64,000 nt of DNA from Dromiciops gliroides (taxonomy: Eukaryota > Chordata > Mammalia > Microbiotheria > Microbiotheriidae): contig NC_057864.1 in assembly GCF_019393635.1 (NCBI RefSeq), positions 469,820,617 to 469,884,616 on the forward strand, read 5' to 3'. The notes beneath the pieces were generated by a model that made no database searches, was not told where the DNA came from, and saw only the letters and a list, made by a program, of their open reading frames with translations. This document shows, in pieces, positions 1-64,000 of this stretch (position 1 is its first letter; each line of letters opens with the position of its first letter). The position numbers and the translations under genes are program-made.

Positions 1-198
1 ATTAATCAGGGAGGACAGATTAGGAATAAAAAATTCAGAAGCAAGTGAACATAGTAGTATAGTGTTTGATGAAGCCTAAAACCCTAACTAATGGAGTAAA
101 GACTCACTATTTGATTAAATTTGCTGCAAAAAGTGCAATGTGCTTTGATAGAAATTAAGTTTAGACTGTCATCTCATGTCATAATAAGCTCCCCATAC

Positions 199-336
199 TT
201 TTTGGGGGGCAGTGCAATGAGGGTTAAGTGACTTGCCCAGGGTCACACAGCTAGTAAGTGTCAAGTATCTGAGGTCAAATTTGAACTCCTGACTCCAGGG
301 CTAGTACTCTATCCACTTCACCACCTAGCTGCCCCC
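199..336 (-). repeat. WSINE1-like SINE
   Basis: Antisense, full body to CACCTAGCTGCCCCC; inserted in L1. Confidence 0.85.
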
Positions 337-682
337 TGCCAGCTGGATTTCTGAACCAAGTTCAGAGACAAAGAACCATGACTTAGGCAGTAACAGGACA
401 AAATTAACTATAAATAAAATCAGCTTTAAAAAGGCAGAATCAATCTGATTATTTTAATCATGAAAAGCAGAAGAGTACTTTTTTAATCACTGGAGAGATA
501 GAATCAAAGGAGATAAAATGGATAATTTTGATTACATTAAATTGAAAAGCTTTTGTACAACTAAAAACAATGAAACTAAAATTAGGGAATTGGTGGAGAA
601 AAAAATCTCTGCAGCAAATTTCTTTGATAAAAGTCTGACAAACAAGATATATATAGGAATTGATTTAAAAGTATAAGAACAA

Positions 683-837
683 GGGGGTGGCTAGGTGGCA
701 CAGTGGATAAAGCACCGGCCCTGGATTCAGGAGTACCTGAGTTCAAATCCGGCCTCAGACACTTAACACTTACTAGCTGTGTGACCCTGGGCAAGTCACT
801 TAACTCCAAGTGCCTCACTAAAAAGAAAAAAAAAAGA
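683..837 (+). repeat. WSINE1-like SINE
   Basis: Sense copy from GGGGGTGGCTAGG to the A tail; inserted in L1. Confidence 0.85.
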
Positions 838-904
838 AACTAAGGGAGTGCCTGTCAATAGGGGAATGACTGAACAAATTATGGGCTATGAATTTAATGT
901 CATA

Positions 905-1151
905 TCATTGTGGTATTGTTTTTCAGTCATGTCCAACTCTTCGTTTGTGGTTTCTTGGCAAAGATACAGGAGTGGTTTGCCATCTCCTTCTCCAGCTCAT
1001 TTTACAGATGAGGAAACTGAGGCCAATAGGGTTAAGTGACTTGCCCAGGGTCACACAGCTAGTAAGTGCCTGAGGCCAGATTTGAACTTAGAAAGATGAG
1101 TCTTCCTGATTCCAGGCCCAGCATTCTATCCACTGTACCACCTAGCTGCCT
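905..1151 (-). repeat. THER/MAR1-type long SINE
   Basis: Longer relative of the main SINE: 'gtcatgtccaactcttcg', 'ctccttctccagctcatttt', then the common body to CACCTAGCTGCC. Inserted in L1. Confidence 0.75.
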
Positions 1152-1799
1152 ATTACTGCAGTGTAAGAAATGACAAAAAAGGAAAGATTCAAAGAAGATT
1201 TAATACAGGGACTACATCATTTCAAAGGAAAACAACTTTGACAGCCTTAAGAACTCTGACCAATGCAAGGACAAGTCAATGTAATGATGAAACACTATGC
1301 TTCCCACTTCTTGACAGAGAAGTGTTGAGCTCAAGGTGCAGAATAAATAAGGCATTTTCAGACATGGTCAATGGGGATTTGTTTTGCCTGACTATGCTAA
1401 TGTGTTTCAAAAGAAGAGTGGGGTTTTTTGAGGGGGAAGGAGAGAAAAAGATAGGGTAGTGATAACAGTGGCAAAAAGACAGAAAAGAGTGGCAATAAAG
1501 CATTTAAAAAAATGCACCAGAGAGATTAGGAAGTTCAGAAGCCACTGTGTGATGAGATCTGTGATTTCATATATAATCTTTTTTCGGATTTTCTTCTTTT
1601 CAAATGGAAACGTTCATGTTTGTTGGTGATTGTTGGATTCAGAAGAATGAAAAAACCTTTTTAACATAAGATTTTATTAAGGAAAAAAACTAGTGTCTAT
1701 AAGGCAGAAACATTAGAGAACCACTACCTGCTTTCGTTTGTTTCTTGTGAAGCTAAGAGAAGTCAGTCTTGTCTAGTACTGTTAAAAGCCAACAAGGAC

Positions 1800-1945
1800 G
1801 GGGCAGCTAGGTGGTGCAGTGGATAGAGCACAGGCCCTGGAGTCAGGAGGACATGAATCCAAATCCAGTCTCAGACACTTGACACTTACTAGCTGTGTGA
1901 CCTTGGGCAAATCACTTAACCTCACCAAAGGGGGGGGGGGGGAAG
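1800..1945 (+). repeat. WSINE1-like SINE
   Basis: Sense; tail replaced by a G14-like run; flanked by AAGCCAACAA(C/G). Confidence 0.85.
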
Positions 1946-2104
1946 CCAACAACATTGGGAAGGGAACATGCCCATTGCTTTTATTACACAGTTCCTGAGG
2001 TTCTTTTGGTGGTGGGTACACTGGAAAAACAGACTCATTTGTTTGTGGAGCAAATCATTTGCCACTGCACAAACACACAAAAGGACTGCAATAATGGCAC
2101 CAGA

Positions 2105-3273
2105 AACGTGAAAATTAAAAGGATTTTATTGACTTCATCTGCTTTTGCAGAAAAGCATTGACATGTACAAGTTAGACATCGGGGAAGAGATTCGTATACA
2201 CTGTATTTCACACAGCAATTTTTAAACTCTGGGTCAGACAAAATGTTCATTTCAATAAGATTTCCACAATATTACAGACACGAACAAAATTGTTATGCTA
2301 CATTCAAAAATGAAATCAGACAGAACTGGACGGAGTACTCTGCCGTATGCCAATCTGAACATCTCAACATGCACCACCTTCACATGGCCTCAGAAATATC
2401 TGCTGTATGCTTATTAAAATATTAACTCAGAAAACACGTCTGAGGGTCACATGTAATTGCTTATAAAATAAAACCTCTTTTCCTAGTGCTATGTGTTTCA
2501 TTATAGAAAAATATTTTTTAAAAAAAATCAGTGCTCTTCAAGATGTTTATTTCAAAACTAGAGACCATGCAGTTCAAAGAACACGTTCGATGCAGTGATT
2601 TTTTTTCCATATAGACATCATTATAATGCTTTATCAAAACGGAATTCTTGCTCAGGTGTACATATCAGCCACGGCCAGACTGGCCACGTCACACAGTTTT
2701 CCAAGATTCATAACTTATTACAGAGGAGAATAGATCAGAACACGTTCAGGTGCTGGGTACACACGTTCATGGTTCTTTCTAGTTCAATAATCAGAAAAAC
2801 TGCTGGAGTAACCGTACTAGAATTAGGAGTGAACGACGTGAGTACAGAGCTCTTCCTGAAACAGGAAGGAAATTAATCTGAGCCCTGTAATTCTTCAATC
2901 TATTTGCTTATCATCAATCAATATTAATAAATTGGTTTCATGATTGGGTTCCTATTAGAAAATGATTCTAATTGTAGTCTGTTTCCTCTTTTCCCCATTG
3001 GGCTCGGGTAAGGTATGTCAGATCAAAACAGTGATATTTCATCAAAGACCACTGAGCACTGTTAGAACGAGCCAATTTTCTTTTTTTCTTTTGTAAGTAA
3101 CTTTTATATGAACATTTAGAGTCTAAAGAAAAGAGGTCTCTCTAATAAGCTACATACAGCAGTTTTATATTTCAATGTTTCTTTCTCACCATGATATACA
3201 ATGTATACCATAAAATGAATTTAAGACAAATACTTGTCACTTAACTCTATGGAGGCACATGACAATTCCAACT
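2105..3273 (-). other. NIPSNAP2: NIPSNAP2 3' UTR (probable)
   Basis: About 1.2 kb of repeat-free sequence directly after the stop codon, in a region where nearly every other kilobase holds a SINE. A canonical AATAAA (minus strand) sits at 2125-2130, so the transcript probably ends near 2,105. A weaker alternative AATAAA is at 2546-2551. The end is inferred, not shown. Confidence 0.6.
2125..2130 (-). terminator. NIPSNAP2: Poly(A) signal AATAAA for NIPSNAP2
   Basis: TTTATT on the plus strand, 1.15 kb past the NIPSNAP2 stop, at the end of the repeat-free tract. Confidence 0.55.
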
Positions 3274-3338
3274 TTACTTGAGGGGTGAAATCTTCAGGGG
3301 TATCATGATTCTTGACTCCATTTCCTGAATTAGGGGCA
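3274..3338 (-). CDS. NIPSNAP2: NIPSNAP2 coding exon 10 with stop
   Basis: 65 nt from acceptor TTTCAG to TAA. Reads [20 protein letters not shown] then K and stop; human ends ...LKTSPLQ, so the last residue differs. Confidence 0.96.
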
Positions 3339-6300
3339 CTGAAAAGAGGACAGAGATGCAGGTTAAGGAGGGTTTTGTGTGAGTCTTAGTGCTATAGCGT
3401 GCTCATTCATCCCAGTGATGCTGCATCATACAGAATCCCATGAATGACTTTCTCAAACATATTATGACACGGAGTTTTATGTACAAAGAGAAACTGTAAA
3501 GAAACAAGTGATATTGTCCAGAGTGTTCTAGGGGGCATAACAGGCAGGGTCAGGCAGACCTGAGTTGGAATCTGGCCTCAGACTGTTACTTGTTGTGTGA
3601 CCCTGGGTGAGTCACTTTACCTCTACCTGCCTCAGTTTCCTCATCTGTAAAATGGAAATAACGGGAGCACCTCCCTCCCAGGGCTGTTGTGAGGATCAAA
3701 TGAGAAAACTCTTGTCACGTGCTTCACCGACATTCAAGCCCCATATAAATGCTAGCTCTTGTCTTGGAGCTGGAAGGAATGTGGTGGTACACCAGAATGA
3801 TGGCTGGGGATCATGAGTCTGGAGCCAAAAGAGCTCTCAGAGACTATTTCCTGCATCCCATTTTATGGCTAAGGAAGCTGAGGCTTGGGGAGTTTAATGA
3901 CTTGTCCAAGGTCATCCAGGAAGAGACAGAGGCAAGTTCTCTAGCAGGTCTGGAGCCTGCGCTGCAGCCAGTGATGGATTTCTGAGTGTTCTAACAATGG
4001 TCTAACCAAGCAGATCTGAACAAGGCTCAGCATCCACGTACAGGAAGGAATACCCACCAGAGTTAGGTGAGGGTGGGGTTGTAGGGGGTGGGGGGTGGGG
4101 AGATCTTTGTCCTCAAACTCTCCTTCCAGCTAAGGTGACATGATGTCATGTGACGAGGTAATCCCAAGGGATTTTGCATGTTACATCCTGTGGTGTGTGT
4201 GCCAGAGACTTGAACAGCCATATCCCATACACTTTGGTTTTATAATTACCAAAGAATACTTCACTTCTCTAAATGGTAAAGAAGACAGAAAGGAAGAAAG
4301 GCAAACTTACATCTAACTATGGAGCAATGGATTTAGCTAAAAGGACTCAGGAGTGGGCTGATTTGCTCTTCCCCTCCTAGGAAACCCAAGATGGCCAGAG
4401 GGGCTCTTTCTCTTATTTTCTTTCTTTTTTTTTTGTTTTTGTTTTTGTTTTTTTTTGCGGGGCAATGGGGGTAAAGTGACTTGCCCAGGGTCACACAGCT
4501 AGTAAGTGTCAAGTATCTGAGACCGGATTTGAACTCAGGTACTCCTGAATTCAGGGCCGGTGCTTTATCCACTGCGCCACCTAGCCGCCCCCCTCTTATT
4601 TTCTTAATGGTGAACAATCTGCATGTGCAAACTCTAGGTTAGCAACGTTGTCTGACCTTCTATAATGTCATTGATAATTATTCCTAATAATGATTGTCCA
4701 AGAGAATCTGACATGTTATCCGTTTGTATTACATTTATTTCAGTTGTTTTCTCTTAAAAACAAGTGAGTAGGGGGCAGCTAGGTGGCGCAGTGGATAAAA
4801 CACTGGCCCTGGATTCAGGAGGACCTGAGTTCAAATCCAGCCTCAGACATTTGACACTAGCTGTGTGACCCTGGGCAAGTCACTTAATTCTCACTACCCC
4901 CAAAACAAAAACAAAACAAACAAACAAACAAAAGTAAGTAGGGTTTCACTGCATACAGGCAATTTTTTCATTGAATTAATTAACCTAATTAAGTTAATTT
5001 TCAAAACATGTTTTTTAATTGGCACGACAATGAAGCACGTCCTAAAGAATTCTTTTTTTTGGGGGGGGCAGGCAATGAGGGTTAAATGACTTGCCCAGGG
5101 TCACACAGCTAGTAAGTGTCAAGTGTCTGAGACCGGATTTGAACTTAGGTCCTCCTGAATCCAGGGCTGGTACTTTATCCACTGTGGCACCTAGCTGCCC
5201 CCTAAAGAATTGTTTCTTAAAATAAAGTACGGGGCAACTAGGTGGCGCAATGGATAAGGCACTAGCCTTGGATTCAGGAGGACCTGAGTTCAAACCCAGC
5301 CTCAGACACTTACTAGCTGTGTGACCCTGGGCAAGTCACTTAAACCCCATTGCCCTGCAAAAACAAAACAAAACAAAACAACAACAAAAAAAACCAAAGT
5401 ACTATCAGGAAGCAGGTGCTTCCTCTTCTGCCTTTTCAGAGAAGTCAAAAGATAAGGAAGAGGGGGCAGCTAGGTGGCACAGTGGATAGAGCACCGGCCC
5501 TGGAGTCAGGAGCACCTGAGTTCAAATCGGGCCTCAGACACTTAACACTTACTAGCTCTGTGATCCTGAGCAAATCACTTATCCCTCATTGCCCGGCAAA
5601 CACAACAAAAGAAACAAACAAAAAAAAATAAAATAAACAAACAAACAAAAAAGATAAGGAAGAAATTTACCTAACTAAGCTGTAAAACTCTCTTGGCCAA
5701 TTCAGATTTTTGAAAGAATGCCTTTGAACAAATGCTGCAACTGCCCAAGGCCCAGTCAGCCATGTGCGGAGTATGAAGCTCTTACCTGTATAATATACCA
5801 ACTCTTCCCAGCCGTGTTTATGCCATGCAGCATTCCTGGTATCTTCCCTGGACTGCAGATCTTTGTAAGCTTGAAAACAAACAGATGGAAGCTGACTTTA
5901 AAACCATGGAAATGCCCTACATTTCATCACCATATCCTTTAGTATTTATTTCAATATGTTTGCTGTTTTTGTTAAACGATAAAAAGATTAAGGGAAAGCT
6001 GGGGAATTCTGTTTAAATGTAGCGCCCTAGGGGCAGCTAGGTGGAGCAGTGAATAGAGCACCGGTCCTGGAGTCAGGAGTACCTGAGTTCAAATCCGACC
6101 TCAGACACTTAACACTTAGTAGTTGTGTGACCCTGGGCAAGTCACTTAACCCCAATTGCCTCACCAAACAAACAAAAAAATAAATGTATTGCCCTGAAGT
6201 GAGAGTCTGTACCTGCCATTAATTCACATCTTTGCTTACCCAACAGGTATTCATTGTCTTCTGGTGTGTGACAATGTGCCTGTTGTGTTCGCAGCAAGGC

Positions 6301-9300
6301 AGTGTGGGAGATAGAAGGATGAATGAGCCATCATTGTTCCTGACCTCGAGGAGTTTGTAGTCTAGTAGAGAGCAGGCCACCTTCAAAAGCTTCATGTGTG
6401 GGGTGATTATATTTGGAATATAACTAGAGTTTTTGAGGAAATAGGTGAAACAGAACCATCGCTTCTATGAGAAACCAAACAATTGTTTAGCAGATTATAA
6501 TGCTCTGTTCTCTCTCACTCTCTTTTTTTTTTTGCTGGGCAATTGGGTTTAAGTGACTTGCCCAAGGTCACACAGCTAGTAAGTGTCAAGGGTCTGAGGC
6601 TGGATTTGAAGTCAGGTCCTCCTGACTCCAGGGCCAGTGCTCTATCCACTGCGCCACCTAGCTGCCCCTTAATGTCCTGTTCTCTCAAGGGAAAGATAAG
6701 ATAATTTGAATGCCAAGTTCACTTCTTCCACCTTTGAGATTGAACTCCCAGAGGGCAGGGACCATTTTTGCCCTTCTTTGTAACTAAACCCTGGCATGAG
6801 TTTGTTGATTTGACTTTAAAAGGAATTTAACATCAACAATAAATAAGGTAAAGCAAGAGAGCACAGATATCATACTCTAAACATCGTTGAAAGGTGAAAC
6901 AATGCCATCCAGAAAATAGGATCTGATCATTAGGAAAGTCAATGGCAAAATGGGAAATGCCAATGTATGACTAATTGGCACAATCAAACTTCGACTAACT
7001 ATCGACCAACCTTCCTGGCTTTCTAGGCTGCTCTCCCCACATTCCTCTTGGGTTTTCCAAAAAGGACTGGCCCTTCCTTATAGATACCACCAGAGGATCT
7101 GAGCATTTCTTACTTCACACATGGAAAACCAGCCAATCATAGTGTGTCCAAGGTAATCTTTGGGCTTCATGCCTTTAATAGATCCACAGATGGTTGGAAC
7201 TGGAAGGGACCCTAATGACAACCCAATCCAACCCCCTTTTTACAGGTGAAGAAACTGAGGCATTAGAAGGATGAAGCAGTTTGCCCTTTAAGGTCACCAA
7301 ACTGATGGATGATGGAGCTGGGATGGGCATTCCTCCAGGCAGCCGAGGAACTTACTCAGCGCTCCTCAAACACAATTTTGAGTGGGAGAGGAGAGTTACA
7401 GGTTCAGAGGCTACTCTGAACAAAGAAGCCCCTGAAGGCATTGGCCGTGTCTACACTGTTCGCTGTGCTGTATTACTGTGGCCATTGGCACCTCAGAGAA
7501 GCTCCAGAGATAGGACGAGCCATGGTGCCAGATACTGTGGTTCATGGGAGGCACAGATTCCAATCTTTACCCAATCGATCCATCAATCGACAAACATTTA
7601 TTAGGTGCCTGCAATGTGCCAGGCACCACACTGAGTGCTTGGGGACTCAGAGAGAGGAGCTCACATCCCAACAGAGGAAAACAAAGAGCAGACTTGACAA
7701 GGAAAGGCTATGCAGCCAAAAGGCAGGTGGTGAAGCAAAATATTGTTCTGAAATTCTTTGCAGATGTTGAACCATCTAGTTATGGATCAGTCCCACATGA
7801 CGTAACCACCTCAATCAGAGGAGCCACTGTTTGGCTGGAAGGTTCTTCCTGAAAGCCTCCAGCCCAATAGTCTTTGAAAAGGCAGGAGATTTTTATCAGC
7901 AAATGCAATATACTGAGCATCAAGTGATCTTCCAAGGGGAGCTTTAGCCATGGCTGGGATAATGTATGAGGCTGTAACTATGAAAATTGGAGTGACGCCC
8001 CCTGATGGAGAGATACTATAGGAAAGCTTCGCCACGAGGAGAAGGCATCTGAGGGCAAGCCATGTGGCTTGGAAGGTCAGTTCCTTGGCATCGGGAAGTG
8101 ACATTTGCGCATGGGTACTGTCGATCAAAGCTACCAGCCAATGTGTATGGGTGGATGGGATGTTTCTGGTTTTGACAGGAGGCTTGTGGGACAAAGAAAG
8201 GGTGAGGTTCTCTCTCTTTTTTGCTAGGACCTGGGGTGGAGTGGGGCTGGAGACGCTGGCTCCCTGAGATAGATAGATGAATCTAGGCCTCTTTCTCTCT
8301 CTTCACCAAATTCTTATGCTCCTTAATAAATGCTTAAAAGTCTAAACTTTTGCTAAAGCTTCTAATTTATTGGCAACCACTCATTAGATTTTTAGACAGT
8401 CTAGCTAGAATCTTAGCCACCTTACAGACAGAAACTATTCAGATGGTGACCATGAAGTATTCATAACACAGCAGGTGCAAAACAGCAAATCAAGACAATG
8501 CAGAAGAGCGTTTTGACTTTGGGGGACAATTCATTGCTGAGAACCCCATTCCCTGAGCAATTTCCTCATATTTCTGAAACCTGCTTACTTTGGCAATACT
8601 TACTAATTAACTTGATAACCAATGAAGGTCAGAAGCCTGAATTGGTTGCCATGGGATATTCTAAGACTTAGAAGGAGCCTTCCAGTATATTGGGTAGACT
8701 TACACGAAGGACTTATGGGAACAGAGGGGCAAGAATCTATAGATCTGCAGCAATGGAAGTAGGCACCTTAGGAATAACATAACCAACAGGACCATGGAGG
8801 TTTTCAGGTATTGCCAACTTGTACCATGGAGGGGTGTGCTACTGAACTTAAGTCCCCTCAGGGTTTAAACAAAATAGGGTCCAGATAAACCATTCTTTTC
8901 ACATGTCACCTCTGTAGGTTTCCATAACAGAAAACCACTCATGATTGGCAAAATTTCATCACTCCAGAACTTTCAAGGGCGTCACACATTTATTTACCTA
9001 TTGCTTAACAGAGAACAAGGAGAAACATGAATGGACAGAGCCAGTTTTTGAACTAATGCTATCATCTTTTTGTATTTTCAGCAAAAGATTATTTTAGAAC
9101 TATGGGTGGATTTGAGACTAGCAAGGCTCTTTGATTGCTTAACAACTGTAGTTCCCTCTGAGGAATACAGGTTAGTGTTGGGACGTTTCACTATCTTCCC
9201 TGCTCCTGATGTTACCTCATTGATAAAATCATTGAGAATATAAAATTATATTCTACAAGAGATTTCTTGAGAAAACAAGCCATTATGAAGGTATTTCAAA

Positions 9301-12300
9301 AGACTTTCAGGCATTATACCATTAATGATGCACTTTTTAAAGCTGATTGTACCTGGAATTTTTTGTTTTGTTTTTGTTTTTTTGGTGAGGCAATTGGGGT
9401 TAAGTGACTTGCCATGGGTCACACAGCTAGTAAGTGTTAAGTGCCTGAGGCCGGATTTGAACTCAGGTCCTCCTGAATCCAGGGCCGGTGCTCTATCCAT
9501 TGCGCCACCTAGCTACCCCTTGGAATTTCTTTAAAAGCCAAACACTGAGGAGAAGTTAGAGAAAAATGTGCTCTGTTGTCCCATCAGCAGAAGCATCATC
9601 TTCTGATGATGAATTTGTCAGTCCTGTCCCAGATGCCCTGGCACTATCCTTGCCAGGGTGACAGACACCCCTCTTTCATACCCAAAGAACAAATTTAGAA
9701 CACAGATGAGCACAAGGCCCCACGGATATAGGTGGAGTCCTTTAAGTTAGTGATGGAGAAATTACAGATGAGATGGTGTTTGAAAAAGTGCTGACAGGTC
9801 AAAAAACTGTGATGGCATCAGGAAAGTCTTTCTGTACATTGATAAAGCCATTTGGGACAAGGTCAAATTAACCTTTTATTTCTTATTTAATTTTGAAGAA
9901 AAGTAGTTTTCCATATTTTGCTGTCTGAGTAGTCATACATCTGTACATGTTCCACTTAATCTTTAAAAGAAGGGGGAGGGGGGCAGCTAGGTGGCGCAGT
10001 GGATAGAGCACTGGCTCTGGATTCAGGAGTACCTGAGTTCAAATCCGACCTCAGACGCTTAACACTTACTAGCTGTGTGACCCTGGGCAAGTCACTTAAC
10101 CCCAATTGCCTCACTTAAAAAAAAAAAAGAAGGGGGAGGGGGCAGCTAGGTAGAGCAGTGGTTAAAGCGCTGGCCTTGGATTCAGGAGTACCCGAGTTCA
10201 AATCCAGCCTCAGACACTTGACACTTACTAGCTGTGTGACCCTGGGCAAGTCACTTAACCCCCATTGCCCCGCAAAAAAAAAAAGAAGAAGAAGAAGGGG
10301 GAAAAGGAGCAAAATTATATTTAGGGATTTTTTTCATCAAAGCAAAACTTTTAAAAAACATTCATTTGTTTTTATTTGTAACTCAACACCAATAAAATAG
10401 GCATTTCCACATACACAGAAGAGTAAAAGAAGATGTCTGCATATAAAATGACAAATTTCTACCATGTAAACCTTGACTTTCTTTTTCTTAAACTCAACTT
10501 GTAGCTATGAAAGCAAGTCCTGAGACCATGGATGGGATCAGTATCCCTTGCCAATGCTGCAACGTCAGCTACATTGCATCCTCAGCGTTATCACATGCAC
10601 TAGAGCTCATCATGTCCTTGAACTATTAAGAAAAAGTCTAACTATACTTAGTCAACTCTGTTAATAAAGCAAGGAAGTATAAAGCACATTGTAAAATATT
10701 CTAAATGCAAAGGATTAACTCTCAGCTATCTGGGAATCTTGGTTATCTAGAATAGCATTTGCTGAGGGTTTGGGGGAGTATGCTATGTGTCACTTAGTTC
10801 ACTAACCTTGGTCAACTGGCAAGGCTCGGGAATGGGATATTTTAAATAGCTTGATTTGTTGGTCAGTTGATCCAGATTGCTTCTGTTTCACATCGTCCAT
10901 CTTCTTCCACCTTCCCATCATCACCTTCCCTTGAATTTGTCTCCATTTTTTATGTCCTTTGTTCTTTCTCTACCTGGCTTCTTTTTCTATCTCTTCCCTC
11001 TCCTACAGTTTTTATTCTGTCAATCAATCATGGTGCTCATTCCATTGGTGGGGCTTCTGCCCACTGACCCAAACAGACCTTTGCTATGAACTCTGTACCT
11101 ATGTGTCTTTTTTTTTTTTTTTGTGGGGCAATGAGGGTTAAGTGACTTGCCCAGGGTCACACAGATAGTAAGTGTCAAGTGTCTGAGGCCGGATTTGAAC
11201 TCGGTTCCTCCTGAATTCAAGGTCGGTGCTTTATCCACTGTGCCACCTAGCTGCCCCCCATGTGTCTTCTTGAACCCCCAGCTTTTTTTGGACTCCCATC
11301 CCTTACAAGTAGTTGGCTGTAGGAGAATGGCTAGCAAAGGCTTCCCTTTATTATATCCCCCATGTGCCATCATGCTCATATGGGGATGTACACTTAGCAT
11401 ACATCCCAGTGAATCTGGGCCTGATAAGAGAAGGAGAAAAAGATTCTTACCCCAAAGATGATGTACCATATACAACTGCCCAATCTGAGAGAAAAACCCT
11501 CCAACTGCTTCTTCATTGTCCTGCCTAAAACGAATTGCACGAGCCCTGTAAAAGAAAATAATTTCCATTCACTACATGACAGATGGGAAAAAGGGTGAGT
11601 AGACTGAATCTTTTCTAAATCACACAACAATTATATTTAAAGCAGAGCTAATCCCTGCCAATCCCCACATGTTGACAAATGTTATAATGTAGGTAAAATA
11701 GATTAACCTTCTCTACCCAGCAAGTGATCACTTTCCTAGGCACTGCTGTCTCTTGAAAACATCTTTGCCATACCTACTGCTGTCACCTGCATTGGCAGGA
11801 GAACTGGGTTTAAGAATGTTCTGATGAGCTTTTGTAATCTAACACTTACTTCCAAGTAATAGGAGACATGTGACTATTACCTGTCAAAGAATATAACTGC
11901 TCTCTTATATGATGGGTTTTGAGTTCCTAAAAAAAAGAGAATGTTCTTAACATTAATACATGTCTCTCTCTCTCCCAAATCAGGTTATTTTTTTTTTTAG
12001 TGAGTATTACAACTACTCTCAAATTTAGAATTTTTAAGTGATTGATTTTCTGTCAATCAAAAGTGGTAATTCTGATCAGCAAATTAATGAAATTAAACAA
12101 ATTGCTTTAATGTGCAGAGTGCATTGTATGTTTCATTTTAAGTGATAAGCATTCATTCTTATTTAGTTTTGAATTTTTCTAATTCATTTAAGGTAAGTAA
12201 AGAAAACTTACACTTGGCTGAGCCTGACAAAATTCATAAGGACATAGTAAGGTAGTCACCACTTAAAACCTATTTGTCAAGAGACATATCAAATGCTGAA

Positions 12301-15300
12301 CTAGCTCTTTTTTTGTTTTTAATTGCAGGGCAATGAGGGTTAAGTGACTTGCCCAGGGTCACACAGCTAATAAGTGTCAAGTATCTGAGGCTGGATTTGA
12401 ACTCAGGTCCTCCTGAATCCAGGGCTGGTGCTTTATCCACTGCGCCATCTAGCTGCCCCCTGAACTAGCTCTTAAAAGTTAATTTCCTTTTGGAAAGAAA
12501 ACTTATTGGTAAAATATTGGAGTTAGAGGATTTAAAAAAAAGCATTTCACATCTATATCTGGTTTCTCTATTAACAGTCTTAAATTAACAATATGTAAAA
12601 TCTACTTAATAACTGAATGTCTTCAATGATTGACCATATAATCGTATTTGTTAGCAAAACGTTGGTATACAATAGCCAGTGGAATAACTTCTATGCATAT
12701 GCTCTCTCACTCAACACATTGAACGTTCTGGCTTGCATTATTTGGCCCAATTTAAAAACGAGTCACTGGAGGCCAAGGTGGTGGAGTTTACAAAAGATTA
12801 AGTGAGTTGAATTATAGGTACAATTCAAGCAGAAACTGTGGGAGAGTAAATTACATACTGGCAGCTAAGCTTATGGAAACATCATTTCCAAATTAAAAAA
12901 CCCAAAACAAAACCCAAAACACTTTGTATAGGCAGACACTCTGATGCATACTTTCACTATCCTTGGGCCAAAGTACATGGAACTAGACTAATATTTATTT
13001 CCAGAAGACAGTGAATAAGGAATAATCTTGAGTTAAATTAGCAACTACATTTTCATGGCTCTTGAAAACTATTCTGGGCGAAATACCTTTGTAATAGACA
13101 CTTACTTCTCCATCCATTTTCTACTCTAAAAATTCTTTACTTCCTAAAGATTCCAAAAACAACTGGACTGGAAAGTATCAGAAGTTTTCTATCGCATGTT
13201 GCTAGAACCATGTGACTGGCAGGAATGGGTTCATTTCTCCAGACAAGACTAAGATTTCCCTAGAACTAGAGGAAAAGGAAGATGATCTTTCTGAAAGATC
13301 CTCAGGGATGGATATTCAATAACCTTTCTTCAAGGTGGCAACAGTATTTAATCATACCATCATGGAAGTTCTTCCTTATTTCTAAACCTAGATCTCCCTC
13401 AAGAGTCTTAAGATAATTTCCTTTCTCTCTTCTAGCCTTGAAAACCGTGGGTAGGTAGGGCTTTCTTCGAAGGTTGACTCCATGTCAAAAAAAAAAATCT
13501 AATGCATGAAAATCCAACATGTAAAGGAGATGCAGTTGAGGATGGTTATTTACATTGTAAAAAATTCACATTGAGTGGGCGTTACTATTTATATACTCAT
13601 GTCCTTGTTTGTCAATTATTTTACTAGAGAGAAGAAAGAAAAAAGTGGGAGAAATCCCTGCCAACTGAAGATTAGATGGAAATGGAGATGCCAATTACTC
13701 ATATGGTCACGATGAAGGTAATGGGAAAACAGGATTTGACTCACCTCCTTTTTTTCTAACGACACATTTAATTATACAAAGTGAGGCAAAGGTCATAACC
13801 TATCATAGATCTGAAGGCTTAAGCAATCATTCTTTCCTCTGTATACAGTTAATTCCCTTCATCTTTTCTCAAGTCTTGATTTCTGCGCCATCATTGATTT
13901 TTGTTGCTTGATTTTTGCATCTACTCAGTGCTCTGCATCCTTTTTAGAACATCCACAGCAAAGTTGACCTGGACACTCTCCAAGAAGGGCCTCCTGATAT
14001 AGTAAAAAGAATCCTCACCAACTCTCACATGTCATATTTCCATCATCATGTTGGCCTGATCTCACTGTTTTTGCCCTAGACATTTGGCTCATGGCCCATT
14101 CTGACCCTAAGGTCTTTTACAGTCCCACTTAGTCCTAGCCAGTCATTTCCCATCTTGAATCTACTGAAATTAATGGTGCTTAATCCTTAAATATTGTACC
14201 TTATATTTGCCTTGAAGGGAACTTCATCTTGTTTTTGGTAGATAATTTTGGTCGGCAAAACTTTGAATTCTATTCTTGCCTGCTGAGGTATAACACCACC
14301 TAACTTGGTAAAGAAATTGGTTCTTTGCTACTCAATCTAAAAAGACAAACAAGGGTAGTAGCCACATAAGTGAGAAAATATATTTGTGAGTGAAAGTAAT
14401 ATTTTAGGAAAGATGAGGTCTGTGAAAATGAGAAAAGAATTCCTAAGCTAGTGTCGAACCCTGACACCAAAGATCCCAAACTCTGAGACAGAGAGATGAA
14501 AGAATGGCCCAACACAATCCATTAGTAAGATTTAGAAACTCACCATGCTGCCATGAACTTACCAATAGTTGCCCCATTCAATCATCGTTCCTGGCTGAAA
14601 GAAAACATTTTTGTTTTGGAATGTTGGTTCTTTGATTGGGGAATCATTTCAATGAAAAATACAGAGTGAGGCCAACTAGTTTGTAGCTCACTTAACAAAA
14701 AGACAGCCTTGATTTCTAATAGCCATCATCCACTTGGTTCATATTTCCCCTACTTAGAATAGTCATCTTTGGCTTAATTCAAGTCAATAATGCATGGATG
14801 GTAATAGCTTAAAGATACTTGCCTTAAGCAAATATCCATTCACCCCCACACGCGTGCACACATGCACACGCTCGCACTCGTGCTGCTGAAATCTGTCCCA
14901 CTTCTATTGTGTCTTTAGCCTCTTCACACACACAAAATAAGACCATTATAGATTCAATAAGAAATTCAATTTTTTTTCATATTTGGGAAAAAAGGACTTA
15001 GGAGGGTGCTCCACATTTCTAGTAAAAAATAAAAGTATCATTTGAGACTAAGCTCTATTAAGATTTAATGGATGTGGTCACGAGGAGTAGTAATCCAGGT
15101 TGTCTGTAGTTGAAGTTGCTTTAGGCTTTGGTTTGGGAAAGCACACTTCCCAATCTGATGGCATCTCTGCACTTTTACACTGAGGCTATGATGGTTGGTT
15201 TGGTCATCTGATTTTTATTAGCTCCTCTAATTCCACTGTCATAAGAGCTATAAAAAAAACTCTGGAGTTTTAGGCCTTTCCTCTAGAACAGCTACGAAAT

Positions 15301-18300
15301 GCAACCAGGAGAGAGGCCAAAGAATGGGCAGTAAGTAGTTCACAAGATAGGAACAGTAAGAGTAAGTAAGAGGGAGAAGTGATGAAGGCACAGAGGAAAA
15401 CCGAAGAAGGGAGAAGTTGGGGGTACGGCTTGTTTTCGTACTTACTCTAAGTTGGTAAGACCTGAGTTCATAGATATTGGGCCCCGGTCTGGGCACAGGT
15501 TCATTCCAGAAACTGAATTCTAACAGCAGCTGGTTCTTTCGAGAAAGTAGCATGTTACCTCTCTCCTTCCGGAAAGCCACAAATTCCTTTGAAAGAAAGT
15601 TGCCATGAAATTTTTCAAGTATATGTATCCAGAAATGCCTATTAACAACATGAACTCTTTGCATCCTGTCTAGGCTACACTAAGTTCAATTTTTCCCAAT
15701 AAATCTCACCTATACTTTGGGAAAATAAGCTTATCGATAGTTGACAATTGATATCAGCAGAGGTCACTTGGGGGATCACAAAGAAAGAGTGCATACATAA
15801 CCCCAAGCCTGCCATGTTAATGATGTGTGCATTAAAGCAATGGTTCTCAAGCTTTTTGGTCTCAGGACCCCTTTCCAATCTTCTTCTTTTTTTTTTTTGG
15901 TGGGGCAATGAGGGTGAAGTGACTTGCTCAGGGTCACACGGCTAGTAAGTGTCGAGTCTCTGAGGCCGGATTTGAACTCAGGTGTTCCTGAATCCAGGGC
16001 TGGTGCTTTATCCACTATAGCACCACCTGGCTGCCCCTTGCCCTTTCCATTCTTAAACCTTACTGAGGTCCCCAAAGAACTTGTTCGCGTGTTTTTTATC
16101 TATTGGTATATACCAGATTAGAAATGAAAATATCTTAGTATTACTGTGAAAAGTTTTGACCCTGCAGATCCCCAGAAAGGATCTTGGGGAAGCCTGAGGG
16201 GCCCCAGGACCATACCTTGAGAACTACTGCATTAGAATGATATTCCAATCAGTTTGCTTACACCTAGGGGTGAGGGTAGTGGACAGGAAATGATGGGGAG
16301 CAGCTGAGATGGCCACAGGAGGCATAAGAAGCTAGCCCAGGATTACAAATAAGACATGACCCACAAAAAAAAAAAAAAAAGAAAAGCCATGAACAATTTA
16401 CAAAGGAGCTATTTTGCTTACTGATGTCTAAAGCAGATGTACTTACTATGAACATTTCAAATGAAACCTATCATTTCTAAGCTACAACTCACTCTTGCCA
16501 TGAACTGTTATTTTAATGTCAATACAGACACTATTAGAAAAAATCTGCAGATCAAAGTGTGTATTTTTAGCAGAGAAACAGATGTAGAGAAAAGAGACAC
16601 TTAATCTAGACTAACAGATACTATTGGAAGTTAGAATTAGCAAACATTTAAAAAAATCATACCTTATTTTCTCTGAGCTTACTCATGACCTCATTGAGGG
16701 CTGGGTAGCCTCCCTCATACCTCCAGAGGTGGACTGAAATATATTTTTAAAAATACATATACATTTAGAGGTTCATGGTAACAGCTCAGTTGATTTAAAA
16801 ATATGTTACACACAGAGAGTTGACAGTAGCAAATTGTAAGTGTACACAAAAGTCAGTCTAGGCATACGAATTATTGAAATAAATTTAAACATTTAAAGGC
16901 AATGAAAAATTCTATCAAACTAGAAGAAAAAACATATTTCCTTTAACCATGAATTTGTACAATGATTTTAGAAAGTTTTTCTTGCAATCAAGCCTGGCAT
17001 CGGAAAATGACTTATGCAATTCCAAGAAAGGTTTAAGAGACAAGGTCCATTCCAGCATTATGGCTAGGATCTAAGAATCATTCTTAAGATTTCTTACCAG
17101 CCTGATCTTGCTCCCCGTACCATGTATTCCAAGTCCCCACCAATGTACAAGGGTAGTGTTTTTCTTCGTGAATCTTTGGTAGTACCTCTTGACTTAAAAA
17201 ATAAAGGAAATAAAAATTCCATGTTTTCAACTAGTCTGGTTAATCAACCAGCAACATTTTACTGAGAACTTAGCAATGTCTGGCCCAGCATTGGCTGTTT
17301 GGCCAACTATTTAAAGGGCACTATAAACACATTTATACATTTTGTTAGACCTCTTGGCAGGATTAACATCTTAGGATCCTTTCCATCATCTAGTGACACC
17401 TTCCTTGAATGTCTGGGATCGTTCATCACCAGGGTAAAGTAACTGTCTCATATCCACGAGTTGTGACCAAAAAGGAAGAAGAGTCAAGGTTCCAAAGAGG
17501 ACAGAAGAGGGAATATTTATGATCATTTGATTGCAGATGGTTGGAAATGCTTAAGTCTGTGGGGGATAAGGTCAAGAACCACCGGAGATGTGACTTAAAG
17601 AGGACGGAGAAGAAGGAAGAGAGAAATTGTGGAGTGAGGAGAGTAGGCAGTAGTGATGAGGCCAGCAAGGAGTAGATCCAGGGGAACATGAAGCAGGAGC
17701 CAGGAGCCACGGCTTGTGAAAGAGCAGAGTCACTTGGGAACTTTCCCATCAGATGCAATTCCTCTGCATAGCAACAAGGGCCTCAGCCACAAGGGAACCT
17801 GAAGAAGCTGAAATCACATCAGCAGTAGAGGCTGTGAGCAAGAATGCCAGGGCAAGCGTTCTGATGATCTCAGTCTGATTCGTTCTGAACTAATCAAAGG
17901 TTGGAGGTTATAGAGCCCCGGGGGATGCCATACATATGCCCGTACTGTGAGCGGCTGGTGCGGACGGAGATGTTTGGCATTGTTTGCCACGTGTTCTGGT
18001 GAGAGGAAGCCTTGAGTGATGGCCAGAGTTCAACTTGGGAGTCAGAAAGACCTGCACTCTACTCTTTTGTTTTGTTTTTTTAGTGAGGCAATTGGGGTTA
18101 AGTAACTTGCCCAGGGTCACACAGCTAGTAAGTATTAAGTGTCTGAGGCCAGATTTGAACTCAGGTCCTCATGACTCCAGGGCTGGTGCTCTATCTACTG
18201 CACCACCCAGCTGCTGCCCCTGGGCTCTACTCTTGCCTGCCCATAGGTGGTCACCTACCCTCTCTACGCTTCAGCTATCAAAGTGGGGGGTGATTTGGTT

Positions 18301-21300
18301 TCCGTGCTCTGCCAATGAAATCGTAGATGCCCAATGTGTTCTAAACTGTGGGAAGTGGAGTTTAGAAAGTCATTCCTCCAGGCTAGGGGAACCTGAGTCA
18401 TCATGGACCCCATGGTCCACGACATAGGACTCTCCTAGGTCCTAGCAGAGAATCTAGATGAAGATGAGTATGGGATCCTTCAGACCTTGAAGTCCAGCTG
18501 AAAGACCTGTCTGGGCAGAAGAGGAAGGGTTGGTGAGGAAGATTCCAGATGGGCTGTGAAAGCCAAAAGGTCTGCCAAGCCAATGCCACTGGTTGGAAAC
18601 CAAGAGCCTGGTGTCCCAGGCCGCCCAGACAGCAGCCGGTTGGCTGACTTTAAGATAAGACTGAGAAGTAGCAGAGGAAGGGTCAGGCAGGCCAAAGAAG
18701 AGGAACGTGGGGTGAATCAGGTGTCTTTCTCCTGTGAGTGCGCCTGTGATGCTTTGATAGCTTTTCCCTTTTGAAAAATTCTCCTAATCTCCTGTATGTT
18801 TCCTTGTAATGTTTTCTAGCAAAATCCATCCTCCCAAACACTCCCAAAGAAGGGCTTTCTGATCTTCTGCAGAGCAAGAGAAGGGGCAGAGTCGAGGTCT
18901 GCAGCCTGTAAGCTAACCGGGTGGATGTACCTGAACTTGACAGACACCATGCTGAGGAAGGGACTTAATATAATGGAATGAAGAGAGCCCTGAATGCAGT
19001 CAGAAGGCTTGGGTTCAATACTGCCTAGAGGCAGCTGAGTGGTACAGTGGACAGAGTGCTAGCCTTGGAGTCAAGAAGATCTGAGTTCGAATCTTGCCTC
19101 AGAGAGTAAGAGCTGTGTGACCCTGGGCAAGTCACTCACCCCTCTCTACCTCAGCTTCCTCCTTGCTTAGCAGGGGGAGAATAACAGCACCTACCTTGCG
19201 GGGTTATTGTGAGGATAAAATTAGATAATATTTGTAAAGCACACTTCAAACTTTAAAACCCCAAAGGGAAATGCCTTATAAAATGAAAAACAAAACGCTT
19301 AATCATTGGGTGAGCATAAGCTCTCTAGTATGGGGACAATCATCCATGGGACACTGTAGTGAGTCTAGTGCTCCTAAGCCTTATAGCACTGCATTAATGG
19401 GAGTCAAGGCACTAAAATCTTGGTGGCCCAGAAGACCTGCTAGGTCCTTCCCAAGGCCAGAAGTGTGGGGCCCATGCTGTATTCCAGTCATAGCATGTCT
19501 GAGGCCTGCAGGAACTTGTAAGTTTCACCAGTTCTAGAATGGTGGCAAACCAAGACACAGATCAAGAAAAACGCTGCCGTTGGGGGAGGAGCCTGAACCT
19601 GTGAGCAAGGCCTTGACGACCGGCCATAATGTTCAGTCTGTATTCCAAACTGCCCCTGGAGAAAGGCGGGGCAGAAGATGGGCAGCTGCACTGACTCTGG
19701 AAGAGAGTACACAGGACTCTGCGGGCATGATTGGCATATAGCCAGGAGAGGAAGACTGGCATGCAATACTGGCTCTTATTAGGGCATGCTTTCTTTTTTT
19801 TTTTTTTTAGAATAAGATGGTAGTTTATTTAGGAGCAAGGGAAGGGAAGGGTGGGGGGAGGGAAACCATGAAAGAAATCCTTGGACTTTTCATGGGGAGA
19901 TTTGGCATAAAGCACATGGCTCAGAGGTACCAAATCTCCTCGAACAGGAGACTGGAAGGTACTTTTATAGAGGACTGCCCGTGAACAGTTCCTTTAGTGA
20001 GAGAGGACCATCCCCCACTGGTGGTAGCTGGGGGAATTGGGTGAGGAGTGGAGGACCATCCCCCACTGGTAGTGACTAGAGGAATTGCTTGAGGGGTGGT
20101 TACGGATCCCTCTTCAGAACACAAAGGCTGCAGTAGGGCATGCTTTCTTTTAAAGTGTGATAGGACCCAAGGTCTCAGAGAGCATGGATGATCTCTGCAG
20201 ATGCTGAGGCAAAAGAAGTTTCTGCATGCCGTATACCATGGAAGCTGGTATCCTCATGGGCTTCATGACTTTGTTTTTTAACCTTTCACAGACCTTTGGT
20301 TTCCTTTGTATCTCTTGGTATTGTATTTTGTGCAAGACTCTGAGACGGGGTTGATCGAGTACTTTAAGGAATGTTACCCTCACAACACTGGGAGGTAGCT
20401 TCAGTTATTATCTTCATTTTATAGATGAGGCCAACAGAGGTGAAGTGACTTGCCCAGGGTTACAAAGCTAGTAAGTGTCTGAGGCAAGATTTGGACTCAG
20501 GGCTCTATCCATTGTACCAGACAGTTGCCCAAAGGGTCCATGAAAGAGAAAAGGATGTTTTACACCAGGGCTTCTTAAACATTTTCTACTCTCAAGACTC
20601 CTTTTCACATGAGAAATTTTTACCTGACCCTGGGTACATGGGTATATAAAATAGGTATACATAACCTTTGAGTGTGGCCAAATTTTTTATCACCCCCACA
20701 TTCAATTAATTGACCCACAGTTTAAGGAGCTTTGTTTTACATGACTTGCCCATGACGAAAAGGGAAGAGAGAAACCAAGATTTCCGAAGACCAATATCTG
20801 GTAAATTACAAATTCAGAGATTTTTAAGAGAAAATATAATTGACTGTGACTTGTTTGTGTTTCAAAACTTTAGCTTTTCAGAGTGTAACCTGACATGAGA
20901 AAGCTGAACAGAACTGGACAAGAAGGAGCCCATTAACCTCCATAACCCCTCTGTGTGTGTGTGTGTGTGGGGGGCGGTAAGATGTGTAAGTTCATAGCAG
21001 ACTTCTCATCATTGGCCAGTGCTGTGGCTCTCAAGGAGGAGAGAAGCACATTTGTAAGGTCGTCCATTCCTTAGTGTCACATGCCAAAGGTATGCAGATC
21101 TGCGGGACTAGAGGGGAGACCTGATTTTTGGGAAGAGTGGTCCATAAGACAGATAAGGTAGACCCAGATTATAAAGACTAGACAGTGAGACAGAAGAGTT
21201 TAGCTTTAATGAAGCTAGAAATTTGGAGTTACCGAAGAGATCTAATCAGAAAAGTTACATGCCAAACCTCATAGTCTATACATTAGTGCTGGTCAAGAAC

Positions 21301-22697
21301 GTTAGTCCAGGGACAGCTAGGTGGCGCAGTGGATAAAGCACTGGCCCTGGATTCAGGAGGACCTGAGTTCAAATCCAGCCTCAGACACTTGACGCTTACT
21401 AGCTGTGTAACCCCGGGCAAGTCACTTAACCTCGATTGCCTCACCAAAAAAAAAAAGGAAAAAAAAGAACGTTAGTCCAAAAGGAAAATGCTAGATGGAT
21501 TGGGCTAAGGACAAGCTTGGTGAGGGGGCTGTTGAAGTAATCCAGTTCTGAGGCAATGAAGATGTGGAATCGGGTTCTTGACATGGGCATCAAGAAGAAA
21601 GGAAGGATGTTATGACCAGTCCTTGGTGACTCCCTAGATACTGAAGATCAAGGAGAATGATCACTCAGAGGTGACTCTGATGAATTTTGAGCTCAAATTA
21701 CTGGAAGGATTGTGGTGCCACTAATAAAACTGGGATCTGGATTGGGGTGGTGGTCGTGGGGAATAGGACTGTGGGGTTAGGAGTCAGAAGGGACCTCAGA
21801 GGCCATTTAGTTCAAATACCTCATTTTCCAGATGAGGAAACTGAGGCTCAAAGAGCCATCTAGTCCAACCCATACCTAAACACGAATCCCCATTACAACT
21901 TGCCCCACAAGAGCTCATTCTGCCTTAGCTTGAAGACCTCCCCTCCCCACCTTAGAGGAGGACAGAACCACTACACCCTGAGGATGCCCATTCTAGCTTG
22001 AGAAAGGTCTAATCATTAAGTAGATTCTCCTGACATCAAGACTAAGTCTGCTTCTCTTCAACTTCTATCAGTGGAAGGAAAACCAGTCTAGTTTTGGACA
22101 AAGTGAGATTCAGAAAAATTTGCCCAGAAAAACGAGTCCCGATTTAGACAAGGTGAGTTTCAGCAACTGGCAAGACTGGAAGTTCAGGTTGGGGGGGGGT
22201 GGGGCATCTGCAGCTGTAACAGCTGGAAGGTCGAGAATGAAGGAGAAGTAGATGGCTTGGGTTTGCTGCAGAATCAGATTTTTATTTAAAATATGTAGGG
22301 ATAAACAAGAAAATCTATACTATGGTTGTTTTTCCCTGAACAACCCTCCCATAAAGGGGGTAAAAGTTTTTGCTATTGGACATTTCTGGGCTTTTGGAAA
22401 CTCCCTTTGAACCTTGGTAGAGGCTACAAAATCACCTTTACCATGTATGCTCTTGTATATGAGGAGGATGAAAAGGTGGTTTAATGCAAAATTCATGAGA
22501 AGCCAATCAGTTCAATTTTCCCACTTCTCTGAAGATAGCTAAATTCCAAGAGAATATACAGGACTTTACACCATATGAGGTGTATAGGGACATATCCTTT
22601 CACTTCAGTAACCTCACTGGGGTTCAGTTTAAGAGCCTTTGCAAAGAGAGAATAGTTTAACAGGAATGCTTCCCCTTTAGCAATTTCCAGAAGAGCC

Positions 22698-22754
<57 letters not shown>

Positions 22755-25700
22755 CACCATCTCCCCCAAGTCAGGGGTACATACCAAATTTTGTTGTATG
22801 CTTCCAGGCACTCCGGCTTCACATTGTGAACTGAAACAAGAACATTCAATAATAAATTTATGAGCAAAGGAAGGAAATTCAAATATCAAAATGTAAAAAA
22901 CCCCCACTCACACTGTATTTTGTACAGACTGCTTGTTTCCTTTTTGGCTAGAAGATTGGAATGAGCATCTTTTCTTGGGTCAACTTTCCGGACAAATAAA
23001 GATTTTAACCAGCTATCTTCACGAGGTCTGTTGGTAGAAGTTGCCAGACCCCTAGGAATGAACAAATATGTCAGTACAGGTTTAATAGAATTGCAGTGGC
23101 TTATATGTGTTGGAATTAAGTAGAGTCAAATGACTATATTTTTCCTTTTTTTTTCTTCCCATGGCAATGGGGGTTAAGCAACTTGCCCAAGGTCACACAG
23201 CCTGTAAGTGTCAAGTGTCTGAGGATAGATTTGAACTCAGGTCCTCCTGAATCCAGGGCCAGTGCTTTATCCACCGTGCCACCTAACTGCCCCCCAAATG
23301 AGTATATTATTCACAGAAGAGAGCATTAGGTGCCCATGCCCCACATTTACTAATCATCTGACCTTGGAAGGGTCACTTCAGTTTCCTCACCTGTAAAATG
23401 CAGATGATAACCTTGCAATTTCTACCTCACCAGGTTCTGAGAGATTAATTTATAAAACTCAAGAGTGCTTAATATACACAGGTGTTATTCAAACTGGCTT
23501 ATCAAAATGTATTATAGTATTATCGAAGCTTAAAAAAACTATTCAAACATTTTATCAAGTTATCTCATCTTATCAGGAGAGGCAGAGTACTAGTTTATCA
23601 CACTATTTTAGCCCCAAAAGTGATAGTCAAGTAGAATGAGAAAGATTTTTGACACTGCATTTCTTTTCTTTCTTTCTTTTTTTCTTTTTTTGACACTGCA
23701 CTTCTTACCAGAGCACCCATACATAAAAATTTTTGTATTCGGATTCTATGAATACACTTCTCCTTTCAGCTTTTGACAAAGCAAAATTTGCACAAAGAAA
23801 ATGAAAAGTATTTCCCAAATGACTTTACACTAAGGGCAGTCTTCCTACTGTAATTAAAACCTAAAGACACAAACACCACCCACACAGAACAGATCAGATA
23901 CTTTCCAACTTCTTTTTCTTTTTTTTAAGACCCTTTGTGAAGGTTAACTGGGTCTTTTATTTTTATTTTTTAATTTTTAATTTTTTTGGGGGGGTGGGAC
24001 AGTGAGGGTTAAGTGACTTGCCCAAGGTCATACAATTAGTAAGTGTCAAGTGTCTGAGGCTGTATTTGAGGTCCTCCTGAATCCAGGGCCGGTGTTTTAT
24101 CCACTGCACCACCTAGCTGCCCTCATACTTTCCAACTTCTAAATGAATTTCTACTGCAATATTCAATTGATCAATAAGCCTTGATTAAGCACCTACTGTG
24201 TGCCAAGCAATGCCTTTAGTATACATGCACTGTCAGAGACCAGACAGGCACTTTTACAAGGTGGTACCGGTCAGTGAACATTCTCTGCAAACCCTTCCTC
24301 AACTTCCTTACCAGTCTGGTGGATCTTCACTGTCTTGGCCCAAATTATGTTCTGTCCCCGTCCTACCACCTCCATTAAACCTCTTGCATTCTCACTGCCC
24401 TGTAGATCAAGTTCAATCCCTGGAGCAAGGCTTTAAGAAGTGATCTGCACTCAGAAAGGAGTATCAAATGAATTCTGAGGATCTCTCCTGGATATATTAC
24501 TTGTAACTTCTTTCACCATCTCTCAGTAAAGTCAACTCAACAAATATTGCCTGGGGCAGCTAGGTGGCTCAGGCCCTGAATTCAGGAGGACCTGAGTTCA
24601 AATCCAGCCTCAGACACTTAACACTTACTAGCTGTGTGACCCTGGGCAAGTCATTTAACCCCCATTGCCTCACCAAAAAAACAAACCCAAAAAACAAATA
24701 TTGCCTGACCTCTTCCTATGCAGATGGTCCTGTGCTGTGCCTGAGGTAATTATCAAATTTTCAGTCATGACAATTGTGCCTAAATAAAAAATGCTGGAGG
24801 ATCTTTGTTCCTCCCTGTAAAGGCATAAAACAGCACATTATGCCAGGCCTGTGCATCAGGGATCTCCTGTAGCTTCTGAATTTAAAGGAAATGAAGACAA
24901 TGACTACTTAGTCACAGAGTAGCACAGAAGTGTTACTTTGTATACCCTATCCAGGCAGCCAACAATAACCAAGGCTGTCTGACAGTTCTGAGCAAAGTGT
25001 GGGAGGACAGGACAGAACAATAGCTGGTAGCTGGTAATTAGGAAGGTGACCTTCAGGGTGAGGAAATACAGGGAAGAAAACGGTCAAGGATACAAATCTC
25101 CCTCTGTTCCACAAGATAAACACACATGCTCATAATTGAAAATCTTACAAAATCACACACATCTGTTCTTATTCAATATATCCACCTACTATGTAAAATT
25201 GTGTTTTTCTTATTCTTAAGATTAACTTGTTGCTCTTACGAATCTACTGAACTCGTCTTCTTCCCAGTGCCAGTCGTTAAAAAAAAAAAAAGCTGCTCTG
25301 GACCCTAATGACTTTTACTTATATCAGTTTAAGATGGTGTTGGGGTATTAGCCAAAAAAAAAAAAAGATTCTTAAAATCCTCACAAGGTTAAAAACAGCA
25401 AAAAAGGTCAATAAATAGAATTACATTTTGTGTAGGTTAATATTGTACGTTGGAGAGTATCTTGTAAATATTTAAGGATATCTCTTACTGGCACACACAA
25501 AATACAAAACCAAATAATCTGGATAATCTCTACCATATTTTTTTTAATGAAGTTTAGGTTTTGGTCAATTTTAACTTTTATTCTGGCAATCTATTATTAA
25601 ACTTCATCAGAAATTTAAAAATCAAAACTGATTGCCTTGAAAATTGCCTTTTGAATTTGAATTAGATTACTTGCCTTCACTGAAATTAAAACAATTTCTT

Positions 25701-26913
25701 TGCTTTGTCTGCCTCTTTAGCAATCCCTTAGTATATAAGAAGCACTTTGAGAAAGGCAGTTTTCCAAAGTGTCAGATCAAAACATCAAAAGACATTCTCT
25801 GCCAGTTTGTGGTAAAGGTTGGAATGATTTTTTTTTTTAAGGATAGGAGCGCTGGCTGTGAACTGAAGAAGCATTCCAATGAATGCAGATGCATAGATTT
25901 ATTTGGGAGTTGGAAGAAGGACCTGCAAGCATCATTTCGCTGCCACGTTTATTTTCCTATCATTGTTTCACTCCTCCGTGTGTGTGAGTGTGTGTGTGTG
26001 TTTGTGTGTGTGTGTTTGTGTGTGTGTATGTGTGTGTATGGTGCGTGCCCAAATACACCCGAAGTGCCTGGCGATAACATGTACATGAAAAAGAGTGGGA
26101 GTGGAAAACATCTAAATAGGAAAAACAAACCTTGTCTGGTGCCTTCTCACAGGCCCAGGGGAAGGCGTAATGAAATTGCTGAGCTCTGCGAGAAGTTGTT
26201 CTGGTCAGTTACATGCTAGGCACCCCTGTCAGTTACCTGGGCGGACCGCTAGCCACGGACTACGTGTCACCCGCGCTTAGGGCCCCTCAAAACCGAGCAA
26301 ATTTAAAGCTGTCTCTAAAAGGAGGCCGAGGACGACCTGGGAATTAGAGGTCCGGACCTGCAGGCAGAGCCAGAAGGCCGGCTTCCGGGAAGGGCAATGT
26401 CACGGTCAAGAGTCCAGGTGTCCGGAGACGTGTCAGTGCCTCGGGCACTGGCCCGCGGCCCGAGGGCTACAGCGGCGAAGCGGGGGCCAGCGGGGATCGA
26501 GGCGGATGCCTGAAAGCTCCTCCTCGGCCACGGCTCACAGTCAGGTCCGGCCAGGCCGCCCACTCCCACGGCCACGGTCACGGTCGGTCCCCCGGTCCCG
26601 CGCCCCCTCCCTCCCTTTTGGGGTGGCCCGCGGGGGAAAGGGCCCCTCGTTCCCGCCCGACTCCCGCCCAGGGCAGTCGGGGCGCTCGGGCCCCTACAGG
26701 CCCCCGGTCGTGACCTTGAACCCCGGCTGGGGCTGCCTGGCAGTTGGGGTGCCGGGACGGGGACTCTGCCCGGCCCAAGGCCGCTTGCGGTTTCGCCCGC
26801 CCTGGCCGAGGTTCAAGGTCATGGCCGGGCCCGCCGGGCGCTGCTCACCTGAGGGCCGGCCGCAGGCGAGGGGGCGCGGCCGCTCCCAGGGACCGCAGAA
26901 CTCGCGCCGCCAT
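3274..26913 (-). CDS. NIPSNAP2: NIPSNAP2 (GBAS), complete, ten coding exons
   Basis: Mitochondrial NipSnap-family protein. NIPSNAP1 and NIPSNAP2 are known to be imported into mitochondria and, on depolarised mitochondria, to stay on the surface and recruit autophagy receptors (mitophagy 'eat-me' signal). I assembled ten exons with GT-AG borders and matching phases: 26849-26913, 22912-23051, 22785-22830, 17098-17192, 16663-16733, 15446-15586, 14563-14594, 11451-11545, 5786-5869 and 3274-3338 (stop TAA). They sum to 834 nt, 277 codons plus stop; human is about 286 aa, the shortfall being in the presequence. The N terminus ([19 protein letters not shown]) is Arg/Ala-rich with no acidic residue, a typical mitochondrial presequence. 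The body carries landmarks such as [51 protein letters not shown] and [15 protein letters not shown], near-identical to human. Start chosen because ATG sits in a CpG island right after a YY1-type motif. Same orientation as MRPS17 upstream, as in human. Confidence 0.97.
3540..3765 (+). repeat. MAR1/MIR-type SINE
   Basis: 'ctgcctcagtttcctcatct', 'ttgtgaggatcaaatgagaa', to 'ataaatgctagctcttgtc'; 5' end decayed. Confidence 0.65.
4424..4592 (-). repeat. WSINE1-like SINE
   Basis: Antisense; target duplication CTCTTATTTTCTT. Confidence 0.88.
4770..4932 (+). repeat. WSINE1-like SINE
   Basis: Sense; duplication AAGTGAGTAGGG / AAGTAAGTAGGG. Confidence 0.88.
5051..5201 (-). repeat. WSINE1-like SINE
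   Basis: Antisense; duplication CCTAAAGAATT. Confidence 0.88.
5231..5391 (+). repeat. WSINE1-like SINE
   Basis: Sense; facing the previous copy only 30 nt away, so the two form an inverted pair. Confidence 0.88.
5461..5648 (+). repeat. WSINE1-like SINE
   Basis: Sense; perfect duplication AAAAGATAAGGAAG. Confidence 0.88.
5786..5869 (-). CDS. NIPSNAP2: NIPSNAP2 coding exon 9
   Basis: 84 nt between TTCAAG and CAG|GTAAGA. Reads [20 protein letters not shown] then WEELVYYT. Confidence 0.96.
6030..6180 (+). repeat. WSINE1-like SINE
   Basis: Sense; duplication AAATGTAGCGCCCT / AAATGTATTGCCCT. Confidence 0.88.
6522..6668 (-). repeat. WSINE1-like SINE
   Basis: Antisense; duplication around TAATG(C/T)(T)CTGTTCTCTC. 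Confidence 0.85.
7764..8427 (+). mobile_element. Solo-LTR-like fossil (endogenous retrovirus, family unresolved)
   Basis: Non-SINE block starting near TGTTGAACC and ending TTACA, with CTTAATAAATGCTTAAAAGT near its 3' end, wording I associate with a marsupial LTR. No internal retroviral genes. Boundaries and family are tentative. Confidence 0.4.
7992..8008 (-). promoter_or_regulatory. CTCF-like motif inside the LTR-like fossil
   Basis: Minus strand CCATCAGGGGGCGTCAC; one off-consensus base in the core. Function is speculative. Confidence 0.35.
9362..9519 (-). repeat. WSINE1-like SINE
   Basis: Antisense; duplication CCTGGAATTT / CTTGGAATTT. Confidence 0.88.
9979..10125 (+). repeat. WSINE1-like SINE, first of a tandem pair
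   Basis: Sense; preceded by AAAAGAAGGGGGAGGGG, which recurs after it. Confidence 0.88.
10138..10294 (+). repeat. WSINE1-like SINE, second of a tandem pair
   Basis: Sense; preceded by the same A-rich/GGGGGAGGGG word, followed by GAAGAAGGGGGA. Confidence 0.88.
11108..11258 (-). repeat. WSINE1-like SINE
   Basis: Antisense; duplication ATGTGTCTT. 190 nt from NIPSNAP2 exon 8. Confidence 0.88.
11451..11545 (-). CDS. NIPSNAP2: NIPSNAP2 coding exon 8
   Basis: 95 nt between TTACAG and G|GTAAGA. Reads [20 protein letters not shown] then [11 protein letters not shown]. Confidence 0.97.
12310..12460 (-). repeat. WSINE1-like SINE
   Basis: Antisense; duplication TGAACTAGCTCTT. Confidence 0.88.
12470..14560. 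other. NIPSNAP2 intron 7, unique part
   Basis: About 2 kb of AT-rich intron without SINEs or recognised exons. Confidence 0.6.
14563..14594 (-). CDS. NIPSNAP2: NIPSNAP2 coding exon 7
   Basis: 32-nt micro-exon reading [10 protein letters not shown] plus TG of the next Trp codon, between TTTCAG and TG|GTAAGT. Small enough for automatic annotation to miss. Confidence 0.95.
15446..15586 (-). CDS. NIPSNAP2: NIPSNAP2 coding exon 6
   Basis: 141 nt, phase 0 at both ends. Reads [20 protein letters not shown] and onward to ELRSYQLR; start of the second NIPSNAP repeat. Donor AGA|GTAAGT. Confidence 0.97.
15838..16229. mobile_element. hAT-type MITE carrying a SINE
   Basis: Terminal inverted repeats CAATGGTTCTCAAG / CTTGAGAACTACTG and imperfect 8-bp duplications (CATTAAAG / CATTAGAA). 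Interior has the mammalian-wide hAT wording 'gtctcaggacccctttcc'. A SINE (15885-16037) sits within. In NIPSNAP2 intron 5. Confidence 0.8.
15885..16037 (-). repeat. WSINE1-like SINE
   Basis: Antisense; inside a hAT MITE, so younger than it; CCCCTTTCCA flanks both sides. Confidence 0.88.
16663..16733 (-). CDS. NIPSNAP2: NIPSNAP2 coding exon 5
   Basis: 71 nt between TTTCAG and AAG|GTATGA. Reads [20 protein letters not shown] then RENK; ends at a codon boundary. Confidence 0.96.
17098..17192 (-). CDS. NIPSNAP2: NIPSNAP2 coding exon 4
   Basis: 95 nt between TTTAAG and G|GTAAGA. Reads [20 protein letters not shown] then [11 protein letters not shown], one conservative change (D to E) from the human sequence I remember. 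Confidence 0.96.
17200..18060. other. NIPSNAP2 intron 3, unique part
   Basis: No repeat or exon recognised; minus-strand reading frames here have no known similarity. Confidence 0.5.
18061..18220 (-). repeat. WSINE1-like SINE
   Basis: Antisense; duplication (C/G)CTCTACTCTT. Confidence 0.85.
19023..19265 (+). repeat. MAR1/MIR-type SINE
   Basis: Full form from GAGGCAGCTGAGTGG through 'cttgcctcagagagtaagag' to 'tttgtaaagcacacttcaaa'. Confidence 0.75.
19798..20134 (-). mobile_element. Polyadenylated retrocopy of an LTR-element transcript (fossil)
   Basis: About 337 bp, read on the minus strand: two 48-bp tandem units (20051-20098, 20003-20050), TATAAAAG (19967-19974), an AATAAA near 19825 and then poly(A). 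Flanked by the 17-bp direct repeat AGGGCATGCTTTCTTTT (19781-19797, 20135-20151). The empty site reads TTTT/AAA, the L1 endonuclease pattern. This fits U3-R-poly(A) of a retroviral-type RNA inserted by L1. Family not recognised. Confidence 0.6.
20395..20530 (-). repeat. MIR-type SINE remnant
   Basis: 'cattttatagatgaggccaa' and 'gtgacttgcccagggttaca'. Confidence 0.6.
20566..20734. mobile_element. hAT-type MITE, about 170 bp
   Basis: Ends CAGGGCTTCTTAAAC / GTTTAAGGAGCTTTG are inverted repeats; 8-bp duplications TTTTACAC / TTTTACAT. No coding capacity. Confidence 0.8.
21310..21463 (+). repeat. WSINE1-like SINE
   Basis: Sense; perfect duplication AAGAACGTTAGTCCA. Confidence 0.9.
22698..22751. 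repeat. (AC)n microsatellite
   Basis: About 27 uninterrupted CA units, 34 nt from NIPSNAP2 exon 3. Confidence 0.97.
22785..22830 (-). CDS. NIPSNAP2: NIPSNAP2 coding exon 3
   Basis: 46-nt micro-exon reading [15 protein letters not shown], between TTTCAG and TG|GTATGT. It lies 34 nt from a long CA dinucleotide tract in the following intron. Confidence 0.96.
22912..23051 (-). CDS. NIPSNAP2: NIPSNAP2 coding exon 2
   Basis: Acceptor CCTAG and donor T|GTGAGT. It reads [20 protein letters not shown] and onward to SSLYKIQ, matching human NIPSNAP2 closely. 140 nt, ends in phase 1. Confidence 0.96.
23143..23293 (-). repeat. WSINE1-like SINE
   Basis: Antisense; duplication CAAATGACTATATT / CAAATGAGTATATT. 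Confidence 0.88.
23914..24122 (-). repeat. WSINE1-like SINE with extra tail sequence
   Basis: Antisense; duplication ATACTTTCCAACTTCT. About 50 nt of non-SINE DNA between the duplication and the T-rich tail suggests a 3' transduced segment. Confidence 0.75.
24553..24695 (+). repeat. WSINE1-like SINE, internally shortened
   Basis: Sense; lacks about 20 nt after GGTGGC; duplication AACAAATATTGCCTG. Confidence 0.85.
25976..26040. repeat. (TG)n microsatellite, interrupted
   Basis: TG units with TTTG and TATG interruptions, just outside the NIPSNAP2 CpG island. Confidence 0.95.
26849..26913 (-). CDS. NIPSNAP2: NIPSNAP2 coding exon 1
   Basis: ATG at 26913 down to donor CAG|GTGAGC. It encodes 21 codons plus two bases (phase 2) of mitochondrial presequence. 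Human exon 1, as I recall it, is about nine residues longer. Confidence 0.93.
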
Positions 26914-27060
26914 CTTGCTCTGGCGCCTCCACTCGGCCCCTTCCCCTCCCCCCCAGCCCCCCCCGCCCCGGGCCGCCACCCCCTCCCCCATGCCAGCGCC
27001 GCTTGACGGAGGCCGAAGGGGCGGGCCCAGGCTGGGCGGCCTGCGCTGTGCCGCATCATG

Positions 27061-27078
27061 CCGCCACCAGGGGGCGTC
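27061..27078 (+). promoter_or_regulatory. CTCF-like binding site
   Basis: CCGCCACCAGGGGGCGTC matches the CTCF core (CCACCAGGGGGCG) at essentially every key position. It is inside the CpG island, about 150 nt upstream of the NIPSNAP2 start codon. Occupancy is inference. Confidence 0.7.
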
Positions 27079-27698
27079 CTGGAGCGCCGCCCCGCGGACA
27101 CCATGGGCAATTGCAGCCTGGGCGCCCTTCGGTGCACTTAACCTTGGAGAGGCCACCTTGGCTCCCGGGCGCAGCAGAGCGCCCTCCGCCCAGTCTCTGA
27201 AGGCTGCGCTGCTGGAGACTCCCTCTAAGCGAGCTCCCAACGAAGCCGGGTCTGAGGCCGCAGCCCCTGGACCCCAAAGGTTCTCACTTGTTCCTTAAGC
27301 AGGGGGAGTGGGGGGAGGGCGAGGGCTGGACTGTCTGAGATATTGTCTAACAAAGCAATTGGAGGAGAGACTCTGGGGGGGGGGGGGGTCGGGAAGACCC
27401 TGGCTGGCTGCTCAGCTCCTGCCCCATAACCGTCCCACACCACCCCAGACTGGACATTTTGGGGGTAAATGGCTGATGGGCATTTGTATGGGGAATTTCC
27501 TCAAGGGGGACCACAAGGCAAAAAAACCACAAAACCCCCCCAAAACCTAACAATACACACGATTAAGAGCATGAGGGACCTCTCATCTGTCCAACTAGAG
27601 GGGCCACTTGAACTGACTGAGCACTTCTTGGCAAAGTCTGTATTTTGTCAATCTAACTTTGAAGAGGTCTATTCTTTTGCCTTAAAATACATTGTTGG

Positions 27699-27842
27699 AG
27701 GGGGCAGGCTAGGTGGTGCAGTGGATAAAGCACCTGCCCTGGATTCAGGAGGACCCAAGTTCAAATTTGGCTTCAGACACTTGACACTTGCTAGCTGTGT
27801 GACCTTGGGCAAGACACTTAACTCTCTTTGCCCCCCCACCCC
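27699..27842 (+). repeat. WSINE1-like SINE
   Basis: Sense; duplication ACATTGTTGG. Between NIPSNAP2 and MRPS17. Confidence 0.85.
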
Positions 27843-28224
27843 CACATTGTTGGTGTTAGCAATCTTCCCAACAATACTCCATAACTCGGTGACAAACAAA
27901 ACAGCAAAGTGTCTTGTAAACCCAGCACTATTGAAGAATTCTATAATTTGGTCCTAACACTTCACAACTTTCTGGTTGACACCCTACAGTCCAGTGAGAC
28001 ATGGGCACAGGTGGTGCAGCAATCCTCCCTCCCTCCGGCCTTGTCCCAAAAAGGCTCATCATTAAATGCAACCTGTAACTACTTGGTTTGGAAACAAATT
28101 CCAGCTAAGATTTTATCACCAAAGGAAAGCCTCATTTTAGGGAATTTTATATAAAGGAATGAACATTTTGCTTCTTGGAAACAAAATATGTCGCAAAGAT
28201 TCCTTTTCCCCAACCCCTTAAAAG

Positions 28225-28746
28225 GTTGTATTAATTCAGTTTAATCCATATAAATAAATCTGGCCATAAAACTGAAGATTTTCTTTCCCTTTACTATCAG
28301 AGGCGAGAGAAAAACAATACAAATTGCTAAAAATAAAATCCCACTTGAAGTACTTCCAATATGTTTTACTATTTAAAAAAGGATCATAATTTACAAACAT
28401 GTTCCCTACTTGCCCTCCCCCCCAAGTTCCTACGTTTTTTTTAAAAAAATTCTGTAGGCCAAATAATTCCATTTCCCCAGTCAGCTTATTCGGTAATGTC
28501 GCCTGTTGCTATAACCTCAGAGACTCCAAGAAAGTGATATTTACATTGTTATTCTGATAAGGTAATTTGAAACAGTTACTCTCCATTGGGAAGACATGTT
28601 CTTCAAAAAGTCCCTTGCATATTGTTTCGTTTGGGATCCTTCATCTTCAGAAGGCCGGCTGGAATTGAAAACGTTTACGGAAACATCTCCTGCCCATATG
28701 TTTAGTGTGTCCGTCCCTTTGCAGACTTCTTCGGGCCTTCATGCTA
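28225..28746 (-). other. MRPS17: MRPS17 3' UTR (probable)
   Basis: Repeat-free DNA after the stop. The only poly(A)-like hexamer I see is the variant ATTAAA (minus strand) at 28240-28245; the true end is uncertain. Confidence 0.4.
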
Positions 28747-29013
28747 CTATGCTGAAGGAACATCGAGTTCTTTTGCACTGGGGTTTAGTGGGGCACTCTC
28801 AGAACTCACTGGGCTTTCCAGGTACGCGGTTCCTGCACAGGGTTTCCCGGTAATTGGGTCGATGACTCTTCCAACTTTGAAGATGATCTCAGCCAATTCG
28901 TGTTTCACGTGCTTGGTTCTTGGCACTGGCAAAGCGCGGAGAAGCACGATGTCTCCGACTGTGCACTGCTCAGAGGCATCATGAGCAAAGTAAGTTTTAC
29001 GCTTATTAAAGTA
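28747..29013 (-). CDS. MRPS17: MRPS17 last coding exon
   Basis: 88 codons plus TAG after acceptor TCAACAG. It contains the S17 signature and a C-terminal tail ([15 protein letters not shown]...) as in human. Confidence 0.96.
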
Positions 29014-31134
29014 CTGTTGAGAGAAGCAAAAAGGTCAAGTTGGTAGTGAAAATGATTTGACTTCATAACCTAATAGTACAATGCAACACTTCTGCAAGTC
29101 TTCTCTGATGACATTCTGCTGGTATCCACAAGAGGGTAAGACTGATGAGAACTGACCTGGGAACCCTGTTCCTGGGACTTGACTTTTAGGATGTAGTTAA
29201 TCAACAATACTGAAGGAACAAAGTACTTTCCACATAGTTCTTATGTGCATCCCACAATTGCCCCCCCTAGGTCTCCGTAGCTTTCCTCTACAGATGGGGA
29301 AATTGAGGCTCAGAGGAGACTTGCCTCTGGTGGCAAAGCCAAGATCCAAGGTAGAAGTGGAACCCAACACACAGGCCCTTCTTCTGATCTCCCATCACCC
29401 ACCATGGTTACCACCCATGGAGACTTTTTGTTTGTTTGTTTTTTGGTGGGGCAATGGGGGTTAAGTGACTTGCCCAGGGTCACACAGCTAGTAAGTGTCA
29501 AGTGTCTGAGGCTGGATTTGAACTCAGGTCCTCCAGAATCCAGGGCTTTATCCACTTCAACACCTAGCTGCCCCTCCCATGGAGACTTTTAAATATTTGT
29601 AGCTGTACTGTGTACAAGAATGAAAAATGGTCAACAACCTGGAGTCAGGAATACCTTAGTTCTAATCTGGTCTCACTTACTAGTTGTGTGACCCTGGACA
29701 AGTCACTTTACCTCTGTCTGCCTCAGTTTCCTCATCTGGAAATTGGGAATAACAGTACCCAACTCCCAAGGTCGTTGTGAAGATCAAATGAGGTATCTAT
29801 AAAGTACTTAGCAGAGTGCCTGGCACATACTGAGCACTGTAGAAATGCCAGCTCTTATTACTGAATATGAAATGGGGAGGATGGCTGAATAAATGGTAGG
29901 ATGTCAATGTAATAAAATACTAAAGTGACATAACAAAGGAAGCAGAATTAGCTGGTGAAATGGATGGGTCAGGAAGATTCCTCTTACTGAGTTCAAATCT
30001 GGCCTCAGACAATTACCAGCTGCATGACCCTGTTTGCCTCAGTTCTTTATCTGTCAAATGAGCTGGAGAAGGAAATGGTGAACCACTCCAGTATTTTTGC
30101 CAAGAAAACTCCAAGTTGGACAAGACTGAACAATGTGAGAGTATTATTAATATTACAGGGGCCCCCTGTTGTGTGAGCATGTGACCCTTCTCAACCAATT
30201 AGCTTGAAGCCGTGGGGTGGGGAGGGAGAGGGAGGGAGAAGGCGAGAGCGAGAGAGGGAGAGAGGGCTGGAGGGGGGGAGAGAGAGAATGAAATGGTTTT
30301 GGGAGTTGGTGGTTGGAACCGCATGGGGTTGGCAGCTGAACCAGGAGTGGTTGAGGTAGTTAAGGTTTTACTCTTTTTTCATAGACACTTGTTCTCTCTT
30401 TGTTAACCTCTAATATATATTTTTTTCTTTTTTTTGTTGGGCAGTTGGGGCTAAGTGACTTGCCCAGGTTCACACAGCTAGTAAGTGTTAAGTGTCTGAG
30501 CCCGAATTTGAACTCAGGTCCTCCTGAATCCAGGGCTGGTGCTCTATCCACTGCACCACCTCTAATATATTTTAATAAATGTTTAATACCTAAACTGTGA
30601 AACTGTTATCCTAGTTAGCTTTCCCCACAAGGGATAGGGTGGCCACACACATTTGGTTTTACCTGTCACAACAATGACAAGACATTGATGGGGACCAGAT
30701 ATTAAAATGACACAAATAGAATTGATTGGATTTAGAGATTAGAGACACTAAGGGAGTAGTATGTAAAGTATAAGCTTGTTTAAAGTAGATACAATTTGAA
30801 ATGTGTTCACACTGAGTTTGGCATCTAATTTATAACGACATTTATTTGCAAAACAAGTTTTAAAAGAAGGGTTAGATTTGAGTGAACTTAGCCAATAATG
30901 GTTTTTCCACCATATAAATGGCTTGGCTCATCTCTGAAGGAGAGTGACAAGTGAAATCCTGTGTGTTGTGCTTTATAAATCACATTTAATGATAGCCATG
31001 ATAAGATTCACCTTTAGTAAGTAGGGATCCAGAACAAGTCTGTTTACTTGCACTTTGGCAGTTCTTTGCATGGCTGTCCCAACCACCTTCCCCACGATCC
31101 ATTTGGCATGGACAGCAGAACGAACAACGGACAT
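28747..31134 (-). CDS. MRPS17: MRPS17, mitochondrial ribosomal protein uS17m, complete
   Basis: Protein of the small subunit of the mitochondrial ribosome, uS17 family (OB-fold, binds 12S rRNA). Two coding exons: 31012-31134 (41 codons from ATG, phase 0) and 28747-29013 (88 codons plus stop TAG). Total 129 aa; human has 130. The first reads [20 protein letters not shown] and the second begins [20 protein letters not shown]; the stretch [20 protein letters not shown] is the S17 signature region. Splice sites are CTCAG/ATG exon, AAG|GTGAAT, and CAACAG|TAC. The ATG lies 17 nt inside an exon with a good acceptor, so a noncoding first exon exists upstream, as in human. Transcribed towards NIPSNAP2, 1.8 kb apart, the human order. 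Confidence 0.96.
29427..29575 (-). repeat. WSINE1-like SINE
   Basis: Antisense; duplication CCCATGGAGACTTTT. In the MRPS17 coding intron. Confidence 0.9.
29635..29865 (+). repeat. MAR1/MIR-type SINE
   Basis: 'ctgcctcagtttcctcatct', 'gagtgcctggcacatactga', 'aatgccagctcttattac'. Confidence 0.75.
29948..30133 (+). repeat. THER/MAR1-type SINE, sense
   Basis: Sense copy: 'tctggcctcagacaattacc', 'gagctggagaaggaaatggt', 'aactccaagttggacaagac'. Cut at 30134 by the LTR-like fossil. Confidence 0.7.
30134..30670 (+). mobile_element. Solo-LTR-like fossil (endogenous retrovirus) with nested SINE
   Basis: Begins TGTGAGAG inside the tail of a THER-like SINE and ends near CTGTCACA, after which the SINE-tail-like sequence resumes. 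A GA-rich tract and TTTAATAAATGTTTAATACC are inside. The nested SINE (30420-30560) is flanked by CCTCTAATATAT on both sides. No internal genes. Confidence 0.45.
30420..30560 (-). repeat. WSINE1-like SINE
   Basis: Antisense; inside the LTR-like fossil; duplication CCTCTAATATAT. Confidence 0.85.
31012..31134 (-). CDS. MRPS17: MRPS17 coding exon 1 (second exon of the gene)
   Basis: 41 codons from ATG to donor AAG|GTGAAT. The exon starts at 31151 after CTTCCTCAG and carries 17 nt of 5' UTR. Confidence 0.95.
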
Positions 31135-31524
31135 TTTGCAGCCTGGGTCACCTGAGGAAGAAATTTCAAAGTTTAAACACCGTCTAGTTGGTACTTATGA
31201 TGGATAACACAAGGAAATATCCTTCTGTTCAGAGGACCACCCAAGTCCATGAAATCGGGTCCCACTGAGGAACGCAGGATGAGAGTTTAACCAAGTTCCC
31301 TATTTTGCTTCCTACTTTTCACTCTCACCCAAGAGGGAGTCGAATACACAGAAACCCTTCACTGTTTCTGGAACCTGGCAAGAATAATCAAGCAGAGAGA
31401 GGAGTGTTTGAGCCCAGGCTCGGCCACGTGGCAGCAGGCACATCTCCTCCAGTCTACCAGACCTGGTGTTGTCCTGATTAGGGGAAACCTTTGGAAATCA
31501 GGTGAAACTTATGGATCCCTTCTG

Positions 31525-31767
31525 CTAACTGTCAAGTCATTTCATCCAACTCTTCGTGACCCCGTTTGGGATTTTCTGTGCCAAAGACACTGGAGCGGTT
31601 TTGCCATTTCCTTGTCTAGTTCATTTCACAGATGAGGAACCTGAGGCAGAGGGAATGAAGTGACTCACCCCGGGTCACACAGCTAAGTGTCTGAGGCAGG
31701 ACTTGAACTTAGGAAGTTGAGTCTTCCTGACTCCGGGCCTGGCACTCTTTCTACTGTGCTACCTAGA
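31525..31767 (-). repeat. THER/MAR1-type long SINE
   Basis: 'tcatccaactcttcgtgacc' to 'tgtgctacctaga'; older-looking than the main SINEs. Confidence 0.75.
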
Positions 31768-31800
31768 ATTCTGCTAATACTGGTTTTAAAACACATGGGA

Positions 31801-31949
31801 GGGGGCAGCTAGGTGGCACAGTGGATAGAGTACCGGCCCTGGAGTCAGGAGGACCTGAGTTCAAATCCAGCCTCAGACACTTAACACTTACTAGCTGTGT
31901 GACCCTGGGCAAGTCACTTAACCCCAATTGCCTCACTAAAAAAAAAAAA
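31801..31949 (+). repeat. WSINE1-like SINE
   Basis: Sense; duplication AAAACACATGGGA. Confidence 0.88.
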
Positions 31950-32029
31950 AAACACATGGGATTAGAAAAGCACAGAATTATGTTGAAACCGTCATCCAAA
32001 TATTTAATAAAACAAATTCATTAACCTCG

Positions 32030-32097
32030 GGCCTTGGTCCTTGGCCTAGCCTTCTGGGGCCCTTTCAGCTCGATGTTCAAGTCTGAATCTGACTCCT
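32030..32097 (-). other. Possible small exon of unknown gene
   Basis: On the minus strand a pyrimidine-poor acceptor (CCTTTAG) is followed by ESDSDLNIELKGPQKARPRT, KARG and a stop, with ATTAAA nearby. It looks like an acidic-then-basic C terminus. I cannot join it in frame to an exon from the MRPS17 island, and I do not recognise it. Confidence 0.15.
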
Positions 32098-32962
32098 AAA
32101 GGTGAATAAATCTGATAATAATCCCTGGATCACAGCTATGGAACCGAAAGGGGTGGCTGGGGCTAGAAAGGACCACACAGCCCCAGTCCCTCCTTTCACA
32201 GAACAGGAAACTGAGGCCCAGGGAGGTTCAGTGCCTTGTTCGAGGTCGCAGTCCGCTAATGAACATTGATTAAGACCCGTTGCGGGTCAGGCGCTGCACC
32301 GGGCAGGGCACGGGGAACCCTTCCTTACAGGAAGCCCGGGGGTCAGTAGGGCAGCCTCGCGGGCAGGGGGGCGGCCAGACACGGCCAGGAAGGAGGAGAT
32401 GGAGGGTCCTGTCCACGAAACGGCCGAGTCCGGTGTCGGTGGGACGGGCCCGCGGTCTGAGGAGGAGGGGGTTACACGCTGAGGCCTGGGGCGGGAAACA
32501 CTCGAGAGCCTCCCCCCCACTTCGGGATCCCGGACCAGGCGCTCAGAGGGGCATTAATCGGCCTCCAGGCTGTTAACAGCCGGGGGCCGCTACACGCGAT
32601 CACGCAACCGCGTGCCAGGCCCCTGCCTCGGTTTCCCCCCTGTAACGGGGGGTCGGGGCCCCTTCCAGCCCAGGCCGCACGCCCCTTCTCCCGCCGGGTC
32701 GCGCTGCTCTCAGGCCTGACCCTCCTGGGGGGCAGAGGGACGTGTCCCTTTACCCTCCTCGGGCTTTTCCGCGGGTGCCGGTTCCTTCTCCAGCCCGAGG
32801 CCCGGGCCTAGAGGCCGCGGGTCCGACCTCGAGCCCAGGCCCGCAGCTTCCTCGGCCCTCCCGCCGCTCCGCGGGGTCCCAGAGGCCTCGTACCCCGACC
32901 GAAAGCCGTCCCCGCATCCGACGGCGACGCCTCCACACACCGAGCCCTGACCGTTCCCTCAC

Positions 32963-33012
32963 CTCCAGCCCTGACCTCTGAACTCCGACCGAACGCCGGC
33001 GTTCCACGGCCC
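32963..33012 (-). other. MRPS17: Candidate noncoding first exon of MRPS17
   Basis: A strong donor CTGGAG|GTGAGG (minus strand, exon end 32963) lies just downstream of a CRE and an ETS-like CCGGAA, in the CpG island. Splicing to the acceptor at 31151 would give the expected one-exon 5' UTR. A second possible donor, AGG|GTAAAG, ends an exon at 32754. The transcription start is a guess. Confidence 0.45.
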
Positions 33013-33023
33013 GGAAAACGTGG

Positions 33024-33031
33024 TGACGTCA
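33024..33031. promoter_or_regulatory. CRE palindrome TGACGTCA
   Basis: Perfect 8-bp CREB/ATF site about 20 nt upstream of the presumed MRPS17 start. Confidence 0.7.
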
Positions 33032-33469
33032 CGGCGGACGGGGCGGTGCTCGGCCGCTTCATGCCTGGTCGTCCCGCCTCCCCTGGGCGCAGCCAGAATA
33101 TCCACCACACGCTCGGAGGCGTGGCCTGAGATCTTCCCCGCCCCCTTTCCCATTTCTCCCAATCATAAGGCCCGAGGGCGGTTGGTTGGGCAGGTGTCAG
33201 GATGCCGCGCGGGCGGAAGTGACGGCGGGTTCTTTGCGTTCTTAAGAGTCCCGCGGAATATGAACCGAAGCGTCTCGGAGCTCTAGCGGGCTTTGCGTGC
33301 CTTGTCGCGTCCTGTGCCGGCTGCCCCCGGCATCGCTCCGTCCCGTGGCCTCCTCTGAGCGCTCAGGCACAGCTCGGGGCTTGGAGCTCTCCCCGCCCCA
33401 AATGTACGTGGATGGAGCCTGTTCATCCCCAGACTCGGGGGGCGATAACCACGTCAACAACAATAGTGT

Positions 33470-33625
33470 CGGGGGCAGCTAGATGGCGCAGTGGTTAAAG
33501 CACCGGCCCTGGATTCAGGAGTCCCTGAGTTCAGATCCGGCCTCAGACACTTGACACTATCTGTGTGACCCTGGGCAAGTCACTTAACCCCCATTGCCTG
33601 CAAAAAACAACAACAACAACAACAA
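33470..33625 (+). repeat. WSINE1-like SINE
   Basis: Sense; CAA-repeat tail; duplication ACAACAATAGTGTC. Confidence 0.88.
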
Positions 33626-33714
33626 CAATAGTGTCTGACCGGTGTAGGGCTCGAGAGGTTGCCAGGAGTAGCTTCCCCATTGTACAGCTTGAGGAAGCCG
33701 AGGCTTTTAGAGGT

Positions 33715-33870
33715 AAGAGGATGCAGCGTGCAGTGGAAGGAAGGGTCCTGGCTCTGGGTTTGAATCCCGTCTGGCCACTTACCACTACTGTGTGACCTTG
33801 GAAAATAAGCTTAGCCTCTCTGGGTCTCGGTTTCTTCCACTGTAAAATGAGGGAATTGGGGCAATCCATC
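33715..33870 (+). repeat. MIR-type SINE remnant
   Basis: 'tttgaatcccgtctggccac', 'actgtgtgaccttggaaaat', 'cactgtaaaatgagggaatt'. Confidence 0.6.
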
Positions 33871-34023
33871 TATGAATCTTTGCTCCCGTGCCTTAGCTGC
33901 CATCACAAAGCTAGTAAAGGATCCAAACTAGTTTCCCCATAGCCTGCAATCCCATCACACGGAATCCTTATCTTTGTGACGGCTCTCTATCACCCTACAT
34001 CAGCTCTCTGGGCAGAATTTTAT

Positions 34024-34192
34024 TTTTTAATTTTAATTTTATTTATTTATTTTTTTTGCAGGGCAAATGGGGTTAAGTGACTTGCCCAGGGTCACACAGC
34101 TAATAAGTGTCAAATGTCTGAGGCCGGATTTGAACTCGGGAACTCCTGAATTCAGGACCGGTGCTTTATCCACTGCGCCACCTAGCTGCCCC
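34024..34192 (-). repeat. WSINE1-like SINE
   Basis: Antisense; duplication CAGAATTTTA. Confidence 0.85.
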
Positions 34193-34544
34193 CAGAATTT
34201 TACGTAGAGAAAGTTAATGGGCTCCTAAGGTTTTAGAGTTTGAACTCTACAAGAAGATGTCTTTCAGGGCTTAACATCCGTTACAACAACCACAAGAGGT
34301 AGCTTAATTCAGGTTTTATAAACCCTGTTTTGTAAAACAGGTGAGTATTCAGAAGCCCTGAAAATTGCAATCACTTGTCCAGCTAGAGTCCGGCTGAATT
34401 CAAACCCCGGCATCTAGCTATATTTCTGATATACTAAGCTTCCTGGGGACTGTGGAGATGGAATTCAGTTCAACAAATATCAAGCAAGTACAGTACTGCT
34501 CAATTGGCTTGGTGTTTGAGAAATCAAAGATAAAAATGAAAACC

Positions 34545-34745
34545 TAATGCACTCTAGAGATTTATTTTAGATATACATTCATTCAGTCAACACTAAGTGC
34601 CTAGATTTTGTCAGGCCCAGTGCTAAGTGCTGGGGATATGAGAAGTAGCAAAAAACGGTCCCTGCCCATAAGGAGCTTACAGTCTAATGGAGACAACATG
34701 CAAACATACCTATGTAAACATATACATACATAGATGTTTATTTTA
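34545..34745. repeat. Ancient mammalian repeat (L2/MIR class, unresolved)
   Basis: 'ggcccagtgctaagtgctgg', 'cctgcccataaggagcttac', 'gtctaatggagacaacatgc'. Similar wording recurs at 57795-58000. Confidence 0.45.
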
Positions 34746-35259
34746 TATTTTTAGCTAGCCTGCATGTGATATATTACAAATATCTGAACCATTTTTTGTG
34801 TGTTTGAATAATGTTTTACTAAAATTATATGTAGATCACATGATCCACAAAACTAAGACTGGCCTTGGGCTTTTGCTAAATTGAATTTGACTCTCACCTG
34901 AACAGTTTCAGTGTATTTATACAAGTAACAGTCATGTTTTTCCCTCTAACACAAATAGTATAAATAGCTTCAAAAATATGAAGCAGTCCATTTATCCTTT
35001 TAGCTTTTCTTATTGTTCTAGGGTCCTTAGCCTTTTAATCCAAAAAGTGAATGGTAGATACCCTTCTTTAAAGATCATGTACACAAACTATGTCTGCTAA
35101 GTTGGGTGGGAGGGACAGTTCAATAAACACAACCACAGGTTGGAATGTCAATATGATGGCAAAGAATTGGAAATCAAGGGAATGCCCATCAATAGGGGAA
35201 CGGCTAAACAAGTTGTATATGAATGTAATAGAATACTATTGTGCTGTAAGAAATGATGA

Positions 35260-35408
35260 TGGGGGCAGCTGGGTGGCTCAGTGGATAGAGCACCGGCCCT
35301 GGAGTTAGGAGGATCTGAGTTCAAATCTGACCTCAGACACTTAACACTTACCAGCTGTGTGACCTTGGGCAAGTCACTTAACCCTCATTGCCCAGCCAAA
35401 AAAAAAAA
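35260..35408 (+). repeat. WSINE1-like SINE in L1
   Basis: Sense; duplication AAGAAATGATGA. Confidence 0.9.
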
Positions 35409-35759
35409 GAAATGATGACCAGGAGGAGTTCAGAGAAACCTGGAAGGACTTACATGAACTGTGCTGACTGAGAGAAGCAGAACTGGGAGAACATTGTACA
35501 CAGTAACAGCAACATTGTGTGATGAACAATGGTGATAGACTTAGCTCTGCTCAGCAGTGCAAAGATCCAATACAGTTTCAAAGAACTCGTGATAGAAAAT
35601 GTATGTTCTCAATATCCAGAAAAAACTGTGAATTATGAATGCAGATTGAACCATACTGTTTCTACTTTTGGGCTGTTTTTTTTCCTTTTTTGTTTTTTCT
35701 TGAGGTTTTCCCCTTGTGCTCTGATTCTTTCACAAGATGACTAATGTAGAAATATGTTT

Positions 35760-35917
35760 TTTTAATTTTTAAAATTTTTTTAGTGAGGCAATTGGGGGTT
35801 AAGTGACTTGCCCAGGGTCACACAGCTAGTAAGTGTTAAGTGTCTGAGGCCAGATTTGAACTCAGGTCCTCCTGACTCCAGGGCTGGTGCTCTATCCACT
35901 TTGCCACCTAGCTGCCC
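35760..35917 (-). repeat. WSINE1-like SINE in L1
   Basis: Antisense; duplication GTAGAAATATGTTT. Confidence 0.9.
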
Positions 35918-36129
35918 CTGTAGAAATATGTTTAATGTGATTATACATATACAACCTATATCAGACTGCTTTCTGTCTTGGGAAGGAGGTAGGGAAGGGA
36001 GGATGGGAGAAAAATTTGGAACTAAAAATCCTGTGAAAACAAATGTTGAAAACTATCCTTTTATGTAACTGGAAAATAATAAAATACTTTAAATTTTTCA
36101 CACCAAAAAAAAAAAGAATGTGAATATGA

Positions 36130-36370
36130 AAAAAAAGGAAGGAAATAATGCATTTATTAAATACCTACTGTATCCGGCAAGTGCTTTACAAATGTTGTTG
36201 CTCACAACAACCCTGGGAGGTACATGCAATTATTAACTGTAAAATCCACATTTTACAATTGGGGAAACTGGGGCATACATAGGTTAAAGTAATTTGCCCA
36301 GGGTCACATAGCTAGCAGGTGTATGAAGCTAGATTTGAACTCAGGTCCTCCTGATTCCAGGCCCAGCACA
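36130..36370 (-). repeat. MAR1/MIR-type SINE, antisense
   Basis: 'caagtgctttacaaatgttg', 'cacaacaaccctgggaggta', to 'cctcctgattccaggcccag'. Confidence 0.7.
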
Positions 36371-36462
36371 GTTAGATTACTTGTAAATGCTGATGAAGTG
36401 AGACTTCAATCTACTTCACAGGATCAAAGAGCCTTCAATCAGTCTTTCAAGAAGTATGTATT

Positions 36463-36606
36463 GGGGCAGCTAGGTGGTGCAGTGGATAGTGCTCTGGCCC
36501 TGGAGTCGGGAATACCCGAGTTCAAATCCAGCCTCAGACACTTAACACTTACTAGCTGTGTGACCTTGGGCAAGTCACTTAACCCCAATTGCCTCACCAA
36601 AAAAAA
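36463..36606 (+). repeat. WSINE1-like SINE
   Basis: Sense; duplication AAGAAGTATGTATT. Confidence 0.88.
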
Positions 36607-36929
36607 AGAAGTATGTATTAAGTGCTTACTAAGAACATCCAGCCCAACCCCTTCAGTTTGCTGATGGAGAAGCTTGGGCCCAGAGAACTTCAGAGGTGTT
36701 TCATATGATTTGCCTTGAAAGACTTGGATTTGGAATTGAGATGTTTGGTTTAACATCCTCCTATACCATCAACAAAGACCAGATGTGTGATCCCTGCTCA
36801 GAATCTCTGTCTGCATTCTCCTTGGACTCTGATTAGTCACCTTGCCTCCTCCTGGTTTAAGGCTCACTAGGCCATTTCTTAGCTGTTTATTTTTCAAGCT
36901 CTGTTACTGAATGCTTTTCTCCCTCCCAC

Positions 36930-37085
36930 CTCCCCAAGCGTACACACACAAATCAGCACTACCATTCCCCTATATATGTTGTCTTCCCCTGTTAGAATCT
37001 AAGCTTCTTGAGGGCAAAATTGATTGCTTAGTGCTTAGCATACTGTCACATAGTAAGTGCTTAGTAATTTTTTTTAATTCATTCA
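36930..37085 (+). repeat. L2 LINE 3' end, short
   Basis: 'aagcttcttgagggcaaaat' and 'cacatagtaagtgcttagta' followed by TTCATTCATT. Confidence 0.55.
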
Positions 37086-37094
37086 TTTGTGAAG

Positions 37095-37338
37095 ATCAAT
37101 TGAGATAATAATAACTAACATTTATATAGGGAGAAGTAGTTTACATATGATCCCCATGACAATGTGAGGTAGGTATTATTATGCCCATTTTATAGATGAG
37201 AAAACTGAGCCTGAGAGAGGTTAAATGACTTGCCCAGAGTTACATAGCTAGTGCATGACTGCTGAGGCAGGATTCAAACTTAGGTCTTCCTGACTCCAAG
37301 GCTTCGACTCTATCCACTGGGCCACCTAGCTGCCTCTA
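37095..37338 (-). repeat. MAR1/MIR-type SINE, antisense
   Basis: 'cattttatagatgagaaaac' to 'ggccacctagctgcct'. Confidence 0.75.
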
Positions 37339-37689
37339 CTTATGTGTGAAAAGTGTGTGTGTGAGCTCTCTGTCTCTGTTTCTGTCTGTCATATTTGGGT
37401 ATCTATCTATCTTTAGATATTCCTATCTACAGATGCTGAACTATGTCTATATGTGTATATGTATGTCTATATGGAAAAAGTTTGAGTATTACCCTGAATT
37501 TAAGACTACAAAGAATTTTCTAAAATATATTTTCCAAGAAGAAACACTCAAGTCAAGTGAACAGAATTTATTAACTGGTTGCTCTATGCCAGACACTGAG
37601 CTAAAGTGGAGTATACCAGAGGCATTTGTGAGGATTTATTTACTTAATGGTGCACTGAATGGTGGGATACAGAAATATAAAGAAATGCC

Positions 37690-37985
37690 TTCAAATCATT
37701 TCTCTGACCATATCATTCCTCTGCTTCCCATGGCCTATAAATAAAGACCAAAGTATTTGTCATGACATTTAAGGCTCTTCATGCTCTGGCCTGAACTGAT
37801 CTTTCTGTAGGCTTAGCTCCTACTTTCCCATCTCAGGTACCCAAACTTTTCCTGAAAAACCAAACCTAACCAACAACAACCTGTGTGTTGACCATGTTCA
37901 TTCCATCTGAAATGTCCTTCTTCTTTATTCTATCCATCTGTCCAAACACACCTATCTCTTTAGGCCCATGTTCAGCATGACCCTG
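37690..37985 (+). repeat. L2 LINE fragment
   Basis: Reads 'aagaccaaagtatttgtcat', 'aaggctcttcatgctctggc', in the order seen in mammalian L2. Confidence 0.6.
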
Positions 37986-38448
37986 GCCAGTAAGGAGTTT
38001 TCGGTACAGCACAGTGGAAAAAGCAAGAGATTTGGGCTTGCAGGCCAGTAACAAAGGGTGGGCCCTGCTCATTAATTACTACTCATTTGGGCCTCAATTT
38101 CCTCATGTATAAAATGAGGGGGAGAAGTTAGATGATCTCTAAGGTTCCATCAAGTTCTAAATTGTGTCATCCTGCATATATATTTGGTTCTTATACATGT
38201 ACTATTGATCCACTGTCAGCTTCCTTCATGAGGCAGCCAATGAATAGAATGCTAGACCCACCTGGCATCAGGAAGACCTGAGATCTCTGGTGCAAGGTGA
38301 CATTACTCTCTAGGACCCTCACTGTAGTCAAAGGATGATGGTTCAAATCTTAGCTCTGTTACTTATTGTTAATTTAAATATTATTATGCATATTATCTAC
38401 TTCAGAATACTTGTGGCAAGCCTCATAACTTTTCTGGGCCTTAAGTTT

Positions 38449-38619
38449 CCTCATTTTTTTCTTTTTTTCTTTTCTTTTTTTTTTCCAGGGCAATGTGGGT
38501 TAAGTGACTTGCCCAGAGCCACACAGCTAGTAAGTGTCAAATGTCTGAGGTTAGATTTGAACTCAGGTCCTCCTGAATCCAGGGCCAGTGCTTTATCCAC
38601 TGTACCACCTAGCTGCCCC
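38449..38619 (-). repeat. WSINE1-like SINE
   Basis: Antisense; duplication TTTCCTCATTT. Confidence 0.85.
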
Positions 38620-38672
38620 ATTTCCTCATTTGTTAAATGAAGTTGTTAGCCTAGATCAAGTATTCTTCCTCA

Positions 38673-38832
38673 TATGTTTTGTTTTGTTTTTTTTTCTGGG
38701 GCAATGAGGGTTAAGTGACTTGCCCAGGGTCACACAGCTACTAAGTGTCAAGTGTCTGAGGCTGGATTTGAACTCAGGTCCTCCTGAATCCAGGGCCAGA
38801 GCTTTATCCACTGCGCCACCTAGCTGCCCCCA
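38673..38832 (-). repeat. WSINE1-like SINE
   Basis: Antisense; duplication ATCAAGTATTCTT; interrupts a hAT MITE. Confidence 0.88.
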
Positions 38833-38835
38833 AAT

Positions 38836-38998
38836 CAAGTATTCTTAACTTGGGTGTCCATGAACTTTAAAAAAAATCATAACTAATTTATCGTAGCTGG
38901 TTTCTTTGTAATTTTATTTTATGCTTTTGAATCATTCTGAGAAGGGCTTCACCAGATAACCAGAGGGATCCATTACTCAAACAAGGTTAACCCCTGCA
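38836..38998. mobile_element. hAT-like MITE relic interrupted at its left end
   Basis: 'attcttaacttgggtgtcca' to 'aaggttaacccctg' has the form of mammalian Charlie-like MITEs. A SINE (38673-38832) duplicated AATCAAGTATTCTT at its left end. Confidence 0.55.
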
Positions 38999-39129
38999 GC
39001 AAATTATCTCTAAGGTTTTTGACAATAATAGTAGGTATTATTTACATAGTATTTTAAGGTTTGCAGAACCCTTTATAAAATATCATTTGTTCCTTAGAAC
39101 AACCCTGGGAGTTAGGTGCTATTATTATT

Positions 39130-39365
39130 CCCATTTTTTGTTGTTGTTCAATCATATATGACTCTTTGTTGGCCCCATTTGGGGTCCTGGAGTGGTTTGC
39201 TATTTCCTTCTCCAGCTCATTTTACAGATGAGGAAACTGAGGCACACAGGGTTAAGTGACTTTCCCAGAGTCACACAGATAGTAAGTGTCTGAGGCTGGA
39301 TTTTAACCCAGCATTTCTTGACTCCAGTTCCTAGGGTTCCATCCACTGCACTGCCTGCCTACCTA
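39130..39365 (-). repeat. THER/MAR1-type long SINE
   Basis: 'tgttgttcaatcatatatga', 'ttccttctccagctcatttt', to 'actgcctgcct'. Preceded at 39015-39130 by another antisense MIR/MAR1 relic. Confidence 0.7.
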
Positions 39366-39488
39366 TTTACACTTCTTTGTCCTATGAACTAATGGGAATA
39401 AATGAGCTAGGGCTCATTGACTTAACATTTACTCACACTCATTATCTGCAGGGCCATGGAAACCATAGTTTATTGTTGTTGTTGTTTT

Positions 39489-39636
39489 TATTTTGGGGGG
39501 GTTGGGCAATGAGGGTTAAGTGACTTGCCCAGGGTCGCACAGCTAGTAAGTGTCAAATGGCTGAGGCTGGATTTGAACTCAAGTCCTCCTGACTCCAGGG
39601 CCAGTGCTCTTCCACTGTGCCACCTAGCTGACCCCT
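39489..39636 (-). repeat. WSINE1-like SINE
   Basis: Antisense; duplication TGTTGTTGTTTTTA. Confidence 0.85.
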
Positions 39637-39709
39637 GTTGTTGTTTTTAAATTTGTTTTTCAGAGACACCTCATCTACCTATCAGTGGCTACAATTATCC
39701 CTTACTGTT

Positions 39710-39861
39710 TTTTTGTTTGTTTTTAGTGAGGCAATTGGGGTTAAGTGACTTGCCCAGGGTCACACAGCTAGTAAGTGTCAAATGTCTGAGGCCGGATTTG
39801 AACCCAGGTACCTCCTGACTCCAGGGCCGGTGCTCTATCCACTGCACCACCTAGCTGCCCC
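39710..39861 (-). repeat. WSINE1-like SINE
   Basis: Antisense; flanked by TTTTGTTTGTTTTT. Confidence 0.85.
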
Positions 39862-39949
39862 TTTTGTTTGTTTTTTAAAGCAAGCTCTTTGCTCTCTGTG
39901 AATCCACCATCATTTTGGCCCCTCTGCTGGCAGGTCTGGGGTCCACTGG

Positions 39950-40324
39950 ACAGGTGCAGCTGTGAAAGTGACTCCATAGGCTGGTCTGTTTCAAGTCTTT
40001 AGGTCACCTTCCTCAGAGCAGGAAGGAGTTAATTCTCCTCCCTCCGAGTTACCTGCTCAAGCAACTCTTGGCTTTGTCAGAGGGCGCTAAGTGACTGCTC
40101 TTCCTAGGAAACAAAGAAAGGGAGAACTTAGAAAACCATCTCTCGAGCTTGTTTGTGTGTGTGGCAGGAGCCTGGGAGGCTGTCTGTGGCGGGATCCTGG
40201 ATGTCTGCCCTAAGATGTGGAACTGGGGGCTCCGAAGCATCTTGTCACTCTGTCCTGCTTCCAAGAAGAAGCAGGCATCTGACTCCACTTGGGGAATTTA
40301 GACTTTCGTGAGTTTGCTCTTAAG
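39950..40324 (+). other. Candidate 5' noncoding exon of the merlin-like gene
   Basis: Repeat-free block ending in a near-perfect donor TTAAG|GTAAGA (exon end 40324). The merlin-like start-codon exon needs an upstream partner, and this is the best donor I see in the unique DNA before it. No coding potential recognised, no CpG island; the left limit is arbitrary. Confidence 0.25.
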
Positions 40325-41655
40325 GTAAGAAAATCCTTGACTGGCTGAGATTTGAAAGCCACCTTCTGGCGAGAGAGCATTTGCTGTGGCTACAGCTTTT
40401 GAGCTCGCAGAAGTAATTGAGAAGGAAATGAAAACAATTAGCCCGGGTTCTCTTTTCAGCTGTTCCTGGGCTTCTTCCATTCACTGGACGCCAGGCTAAC
40501 CGGAAAAAGCTCAGACAACGAAATTGGACATGGAAATTGATGTCAGTGTTTACCCCCCTATGTATGGAGCAGGCAAAAATCTCTTCAGGTTATACAGTAT
40601 TGGAGGCATATCAGAAGGGAATGATGCCTAGGGACATCAAGGGATAGCTAGAAGATCAAAGAAAAGGATGGGAGAAAGGTGACATTATCCTTACATTTAG
40701 AACCTGTGTAACGTCTGGGTATCGTATTTTAGTTTATCTCTCTGAAGAGCAGATGTCTGTCCCGGTGCTCAATTATGCACAAGTGCCTTACAGATACATT
40801 CTTGTACTTGGTGACTTTCAGAGCACATTGTAAACACTAATTAATTCAGTTGTTTTGTACTTCTGTTTGGTGATAACCTTTAATAAACTGTGTGTTGTTT
40901 TTTTTTGGGGGGGGGGATGGGAAAACCTCTAAACAGAGGTTCAATACAACCATTAAATATGCACAATATCTAGTCCCCTCTGTATTTGTAATAACTTGAA
41001 TGAATTAATGACAATAGTTTCTATTTGCTTTTATTTTCTGTTTTCAGTCTGTACTCAAATAGACCTGAAGTAGATGTGTTAGATGATAGGTATCTTTTGT
41101 GAAGGTCTGTGTTATTTTTACATTCCTCATGACTGAAGAAATGAGGTGTTGATTTTCTCTGCCGCTTTTATTCTCCCTTGACCTCATTTATTGTGATTCC
41201 TGCTTTCTGGGCTTGCCCACCGACTGACAGAGTGGACCACACCTAGTCAAAGAGGACTGACGGTTCAGCCAAGAATGACAATTGGGGGTATACTTCATGA
41301 GCTAATTTCATGAAAAAGCTGTGGAAAATGATATTAGGTTTGACTAGAGCACTCTGTCCCTCTGTCTCACTGTCCCACACAGTTTTGTGAGTAGTGAAGG
41401 AGAATGTGACAGAGCTACATAGATTTTTTAATGGTAGTGGCTTGTTTCAAGAATTAATTCAGCTGGTCCATAGACTTTGGTTTGGTTTGGTAAACTTTGA
41501 TTATGTTTCCAAGTTCCAGGATGATGATCAGAAAGTTCCTACCTTCCACTTATTGTCATCGGTGAATTTTGAACGAGTTAACAGAACAAAGGAAGCAGTT
41601 TTGGTACCTGTTTCTCTTTTCATTTTGTCTCCAGCCCTTAACGCTTAGAAAGATG
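40325..41655. other. Unique DNA, no gene recognised
   Basis: About 1.3 kb without SINEs, rare in this window, between MRPS17 and the merlin-like gene. A G-run follows a T-run at 40898-40917. The longest reading frame here (41394-41648) starts at GTG and resembles nothing I know. Confidence 0.4.
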
Positions 41656-41661
41656 TAGCTA

Positions 41662-41802
41662 GGGGGCAGCTAGGTGGTGCAAGGGATAAAGCACTGGCCC
41701 TGGATTCAGAATGACCTGAGTTCAAATCCAGCCTCAGATACTTGACACTTTACTACCCGTGTGACCCTGGGCAAGTTATTTAACTTAACCCTCATTGCCG
41801 TA
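41662..41802 (+). repeat. WSINE1-like SINE
   Basis: Sense; almost no A tail; duplication GTAGCTAG. Confidence 0.82.
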
Positions 41803-41825
41803 GCTAGACAAACAGTTGTTAAAAC

Positions 41826-41981
41826 TTTTTTTTTTTTTTTTTTTGGTGAGGCAACTGGGGTTAAGTGAGTTGCCTAGGGTCACACAGGTAATAAGTGTCA
41901 AGTGTCTGAGGTCACATTTGAACTCAGGTCCTCCTGAATCCAGGGCTGGCAATCTATCCACTGCGCCACCTAGTTGCCCCT
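41826..41981 (-). repeat. WSINE1-like SINE
   Basis: Antisense, long T run; TAAAAC flanks. Confidence 0.85.
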
Positions 41982-41995
41982 AAAACCATATTTCT

Positions 41996-42153
41996 TTCTT
42001 TCTTTCTTTTTTTTTTTTGCAGGGTAATGAGGGTTAAGTGACTTGCCCAGGGTCACACAGCTAGTAAGTATCAAGTGTCTGAGGCCAGATTTGAACTCAG
42101 GTACTCCTGACTCCAGGGCCCGTGCTCTATCCACTGCGCCACCTAGCTGCCCC
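41996..42153 (-). repeat. WSINE1-like SINE
   Basis: Antisense; TTTC-repeat tail; third SINE in a 490-nt cluster. Confidence 0.85.
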
Positions 42154-42674
42154 CTTAGTCTACATTTTTGATGAGCAACTAGGATTGTAACGTTTTAAAA
42201 TAGTTCTGGCCAATCAGGGGTTATGGGGTTCTGTCTATTTGCTGTGCTTTAGACTATAACTCCATTAATGCAGAACATAAAGTGAGAATTTCAGCAGAAT
42301 ACAGAATGACTCAGTGGGCAAAGAGGGGCTAACTTTTCTAAGCAGCTCTGTGGTCTCCTTATCTGTGTTTAACCTTGGGCAGCTTACATTCTCTGCCTCA
42401 GTGTCTCAATTTTGTTATCCAGGAGGTGAAGTTGAGAGTAGCTCAATAATGGCTCATTAATCTGATGATGGAGAGTGAACTTTTTACATGAATAAATTTT
42501 CCAAATAGTTAAATATGACTATCCTTTTAAACACAAAACTTCAAAAAAAGTTATTTAAGATGGAAATCTTTCTAAAATATGCTACATATTGCCTTTTTGA
42601 GCAGAACATCCTGAACATGATTTCTTGACTTGGGGTCATCATTATAAATAACAGTGTCAATGTAGAAGGATACA

Positions 42675-42815
42675 ATGTGGTATAGCAGAAAGTTATTAAA
42701 CTGGGAATCAGGTGCCTGGTGTCCAAGTCCTGCTCTGTCACCAACTAGCTGTGTGGCCTTGGGCAAGTCACAGGCCCCGGGTTTCTTCTGCTGTAAAATG
42801 AGAGCATTGAAATCC
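42675..42815 (+). repeat. MIR-type SINE remnant
   Basis: 'ctagctgtgtggccttgggc' and 'ctgctgtaaaatgagagcat'. Confidence 0.6.
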
Positions 42816-43020
42816 ACTCTGGTTTTAAATATCTTGGGTTCTATTGTATATCTAGAGTTGGTCTTACATTAAAGCCCATCTTTTAGTTTTTAAGGTATGT
42901 GGAAGGGCCAGATGGCTTGACCCATATGGAAATGAATGTGGTTAGTTGACTGTGATGACTTGCTGGACTCTGGAATTTTTGTCTAAGTCTGAGGGACACT
43001 AGCTCCTCTTAGGCTGGACT

Positions 43021-43170
43021 TTTAAAAATTTTTGGGTGGGGCAATGAGGGTTAAGTGACTTGCCCAGCGTCACACAGCTATTAAGTGTCAAGTGTCTGAG
43101 GCCGGATTTGAACTCAGGTACTCCTGAATCCAGGGCCGGTGCTTTATCCACTGCACCACCTAGCTGCCCC
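43021..43170 (-). repeat. WSINE1-like SINE
   Basis: Antisense; duplication CTTAGGCTGG. Confidence 0.88.
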
Positions 43171-43589
43171 TTAGGCTGGCCTTTTTGATGTCCTAGGTAC
43201 CCTGGAAGCAATAGCAACACCTTGAGTCTTAGTCCCATGGACCAACCAAAGGGACCAAGTTTTGGCATCTCCTTTCCCTCCTTTCCCCAGAGCAGGGGTG
43301 AGATTTGAACCCTGATTCCAAGTCAATATTCTCCCCCTGATAACTAGAAGTTAATTTAGAGAAGTTAACTTTTTGAAGACCAATTTGTATGTCCCCAATC
43401 CCTTGAGGAGAAGGCACTTACCAAGTGTTTGCTGAATGGTGGCAAGTTGGTCCTGTGCTAATGGCCTGAGGCTAATACTTCTCAAAGTCTCGGCATCTGC
43501 CTTTCTTCGGGTTTTCAGGCTCTTCTCCTTGATATCAGCTGTTTCTTCCAACTGAAGTCACTGCTCTTGGCTGTTGCAATTCATAAAGT

Positions 43590-43750
43590 CCTAGGTTCTT
43601 AGATTTAGAACTGAAAGGAACTTCAAAGGGCACAGAATCGTTTTACAAAAGAGGAGAGTGAAGTCAATGAAGCGATTTACTTAAGGTCACATGGGCACTA
43701 AAGTGTCAGGGATAGCATTTGAACCCAGATCTTTGGACTCCAGAGCCTAT
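43590..43750 (-). repeat. MIR-type SINE remnant, antisense
   Basis: Decayed copy with 'gcgatttacttaaggtcaca' and 'gcatttgaacccagatcttt'. Confidence 0.5.
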
Positions 43751-44060
43751 TCTCCTTTTATTGTTTGCCCACCCCTTCTAGTTTGCTGGTCCTGACTGAT
43801 GATTTGGAAGAGCAGATAATAAGTCTAGGGAAGAGTTGAGAAAATGTGTCTTTCTTTTCCCTTTTACAAGGTGGGAGATTCTGAATTTGGGATAATCAAT
43901 GCATTTACGATGAACTCTATTGATGTGGTAGTTGGTTTTACTGAACTACTATTTTTCTTTTTCCTTTTTTTTTTTTGTTAAAAAGGAATGACCTTTGTCC
44001 CTTAGGGACTGGGCAGAGAAATGTGGTATTAAGAAAAAAAACAATTTTTTTAAAGGTGGA

Positions 44061-44153
44061 TTGGGGCAGCTAGGTGGTGCAGTGGATAAAGCACCGGCCC
44101 TGGATTCAGGAGGACCTGAACCCCCATTGCCTTGCAAAAACAAACAAACAAAA
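44061..44153 (+). repeat. WSINE1-like SINE with central deletion
   Basis: Sense; jumps from GAGGACCTGA to ACCCCCATTGCC, losing about 65 nt; duplication AAAGGTGGATTG intact. Confidence 0.88.
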
Positions 44154-44240
44154 AAGGTGGATTGTGAAACCCCAGATGCACAGAGGTAGAATCCAGCCAA
44201 CAGAGGTTCACTATGATGTGGTTAAGATTAGAGAGAAATG

Positions 44241-44391
44241 AGGGGCAGCTAGGTGGCACAGTAGATGGAGCACCGGCCCTGGATTCAGGAGTACCTGAGT
44301 TCAAATCCGGCCTCAGACACTTAACACTTACTAGCTGTGTGACCCTGGGCAAGTCACTTAACCCCAATTGCCTCACTAAAAAAAAAAAAAA
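44241..44391 (+). repeat. WSINE1-like SINE
   Basis: Sense; perfect duplication AGATTAGAGAGAAATGA. Confidence 0.9.
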
Positions 44392-44424
44392 AGAAGATTA
44401 GAGAGAAATGAAATCATACAATCT

Positions 44425-44573
44425 GTTTTTTTGTTTTGTCTTTTTTACGGGGCAATGGGGGTTAAGTGACTTGCCCAGGGTCACACAGATAGTAAGTGTC
44501 TGAGGCCGGATTTGAACTCAGGTACTCCTGAATCCAGGGCCGGTGCTTTATCCACTGCGCCACCTAGCCGCCC
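44425..44573 (-). repeat. WSINE1-like SINE
   Basis: Antisense; perfect duplication GAAATCATACAATCTG. Confidence 0.9.
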
Positions 44574-44980
44574 CAGAAATCATACAATCTGAGGCCACTG
44601 GGTGATATGTCTAGAGGATGTTTCAGGAAAAAGGAAGAGAAATCTAGGTTCATTTGCAGAAACAAATCAGGAGCTGGAAAATGTGTTTGGAACTAAAGTG
44701 AATAACATACAAAGTATTACTTAAATTAAATTGAATAATTAAATTAAATATCCTATTTGTCAATAGCAACCGCTTCAGTGGCAGGATTATGGCTTTGATT
44801 TGGCTTAGAAGTGAAAACGCAATTTGCATGTCTAAAGCGATAAAACTCCATTCTGCAAAGCTATTTTGGAGAAGAATCATTTTCTACTTGCCTCATTTCC
44901 ATTTTATGAAATATAACTTTAGAAATCATTTTTTATAATCTGGAGAGATGACTCCTTTTTTTATTATTGTTCAATATCAG

Positions 44981-45109
44981 GTCAATTCATCGACTGGAAG
45001 GTCGTTATTTCAAAAAAATATGTCCATCAGGGGGTTGAAGAAAAAGCAGCCAAAGACTTTCAAAGTCAAAGTTATCACAATGGATGCCGAGATGGAATTC
45101 AGCTGTGAG
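44981..45109 (+). CDS. Merlin-like exon with start codon
   Basis: Acceptor AATATCAG precedes 44981, so at least one exon lies upstream. ATG at 45020 gives [20 protein letters not shown] then [10 protein letters not shown], aligned to human merlin from Met9 (MSFSSLKRKQPKTF). The frame stays open from 44981 ([13 protein letters not shown]), so a start in an upstream exon cannot be excluded. Donor GAG|GTAAGA. Confidence 0.88.
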
Positions 45110-48100
45110 GTAAGAGACACAGTGATATATTTTTATAAATCACTCAGAGAAAAAGGAATCTTGGCTTTGGCCATTCTGGTTTCTCTGGGAAATATTTTAT
45201 AAGCACCAGGAGCAGAGGAATGTGTAGGAAAGTATGAAAATTGTGTAATTTTCATGGATTTTCATTAATTTGCACAATTGATTTTTTTTTTGGGGGGGTG
45301 AGGCAGTTGGGGTTAAGTGACTTGCCCAGGGTCACACAGCTAGTGTTAAGTGTCTGAGGCCGGATTTGAACTCAGGTCCTCCTGAATCCAGGGCTGGTGC
45401 TCTATCCACTATGCCACCTAGCTGCCCCTTAATTGATTTTTTAGTCTCCTGAATACTAAATGAATTAGCTGTTAGTTACTCAGACTTGAAATCTTTTACC
45501 ACTGGAATCCTGGGTGAATGTGTCACAGTGTTAGGGGCTGTCTTGATGCATAGACACTAACCAGAAGCACATGTGTATCAGTAGGACAAGTTTGCACAAA
45601 GCCCCACAGTAAATCTTCCTTTTTGGCTTCCAGGAACTCTATGTTGACCAGCTGCACATGGGTTATTCTATTGACTTGGTGTTCTTTATTGACCTTCTTA
45701 AAATACTGTAGAGAATAAGAGGATGAATCTTTGACAGTGATCCAGGTGTTGGTAAAGGCTTATTCTTCCTTCAAGACTTAGCTGACAACTTGGTAACACC
45801 AATGAACTAAGCATTTCTTAGATCAATGATGCACAAATCTTTGGTACCTTAGTCTGAGGTGCTTATCTCTGATCAAATGGGGAATAGTAAAAGCAGGATA
45901 CTCCATTCTGAGAAGTGGCGAGAGTGATTTCAACACCTCTTCCATTTGGGGACATCTCTTCTTGTTTCTGAGTGTCCTGAGTACACGAGGCCATTTCCCT
46001 CCACATAGGGATTTCCTGGTTCTAGCCTCAGAGCTATGGGCAGTACTTACTGAAGATGGAAAGGTTCAGTGAGATGCCAACAATCACAAGGAGTTTCTTG
46101 ATCTAAGGCTTTGGCTGATAACATGCTATCTATAAACTAGAATGGTTGAGAACAGTCAGGCAGATTGAAAGAACCCCCTAGACATCATGAGGATTGAGTC
46201 ATATTCTTATTCTTCTTCCAGATGAAATGGAAGGGGAAAGATTTGTTTGATCTGGTGTGCCGAACTCTAGGGCTCCGGGAAACCTGGTTCTTTGGCCTTC
46301 AGTATACCATTAAAGGAGTCTGTGCCTGGCTGAAGATGGAAAAAAAGGTAAGGAAAACCCCCAACCACCAACTCCTTAATAGAGTGAGTCTTTTGGGAAA
46401 ACATCACGTAAATGATTTCTTACATGGTATTTAGTTTAGGTGTGACAACAACTCTAGGGCAGTTAAAAGTGTTTCTCATGATAAATACATGTGACACAAT
46501 ATACAAGAATAGAAATGATAGTGAATCATATATTTAAAAAAATAAAATGTTCATGATTATACAAATATAACTTATATCAGATTGCTTTCTGTCTTGGGGA
46601 GGGGGGAGAGAGGGAGAAAAATTTGGAACTCAAAATCTCATAAAAACAAATGTTATGGGCAGCTAGGTGGCCCTGGATTCAGGAGGACCTAAGTTCAAAT
46701 CTCACCTCAGACATTTGACACTAGCTGTGTGACCCTGGGCAAGTCATTTAACCCCCATTGCCCCACCAAAACCCCCACAAAAATAAATGTTGAAAACTAT
46801 CTTTAAACGGATATTGATTGAACACAAACTGAAGCATGCTATTTTCACTTCTTTAATTTTTTCCTTTTATTCAAGTTTTCTTATACAACTTGACTACTAT
46901 GGTCATGTTTTACATAATCATACATGTATAACCTATATCTGATTGCTTACCACCTCAAGGAGGGGCAAGGGGAGGGAAGAAAGGAGGGAAACCAAAACTA
47001 TAAACAAAAATGTTTATTACTTTAAAAAGAAAGAAAACTATGTTTACATGTAATTGCAAAATGATGAAATACTTTTATGATTTAAAAAATAAAAAATAAA
47101 ATAAAATGATCAACATTGGAAAAAGATCCTTCAAAACAGGTGAAGATCTGAGGATACGTGCCAAATAGTTTCTTGTTAACTGTCTAAAGTCTTTTGTTTC
47201 TATTGAAGCATGAAACTTTTCCTACAGATTTGCTGGGGGTAAAATATGGACAAATGCCTTCTCTGTGTTGGTTTTTTGCCCACTGGTTTCTAATATACTC
47301 TTTCCTTCCATATGTGGTTGCCATTGAAATGGGCATTGTTGGTCTTTTTCCCAAAGAAATCATGGAAAGGGGAGAGGGACCCACATGTACAAAAATATTT
47401 ATATCTGCTCTTTACGTGGTGACAAGGAATTGGAAGTTGAGGGGGTGCCCATCAATTGGGGAATGGCTGGACAAGTTGTGGTATATGAATACAATGGAAT
47501 ACTTATTGTGCTGTAAGAAATGATGAGCAGAAGGAGTTCAGAGAAACCTGGAGGGTCTTGTGTGAGCTGATGATGAGTGAGATGAGCAGAACCAGAAGAA
47601 CATTGTACACAGTGTCATCAACATTGAGTGTTGACCTACTGTGATGGACTATATTCTTCTCACCAATGCAATGGTACAGAAGAGTTCCAGGGAACTCATG
47701 ATAGAAGAGGATCTCCAAATCCAAGGGGAAAAAAAAAAGAACTGTGAAGTATAGATGCTGATTGAACCATACTATTTCTTTTGTTTTGGGTGCTGTTGTT
47801 TTTTTTTTCTATTTTGAGGTTTTGCATTACTGCCCTGATTTTTTCTCTTATAACAGGATTAATGCAGAAATAGGATTAATGTTATTATGGATATATATGT
47901 GTGTGTGTATCTATATATCTGTATATAGATATATAGACATAACCTATATCAGATTACCTGCTGTCTAGGGGAGGGGGGAGGGAGGGGAGGGAGGGAGAAA
48001 AATCTGAAATTGGAAAGCTTGTATAAACAAAAGTTGAGAACTATCTTTACATGTAACGGAAAAAAAATAAAATACCTTACATGAAAAAAAAAAAGAAATG

Positions 48101-51100
48101 GGCATTGTTAGCACGATGACTTTCCTCTGCAGTTCCTAATACTTAGCATTTTGCCTCTTTTTATGTTTGCATGCTTGGAAACAGGTTTTGGAACAAGAAA
48201 TTCCCAAGGAAGATCCAACACAGTTCCGGTTTTTGGCCAAGTTTTACCCAGAGAAGGTGGAGGAAGAACTCCTTCAAGAAATCACTCAACACCTGTTTTT
48301 CCTGCAGGTCAGGGGGCTGATGGAAATAGTACTCTTTCCTGAAATCCTTACTGTTCTGCCTCCTTTCCCTTCTAAAGTGCCTTAGAATAGCATCAATCAG
48401 GTTTCCTATACCTTCCCATCTGTCTGTTTTGTGAGGAGAGCTAAGTGTTACCTAAAGCCACTCTATTTACATACCTGCCATTGGGAGGTGATCAAGCTGA
48501 GAGACTTCAGAAGATGCATGGTTTTGTAGAAAGAGAGAAGAGAGAAGCTTGGGTTTGGATCCCACCACAGCTACTCAGCTGGGTGATTGTGGGAAAGTCT
48601 TTTTTTTTGCTGGGCAATGAGGGTTAAGTGACTTGCCCAGGGTCACATAGCTAGTAAGTGTCAAGTGTCTGAGGCTGGATTTGAACTCAGGTCCCCCTGA
48701 ATCCAAGGCCAGTGCTTTATCCACTTCACCACCTTGCTGCCCCCAGGAAAGTCATTTAATCTCTCCGAGACTTACATTGTCATCTTCCAAATGGGAGTGA
48801 TAGTTATGGGGATAAAACACTCCTTGCTTTTTATAGGGTCAAGATATTTGAGCCACTCTGACTGCCTGTTATTTCTGCTAGGGTCTGTTGACTTTCCAAG
48901 GTTTTTCTTTGCTATATATGTGAAAGTGAAACAGTATATGTAGCTAGAATAATTGGAAAAAATGAACCACGAAGGTCAGCAGAACCATGCTTTGAATAAT
49001 CAGTTGGTGATCCTCAGAGCTAACATCCTTCCACCCTTGTATCAGTGTTTGGAGGTGGCACAGTGTTAGTGTGCTGACCTGGAGTAAGGAAAACCTGAGT
49101 TCAAATGCTACCTCAGATATTCATTAGCTGGGCAATTCCTTGTCTGTAAAATGAGTAGAACTTAGCTCCCAGGGTTGTTATGAAGATCAAATGAAATAAT
49201 ATTTATCAAAAGTGCTTATCATAGTGTCTGGCACATAGTAGGCACTTAATAAATGCTTGTTTCCTTCCTTCCTTCATATTCAGATCATGATAAGCTACCA
49301 GTAAGCTCAAGAGTTTAGTTGTTTGTTTCTCATAAATAGTGGTTTATTTGTTTTTGTTTGTTTGTTTGTTTTGGTGGGTTTGGAAGCTCAGAGAACATGT
49401 AAACAAACCCATAATTAGAGGGAAAGGGGCAGCTAGGTGGTGCAGTAGATAGAGCAACGGCCCTGGAGTCAGGAGGACCTGAGTTCAAATCTAGCCCCAG
49501 ACACTTGACATTTACTAGCTGTGTGACCCTGGGCAAGTCACTTAACCCCAATTGCCTCACAAAACAAACAAACAAAAAAAAAACCCCAAACAAAATAGAG
49601 GGGAATTGTGACTTGAAAGATTTAATTTTTTTCTGATTCATTTCCGGACCAGCAGTGAACAGACTCCAGAATGCAGTTCTCTTCCATTATGTGATGAAAT
49701 ATCCTTGGCTGATATTTACATAGCACTTTGACGTTTTGGAAGTGCTTTATACACATATACTACAGACATAGTTACCCCTATTTTAGAGTCAATAGGCATG
49801 GAGCTAAAAAGTCTCATTTGGTTGTTGTTCCATCCTGTCTGACTCTTCATGAAGCCATTTAGGGTTTTCTTGGCAAAGAGAATGGAGCGGTTTGGCTATT
49901 TCCTTCTCCAGCTCATTTGACAGATGAGGAAATGGAGGCAAACAGGGTTAAGTGACTTATCCAGGGTCCCACAACTAGTAAGTATCTGAGTCTAGATTTG
50001 AACTCAGGTCTTCCTGACTCCAGGCCTTGTGCCATCTAGCTACCCTAAAAAAAATAGGAAGGATTAAAACTCACAGTTGTTTTTTGTTTTCACTGATTCC
50101 ATACTAAGAGCTCTTCCCACTATACTGTGCAGTCTCTCGGTTAAGACCAAAGTTAACAGTTTGAAGACTTGTCTGGGTGCACAGAGTCTCGCGTTGTTGT
50201 AGCCTGACATAATGCTTTGCTCATAATAGGGGTTTAATAAATGTTTCTTGAATCAATTATTCCCCCAGATGCTGTTGGGTAGGATATTCATAGGGTTAAA
50301 ATACCTGAATTTTCCCTTTGACCTTTGAAGTGTTACTTGATGATGGTTTTCCAAAGCAGGGCTTTAGAACTTTTTCCGCTCGAGACCCTTTTTGGCCCAA
50401 GCAAAATTTACACGACCCCAGGTCTATAAAACAGGTACACATCGCCTTTTACCATTGCTAAATTTTTCATGACACTCACATTCAGTGACTCGACAACCCA
50501 GAGTTTAAGAAGCCAGGGTCTAGAGGCACCTTGGAGTGACAGGAGCACCACAGTTTTCCTTGAAGTTGCACAACAAAACCCACCTTTTTAGTGTTTCTTT
50601 TCTTTTGAACCTGCCTCAACTGGCCTTAATGCTTAGAGATGCAATTAGCGAAATTCTCCTCATTCCAAAGCAGGAAAGCTGGAGACCAAAACATATTTGA
50701 ACTTGCACAGTGCCCTGATGATAAAGCATTTAAGGTCACACCTGATTGTTAATTGCAGAACATGTACAGACAACTGGATCTTAGTAAATTTCCATTTTAC
50801 ATCTAAACCATCCTGGCAACATTTACATAACTTGTAGTAAGGGGATCCCGCAGGAGCCAAATATATGGGACAAAGCCTAGGCCTCATTGCTTATGTTTGC
50901 TGCATAGAAAGGTAAAGAAAAGAATGATAAAGAGTCGTGGTAGTATTTATTTATGTCAAAAACAACATACTCAGAAGTGTCTCTCAGTCATTTTCTGTGG
51001 TAAAATACACTGTTTGTATCATTATGAGGATTATAAAGACTTTCACTTGGGAAGCAAAATATTTTCCATTTTTCCATTTTAATAGTTCGGCAATGCCTTT

Positions 51101-54100
51101 ACCTGTGTTTCAAATCAAACCCATTTACTTGACTCATCTGAGAATAGAATGCAGAGAAATATGAGTCTTCCGTGGCTGGGCTTCTGTCTGGCTCAGGACG
51201 TTTTTGGAAGGAGAGCTAAGTGTGACTTGAAATTTCTCACTTTTTCCACATGGGACCTCGTTAAGACTGGGAGCTAGTCTTTCCTAATTCTTACTTTGTC
51301 CATCTGAAGGAGAGATTTGGGTAGACATCTCAGGATGGGCTGAGGCAACAGCTAGCAAGGTTCCCAGAAACTGGCCCATAGAATGGGCTGAGTTGGAAAG
51401 AAGCAAGTGATGAATGCTCTTCCCGTGAATATGGTACCATGAGTCATCCTGCTGATTCCTGTGTCTGAATTATGTTGGCTTTCCTTTTAGTTCCTCCTTC
51501 TGTTAGGAGAACACATCTGCTATTGCCACTGAAATAAGATCCTGGGAGATAATAGGGAAAACATAAGGGATGTTTACATTCTCCCTGTGTTCACAGTGTC
51601 AGGCTTGAAGAAGTTGTTTGCTTTCCATCATTTAGACTCCAAAGTCATATTTCCTTTTCAGTTGATATTTGATAATATTTAAGTCTTCAAAGCCATCTAG
51701 ATTTGGGGATGGGTGGGGTAGGTGGGGCAGGCTTCAATTCATTCACCAAGGTGGATAAAATGGGTAAATGGGGGAGGGGGAGGGAGGAATCTCCAATTCT
51801 TTATCAGTGTAAGGTTTTCTAGAGGTCTTTTTTTTTTTTCGGGGCAATGGGGGTTAAGTGACTTGTCCAGGGTCACACAGCCAGTAAATGTCAAGTGTCT
51901 GAGGCCGGATTTGAACTCAGGAACTCCTGAATCCAGGGCCGGTGCTTTATCCACTGCGCCACCTAGCCGCCGCCCCCCCCTCCCCCCAGGACTTTCTTAG
52001 GGGAGAAATGGGCCTCAGATTGTGTGGAATGGATGGGCTTAATTCTTTCTTTCCAAAAAAGTCCTAAATAAAATAAATATCTGAGTTGTCACCCAGTAAC
52101 AACTTATCTTTCTGGAATGTGGCTCCCTTAGCAGCCTCAGCTATCTAGAATACCATCCCCAAAAAGGAAATAAACAGAAAAGACTTCTAAACAGCCAGAA
52201 TAGATGTCACAAAACCCATTCATGAAAGCTGATAGCTAGCATTATCTCATTCAACTCATTTTACAGAGACAGACAGAGGTCAAGTAACTTAGTTAAGGTC
52301 ACATGACTAGGAAGTTTCTGAGATTAGATTTGAACTCAGGTTTTCTTGACTCTGGGTCCTGACATAATTGTAGGCTATTAGGTAGCAAAGACCATAGAGT
52401 TACCTTCAGTCTTTCCCAACATCAGGGTCTTTTCCAATGAATCCCGTCTTCTCATTATGTGGCCAAAGTGTTTAAGCCTCAGCTTCAGTATTTGACCTTC
52501 CAGTGAATGGTCTGAATTCATTTCTTTAAGTATTGACAGATTTGATCTCCTTGCTGTCAAAGGGACTCTCAAAAGTCTTCTAGCACCACAAATTTGAAAG
52601 CACTGAAAGGCTCTCAGCTTTCCTTATAATTCAACTTTCATAGCCATACATTGCTCCTGGAAAAACCATAGCTTTGACTATATGGACCTTTGTCAGCAAG
52701 ACGTCTCTGTTTTTTAGTTTGCTGTCCAGATTGGTCATAGCTTTCCTTCCAAGAAGCAAGCGTCTTTTAATTTCATGGCTGCAGTCACTGTCTGCAATGA
52801 TCCTGGAGCCCAAGAATATAAAGTCTGATTTTTTCTCGCTCTATTTGCCAGGAAGTGATGGAACCAGTTGCCAAGATCTTAGGGGTTTTTTTGTTGTTGT
52901 TTTTTTTTTTTTTACGTTAAACTTTAAACCAGCTTTTATATTTTTGTCTTTCACCCTCTTCAAGAGGCTTCTTAATTTTTCTTCACTTTCTGCCATCAGA
53001 GGGGTATCACCTGCATATCTGAGATTGTTGCTATTTTTCTGGGCAATGTTAATTCTGGCTTTTGATTCATTCAGCCTAGCATTTTGCATGATGTACTCTG
53101 CATTTAAACTAAATAACCAATGAGTTATTCCTTTTTTAGTTCTAACTATTGCTTCTTCTTTTGTGGGGGAAGGGGTTGTGGGGTTGGGACATAAACTGAC
53201 CAGCTAAACTAAAGGACAGACACACCTTGAGAAGTAAGGGAAAGAGGCAGCTAGGTGGCACAGTGGATAAAGCACTGGCCTTGGATTCAGGAGTACCTGA
53301 GTTCAAATCCAGCCTCAGACACTTGATACTTAACTAGTTGTGTGACCCTGGGCAAGTCACTTAACCCTCATTGCCCTGCAAAAATTAACACAAAACAAAA
53401 AAAAAAACAAAAGAGAAGTAAGGGAAATAAGCCCCTTAGGTGTGGCTGCTGCCTGGTCAGTGCCAGGGGACAGAGATAACTCCAGAAATCAGAACAACCA
53501 CCCTCACCTGACTTCTCCCAACCCACCCCCAGTAAGGACTTCGGTCCCCATCTACCATCTAAAAAAGCTTTTTCCTTTCTCCTGTTCCCAGAGATAGGTA
53601 TCTCAGAGAATCATCTCTGAATTATCTCCCTTTCAGAGAAGGCCTTGCCTTCTCTCTTGGTCTCCTTTCTCTCTCTCTCCTTTTTTTTTTTTTTAATGAG
53701 GCAATTGGGGTTAAGTGACTTGCCCAGGGTCACACAGCTAGTAAGTGTCAAGTGTCTGAGGCCAGATTTGAACTCAGGTACTCCTGAATCCAGGGCCGGT
53801 GCTTTATCCACTGCTCCACCTAGCTGCCCACTATATTGTACTTTAAAGGGAGATTTCCTTGCAAAACGCCCATGAGGCTGATTATTGCAACAACAATAAT
53901 AGCTTACATTTATATAGTACCTTATTCCTGACAAAGAATTTTCTTCACAATAGCCCAGCAAAGTACCGTCATCTTCATCCTCATCTTACATTGTTCTTGC
54001 CTCTTCTTCAAAATTTTTCCCCCAGTTAGTACTATTGTTAACTGTGTTTCTCTCCATCCTATTCACTCCCCATGATATTTATTCTATTTTCTATCTTCTT

Positions 54101-57100
54101 TTACCCTTTTCCTCTTCAAAAGTGTTTTACTGAGGCAGCTAGATGGCGCAGTGGTTAAAGCACTGGCCCTGGATTCAGGAGTACCTGAGTTCAAATCTGA
54201 CCTCAGACACTTGACACTTACTAGCTGTGTGACTCTGGGCAAGTCACTTAACCTCCATTGCCTGCAAAAAACCCCAAAACAAACAAAAAGTGTTTTACTT
54301 CTGGATCGTTGTCATTTTTAATATTATACCCCAGTACTGCTTTTCTCACCCTTTTGTTAATGATGAGGGCTTTTTCATTTCTTCTAAGGGATTCTTGCCC
54401 TCATTAGTATATGTAATGATCACCTGAATTAAATTCACCCATTCCTGCCTATTTGATTTCACTGATACCCAAGATGTAGATATTGAATTTTCCATCTCCT
54501 GTTGGACCACATTCAATTTACCTTGGTTCATGGAAGTCAACGAATCTAATCCTTGCCCAAAGCATTATTCAGATTCCTCTGTGTCTAATCCCTTATTCTC
54601 AACTTTTTTTTAGGCAACCTATTCTGTTTTGAAACATAGCTGATTATTGGGAATTTTCTCCTTTTATTGAGCTGACATATACCTTCTTTTTAAAATTCTA
54701 CCCACTCGGGGGGGCGGCTAGGTGGTGCAGTGGATAAAGCACCAGCCCTGGATTCAGGAGTTCCTGAGTTCAAATCTAGTCTTAGACACTTGACACTTAC
54801 TGGCTGCGTGACCCTGGGCAAGTCACTTAACCCCCATTGTCCTGCAAAAAAAAAAATTCTACCCACTTTTCCTCATTCTGCCCCTCTAGGCCAAGTAGAA
54901 ACTCTTCAGATCCTGATCAGAGAAGGCAGGTAAATTTGGAATACGGTTTAGAAATTTGGCATCCAAAACTTGGTTAAATAATTGAAATTAGAAAAAGAAA
55001 GTTATGCTTAAAGCAGTGAATTCTCAGCTAGTCAGAAAATTCTACCACCCAGAATGACATTGTCTCCAAGCTTCTGATTAGTTGAGGCCTTACCTAGATT
55101 ATATAAATTTACTATTTTGTAAAGTCATTGTGAGTTCAAAGGGTGCTTTGTTTGGATTTATTCAAATCGCTTAACCTCTATCTGCCTGTTTCCTGTGTCA
55201 TATCACACTGATGATTCATATTGAATTTGCAGTCCACTAAAACCCCCAGATATTTTCAGACAAATCTACCTTTCAGTCTTCCTCGGTCTCCCCCTAGTCT
55301 TTTACTTGTTAGGTTGATTTTTTCAAATCAGTTTATAAGATTTTACATTTATCTCTGTTAAATTTTATCTGATTAGATTTAGCTTAACATTCTAGCTTGG
55401 CAACATCATTTTGAGCTCCACCTCTGTCATTCAGTCTACTAGCTATTACTTATAGCTTTGTGTGATCTGCAAATCTTATAAGTATGCCACCTTTATCCCT
55501 GGCACTGATAAAAATGTTAAAACAGCCTGAGCCTGAGCACACCTCCCTGGGGTCTTCTACTGGACAAACTACTCTCTTCCCACAGTTGCTCTTTGGGTTT
55601 GGAGATTCAGTCTGTTCTGACTCCAGCTAATTGTACCATCATCTGTTCCATGTGGCCCCGCTGGTTCCACTGGGTAGCATGAAACTCAGTTGAATGTTGC
55701 CCTACAGTCTAGGAAAACTATCATCTTACCTTGATCTACTAGTTGGATAACCCTATCAAAAAAACCGGAAATTACCTTAGTCTGACATAACTTCTTCTTG
55801 ATGAAAATGTGCCAGTGAATATTGAATTTTTCCAGGAATCCAAGGCAAAATCATTGGCCTTAGTTTCCAGGGTCCATTTTCATTTGTCTTTTGAAAATCA
55901 GGGCATTTTTCCTTTTCTAGACCCATGACACCTCTCATTCTCTACAATCTTTCAGAGATAACAGTCCTTGTGATTCAGCAGATAGGTCTCCAGATCTTTC
56001 CAGAAGGGTCAATGGAATTCAACTGGGCACAGTGACTCAGCCTCCTTAGAGGCAACTGGACATTTTCTTACTTACTGCTTATCTTGGGTCTCAACTCCTT
56101 ATTAGGTATTTTTGTTCTTTTCAGCCCAAAGATAATTTTTGTTGGGAAGGAGAAAAAAAAAAACCTCAAGCAAAATAAAAGTTGGACAGCTCTACTTCTA
56201 CTCAGTCTGTTGTCATGATTAGATGAATAAATTTTTTTTTTTTAGTGAGGTTAAGTGACTTGCCCAAGGTCACACAGCTAGTAAGTGTTAAGTGTCTGAG
56301 GCCGGATTTGAACTCAGGTACTCCTGACTCCAGGGCCGGTGCTCTATCCACTGCGCCACCTAGCTGCCCCTAAAATTTAAAAAAAAAATAAAAATATTTT
56401 TTAATTTTCCAGTTACATGTATATTTTCTAATCTTTTTTTTTTTTTAAGTGAGGCAATTGGAGTTGTGACTTGCCCAGGGTCACACAGCTAGTAAGTGTT
56501 GAGTGTCTGAGGCCAGATTTGAACTCAGGTACTCCTGACTCCAGGGCTAGTGCTCTATCCACTGCTCCACCTAGCTGCCCCTACATGTATATTTTCAACA
56601 TTTGTTTTCATAGGATTTTTAGTTCCAAATTTTTCTCCCACCCTCCCTTCCCTCCCTCCTCCCCAAGATGGAAAGCAATCTGATATAGATTATATAAGTA
56701 CAATCACATTAATCATATTTCTGCATTTAGAGGAATAAAAATTTTTTTAAGTTTTGGTTCTTACAGTAATGAATCCTCAGCTGTCCAGAAAATTTTGCTA
56801 GACACAGTGTTTTAGTCCCCAGGGTTCTTTTCATCCAAAGACAGAAACTGTTGCATATTGGTCTACTTAGGTCTGGCACCTAGTAGGTGCTTAATAAATG
56901 TTTTTGATCATTCCATCTATCCCATCCCTACTCCTACTCCATTGTCCATTGTCAATATGGCTAAACAAAGTCCTAAATGTTTTTATTGTCTTTAGTTTCC
57001 TTCCCTGTCTTAGCTCTTTCTGAACTTGGGCCCACGTGTATACCTGGGAAAGTAGTTACAAAGAATGTGTGAATGGGAGCATAGTTTTAGGACTTTCCAA

Positions 57101-60100
57101 GCACATCAATATGCAAATAGTTCTTCCCCTTCCTACCCCCTCTTCCCCAACAGAATATGTTTGCATGGCATCCTGGAATCTTTCACAACCTGAAAGTATC
57201 CTTGGTTGCTAAATCCAGCTGTGGCCTCACAGGCACCTTTGTGGGGGTGACAAGGGAAGACCCAGATTCTCAGAAACTCCCAGGTCTTGGTGCTCTCCCA
57301 GATGATATTATCCTTTTCCACCTTTCCAACCAGATTAAAGCATTTCCATAGGGGATTTCCAAAGTAGGAGAAGTTCTCTAGGGAAGGGTGTGTTCCATAG
57401 AATGTGCAAGTGATGTAAAAAAAAAATTTTTTTTTTTTTGCTGGGGCAATGAGGGTTAAGTGACTTGCCCAGGTCAGGCAGCTAGTAAGTGTCAAGTGTC
57501 TGCAACTGGATTTGAACTCAGTTCCTCTTGAATCCAAGGCCGGTGCTTTATCCACTTCACCACCTAGCTGCCCCCGTGCAAGTGATTTTAAAGTGATATC
57601 ATTAGGGTTTGGGCCACCAAGAATTTCTATTCTTATTCCTACCAATCCAGCAAGACAAATAAAGGGCCTTCCATGTGGAAAAAATCTTGCTAGTCTGGGA
57701 TACCAAGAAGGAAGTAGTCTTTCCAAGAGCTTCTGTGGTGGGTTATAACTAGGAGGCAAGTCAATCCAGGTGGCTCAGAGGAAGGAGAGAGTACTAGCCA
57801 TTGGGGGATTCATTCATTCAGAAAGTCATTCAATCAATATTTATTAAGGGCCTACTGAGTGCCAGGCACTATGCCAGATATACAAAGAGATATGGAGATG
57901 AAAAACGAAACCGTCTACCCTCAAACCACTTATAGTCTCATAGGAAGGGGACATATACTAATTAGTTTGTGTGTGTGTAAATATATATATGAGATATATA
58001 ATGTATATATTTATATATAATATGTATAAGAAATCTAATTGGTCAATACACAATATATCTAGATGCCAGGAATTTCAGTGTATGGCGGTGGGTGAAGACT
58101 CTAATACATGGGAGGACCAGGAAAGCCCTTTTATTGGAGGGGCACCTTGAGCTCGGGGTAGGAGGAAGCTTGGCATTCTAAGAGGGGAGGCATATCGGCC
58201 TTGGTGGGCAGGAAGTTTATAGAAAGGCACAGAGACGGGACTGAGGTCTATGAGGAACAGGTCAGGAATGTAGACTGTAGGAGAAGGGATGTATCACTGG
58301 GGAAAGATAAGTTGGAACTGGATTGTGAAGGGCTTTTTTTGTTTTTAGTGAGGCAATTGGGGTTAAGTGACTTGCCCAGGGTCATACAGCTAGTAAGTGT
58401 TAAGTGTCTGAGGTCGGATTTGAACTCAGGTCCTTCTGAATCCAGGGTGGGTGCTCTATCCACTGCGCCACCTAGCTGCCCCCCCCCTTTTTTTTGGTGA
58501 ATATAGCATAATAATTTAACACAAAGTTCGCTTAGAACATTTTTTGACTTGATTCAAAAAATCAAAATGAAGACAATCTGAACAATACGTCGTCCCCTTT
58601 CTAAGCTGCCTTAGCCTATTGGATGATGAATGCAACCTCAGTTTTCACCAGTATAAGTTGCACAAAACCTTTTTTACAAAATTAAAATGAAGGGGCAGCT
58701 AGGTGGCGCAGTGGATAGAGTATAGGCCCTGGAGTCAGGAGGACCTGAGTTCAAATCCAGCCTCAGACACTTAACACTTACTAGTTGTGTGACCCTGGGC
58801 AAGTCACTTAACCCCAATTGCCTCACTTAAGAAACAAAAAAAATTAAAATAAAAAGAATAGGAAAGAGACCCTCATTGTGCTCCTGTTGTGGGGACTTAT
58901 TTACTTGATCACTGGAATGTTTATTTGACCACTGGTACCTTTAACAAAATCCTAACTTGGGGCCAACTAGAATCAGGCATAATTGTTATTATGTCTTAGG
59001 TGAAGAAACAGATATTAGACGAAGAAATCCATTGTTCTCCAGAGGTCACTGTTCTGTTGGCTTCATACGCTGTCCAGGCTAAGGTGAGTGTACAGAACTT
59101 TTGCCTTTACTTTTAGCTTTTTAAAAGTTTAATGTCATTGGAAAAGTTGAATATTGCTTCTTACTGAATATAAAAAAGCACATACCACGGACTGTTTTCC
59201 TAAAGAAACAAGGTAATAATGTAAATAACCTCTTTGGGGAGGATGAAATACATTCAATCAGTTCAATAGTGTTTTTTTTTTCTTAGTCATGCCTGACTTT
59301 TTGTTTGTTTCTGTGCTTGTTTTTTTTTGGTGGGGCAATGGGGGTTAAGTGACTTGCCCAGGGTCACACAGCTAGTAAGTGTCAAGTGTCTGAGGCCAGA
59401 TTTGAACTCAGGTCCTCCTGAATCCAGGGCTGGTGCTTTATCCACTGCGCCACCTAGCTGCCCCCATGCCTGACTTTTTGTGACCCCATTTGGAATTTTC
59501 TAGGCAAAGATATTAGAATAGTTTGCCATTTCCTTCTCCAGCTCATTTGACATATGAGGAAACTGAGGCAAACAGGGTTAAGCGACTTCCCCAGGGTCAC
59601 ACAGATAGTAAGTGTCTGAGGTTGGATTTGAACTCAGGAAGTTGAGTCTTCCTGACTTCAGGCCTGGTGCTCTATGCATTAGGGCGCCACCTAGCTGCTC
59701 TTCAAGTATCTTTAGGGCTGTTATAGAAAGGCAGTGTTGGGGCAGCTAGGTGGCGCAGTGGATTGAGCACCGGCCCTGGAGTCAGGAGTACCTGAGTTCA
59801 AATCCGGCCTCAGACACTTAATGCACACTTACTAGCTGTGTGACCCTGGGCAAGTCACTTAACCCCAATTGTCTCACTAAAAAAAAAAAAAAAAAGAAAG
59901 GCAGTGTTGGAGTAGTGGAGTAAAGAGCTGATCTTGGAACCAGGAAGATCTGGATTCAAGTTCTGCCTCTGACAATCACTGGCCACATGACCCTGGGTCA
60001 GCCATTTGTCTCTGAGCTTTCTAGGCACCTACCTAAGTCCAAGTTGTGGAGAGATTGCTGATCTGCATCTGGAAATCACGGGTGTGGTCCCTGTTCTGAC

Positions 60101-63100
60101 CTTGGCCACCAGACTGCAGGGAGGCACTTCTCTGTCTCTGGAAGTACTCTTCAATCCAGGATCACTGGCTGCCAAGACAGCTAGGTGCTGGATGAACTAG
60201 AATGATGGGCCTTCAGTCAAGAAGACCTGAGGTCAAATCTTTGTCTCAGACACTTACTGGCTGTGTGACCCAGGGCTTGTCACTTAACCTCTGTTTGCCT
60301 CAGTTTCCTCAACTCTAAAATGGAGATAATAATAGCACCCCCTCCCCTAGGGTTGTTGTGAAGATCAAATGAGATAGTAATTATAAAGAGCTTAGCACAG
60401 GGCCTGGCGCATAGTAGGTTCTATATAAATGTTAGCTGTATTATTATCTCCCAGCTCTGGGCATCTTCTCAGCTTGTCCCCCATGCCTGGAATATTCTCT
60501 GCTCAGCTCTGTCTACCAATTTCACTGATTTCCTTTAAGTCTCAGTTAAAATCCAGTCTTTTGTAGAAAGCCTTTCCCAACCTCTCAGTTAATCACTTCT
60601 TACTAATCCTCCACAGAGCTTGTGTGTATAGATTTGATTATACATTGTCTCCCCCCTTAGATGATGAACTCCTTGAGGGCAGGGACTGTCTTTTGCCTCT
60701 TTTTGCATCCCAGCACTTAGCACAGTGCCTGGTATACAGTGGGTGCTCAATGAATGTTTACTGATTGATTGATCTTCAAGTTAAAAGGAGTATTGTTTAT
60801 ATTTCAGTATGGTGACTATGACCCTAACTTTCACAAGCCAGGCTTCTTGATCCAGGATGAGCTGTTGCCCAAAAGAGTAAGTATCTAGAAAATTAATTGC
60901 ATTTCTCTCCCCCTTTTGGGTTAAGAGATGTCATGAGACGTTCGTGATGAGAAAGGAGGGGATTCTTAAGAGACAGCTTTTCTCTTAATTCTGCCCATCT
61001 CTGTGCTCTCCTTCCAATCCTTCAAGGCCCCTGGAAATCCCCACTTTCTCTGTGAAGCTTTGTCCACCCACTTCAGCCAGCACAGATTTCTTTCCTTCTA
61101 ACTTTTAAGGGCACTCATTCTCTGACCCCTGAGTTTCCTCATTCAGTTGTATTTCATTTTGTACTTTAGCACGGGCTCTGTGCATCCTAAGGAGTCTGGA
61201 ATAGAGTTTAGGGACCCATGAATTGGCAACTTAATATTTTGATAACTTTGTTTCTGTCAAATTGTTTTCCTTTGCAGTTCCACAGGCTTCATCAATACAA
61301 AGAAGTAAAGCACCTGCTTTACTTTACAAGTGTTGTTCTGTGTTTGCAACTTGGTCTAGTGTTAAGAATATAGACTGGTGGGGGCAGCTAGGTGGTGCAG
61401 TGAATAAAGCACCGGCCTTGAATTCAGGAGGACCTGAGTTCAAATGTGGCCTCAGACACTTGACACTTACTAGCTGTGTGACCCTGGGCAAGTCACTTAA
61501 CCCCCATTGCTCTACAAAAAAAAAAAAGAAAAGAAAAAAGAAGAATATAGACTGGGAGGCAGGAGACCTGGGTTCTAGTCCTGTCATTGACTCTGAGACC
61601 TTGGGAAAGTCATTAGACTTAAAGGTCATGAGTTTTCCCCTCTCTCTGGCCTCGAAGATCTCAGAGGTCTCTCTTAGCTCTACAATCCTATGAGTCCCCC
61701 AAACATCTTTTTTTTTTGCTATTGTTAGTGAGGCAAATGGGGTTAAGTGACTTGCCCAAGGTCACACAGCTAGTAAGTGTTAAGTGTCTGAGGCCGGATT
61801 TGAATTCAGGTACTCTTGACTTCAGGGCTGGTGCTTTATCCACTGTGCCACCTAGCTGCCCCCCCCCAAACATCTTTGAAGGAAAGACCTGGAAGGTTCT
61901 GGGGCTCTCGGCTGCCTGGTATCCAACATAGGTAGCATGGGGGTTCCACAAGGATTTTTAATTAAACTGGAATATATGGCATCTTCTGTGCCACGTGGAA
62001 GGATGAGGCTCTTGGGAAATGTAGGAATGACAGCCAGCCCTCTTTTCAAATAGCAGAGCAATACTCCTTGTTTGCTGTGTGTGAGTGTGTGTGTATGCGT
62101 GTGTGTGTGTGTGTGTTGATTGACACAGAGGCCAAAGGTCAACCTCTCATTCATTATTCTTTTCTTTTCTTTTTTTTTTGTGGGGCACTGAGGGTAAAGT
62201 GACTTGCCCAGGGTCACACAGCTAGTAAGTGAAGTGTGGGAATACTCTCCCCCACAGATACTGAGTGTAGTGGTGGGTGAGTGTGACCTGGATTGATGTA
62301 TGGATTGTAGTGGATTTATTATTTCTATACTTGCTTTATAAAGTATAAAATACCAGTTTTTTCTTTGCCTTATTGTTGAAGAAATGATTATCTAGTAGTT
62401 TGCTAAGTGTTGTTATTATGAATGGCTGATTTTGTGTAAATAGAAGCACCTCAGTGGAAATCTGAGGGTTGAAGGGGTCAATAGGGGAAATATATTGCTC
62501 CATAACAGGGTTACCTCTAGGGATTTGAGAGAGCTGGAGCGTAACTTCGTGGTGGGGGTCCTTCCCTGGAAATGCAGACTTGTTAGTGTGAGGGTGGGTT
62601 GGTGTGAGTAAGCCAGCATAGGGAATGAAATGGGAATCCACATAACCTGTTTGGAAGGGGCAGCTAGGTGGTGCAGTGGATAGAGCACCAGCCCTGGAGT
62701 CAGGAGTACCTGAGTTCAAATCCGGCCTCAGACACTTAATGCACACTTACTAGCTGTGTGACCCTGGGCAAGTCACTTAACCCCAATTGCCCGGCAAAAA
62801 CAAAAATAAAAATAAAATAACATCGCCTGTTTGGAAGGTCTGAGCTGCCACAGTGGGTGGCCAACTGTTACACCCTCCTTTGTTACATTTAGTAAGACTC
62901 CATCTAAGAATACGGTCTTTTTTTACCTCTTAGGACTGTTGTGAGAACCAAAAGAAAAAGCATACATGAAGTGCTTTGTGATAGAAAAATGTTAGCTCTT
63001 ATTATTAACGAAATTATCCTGTGATGGAAATTACCCAGAGCAGTTGCTTTTGGGGTTGAGGAAGAGGAGGGTGATAAGGATGGTGGCGGTGGTGAAGAAG

Positions 63101-63326
63101 AGGAGGGGGAGGAGGAAGATGAGGATGTGGAGGAGGAAGGGGAGGATGCTGCTGCTGAGGATGACAATACCGCTTCCATCTTTAGCTAGCAATGGAGGAA
63201 GCTTTTCCTCCTCAGAAGTCTCAGTTCTTCTTTTTCTTGGCAGGTCCTCAAGCAGTATCAGATGACAGTCCACATGTGGGAAGAAAAAATAACAGCCTGG
63301 TATGCAGAGCACAGGGGTATTGCCAG
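45020..63326 (+). CDS. Merlin (NF2)-like FERM-domain protein, 5' part; continues past the window
   Basis: Paralogue of the NF2 tumour suppressor merlin, a membrane-cytoskeleton linker that binds lipids and junction proteins through its FERM domain and feeds the Hippo pathway. Six intact exons: 45020-45109, 46222-46347, 48185-48307, 59000-59083, 60808-60876 and 63244-63326. Lengths of exons 2-6 (126, 123, 84, 69, 83 nt) and all phases equal human NF2. Residues 1-72 form most of the F1 lobe ([28 protein letters not shown]), 73-191 reach into F2 ([46 protein letters not shown]). Against human merlin from memory about 149 of 191 residues agree (78%): clearly nearer merlin than ezrin/radixin/moesin, but not NF2 itself, which should be nearly unchanged in marsupials. 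No stop, frameshift or broken splice site, so it looks functional. F3, helix and C-terminal tail lie beyond the right edge. Confidence 0.93.
45283..45428 (-). repeat. WSINE1-like SINE
   Basis: Antisense; duplication AATTGATTTTTT. Intron 1 of the merlin-like gene. Confidence 0.88.
46222..46347 (+). CDS. Merlin-like exon 2
   Basis: 126 nt, 42 codons, phase 0 both ends, exactly as NF2 exon 2. Begins [20 protein letters not shown]; four changes from human merlin, clustered in [12 protein letters not shown]. Confidence 0.96.
46530..47110 (+). repeat. Two tandem L1 3' ends
   Basis: Two successive copies of the terminal L1 segment ('cttatatcagattgctttct' with the GGAGGGG run, ending 46,810; again to 47,100 with an A-rich tail). 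A truncated SINE (46657-46787) splits the first; its duplication is AAATGTT. In intron 2 of the merlin-like gene. Confidence 0.65.
46657..46787 (+). repeat. WSINE1-like SINE, internally shortened, in L1
   Basis: Sense; lacks about 25 nt after GGTGG; duplication AAATGTT. Confidence 0.82.
47341..48094 (+). repeat. 5'-truncated L1 insertion with intact target duplication
   Basis: L1 3' UTR ('gcccatcaattggggaatgg' to AATAAAATACC and poly(A)) bounded by the 15-bp duplication GAAATGGGCATTGTT at 47326-47340 and 48095-48109. It lies 90 nt upstream of merlin-like exon 3. The perfect duplication suggests a fairly young copy. Confidence 0.88.
48185..48307 (+). CDS. Merlin-like exon 3
   Basis: 123 nt, 41 codons, phase 0. 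Begins [20 protein letters not shown] and ends [16 protein letters not shown]. It is the most diverged after exon 1 (about 29 of 41 identical to human). Confidence 0.96.
48601..48744 (-). repeat. WSINE1-like SINE
   Basis: Antisense; duplication GGAAAGTC. Confidence 0.85.
49055..49272 (+). repeat. MAR1/MIR-type SINE
   Basis: 'gaaaacctgagttcaaatgc' to 'ggcacttaataaatgcttgt' with TTCC repeats at the end. Confidence 0.7.
49427..49585 (+). repeat. WSINE1-like SINE
   Basis: Sense; AAAC-rich tail; flanks AGAGGGAA / AGAGGGGA. Confidence 0.85.
49815..50045 (-). repeat. THER/MAR1-type long SINE
   Basis: 'gttgttccatcctgtctgac' to 'gtgccatctagctaccc'. Confidence 0.75.
50357..50516. mobile_element. hAT-type MITE, same family as 20566-20734
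   Basis: CAGGGCTTTAGAAC ... GAGTTTAAGAAGCCAGG, and the interior ('aaatttttcatgacactcac') matches the other copy. Duplications decayed. Confidence 0.7.
50520..51820. other. Merlin-like gene intron 3, unique part
   Basis: 1.3 kb without SINEs or recognised coding sequence; candidate place for intronic regulatory elements. Confidence 0.45.
51829..51973 (-). repeat. WSINE1-like SINE
   Basis: Antisense; followed by a C-rich run. Confidence 0.85.
52215..52365 (-). repeat. MIR/MAR1 SINE remnant, antisense
   Basis: 'cattttacagagacagacag' and 'tagatttgaactcaggtttt'. Confidence 0.55.
52370..53160 (-). repeat. RTE-class LINE fragment (reverse transcriptase end)
   Basis: Minus-strand translation gives RTE/BovB-type phrases in order: [20 protein letters not shown], then [20 protein letters not shown] and [17 protein letters not shown], then [20 protein letters not shown]. 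Several frame breaks; the catalytic YADD box reads YAGD, so it is dead. In intron 3 of the merlin-like gene. Confidence 0.85.
53246..53412 (+). repeat. WSINE1-like SINE
   Basis: Sense; duplication GAGAAGTAAGGGAAA. Confidence 0.9.
53681..53830 (-). repeat. WSINE1-like SINE
   Basis: Antisense; full body. Confidence 0.85.
54133..54286 (+). repeat. WSINE1-like SINE
   Basis: Sense; duplication AAAAGTGTTTTACT. Confidence 0.9.
54709..54855 (+). repeat. WSINE1-like SINE
   Basis: Sense; duplication ATTCTACCCACT. Confidence 0.9.
55220..56110 (-). repeat. CR1/L3 LINE fragment (reverse transcriptase)
   Basis: Antisense phrases known from mammalian L3/CR1 relics in order: 'tgataaaaatgttaaaacag', 'acctccctggggtcttctac', 'tgtaccatcatctgttccat', 'tttttccaggaatccaaggc', 'tgaaaatcagggcatttttc'. 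Ancient and heavily decayed. Confidence 0.75.
56231..56370 (-). repeat. WSINE1-like SINE
   Basis: Antisense; lacks the GCAATTGGGG segment near the tail; flanked by (A)TAAATT. Confidence 0.82.
56385..56745 (-). repeat. L1 3' end, antisense, split by a SINE
   Basis: Antisense of the terminal L1 segment: 'acatgtatattttcaacatt', 'aaatttttctcccaccctcc', 'atctgatatagattatataa'. SINE 56435-56581 is flanked by the duplication ACATGTATATTTTC. Confidence 0.7.
56435..56581 (-). repeat. WSINE1-like SINE in L1
   Basis: Antisense; duplication ACATGTATATTTTC. Confidence 0.88.
57421..57575 (-). repeat. WSINE1-like SINE
   Basis: Antisense; duplication GTGCAAGTGAT. Confidence 0.88.
57795..58000. repeat. Ancient mammalian repeat (L2/MIR class, unresolved)
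   Basis: 'gtgccaggcactatgccaga', 'cactatagtctca'-like wording follows; relative of 34545-34745. Followed by AT-rich DNA. Confidence 0.4.
57967..58030. repeat. AT-rich low-complexity tract
   Basis: TG then TA repeats following the ancient repeat. Confidence 0.8.
58333..58484 (-). repeat. WSINE1-like SINE
   Basis: Antisense; followed by a C then T run. Confidence 0.85.
58692..58841 (+). repeat. WSINE1-like SINE
   Basis: Sense; duplication AAAATTAAAAT. 160 nt upstream of merlin-like exon 4. Confidence 0.88.
59000..59083 (+). CDS. Merlin-like exon 4
   Basis: 84 nt, 28 codons, as NF2 exon 4: [20 protein letters not shown] then ASYAVQAK. Donor AAG|GTGAGT. Confidence 0.96.
59270..59700 (-). repeat. 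THER/MAR1-type long SINE split by a younger SINE
   Basis: 'tcatgcctgactttttg' is duplicated on both sides of the SINE at 59303-59465, then 'ttccttctccagctcatttg' to 'gccacctagctgct'. Confidence 0.8.
59303..59465 (-). repeat. WSINE1-like SINE nested in a long SINE
   Basis: Antisense; duplication CATGCCTGACTTTTTG. Confidence 0.9.
59740..59895 (+). repeat. WSINE1-like SINE
   Basis: Sense; duplication AAAGGCAGTGTTGG; has the short insertion ATGCAC before ACTTACTAGC, shared with 62657-62815. Confidence 0.9.
60190..60450 (+). repeat. MAR1/MIR-type SINE
   Basis: 'cagtcaagaagacctgaggt', 'ttgcctcagtttcctcaact', 'gtgaagatcaaatgagatag', to 'aatgttagctgtattatta'. Confidence 0.75.
60455..60777 (+). repeat. 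L2 LINE 3' end
   Basis: Typical L2 terminal phrases: 'gaactccttgagggcaggga', 'cagcacttagcacagtgcct', 'gtgggtgctcaatgaatgtt', ending in TGATTGATTGAT repeats. 30 nt upstream of merlin-like exon 5. Confidence 0.8.
60808..60876 (+). CDS. Merlin-like exon 5
   Basis: 69 nt, 23 codons, as NF2 exon 5: [20 protein letters not shown] then PKR. Donor AGA|GTAAGT. Confidence 0.96.
61379..61538 (+). repeat. WSINE1-like SINE
   Basis: Sense; duplication AAGAATATAGACTGG. Confidence 0.9.
61710..61863 (-). repeat. WSINE1-like SINE
   Basis: Antisense; duplication CCCCAAACATCTTT. Confidence 0.88.
62077..62117. repeat. (TG)n microsatellite
   Basis: TGTG tract broken by AG and ATGCG. Confidence 0.92.
62160..62229 (-). 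repeat. WSINE1-like SINE, truncated
   Basis: Antisense; only the tail-proximal 60 nt to AGCTAGTAAGTG; then unrelated DNA. Confidence 0.75.
62657..62815 (+). repeat. WSINE1-like SINE
   Basis: Sense; duplication CCTGTTTGGAAGG; same ATGCAC insertion as 59740-59895. Confidence 0.9.
63056..63172. repeat. GA-rich purine tract
   Basis: GGA/GAA/GAT triplets over 115 nt, ending 70 nt before merlin-like exon 6. Its minus-strand reading (poly-Ser) is not a gene. Confidence 0.85.
63244..63326 (+). CDS. Merlin-like exon 6
   Basis: 83 nt ending in phase 2 (AG of an Arg codon), as NF2 exon 6. Reads [20 protein letters not shown] then AEHRGIA. It holds the merlin Blue Box, here YQMTVHM rather than YQMTPEM. 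Confidence 0.96.
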
Positions 63327-63404
63327 GTAGGGAAACACAACCCACATTAGAGAAGACCATGGGCACCAGGCTGGACTGTTTGAAGCTACTGGAGTCAAGC
63401 AACC

Positions 63405-64000
63405 AGCATTTTTTTTTTTTTTAGTTCTCAACTTTTGTTTATATGAGCTTTACAATTTCAGATTTTTCTCCCTTCCTCCCCTCCCTCCCCCCTCCCCTAG
63501 ACAGCAGGTAATCTGATATAGGTTATCTCTATATATCTATATATCTATATACATATACATATATATATATATACATAATAACCTTAATCCTATTTCTGCA
63601 TTAATCCTGTTACAAGCGAAAAAATCAGAGCAGTGATGTAAAACCTCAAAATAGAAAAAAACACAACAGCACCCTAAACAAAAGAAATAGTATGGTTCAT
63701 TCAGCATCTATACTCCACAGTTCTTTTTTTTTTTTTTTCTTGGATTTGGAGATCCTCTTCCATCATGAGTTCCCTGGAACTCTTCTGTACCATTGCATTG
63801 GTGAGAAGAATATAGTCCATCACAGTAGGTCAACACTCAATGTTGATGATACCGTGTACAATGTTCTTCTGGTTCTGCTCATCTCACTCATCATCAGCCC
63901 ACGTAAGACCCTCCAGGTTTCTCTGAACTCCTCCTGCTCATCATTTCTTACAGCACAATAGTATTCCATTGTATTCATATACCACAACTTGTCCAGCCAT
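63405..64000 (-). repeat. L1 3' end, antisense, running off the window
   Basis: Poly(T) then the reverse complement of the same L1 segment as at 47341-48094, with long near-identical runs (63760-63900). It begins 80 nt after merlin-like exon 6. Confidence 0.85.
63523..63583. repeat. (TATATC/TATACA)n tract inside antisense L1
   Basis: Counterpart of the tract at 47887-47940 in the sense L1 copy, so it is part of the element. Confidence 0.85.

Follow-up and report, generated by a model that had tools for sequence, protein, structure and literature searches.

nf2b, a second merlin gene of jawed vertebrates, is intact in the marsupial Dromiciops gliroides and apparently lost in placentals

Merlin, the product of NF2, is usually taken in mammals as a single-copy tumour suppressor. 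Its blue box reads YQMTPEM, and its PAK site, Ser518, lies in the context KRLS. Isoform 1 has a C-terminal ERM domain that ends in FFEEL, whereas the final 11 residues of isoform 2 (PQAQGRRPICI) are encoded by an exon of their own. Class II PDZ ligands are hydrophobic at positions 0 and -2. A second merlin gene of the kind described here is already known, and databases carry the name 'merlin-like' for it. One survey describes the fish paralogue of merlin as lost in mammals (PMC7035326). Devil facial tumour work takes NF2 as the merlin gene (PMC5562891). Here, a second copy is described that is complete and intact in a South American marsupial, Dromiciops gliroides. The locus is read, at a probability of about 85%, as nf2b, a second merlin gene of jawed vertebrates that arose by duplication of a NIPSNAP-NF2 block, persisted in fishes, reptiles, birds, monotremes and marsupials, was apparently lost in placentals, and would encode an isoform-2-like cortical Hippo scaffold with a PDZ-binding end.

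The window, a stretch of 64,000 nucleotides, contains six nf2b exons on the plus strand (45020-63326), whose translation is letter-identical to the first 191 residues of a 648-aa Dromiciops gliroides protein named 'merlin-like' (P0001). The initial annotation had claimed six exons with canonical splice sites here, and this was borne out: every donor is GT, exons 2-6 each have an AG acceptor, and the 575 nt encode 191 aa free of stops. Its estimate of about 78% identity to human merlin was reproduced exactly against P0147 (149/191, 78.0%). A human merlin query matched six exon stretches of the window by tblastn (E = 4e-22 to 6e-8; runner-up match 0.9). Exon 1 had been said to differ at its start, and its Met1 aligns with Met9 of merlin.

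44981..45019, plus strand: 5' UTR portion of coding exon 1, following an AG at 44979-44980
45020..45109, plus strand: nf2b coding exon 1, Met1 = merlin Met9 (tblastn, translation, exon chain)
46222..46347, plus strand: nf2b exon 2, 126 nt, the length that exon 2 also has in the orthodox NF2 of Dromiciops
48185..48307, plus strand: nf2b exon 3, 123 nt, equal in length in orthodox NF2
59000..59083, plus strand: nf2b exon 4, 84 nt (translation, exon chain)
60808..60876, plus strand: nf2b exon 5, 69 nt (translation, exon chain)
63244..63326, plus strand: nf2b exon 6, 83 nt, with the blue-box equivalent YQMTVHM inside (translation, exon chain)

The gene continues to the right of the window, where exons 7 onward had been expected; 11 further exons (7-17) are present and intact, ending at 97423 in window numbering (C4:469918039). 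The whole of nf2b comprises 17 exons with GT-AG introns and a single intact frame of 1947 nt. The retained introns had been taken to exclude a retrocopy, and that reading was rejected here too. The claim of NF2-like exon lengths also stood for exons 2 and 3. Six of the 17 exons were set against their counterparts in the orthodox NF2 of Dromiciops and five can agree (exons 2, 3, 10, 11 and 12), exon 11 of NF2 having two candidate lengths (123 or 127) and that of nf2b being 123; exon 8 is one codon apart (138 vs 135 nt). The last nf2b exon encodes 11 residues, and the exon preceding it is 207 nt, a protein stretch that is also long in other amniotes. An Rfam scan of the window at gathering scores gave no match.

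The Dromiciops genome also holds, on C3, an intronless intact cDNA copy of nf2b flanked by two LTRs, as expected of an LTR-mediated retrocopy. Its silent divergence from the parent gene is 0.122, but its two LTRs differ at only 18 of about 527 sites. The copy matches its parent from 44980 onward (one base may be chance), which supports the AG at 44979-44980 as a used acceptor.

The neighbours of nf2b in the window are as follows.

3277..26913, minus strand: coding exons of NIPSNAP2, head-to-head with nf2b, MRPS17 between (tblastn and Pfam)
26001..27250, no strand: CpG island at the NIPSNAP2 start (GC 0.56-0.77, CpG o/e 0.72-0.76)
28750..31134, minus strand: MRPS17, coding at 31134-31012 and at 29016-28750 (tblastn with human MRPS17, 83% and 78%; Pfam Ribosomal_S17)
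32001..33750, no strand: CpG island in the MRPS17-nf2b interval (GC 0.58-0.72, CpG o/e 0.62-0.99)

Over the six exon stretches cleanly matched by both human queries, the window gene is 80-91% identical to NIPSNAP2 vs 64-82% to NIPSNAP1; Pfam NIPSNAP was matched in two of the five exon frames submitted. The island at 32001..33750 is a candidate shared promoter. A search of 184 kb for VOPP1 and LANCL2 located neither and gave one proline-rich chance match. Orthodox NF2, which the initial annotation proposed to seek beside NIPSNAP1, is present in the same assembly on another contig (C1:9931196-10039821, minus strand), head-to-head with NIPSNAP1 (C1:10110338-10130103, plus strand). The window gene, intact and intron-bearing, is in this respect the separate paralogue that had been claimed. 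Within one genome, NF2 with NIPSNAP1 and nf2b with NIPSNAP2 form paralogous head-to-head blocks, which mark an old block duplication. This duplication would have taken place before cartilaginous fishes diverged from bony fishes, and is most simply ascribed to the early vertebrate genome duplications. Other ERM-like loci of the same genome lie at C3:531.7, C4:400.6 and C7:28.06 Mb.

A tree, the check that had been suggested, placed NF2 and nf2b in two clades. With fly merlin and moesin as outgroups, the nf2b clade (23 rows) received 99/97 and the NF2 clade (13 rows) 98/91; the values were 97/72 and 91/91 with fly alone, and 99/95 and 94/89 with moesin alone. The nf2b clade includes skate, chimaera, coelacanth and ray-finned fishes as well as the window gene; zebrafish nf2b had no row of its own. 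The first 114 residues scored 4.6e-59 against merlin vs 2.4e-37 against ERM in PDB. As judged by sequence, the window gene is the orthologue of vertebrate nf2b, apart from NF2. It is not a marsupial novelty, because nf2b also occurs in cartilaginous and bony fishes, in reptiles and birds, and in monotremes. One might suspect an NF2 duplicate restricted to marsupials or to Dromiciops, since the gene was first met in a marsupial only and Dromiciops does have a lineage-specific copy, though of nf2b and not of NF2. This is scarcely credible: in all three tree builds the gene falls among sequences from skate, chimaera, fish, reptile, bird and monotreme rather than with marsupial NF2, and its syntenic block differs from that of NF2. 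Unless all three builds are distorted by long-branch effects, the tree rejects a recent NF2 duplicate.

The nf2b protein was found in five more marsupials (wombat, tammar, devil (P0005), koala and bilby), and koala and tammar have both NF2 and nf2b proteins, on contigs of different length. Monotreme nf2b is among the relatives listed. Among the best 120 of 3952 hits (cluster representatives), none was placental, and neither opossums (Didelphidae) nor amphibians were named. Based on these 120 and on the human gene order given in a paper, nf2b has apparently been lost in placentals, including humans. Since the gene is intact in Dromiciops and monotremes also appear in the list, the loss belongs to the placental side. 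No report of nf2b survival in marsupials and monotremes was found in the literature searched.

In P0001, FERM_N, FERM_M and FERM_C all exceed the Pfam cut-off, and ERM_C falls under it (19.9, cut-off 23.4; 38/77 positions covered). The blue box is YQMTVHM, not YQMTPEM, at a variable site where YQMTPEM is kept in 12 among the best 120 relatives. The Ser518-like site is conserved in P0001: DLKRLSLEIERER. The helical region, like the FERM domain, is conserved as well. The AlphaFold2 model built from 28 aligned rows was weak (pLDDT 60.8, pTM 0.25), too weak to bear on head-to-tail closing: confident structure is missing from residues 550-648, but also from other regions such as the start of the FERM domain. 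FERM identity between koala and platypus is 274/305 for nf2b and 285/289 for NF2 (the koala NF2 model being without one exon); nf2b evolves faster than NF2 in such comparisons. This faster evolution could signal a gene that is decaying or non-functional in Dromiciops, given the C3 copy, as could the arginine that replaces T223, a residue invariant in those of 14 other amniote proteins with the site. Such decay is very improbable, however: all 17 exons are intact, P0001 departs at only 7 of the 356 columns that do not vary among 14 other amniote nf2b proteins vs 26 for the C3 copy, and the protein is present in the five marsupials named above. The pseudogene reading was rejected on the intact frame and these few departures. 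From that frame, as the initial annotation had argued, and from conservation, it is argued that nf2b is in use.

The Dromiciops protein ends in VIYI. When the tail by itself served as query, all proteins reached were marsupial (8 among 20 candidates), so its spread was taken from the 120 relatives listed. Among these best 120 relatives, VIYI ends 37 of the 52 amniote rows (P0057 counted) and an EEV/EEL-like end occurs in none of the 52; of 67 fish rows, 32 have an EEV/EEL-like end and two VIYI (polypterids), and many others look partial. The 14 kb past exon 15 yielded no exon end of the FFEEL type. The stretch ahead of the tail is 19/75 identical to platypus. Going by sequence, the amniote nf2b tail is laid out like merlin isoform 2. 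The description of the gene as a 'spare copy' goes further than the sequence does: its FERM half is well kept, but its C-terminal end is unlike that of merlin's main isoform, so its function may differ from that of merlin.

Via its FERM domain, the nf2b protein would sit at the cortical membrane, as merlin does, and would scaffold Hippo kinases there. Because it is without the isoform-1 end, it would behave like merlin isoform 2, poorer at head-to-tail closing. Its last residues, hydrophobic at positions 0 and -2 as in a class II ligand, may bind a PDZ protein that directs it to a particular place on the membrane. Human isoform 2 is a poor substitute for lost merlin in flies, where it also appears to interfere with the endogenous protein (PMC3942481), so an isoform-2-like nf2b might oppose rather than copy merlin. 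With its tail laid out as in isoform 2, nf2b would then be a dominant-negative antagonist of NF2 and not a second tumour suppressor. We consider this unlikely, since mice from which a single isoform had been deleted, whichever it was, neither died nor became tumour-prone (study cited in PMC3942481), both isoforms act as tumour suppressors according to the title of another paper (PMC4530865), and combined nf2a/b knockout in zebrafish gave more Schwann-cell proliferation (PMC11646113), though the end of many fish nf2b is still merlin-like.

The conserved VIYI tail offers a direct way to test the purpose of an isoform-2-type end. The presence of nf2b in the devil bears on the reading of marsupial Schwann-cell tumours. 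A tentative proposal, with the odds rather against it, has two parts. Monotremes and marsupials would have retained a second merlin that is locked into an isoform-2-like form and carries a PDZ ligand at its C-terminus, and this part of growth control would be missing from placentals and from every mouse model; and a Dromiciops LTR retroelement would have captured nf2b mRNA as its only recognisable gene and moved at least once after capture with the merlin frame intact.

Among known systems, ezrin, radixin and moesin share with nf2b the FERM-helical-C-terminal plan, but their PDB scores are far under that of merlin; the position of moesin outside the merlins in the tree follows from where the root was set. 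NF2/merlin isoform 2 shares with nf2b a FERM domain, a helical region, a Ser518-like site and an 11-codon last exon ending hydrophobic-x-hydrophobic. In contrast to NF2, nf2b is a separate gene beside NIPSNAP2, with an altered blue box, 78% identity in exons 1-6 and no FFEEL-type alternative found. Fish nf2b (zebrafish nf2b, and 'tumor suppressor b' of elasmobranchs and coelacanth) differ in that many have EEV/EEL-like ends and few VIYI, whereas the Dromiciops gene has a 207-nt penultimate exon. They form one clade with the Dromiciops gene, and the fish entries listed are about 83-88% identical to it over exons 1-6.

The window carries a second merlin gene, as the initial annotation had proposed, and this gene is an orthologue of nf2b, a kind of gene already known. 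Its six leading exons with canonical splice sites, their intact frame and the 149/191 residues identical to human merlin (P0147) were all reproduced. Translation of exons 1-6 gives 191 residues with no stop, which match exactly residues 1-191 of P0001, the 648-aa protein named 'merlin-like [Dromiciops gliroides]'. The 120 kb rightward of the window were examined for the remaining exons, and 11 more were found there, intact. In total, nf2b has 17 coding exons, with GT-AG at every intron, in a frame of 1947 nt that is closed by a stop and translates to P0001. It spans 45020 to 97423 in window numbering, continued rightward (C4:469865636-469918039, plus strand).

Features of nf2b, its neighbours and related loci (window numbering unless a contig or stretch is named)
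left of nf2b, minus strand: MRPS17, then NIPSNAP2 (matches to human query sequences)
45020-45109, plus strand: nf2b exon 1, canonical splice site(s)
46222-46347, plus strand: nf2b exon 2, canonical splice sites
48185-48307, plus strand: nf2b exon 3, canonical splice sites
59000-59083, plus strand: nf2b exon 4, canonical splice sites
60808-60876, plus strand: nf2b exon 5, canonical splice sites
63244-63326, plus strand: nf2b exon 6, canonical splice sites
about 103486-103791 (9486-9791 of L012, a stretch right of the window), minus strand: SBDS exon, ~6 kb right of nf2b
C1:10110338-10130103, plus strand: NIPSNAP1
L021:619-5491 (within C3:592008000-592017999): intronless nf2b copy with LTR-like direct repeats

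Orthodox NF2 was found as a separate copy in the same assembly, near NIPSNAP1 as the initial annotation had expected (contig C1, 9931196-10039821, minus strand). Six of its exon stretches, some extending into introns, match bat NF2 at 89-98% and P0001 at 57-89%. Koala and tammar each have both merlin proteins, with NF2 and nf2b on contigs that differ in length. NIPSNAP1 (plus) and NF2 (minus) lie ~70 kb apart on C1, measured from first matched exons, and NIPSNAP2 lies left of nf2b; thus each merlin in Dromiciops is head-to-head with a NIPSNAP gene. The SBDS exon lies to the right, so nf2b is placed between MRPS17 and SBDS within the stretch looked at. A CpG island in the MRPS17-nf2b gap (32001-33750) could act as a two-way promoter for both. 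Two NIPSNAP-like stretches with several stops (C4:420959134-420959817 and C3:127218222-127218605) are probably processed pseudogenes. For human 7p11, GBAS is another name for NIPSNAP2. The gene order there is given as SEPT14, ZNF713, MRPS17, GBAS, PSPH and so on, with merlin not named in the cited portion of the source (PMC2999539). A human microdeletion is described, in the cited section, as removing THOC5, NIPSNAP1, NF2 and nothing else (PMC9456353).

To identify the gene, the FERM domains of 36 vertebrate rows, picked from 239 proteins, were placed with those of fly merlin and human moesin in a maximum-likelihood tree (38 domains in all). Two merlin clades were recovered: NF2 (13 rows, 98/91), and the window gene with fish 'nf2b' (23 rows, 99/97), where skate and chimaera sequences also fall. 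Because the two long outgroups join in this tree, it was rebuilt with fly alone (NF2 91/91, nf2b 97/72) and moesin alone (NF2 94/89, nf2b 99/95). The two genes would have split before jawed vertebrates diverged, a date drawn solely from cartilaginous nf2b, as the rows contain no shark NF2 and no lamprey.

The best 120 of 3952 matches include marsupials, monotremes, turtles, alligator, birds, squamates, skates and rays, chimaera, coelacanth, ray-finned fishes and one midge protein; no placental or amphibian is named among these cluster representatives. Placentals appear to have lost nf2b. No paper listed in a literature search of partial coverage described nf2b from a marsupial or a monotreme, and six animal names sought, including platypus and opossum, are absent from the main text of a source paper. 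The gene is notable in persisting in two mammal lineages while placentals apparently lack it.

P0001 differs at 7 of the 356 columns invariant among 14 other amniote nf2b proteins. Its FERM identity is 301/312 with wombat and 276/312 with platypus; over residues 549-626 these values are 44/75 and 19/75. NF2 is slower than nf2b, with koala-platypus FERM identity of 285/289 (the koala NF2 model being without one exon) versus 274/305. The merlin 'blue box', YQMTPEM, occurs in 116/119 NF2 proteins listed and in 12/120 nf2b-list relatives (best 120 of 3952). All ten listed marsupial entries of intron-bearing nf2b have YQMTVHM. Unlike the 116 other readable NF2 motifs, those of koala (P0192) and tammar (P0216) read YQMTQEM; no blue box was found in the one remaining NF2 row of 119. 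The Ser518-like KRLS is retained in P0001.

The genome also holds an intact intronless nf2b copy, whose protein P0029 (649 aa) is encoded by a single open frame (C3:592010937-592012883, minus strand) and carries YQMTAHM. It is a spliced copy with 5' and 3' untranslated parts, the latter with a SINE-like repeat. It matches all 17 exons in order, from 44980 onward, and an AG occupies 44979-44980 at this start of the match. This supports the AG as a used acceptor, which would imply a non-coding 5' exon of nf2b; copy sequence upstream of this match has no window counterpart except chance words. Two direct repeats flank the copy (371 + 156 aligned sites, some counted twice, with 18 mismatches, ~3.4% apart), and reading by eye also gave a 4-bp target duplication, together with sequences resembling a polypurine stretch and a primer-binding site. 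LTR-mediated retroposition is known in animals, according to the cited portion of PMC8232201. Summed over both branches, divergence between copy and parent is 0.122 (12%) at silent and 0.044 at non-silent sites, a ratio of 0.36 (45 silent and 66 non-silent changes; Fisher p = 7e-7). Five other marsupials share 530 invariant columns; of these, 37 changed in the copy only, 7 in the parent only and 13 alike in both, so the copy was born within the Dromiciops lineage and has changed faster than its parent. A simple indel-free neutral simulation gave ~35/400 stop-free frames at 3% change and 3 to 10/400 at 4 to 6.1%. LTR divergence is below silent-site divergence (18/527 vs 45/399, p = 4e-6), which would mean either that the element moved again after capturing nf2b or that its LTRs were homogenised.

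Merlin isoform 1 ends in LTLQSAKSRVAFFEEL and isoform 2, with exon 16 kept, in PQAQGRRPICI, as given in the cited part of PMC4530865. Exon 17 of nf2b encodes VQQHDSDVIYI, 11 residues like the isoform-2 end in length. Within the best 120 of 3952 matches, VIYI ends 39 proteins, namely 37/52 amniote rows (including P0057) and 2/67 fish rows, both polypterids; EEV/EEL-like ends occur in 32/67 fish rows and 0 amniote rows. Other ends occur in the remaining 15/52 amniote rows, of which many are models of isoforms or incomplete; devil P0005 and wombat P0002 belong to these 15, perhaps owing to annotation. A sister isoform in a polypterid ends in LEDV, and no FFEEL-type end was found within 14 kb downstream of Dromiciops nf2b exon 15. 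From length and place, we infer that nf2b exon 17 and the NF2 isoform-2 end exon are homologous. The isoform-2 type of end is likely fixed in amniote nf2b, where it is a predicted class II PDZ ligand. In NF2 itself, PICI ends 23/119 proteins listed, including those of axolotl, coelacanth, lizards and birds (P0178, P0219 and others), in contrast to the cited part of PMC3942481, which states that only mammals have isoform 2.
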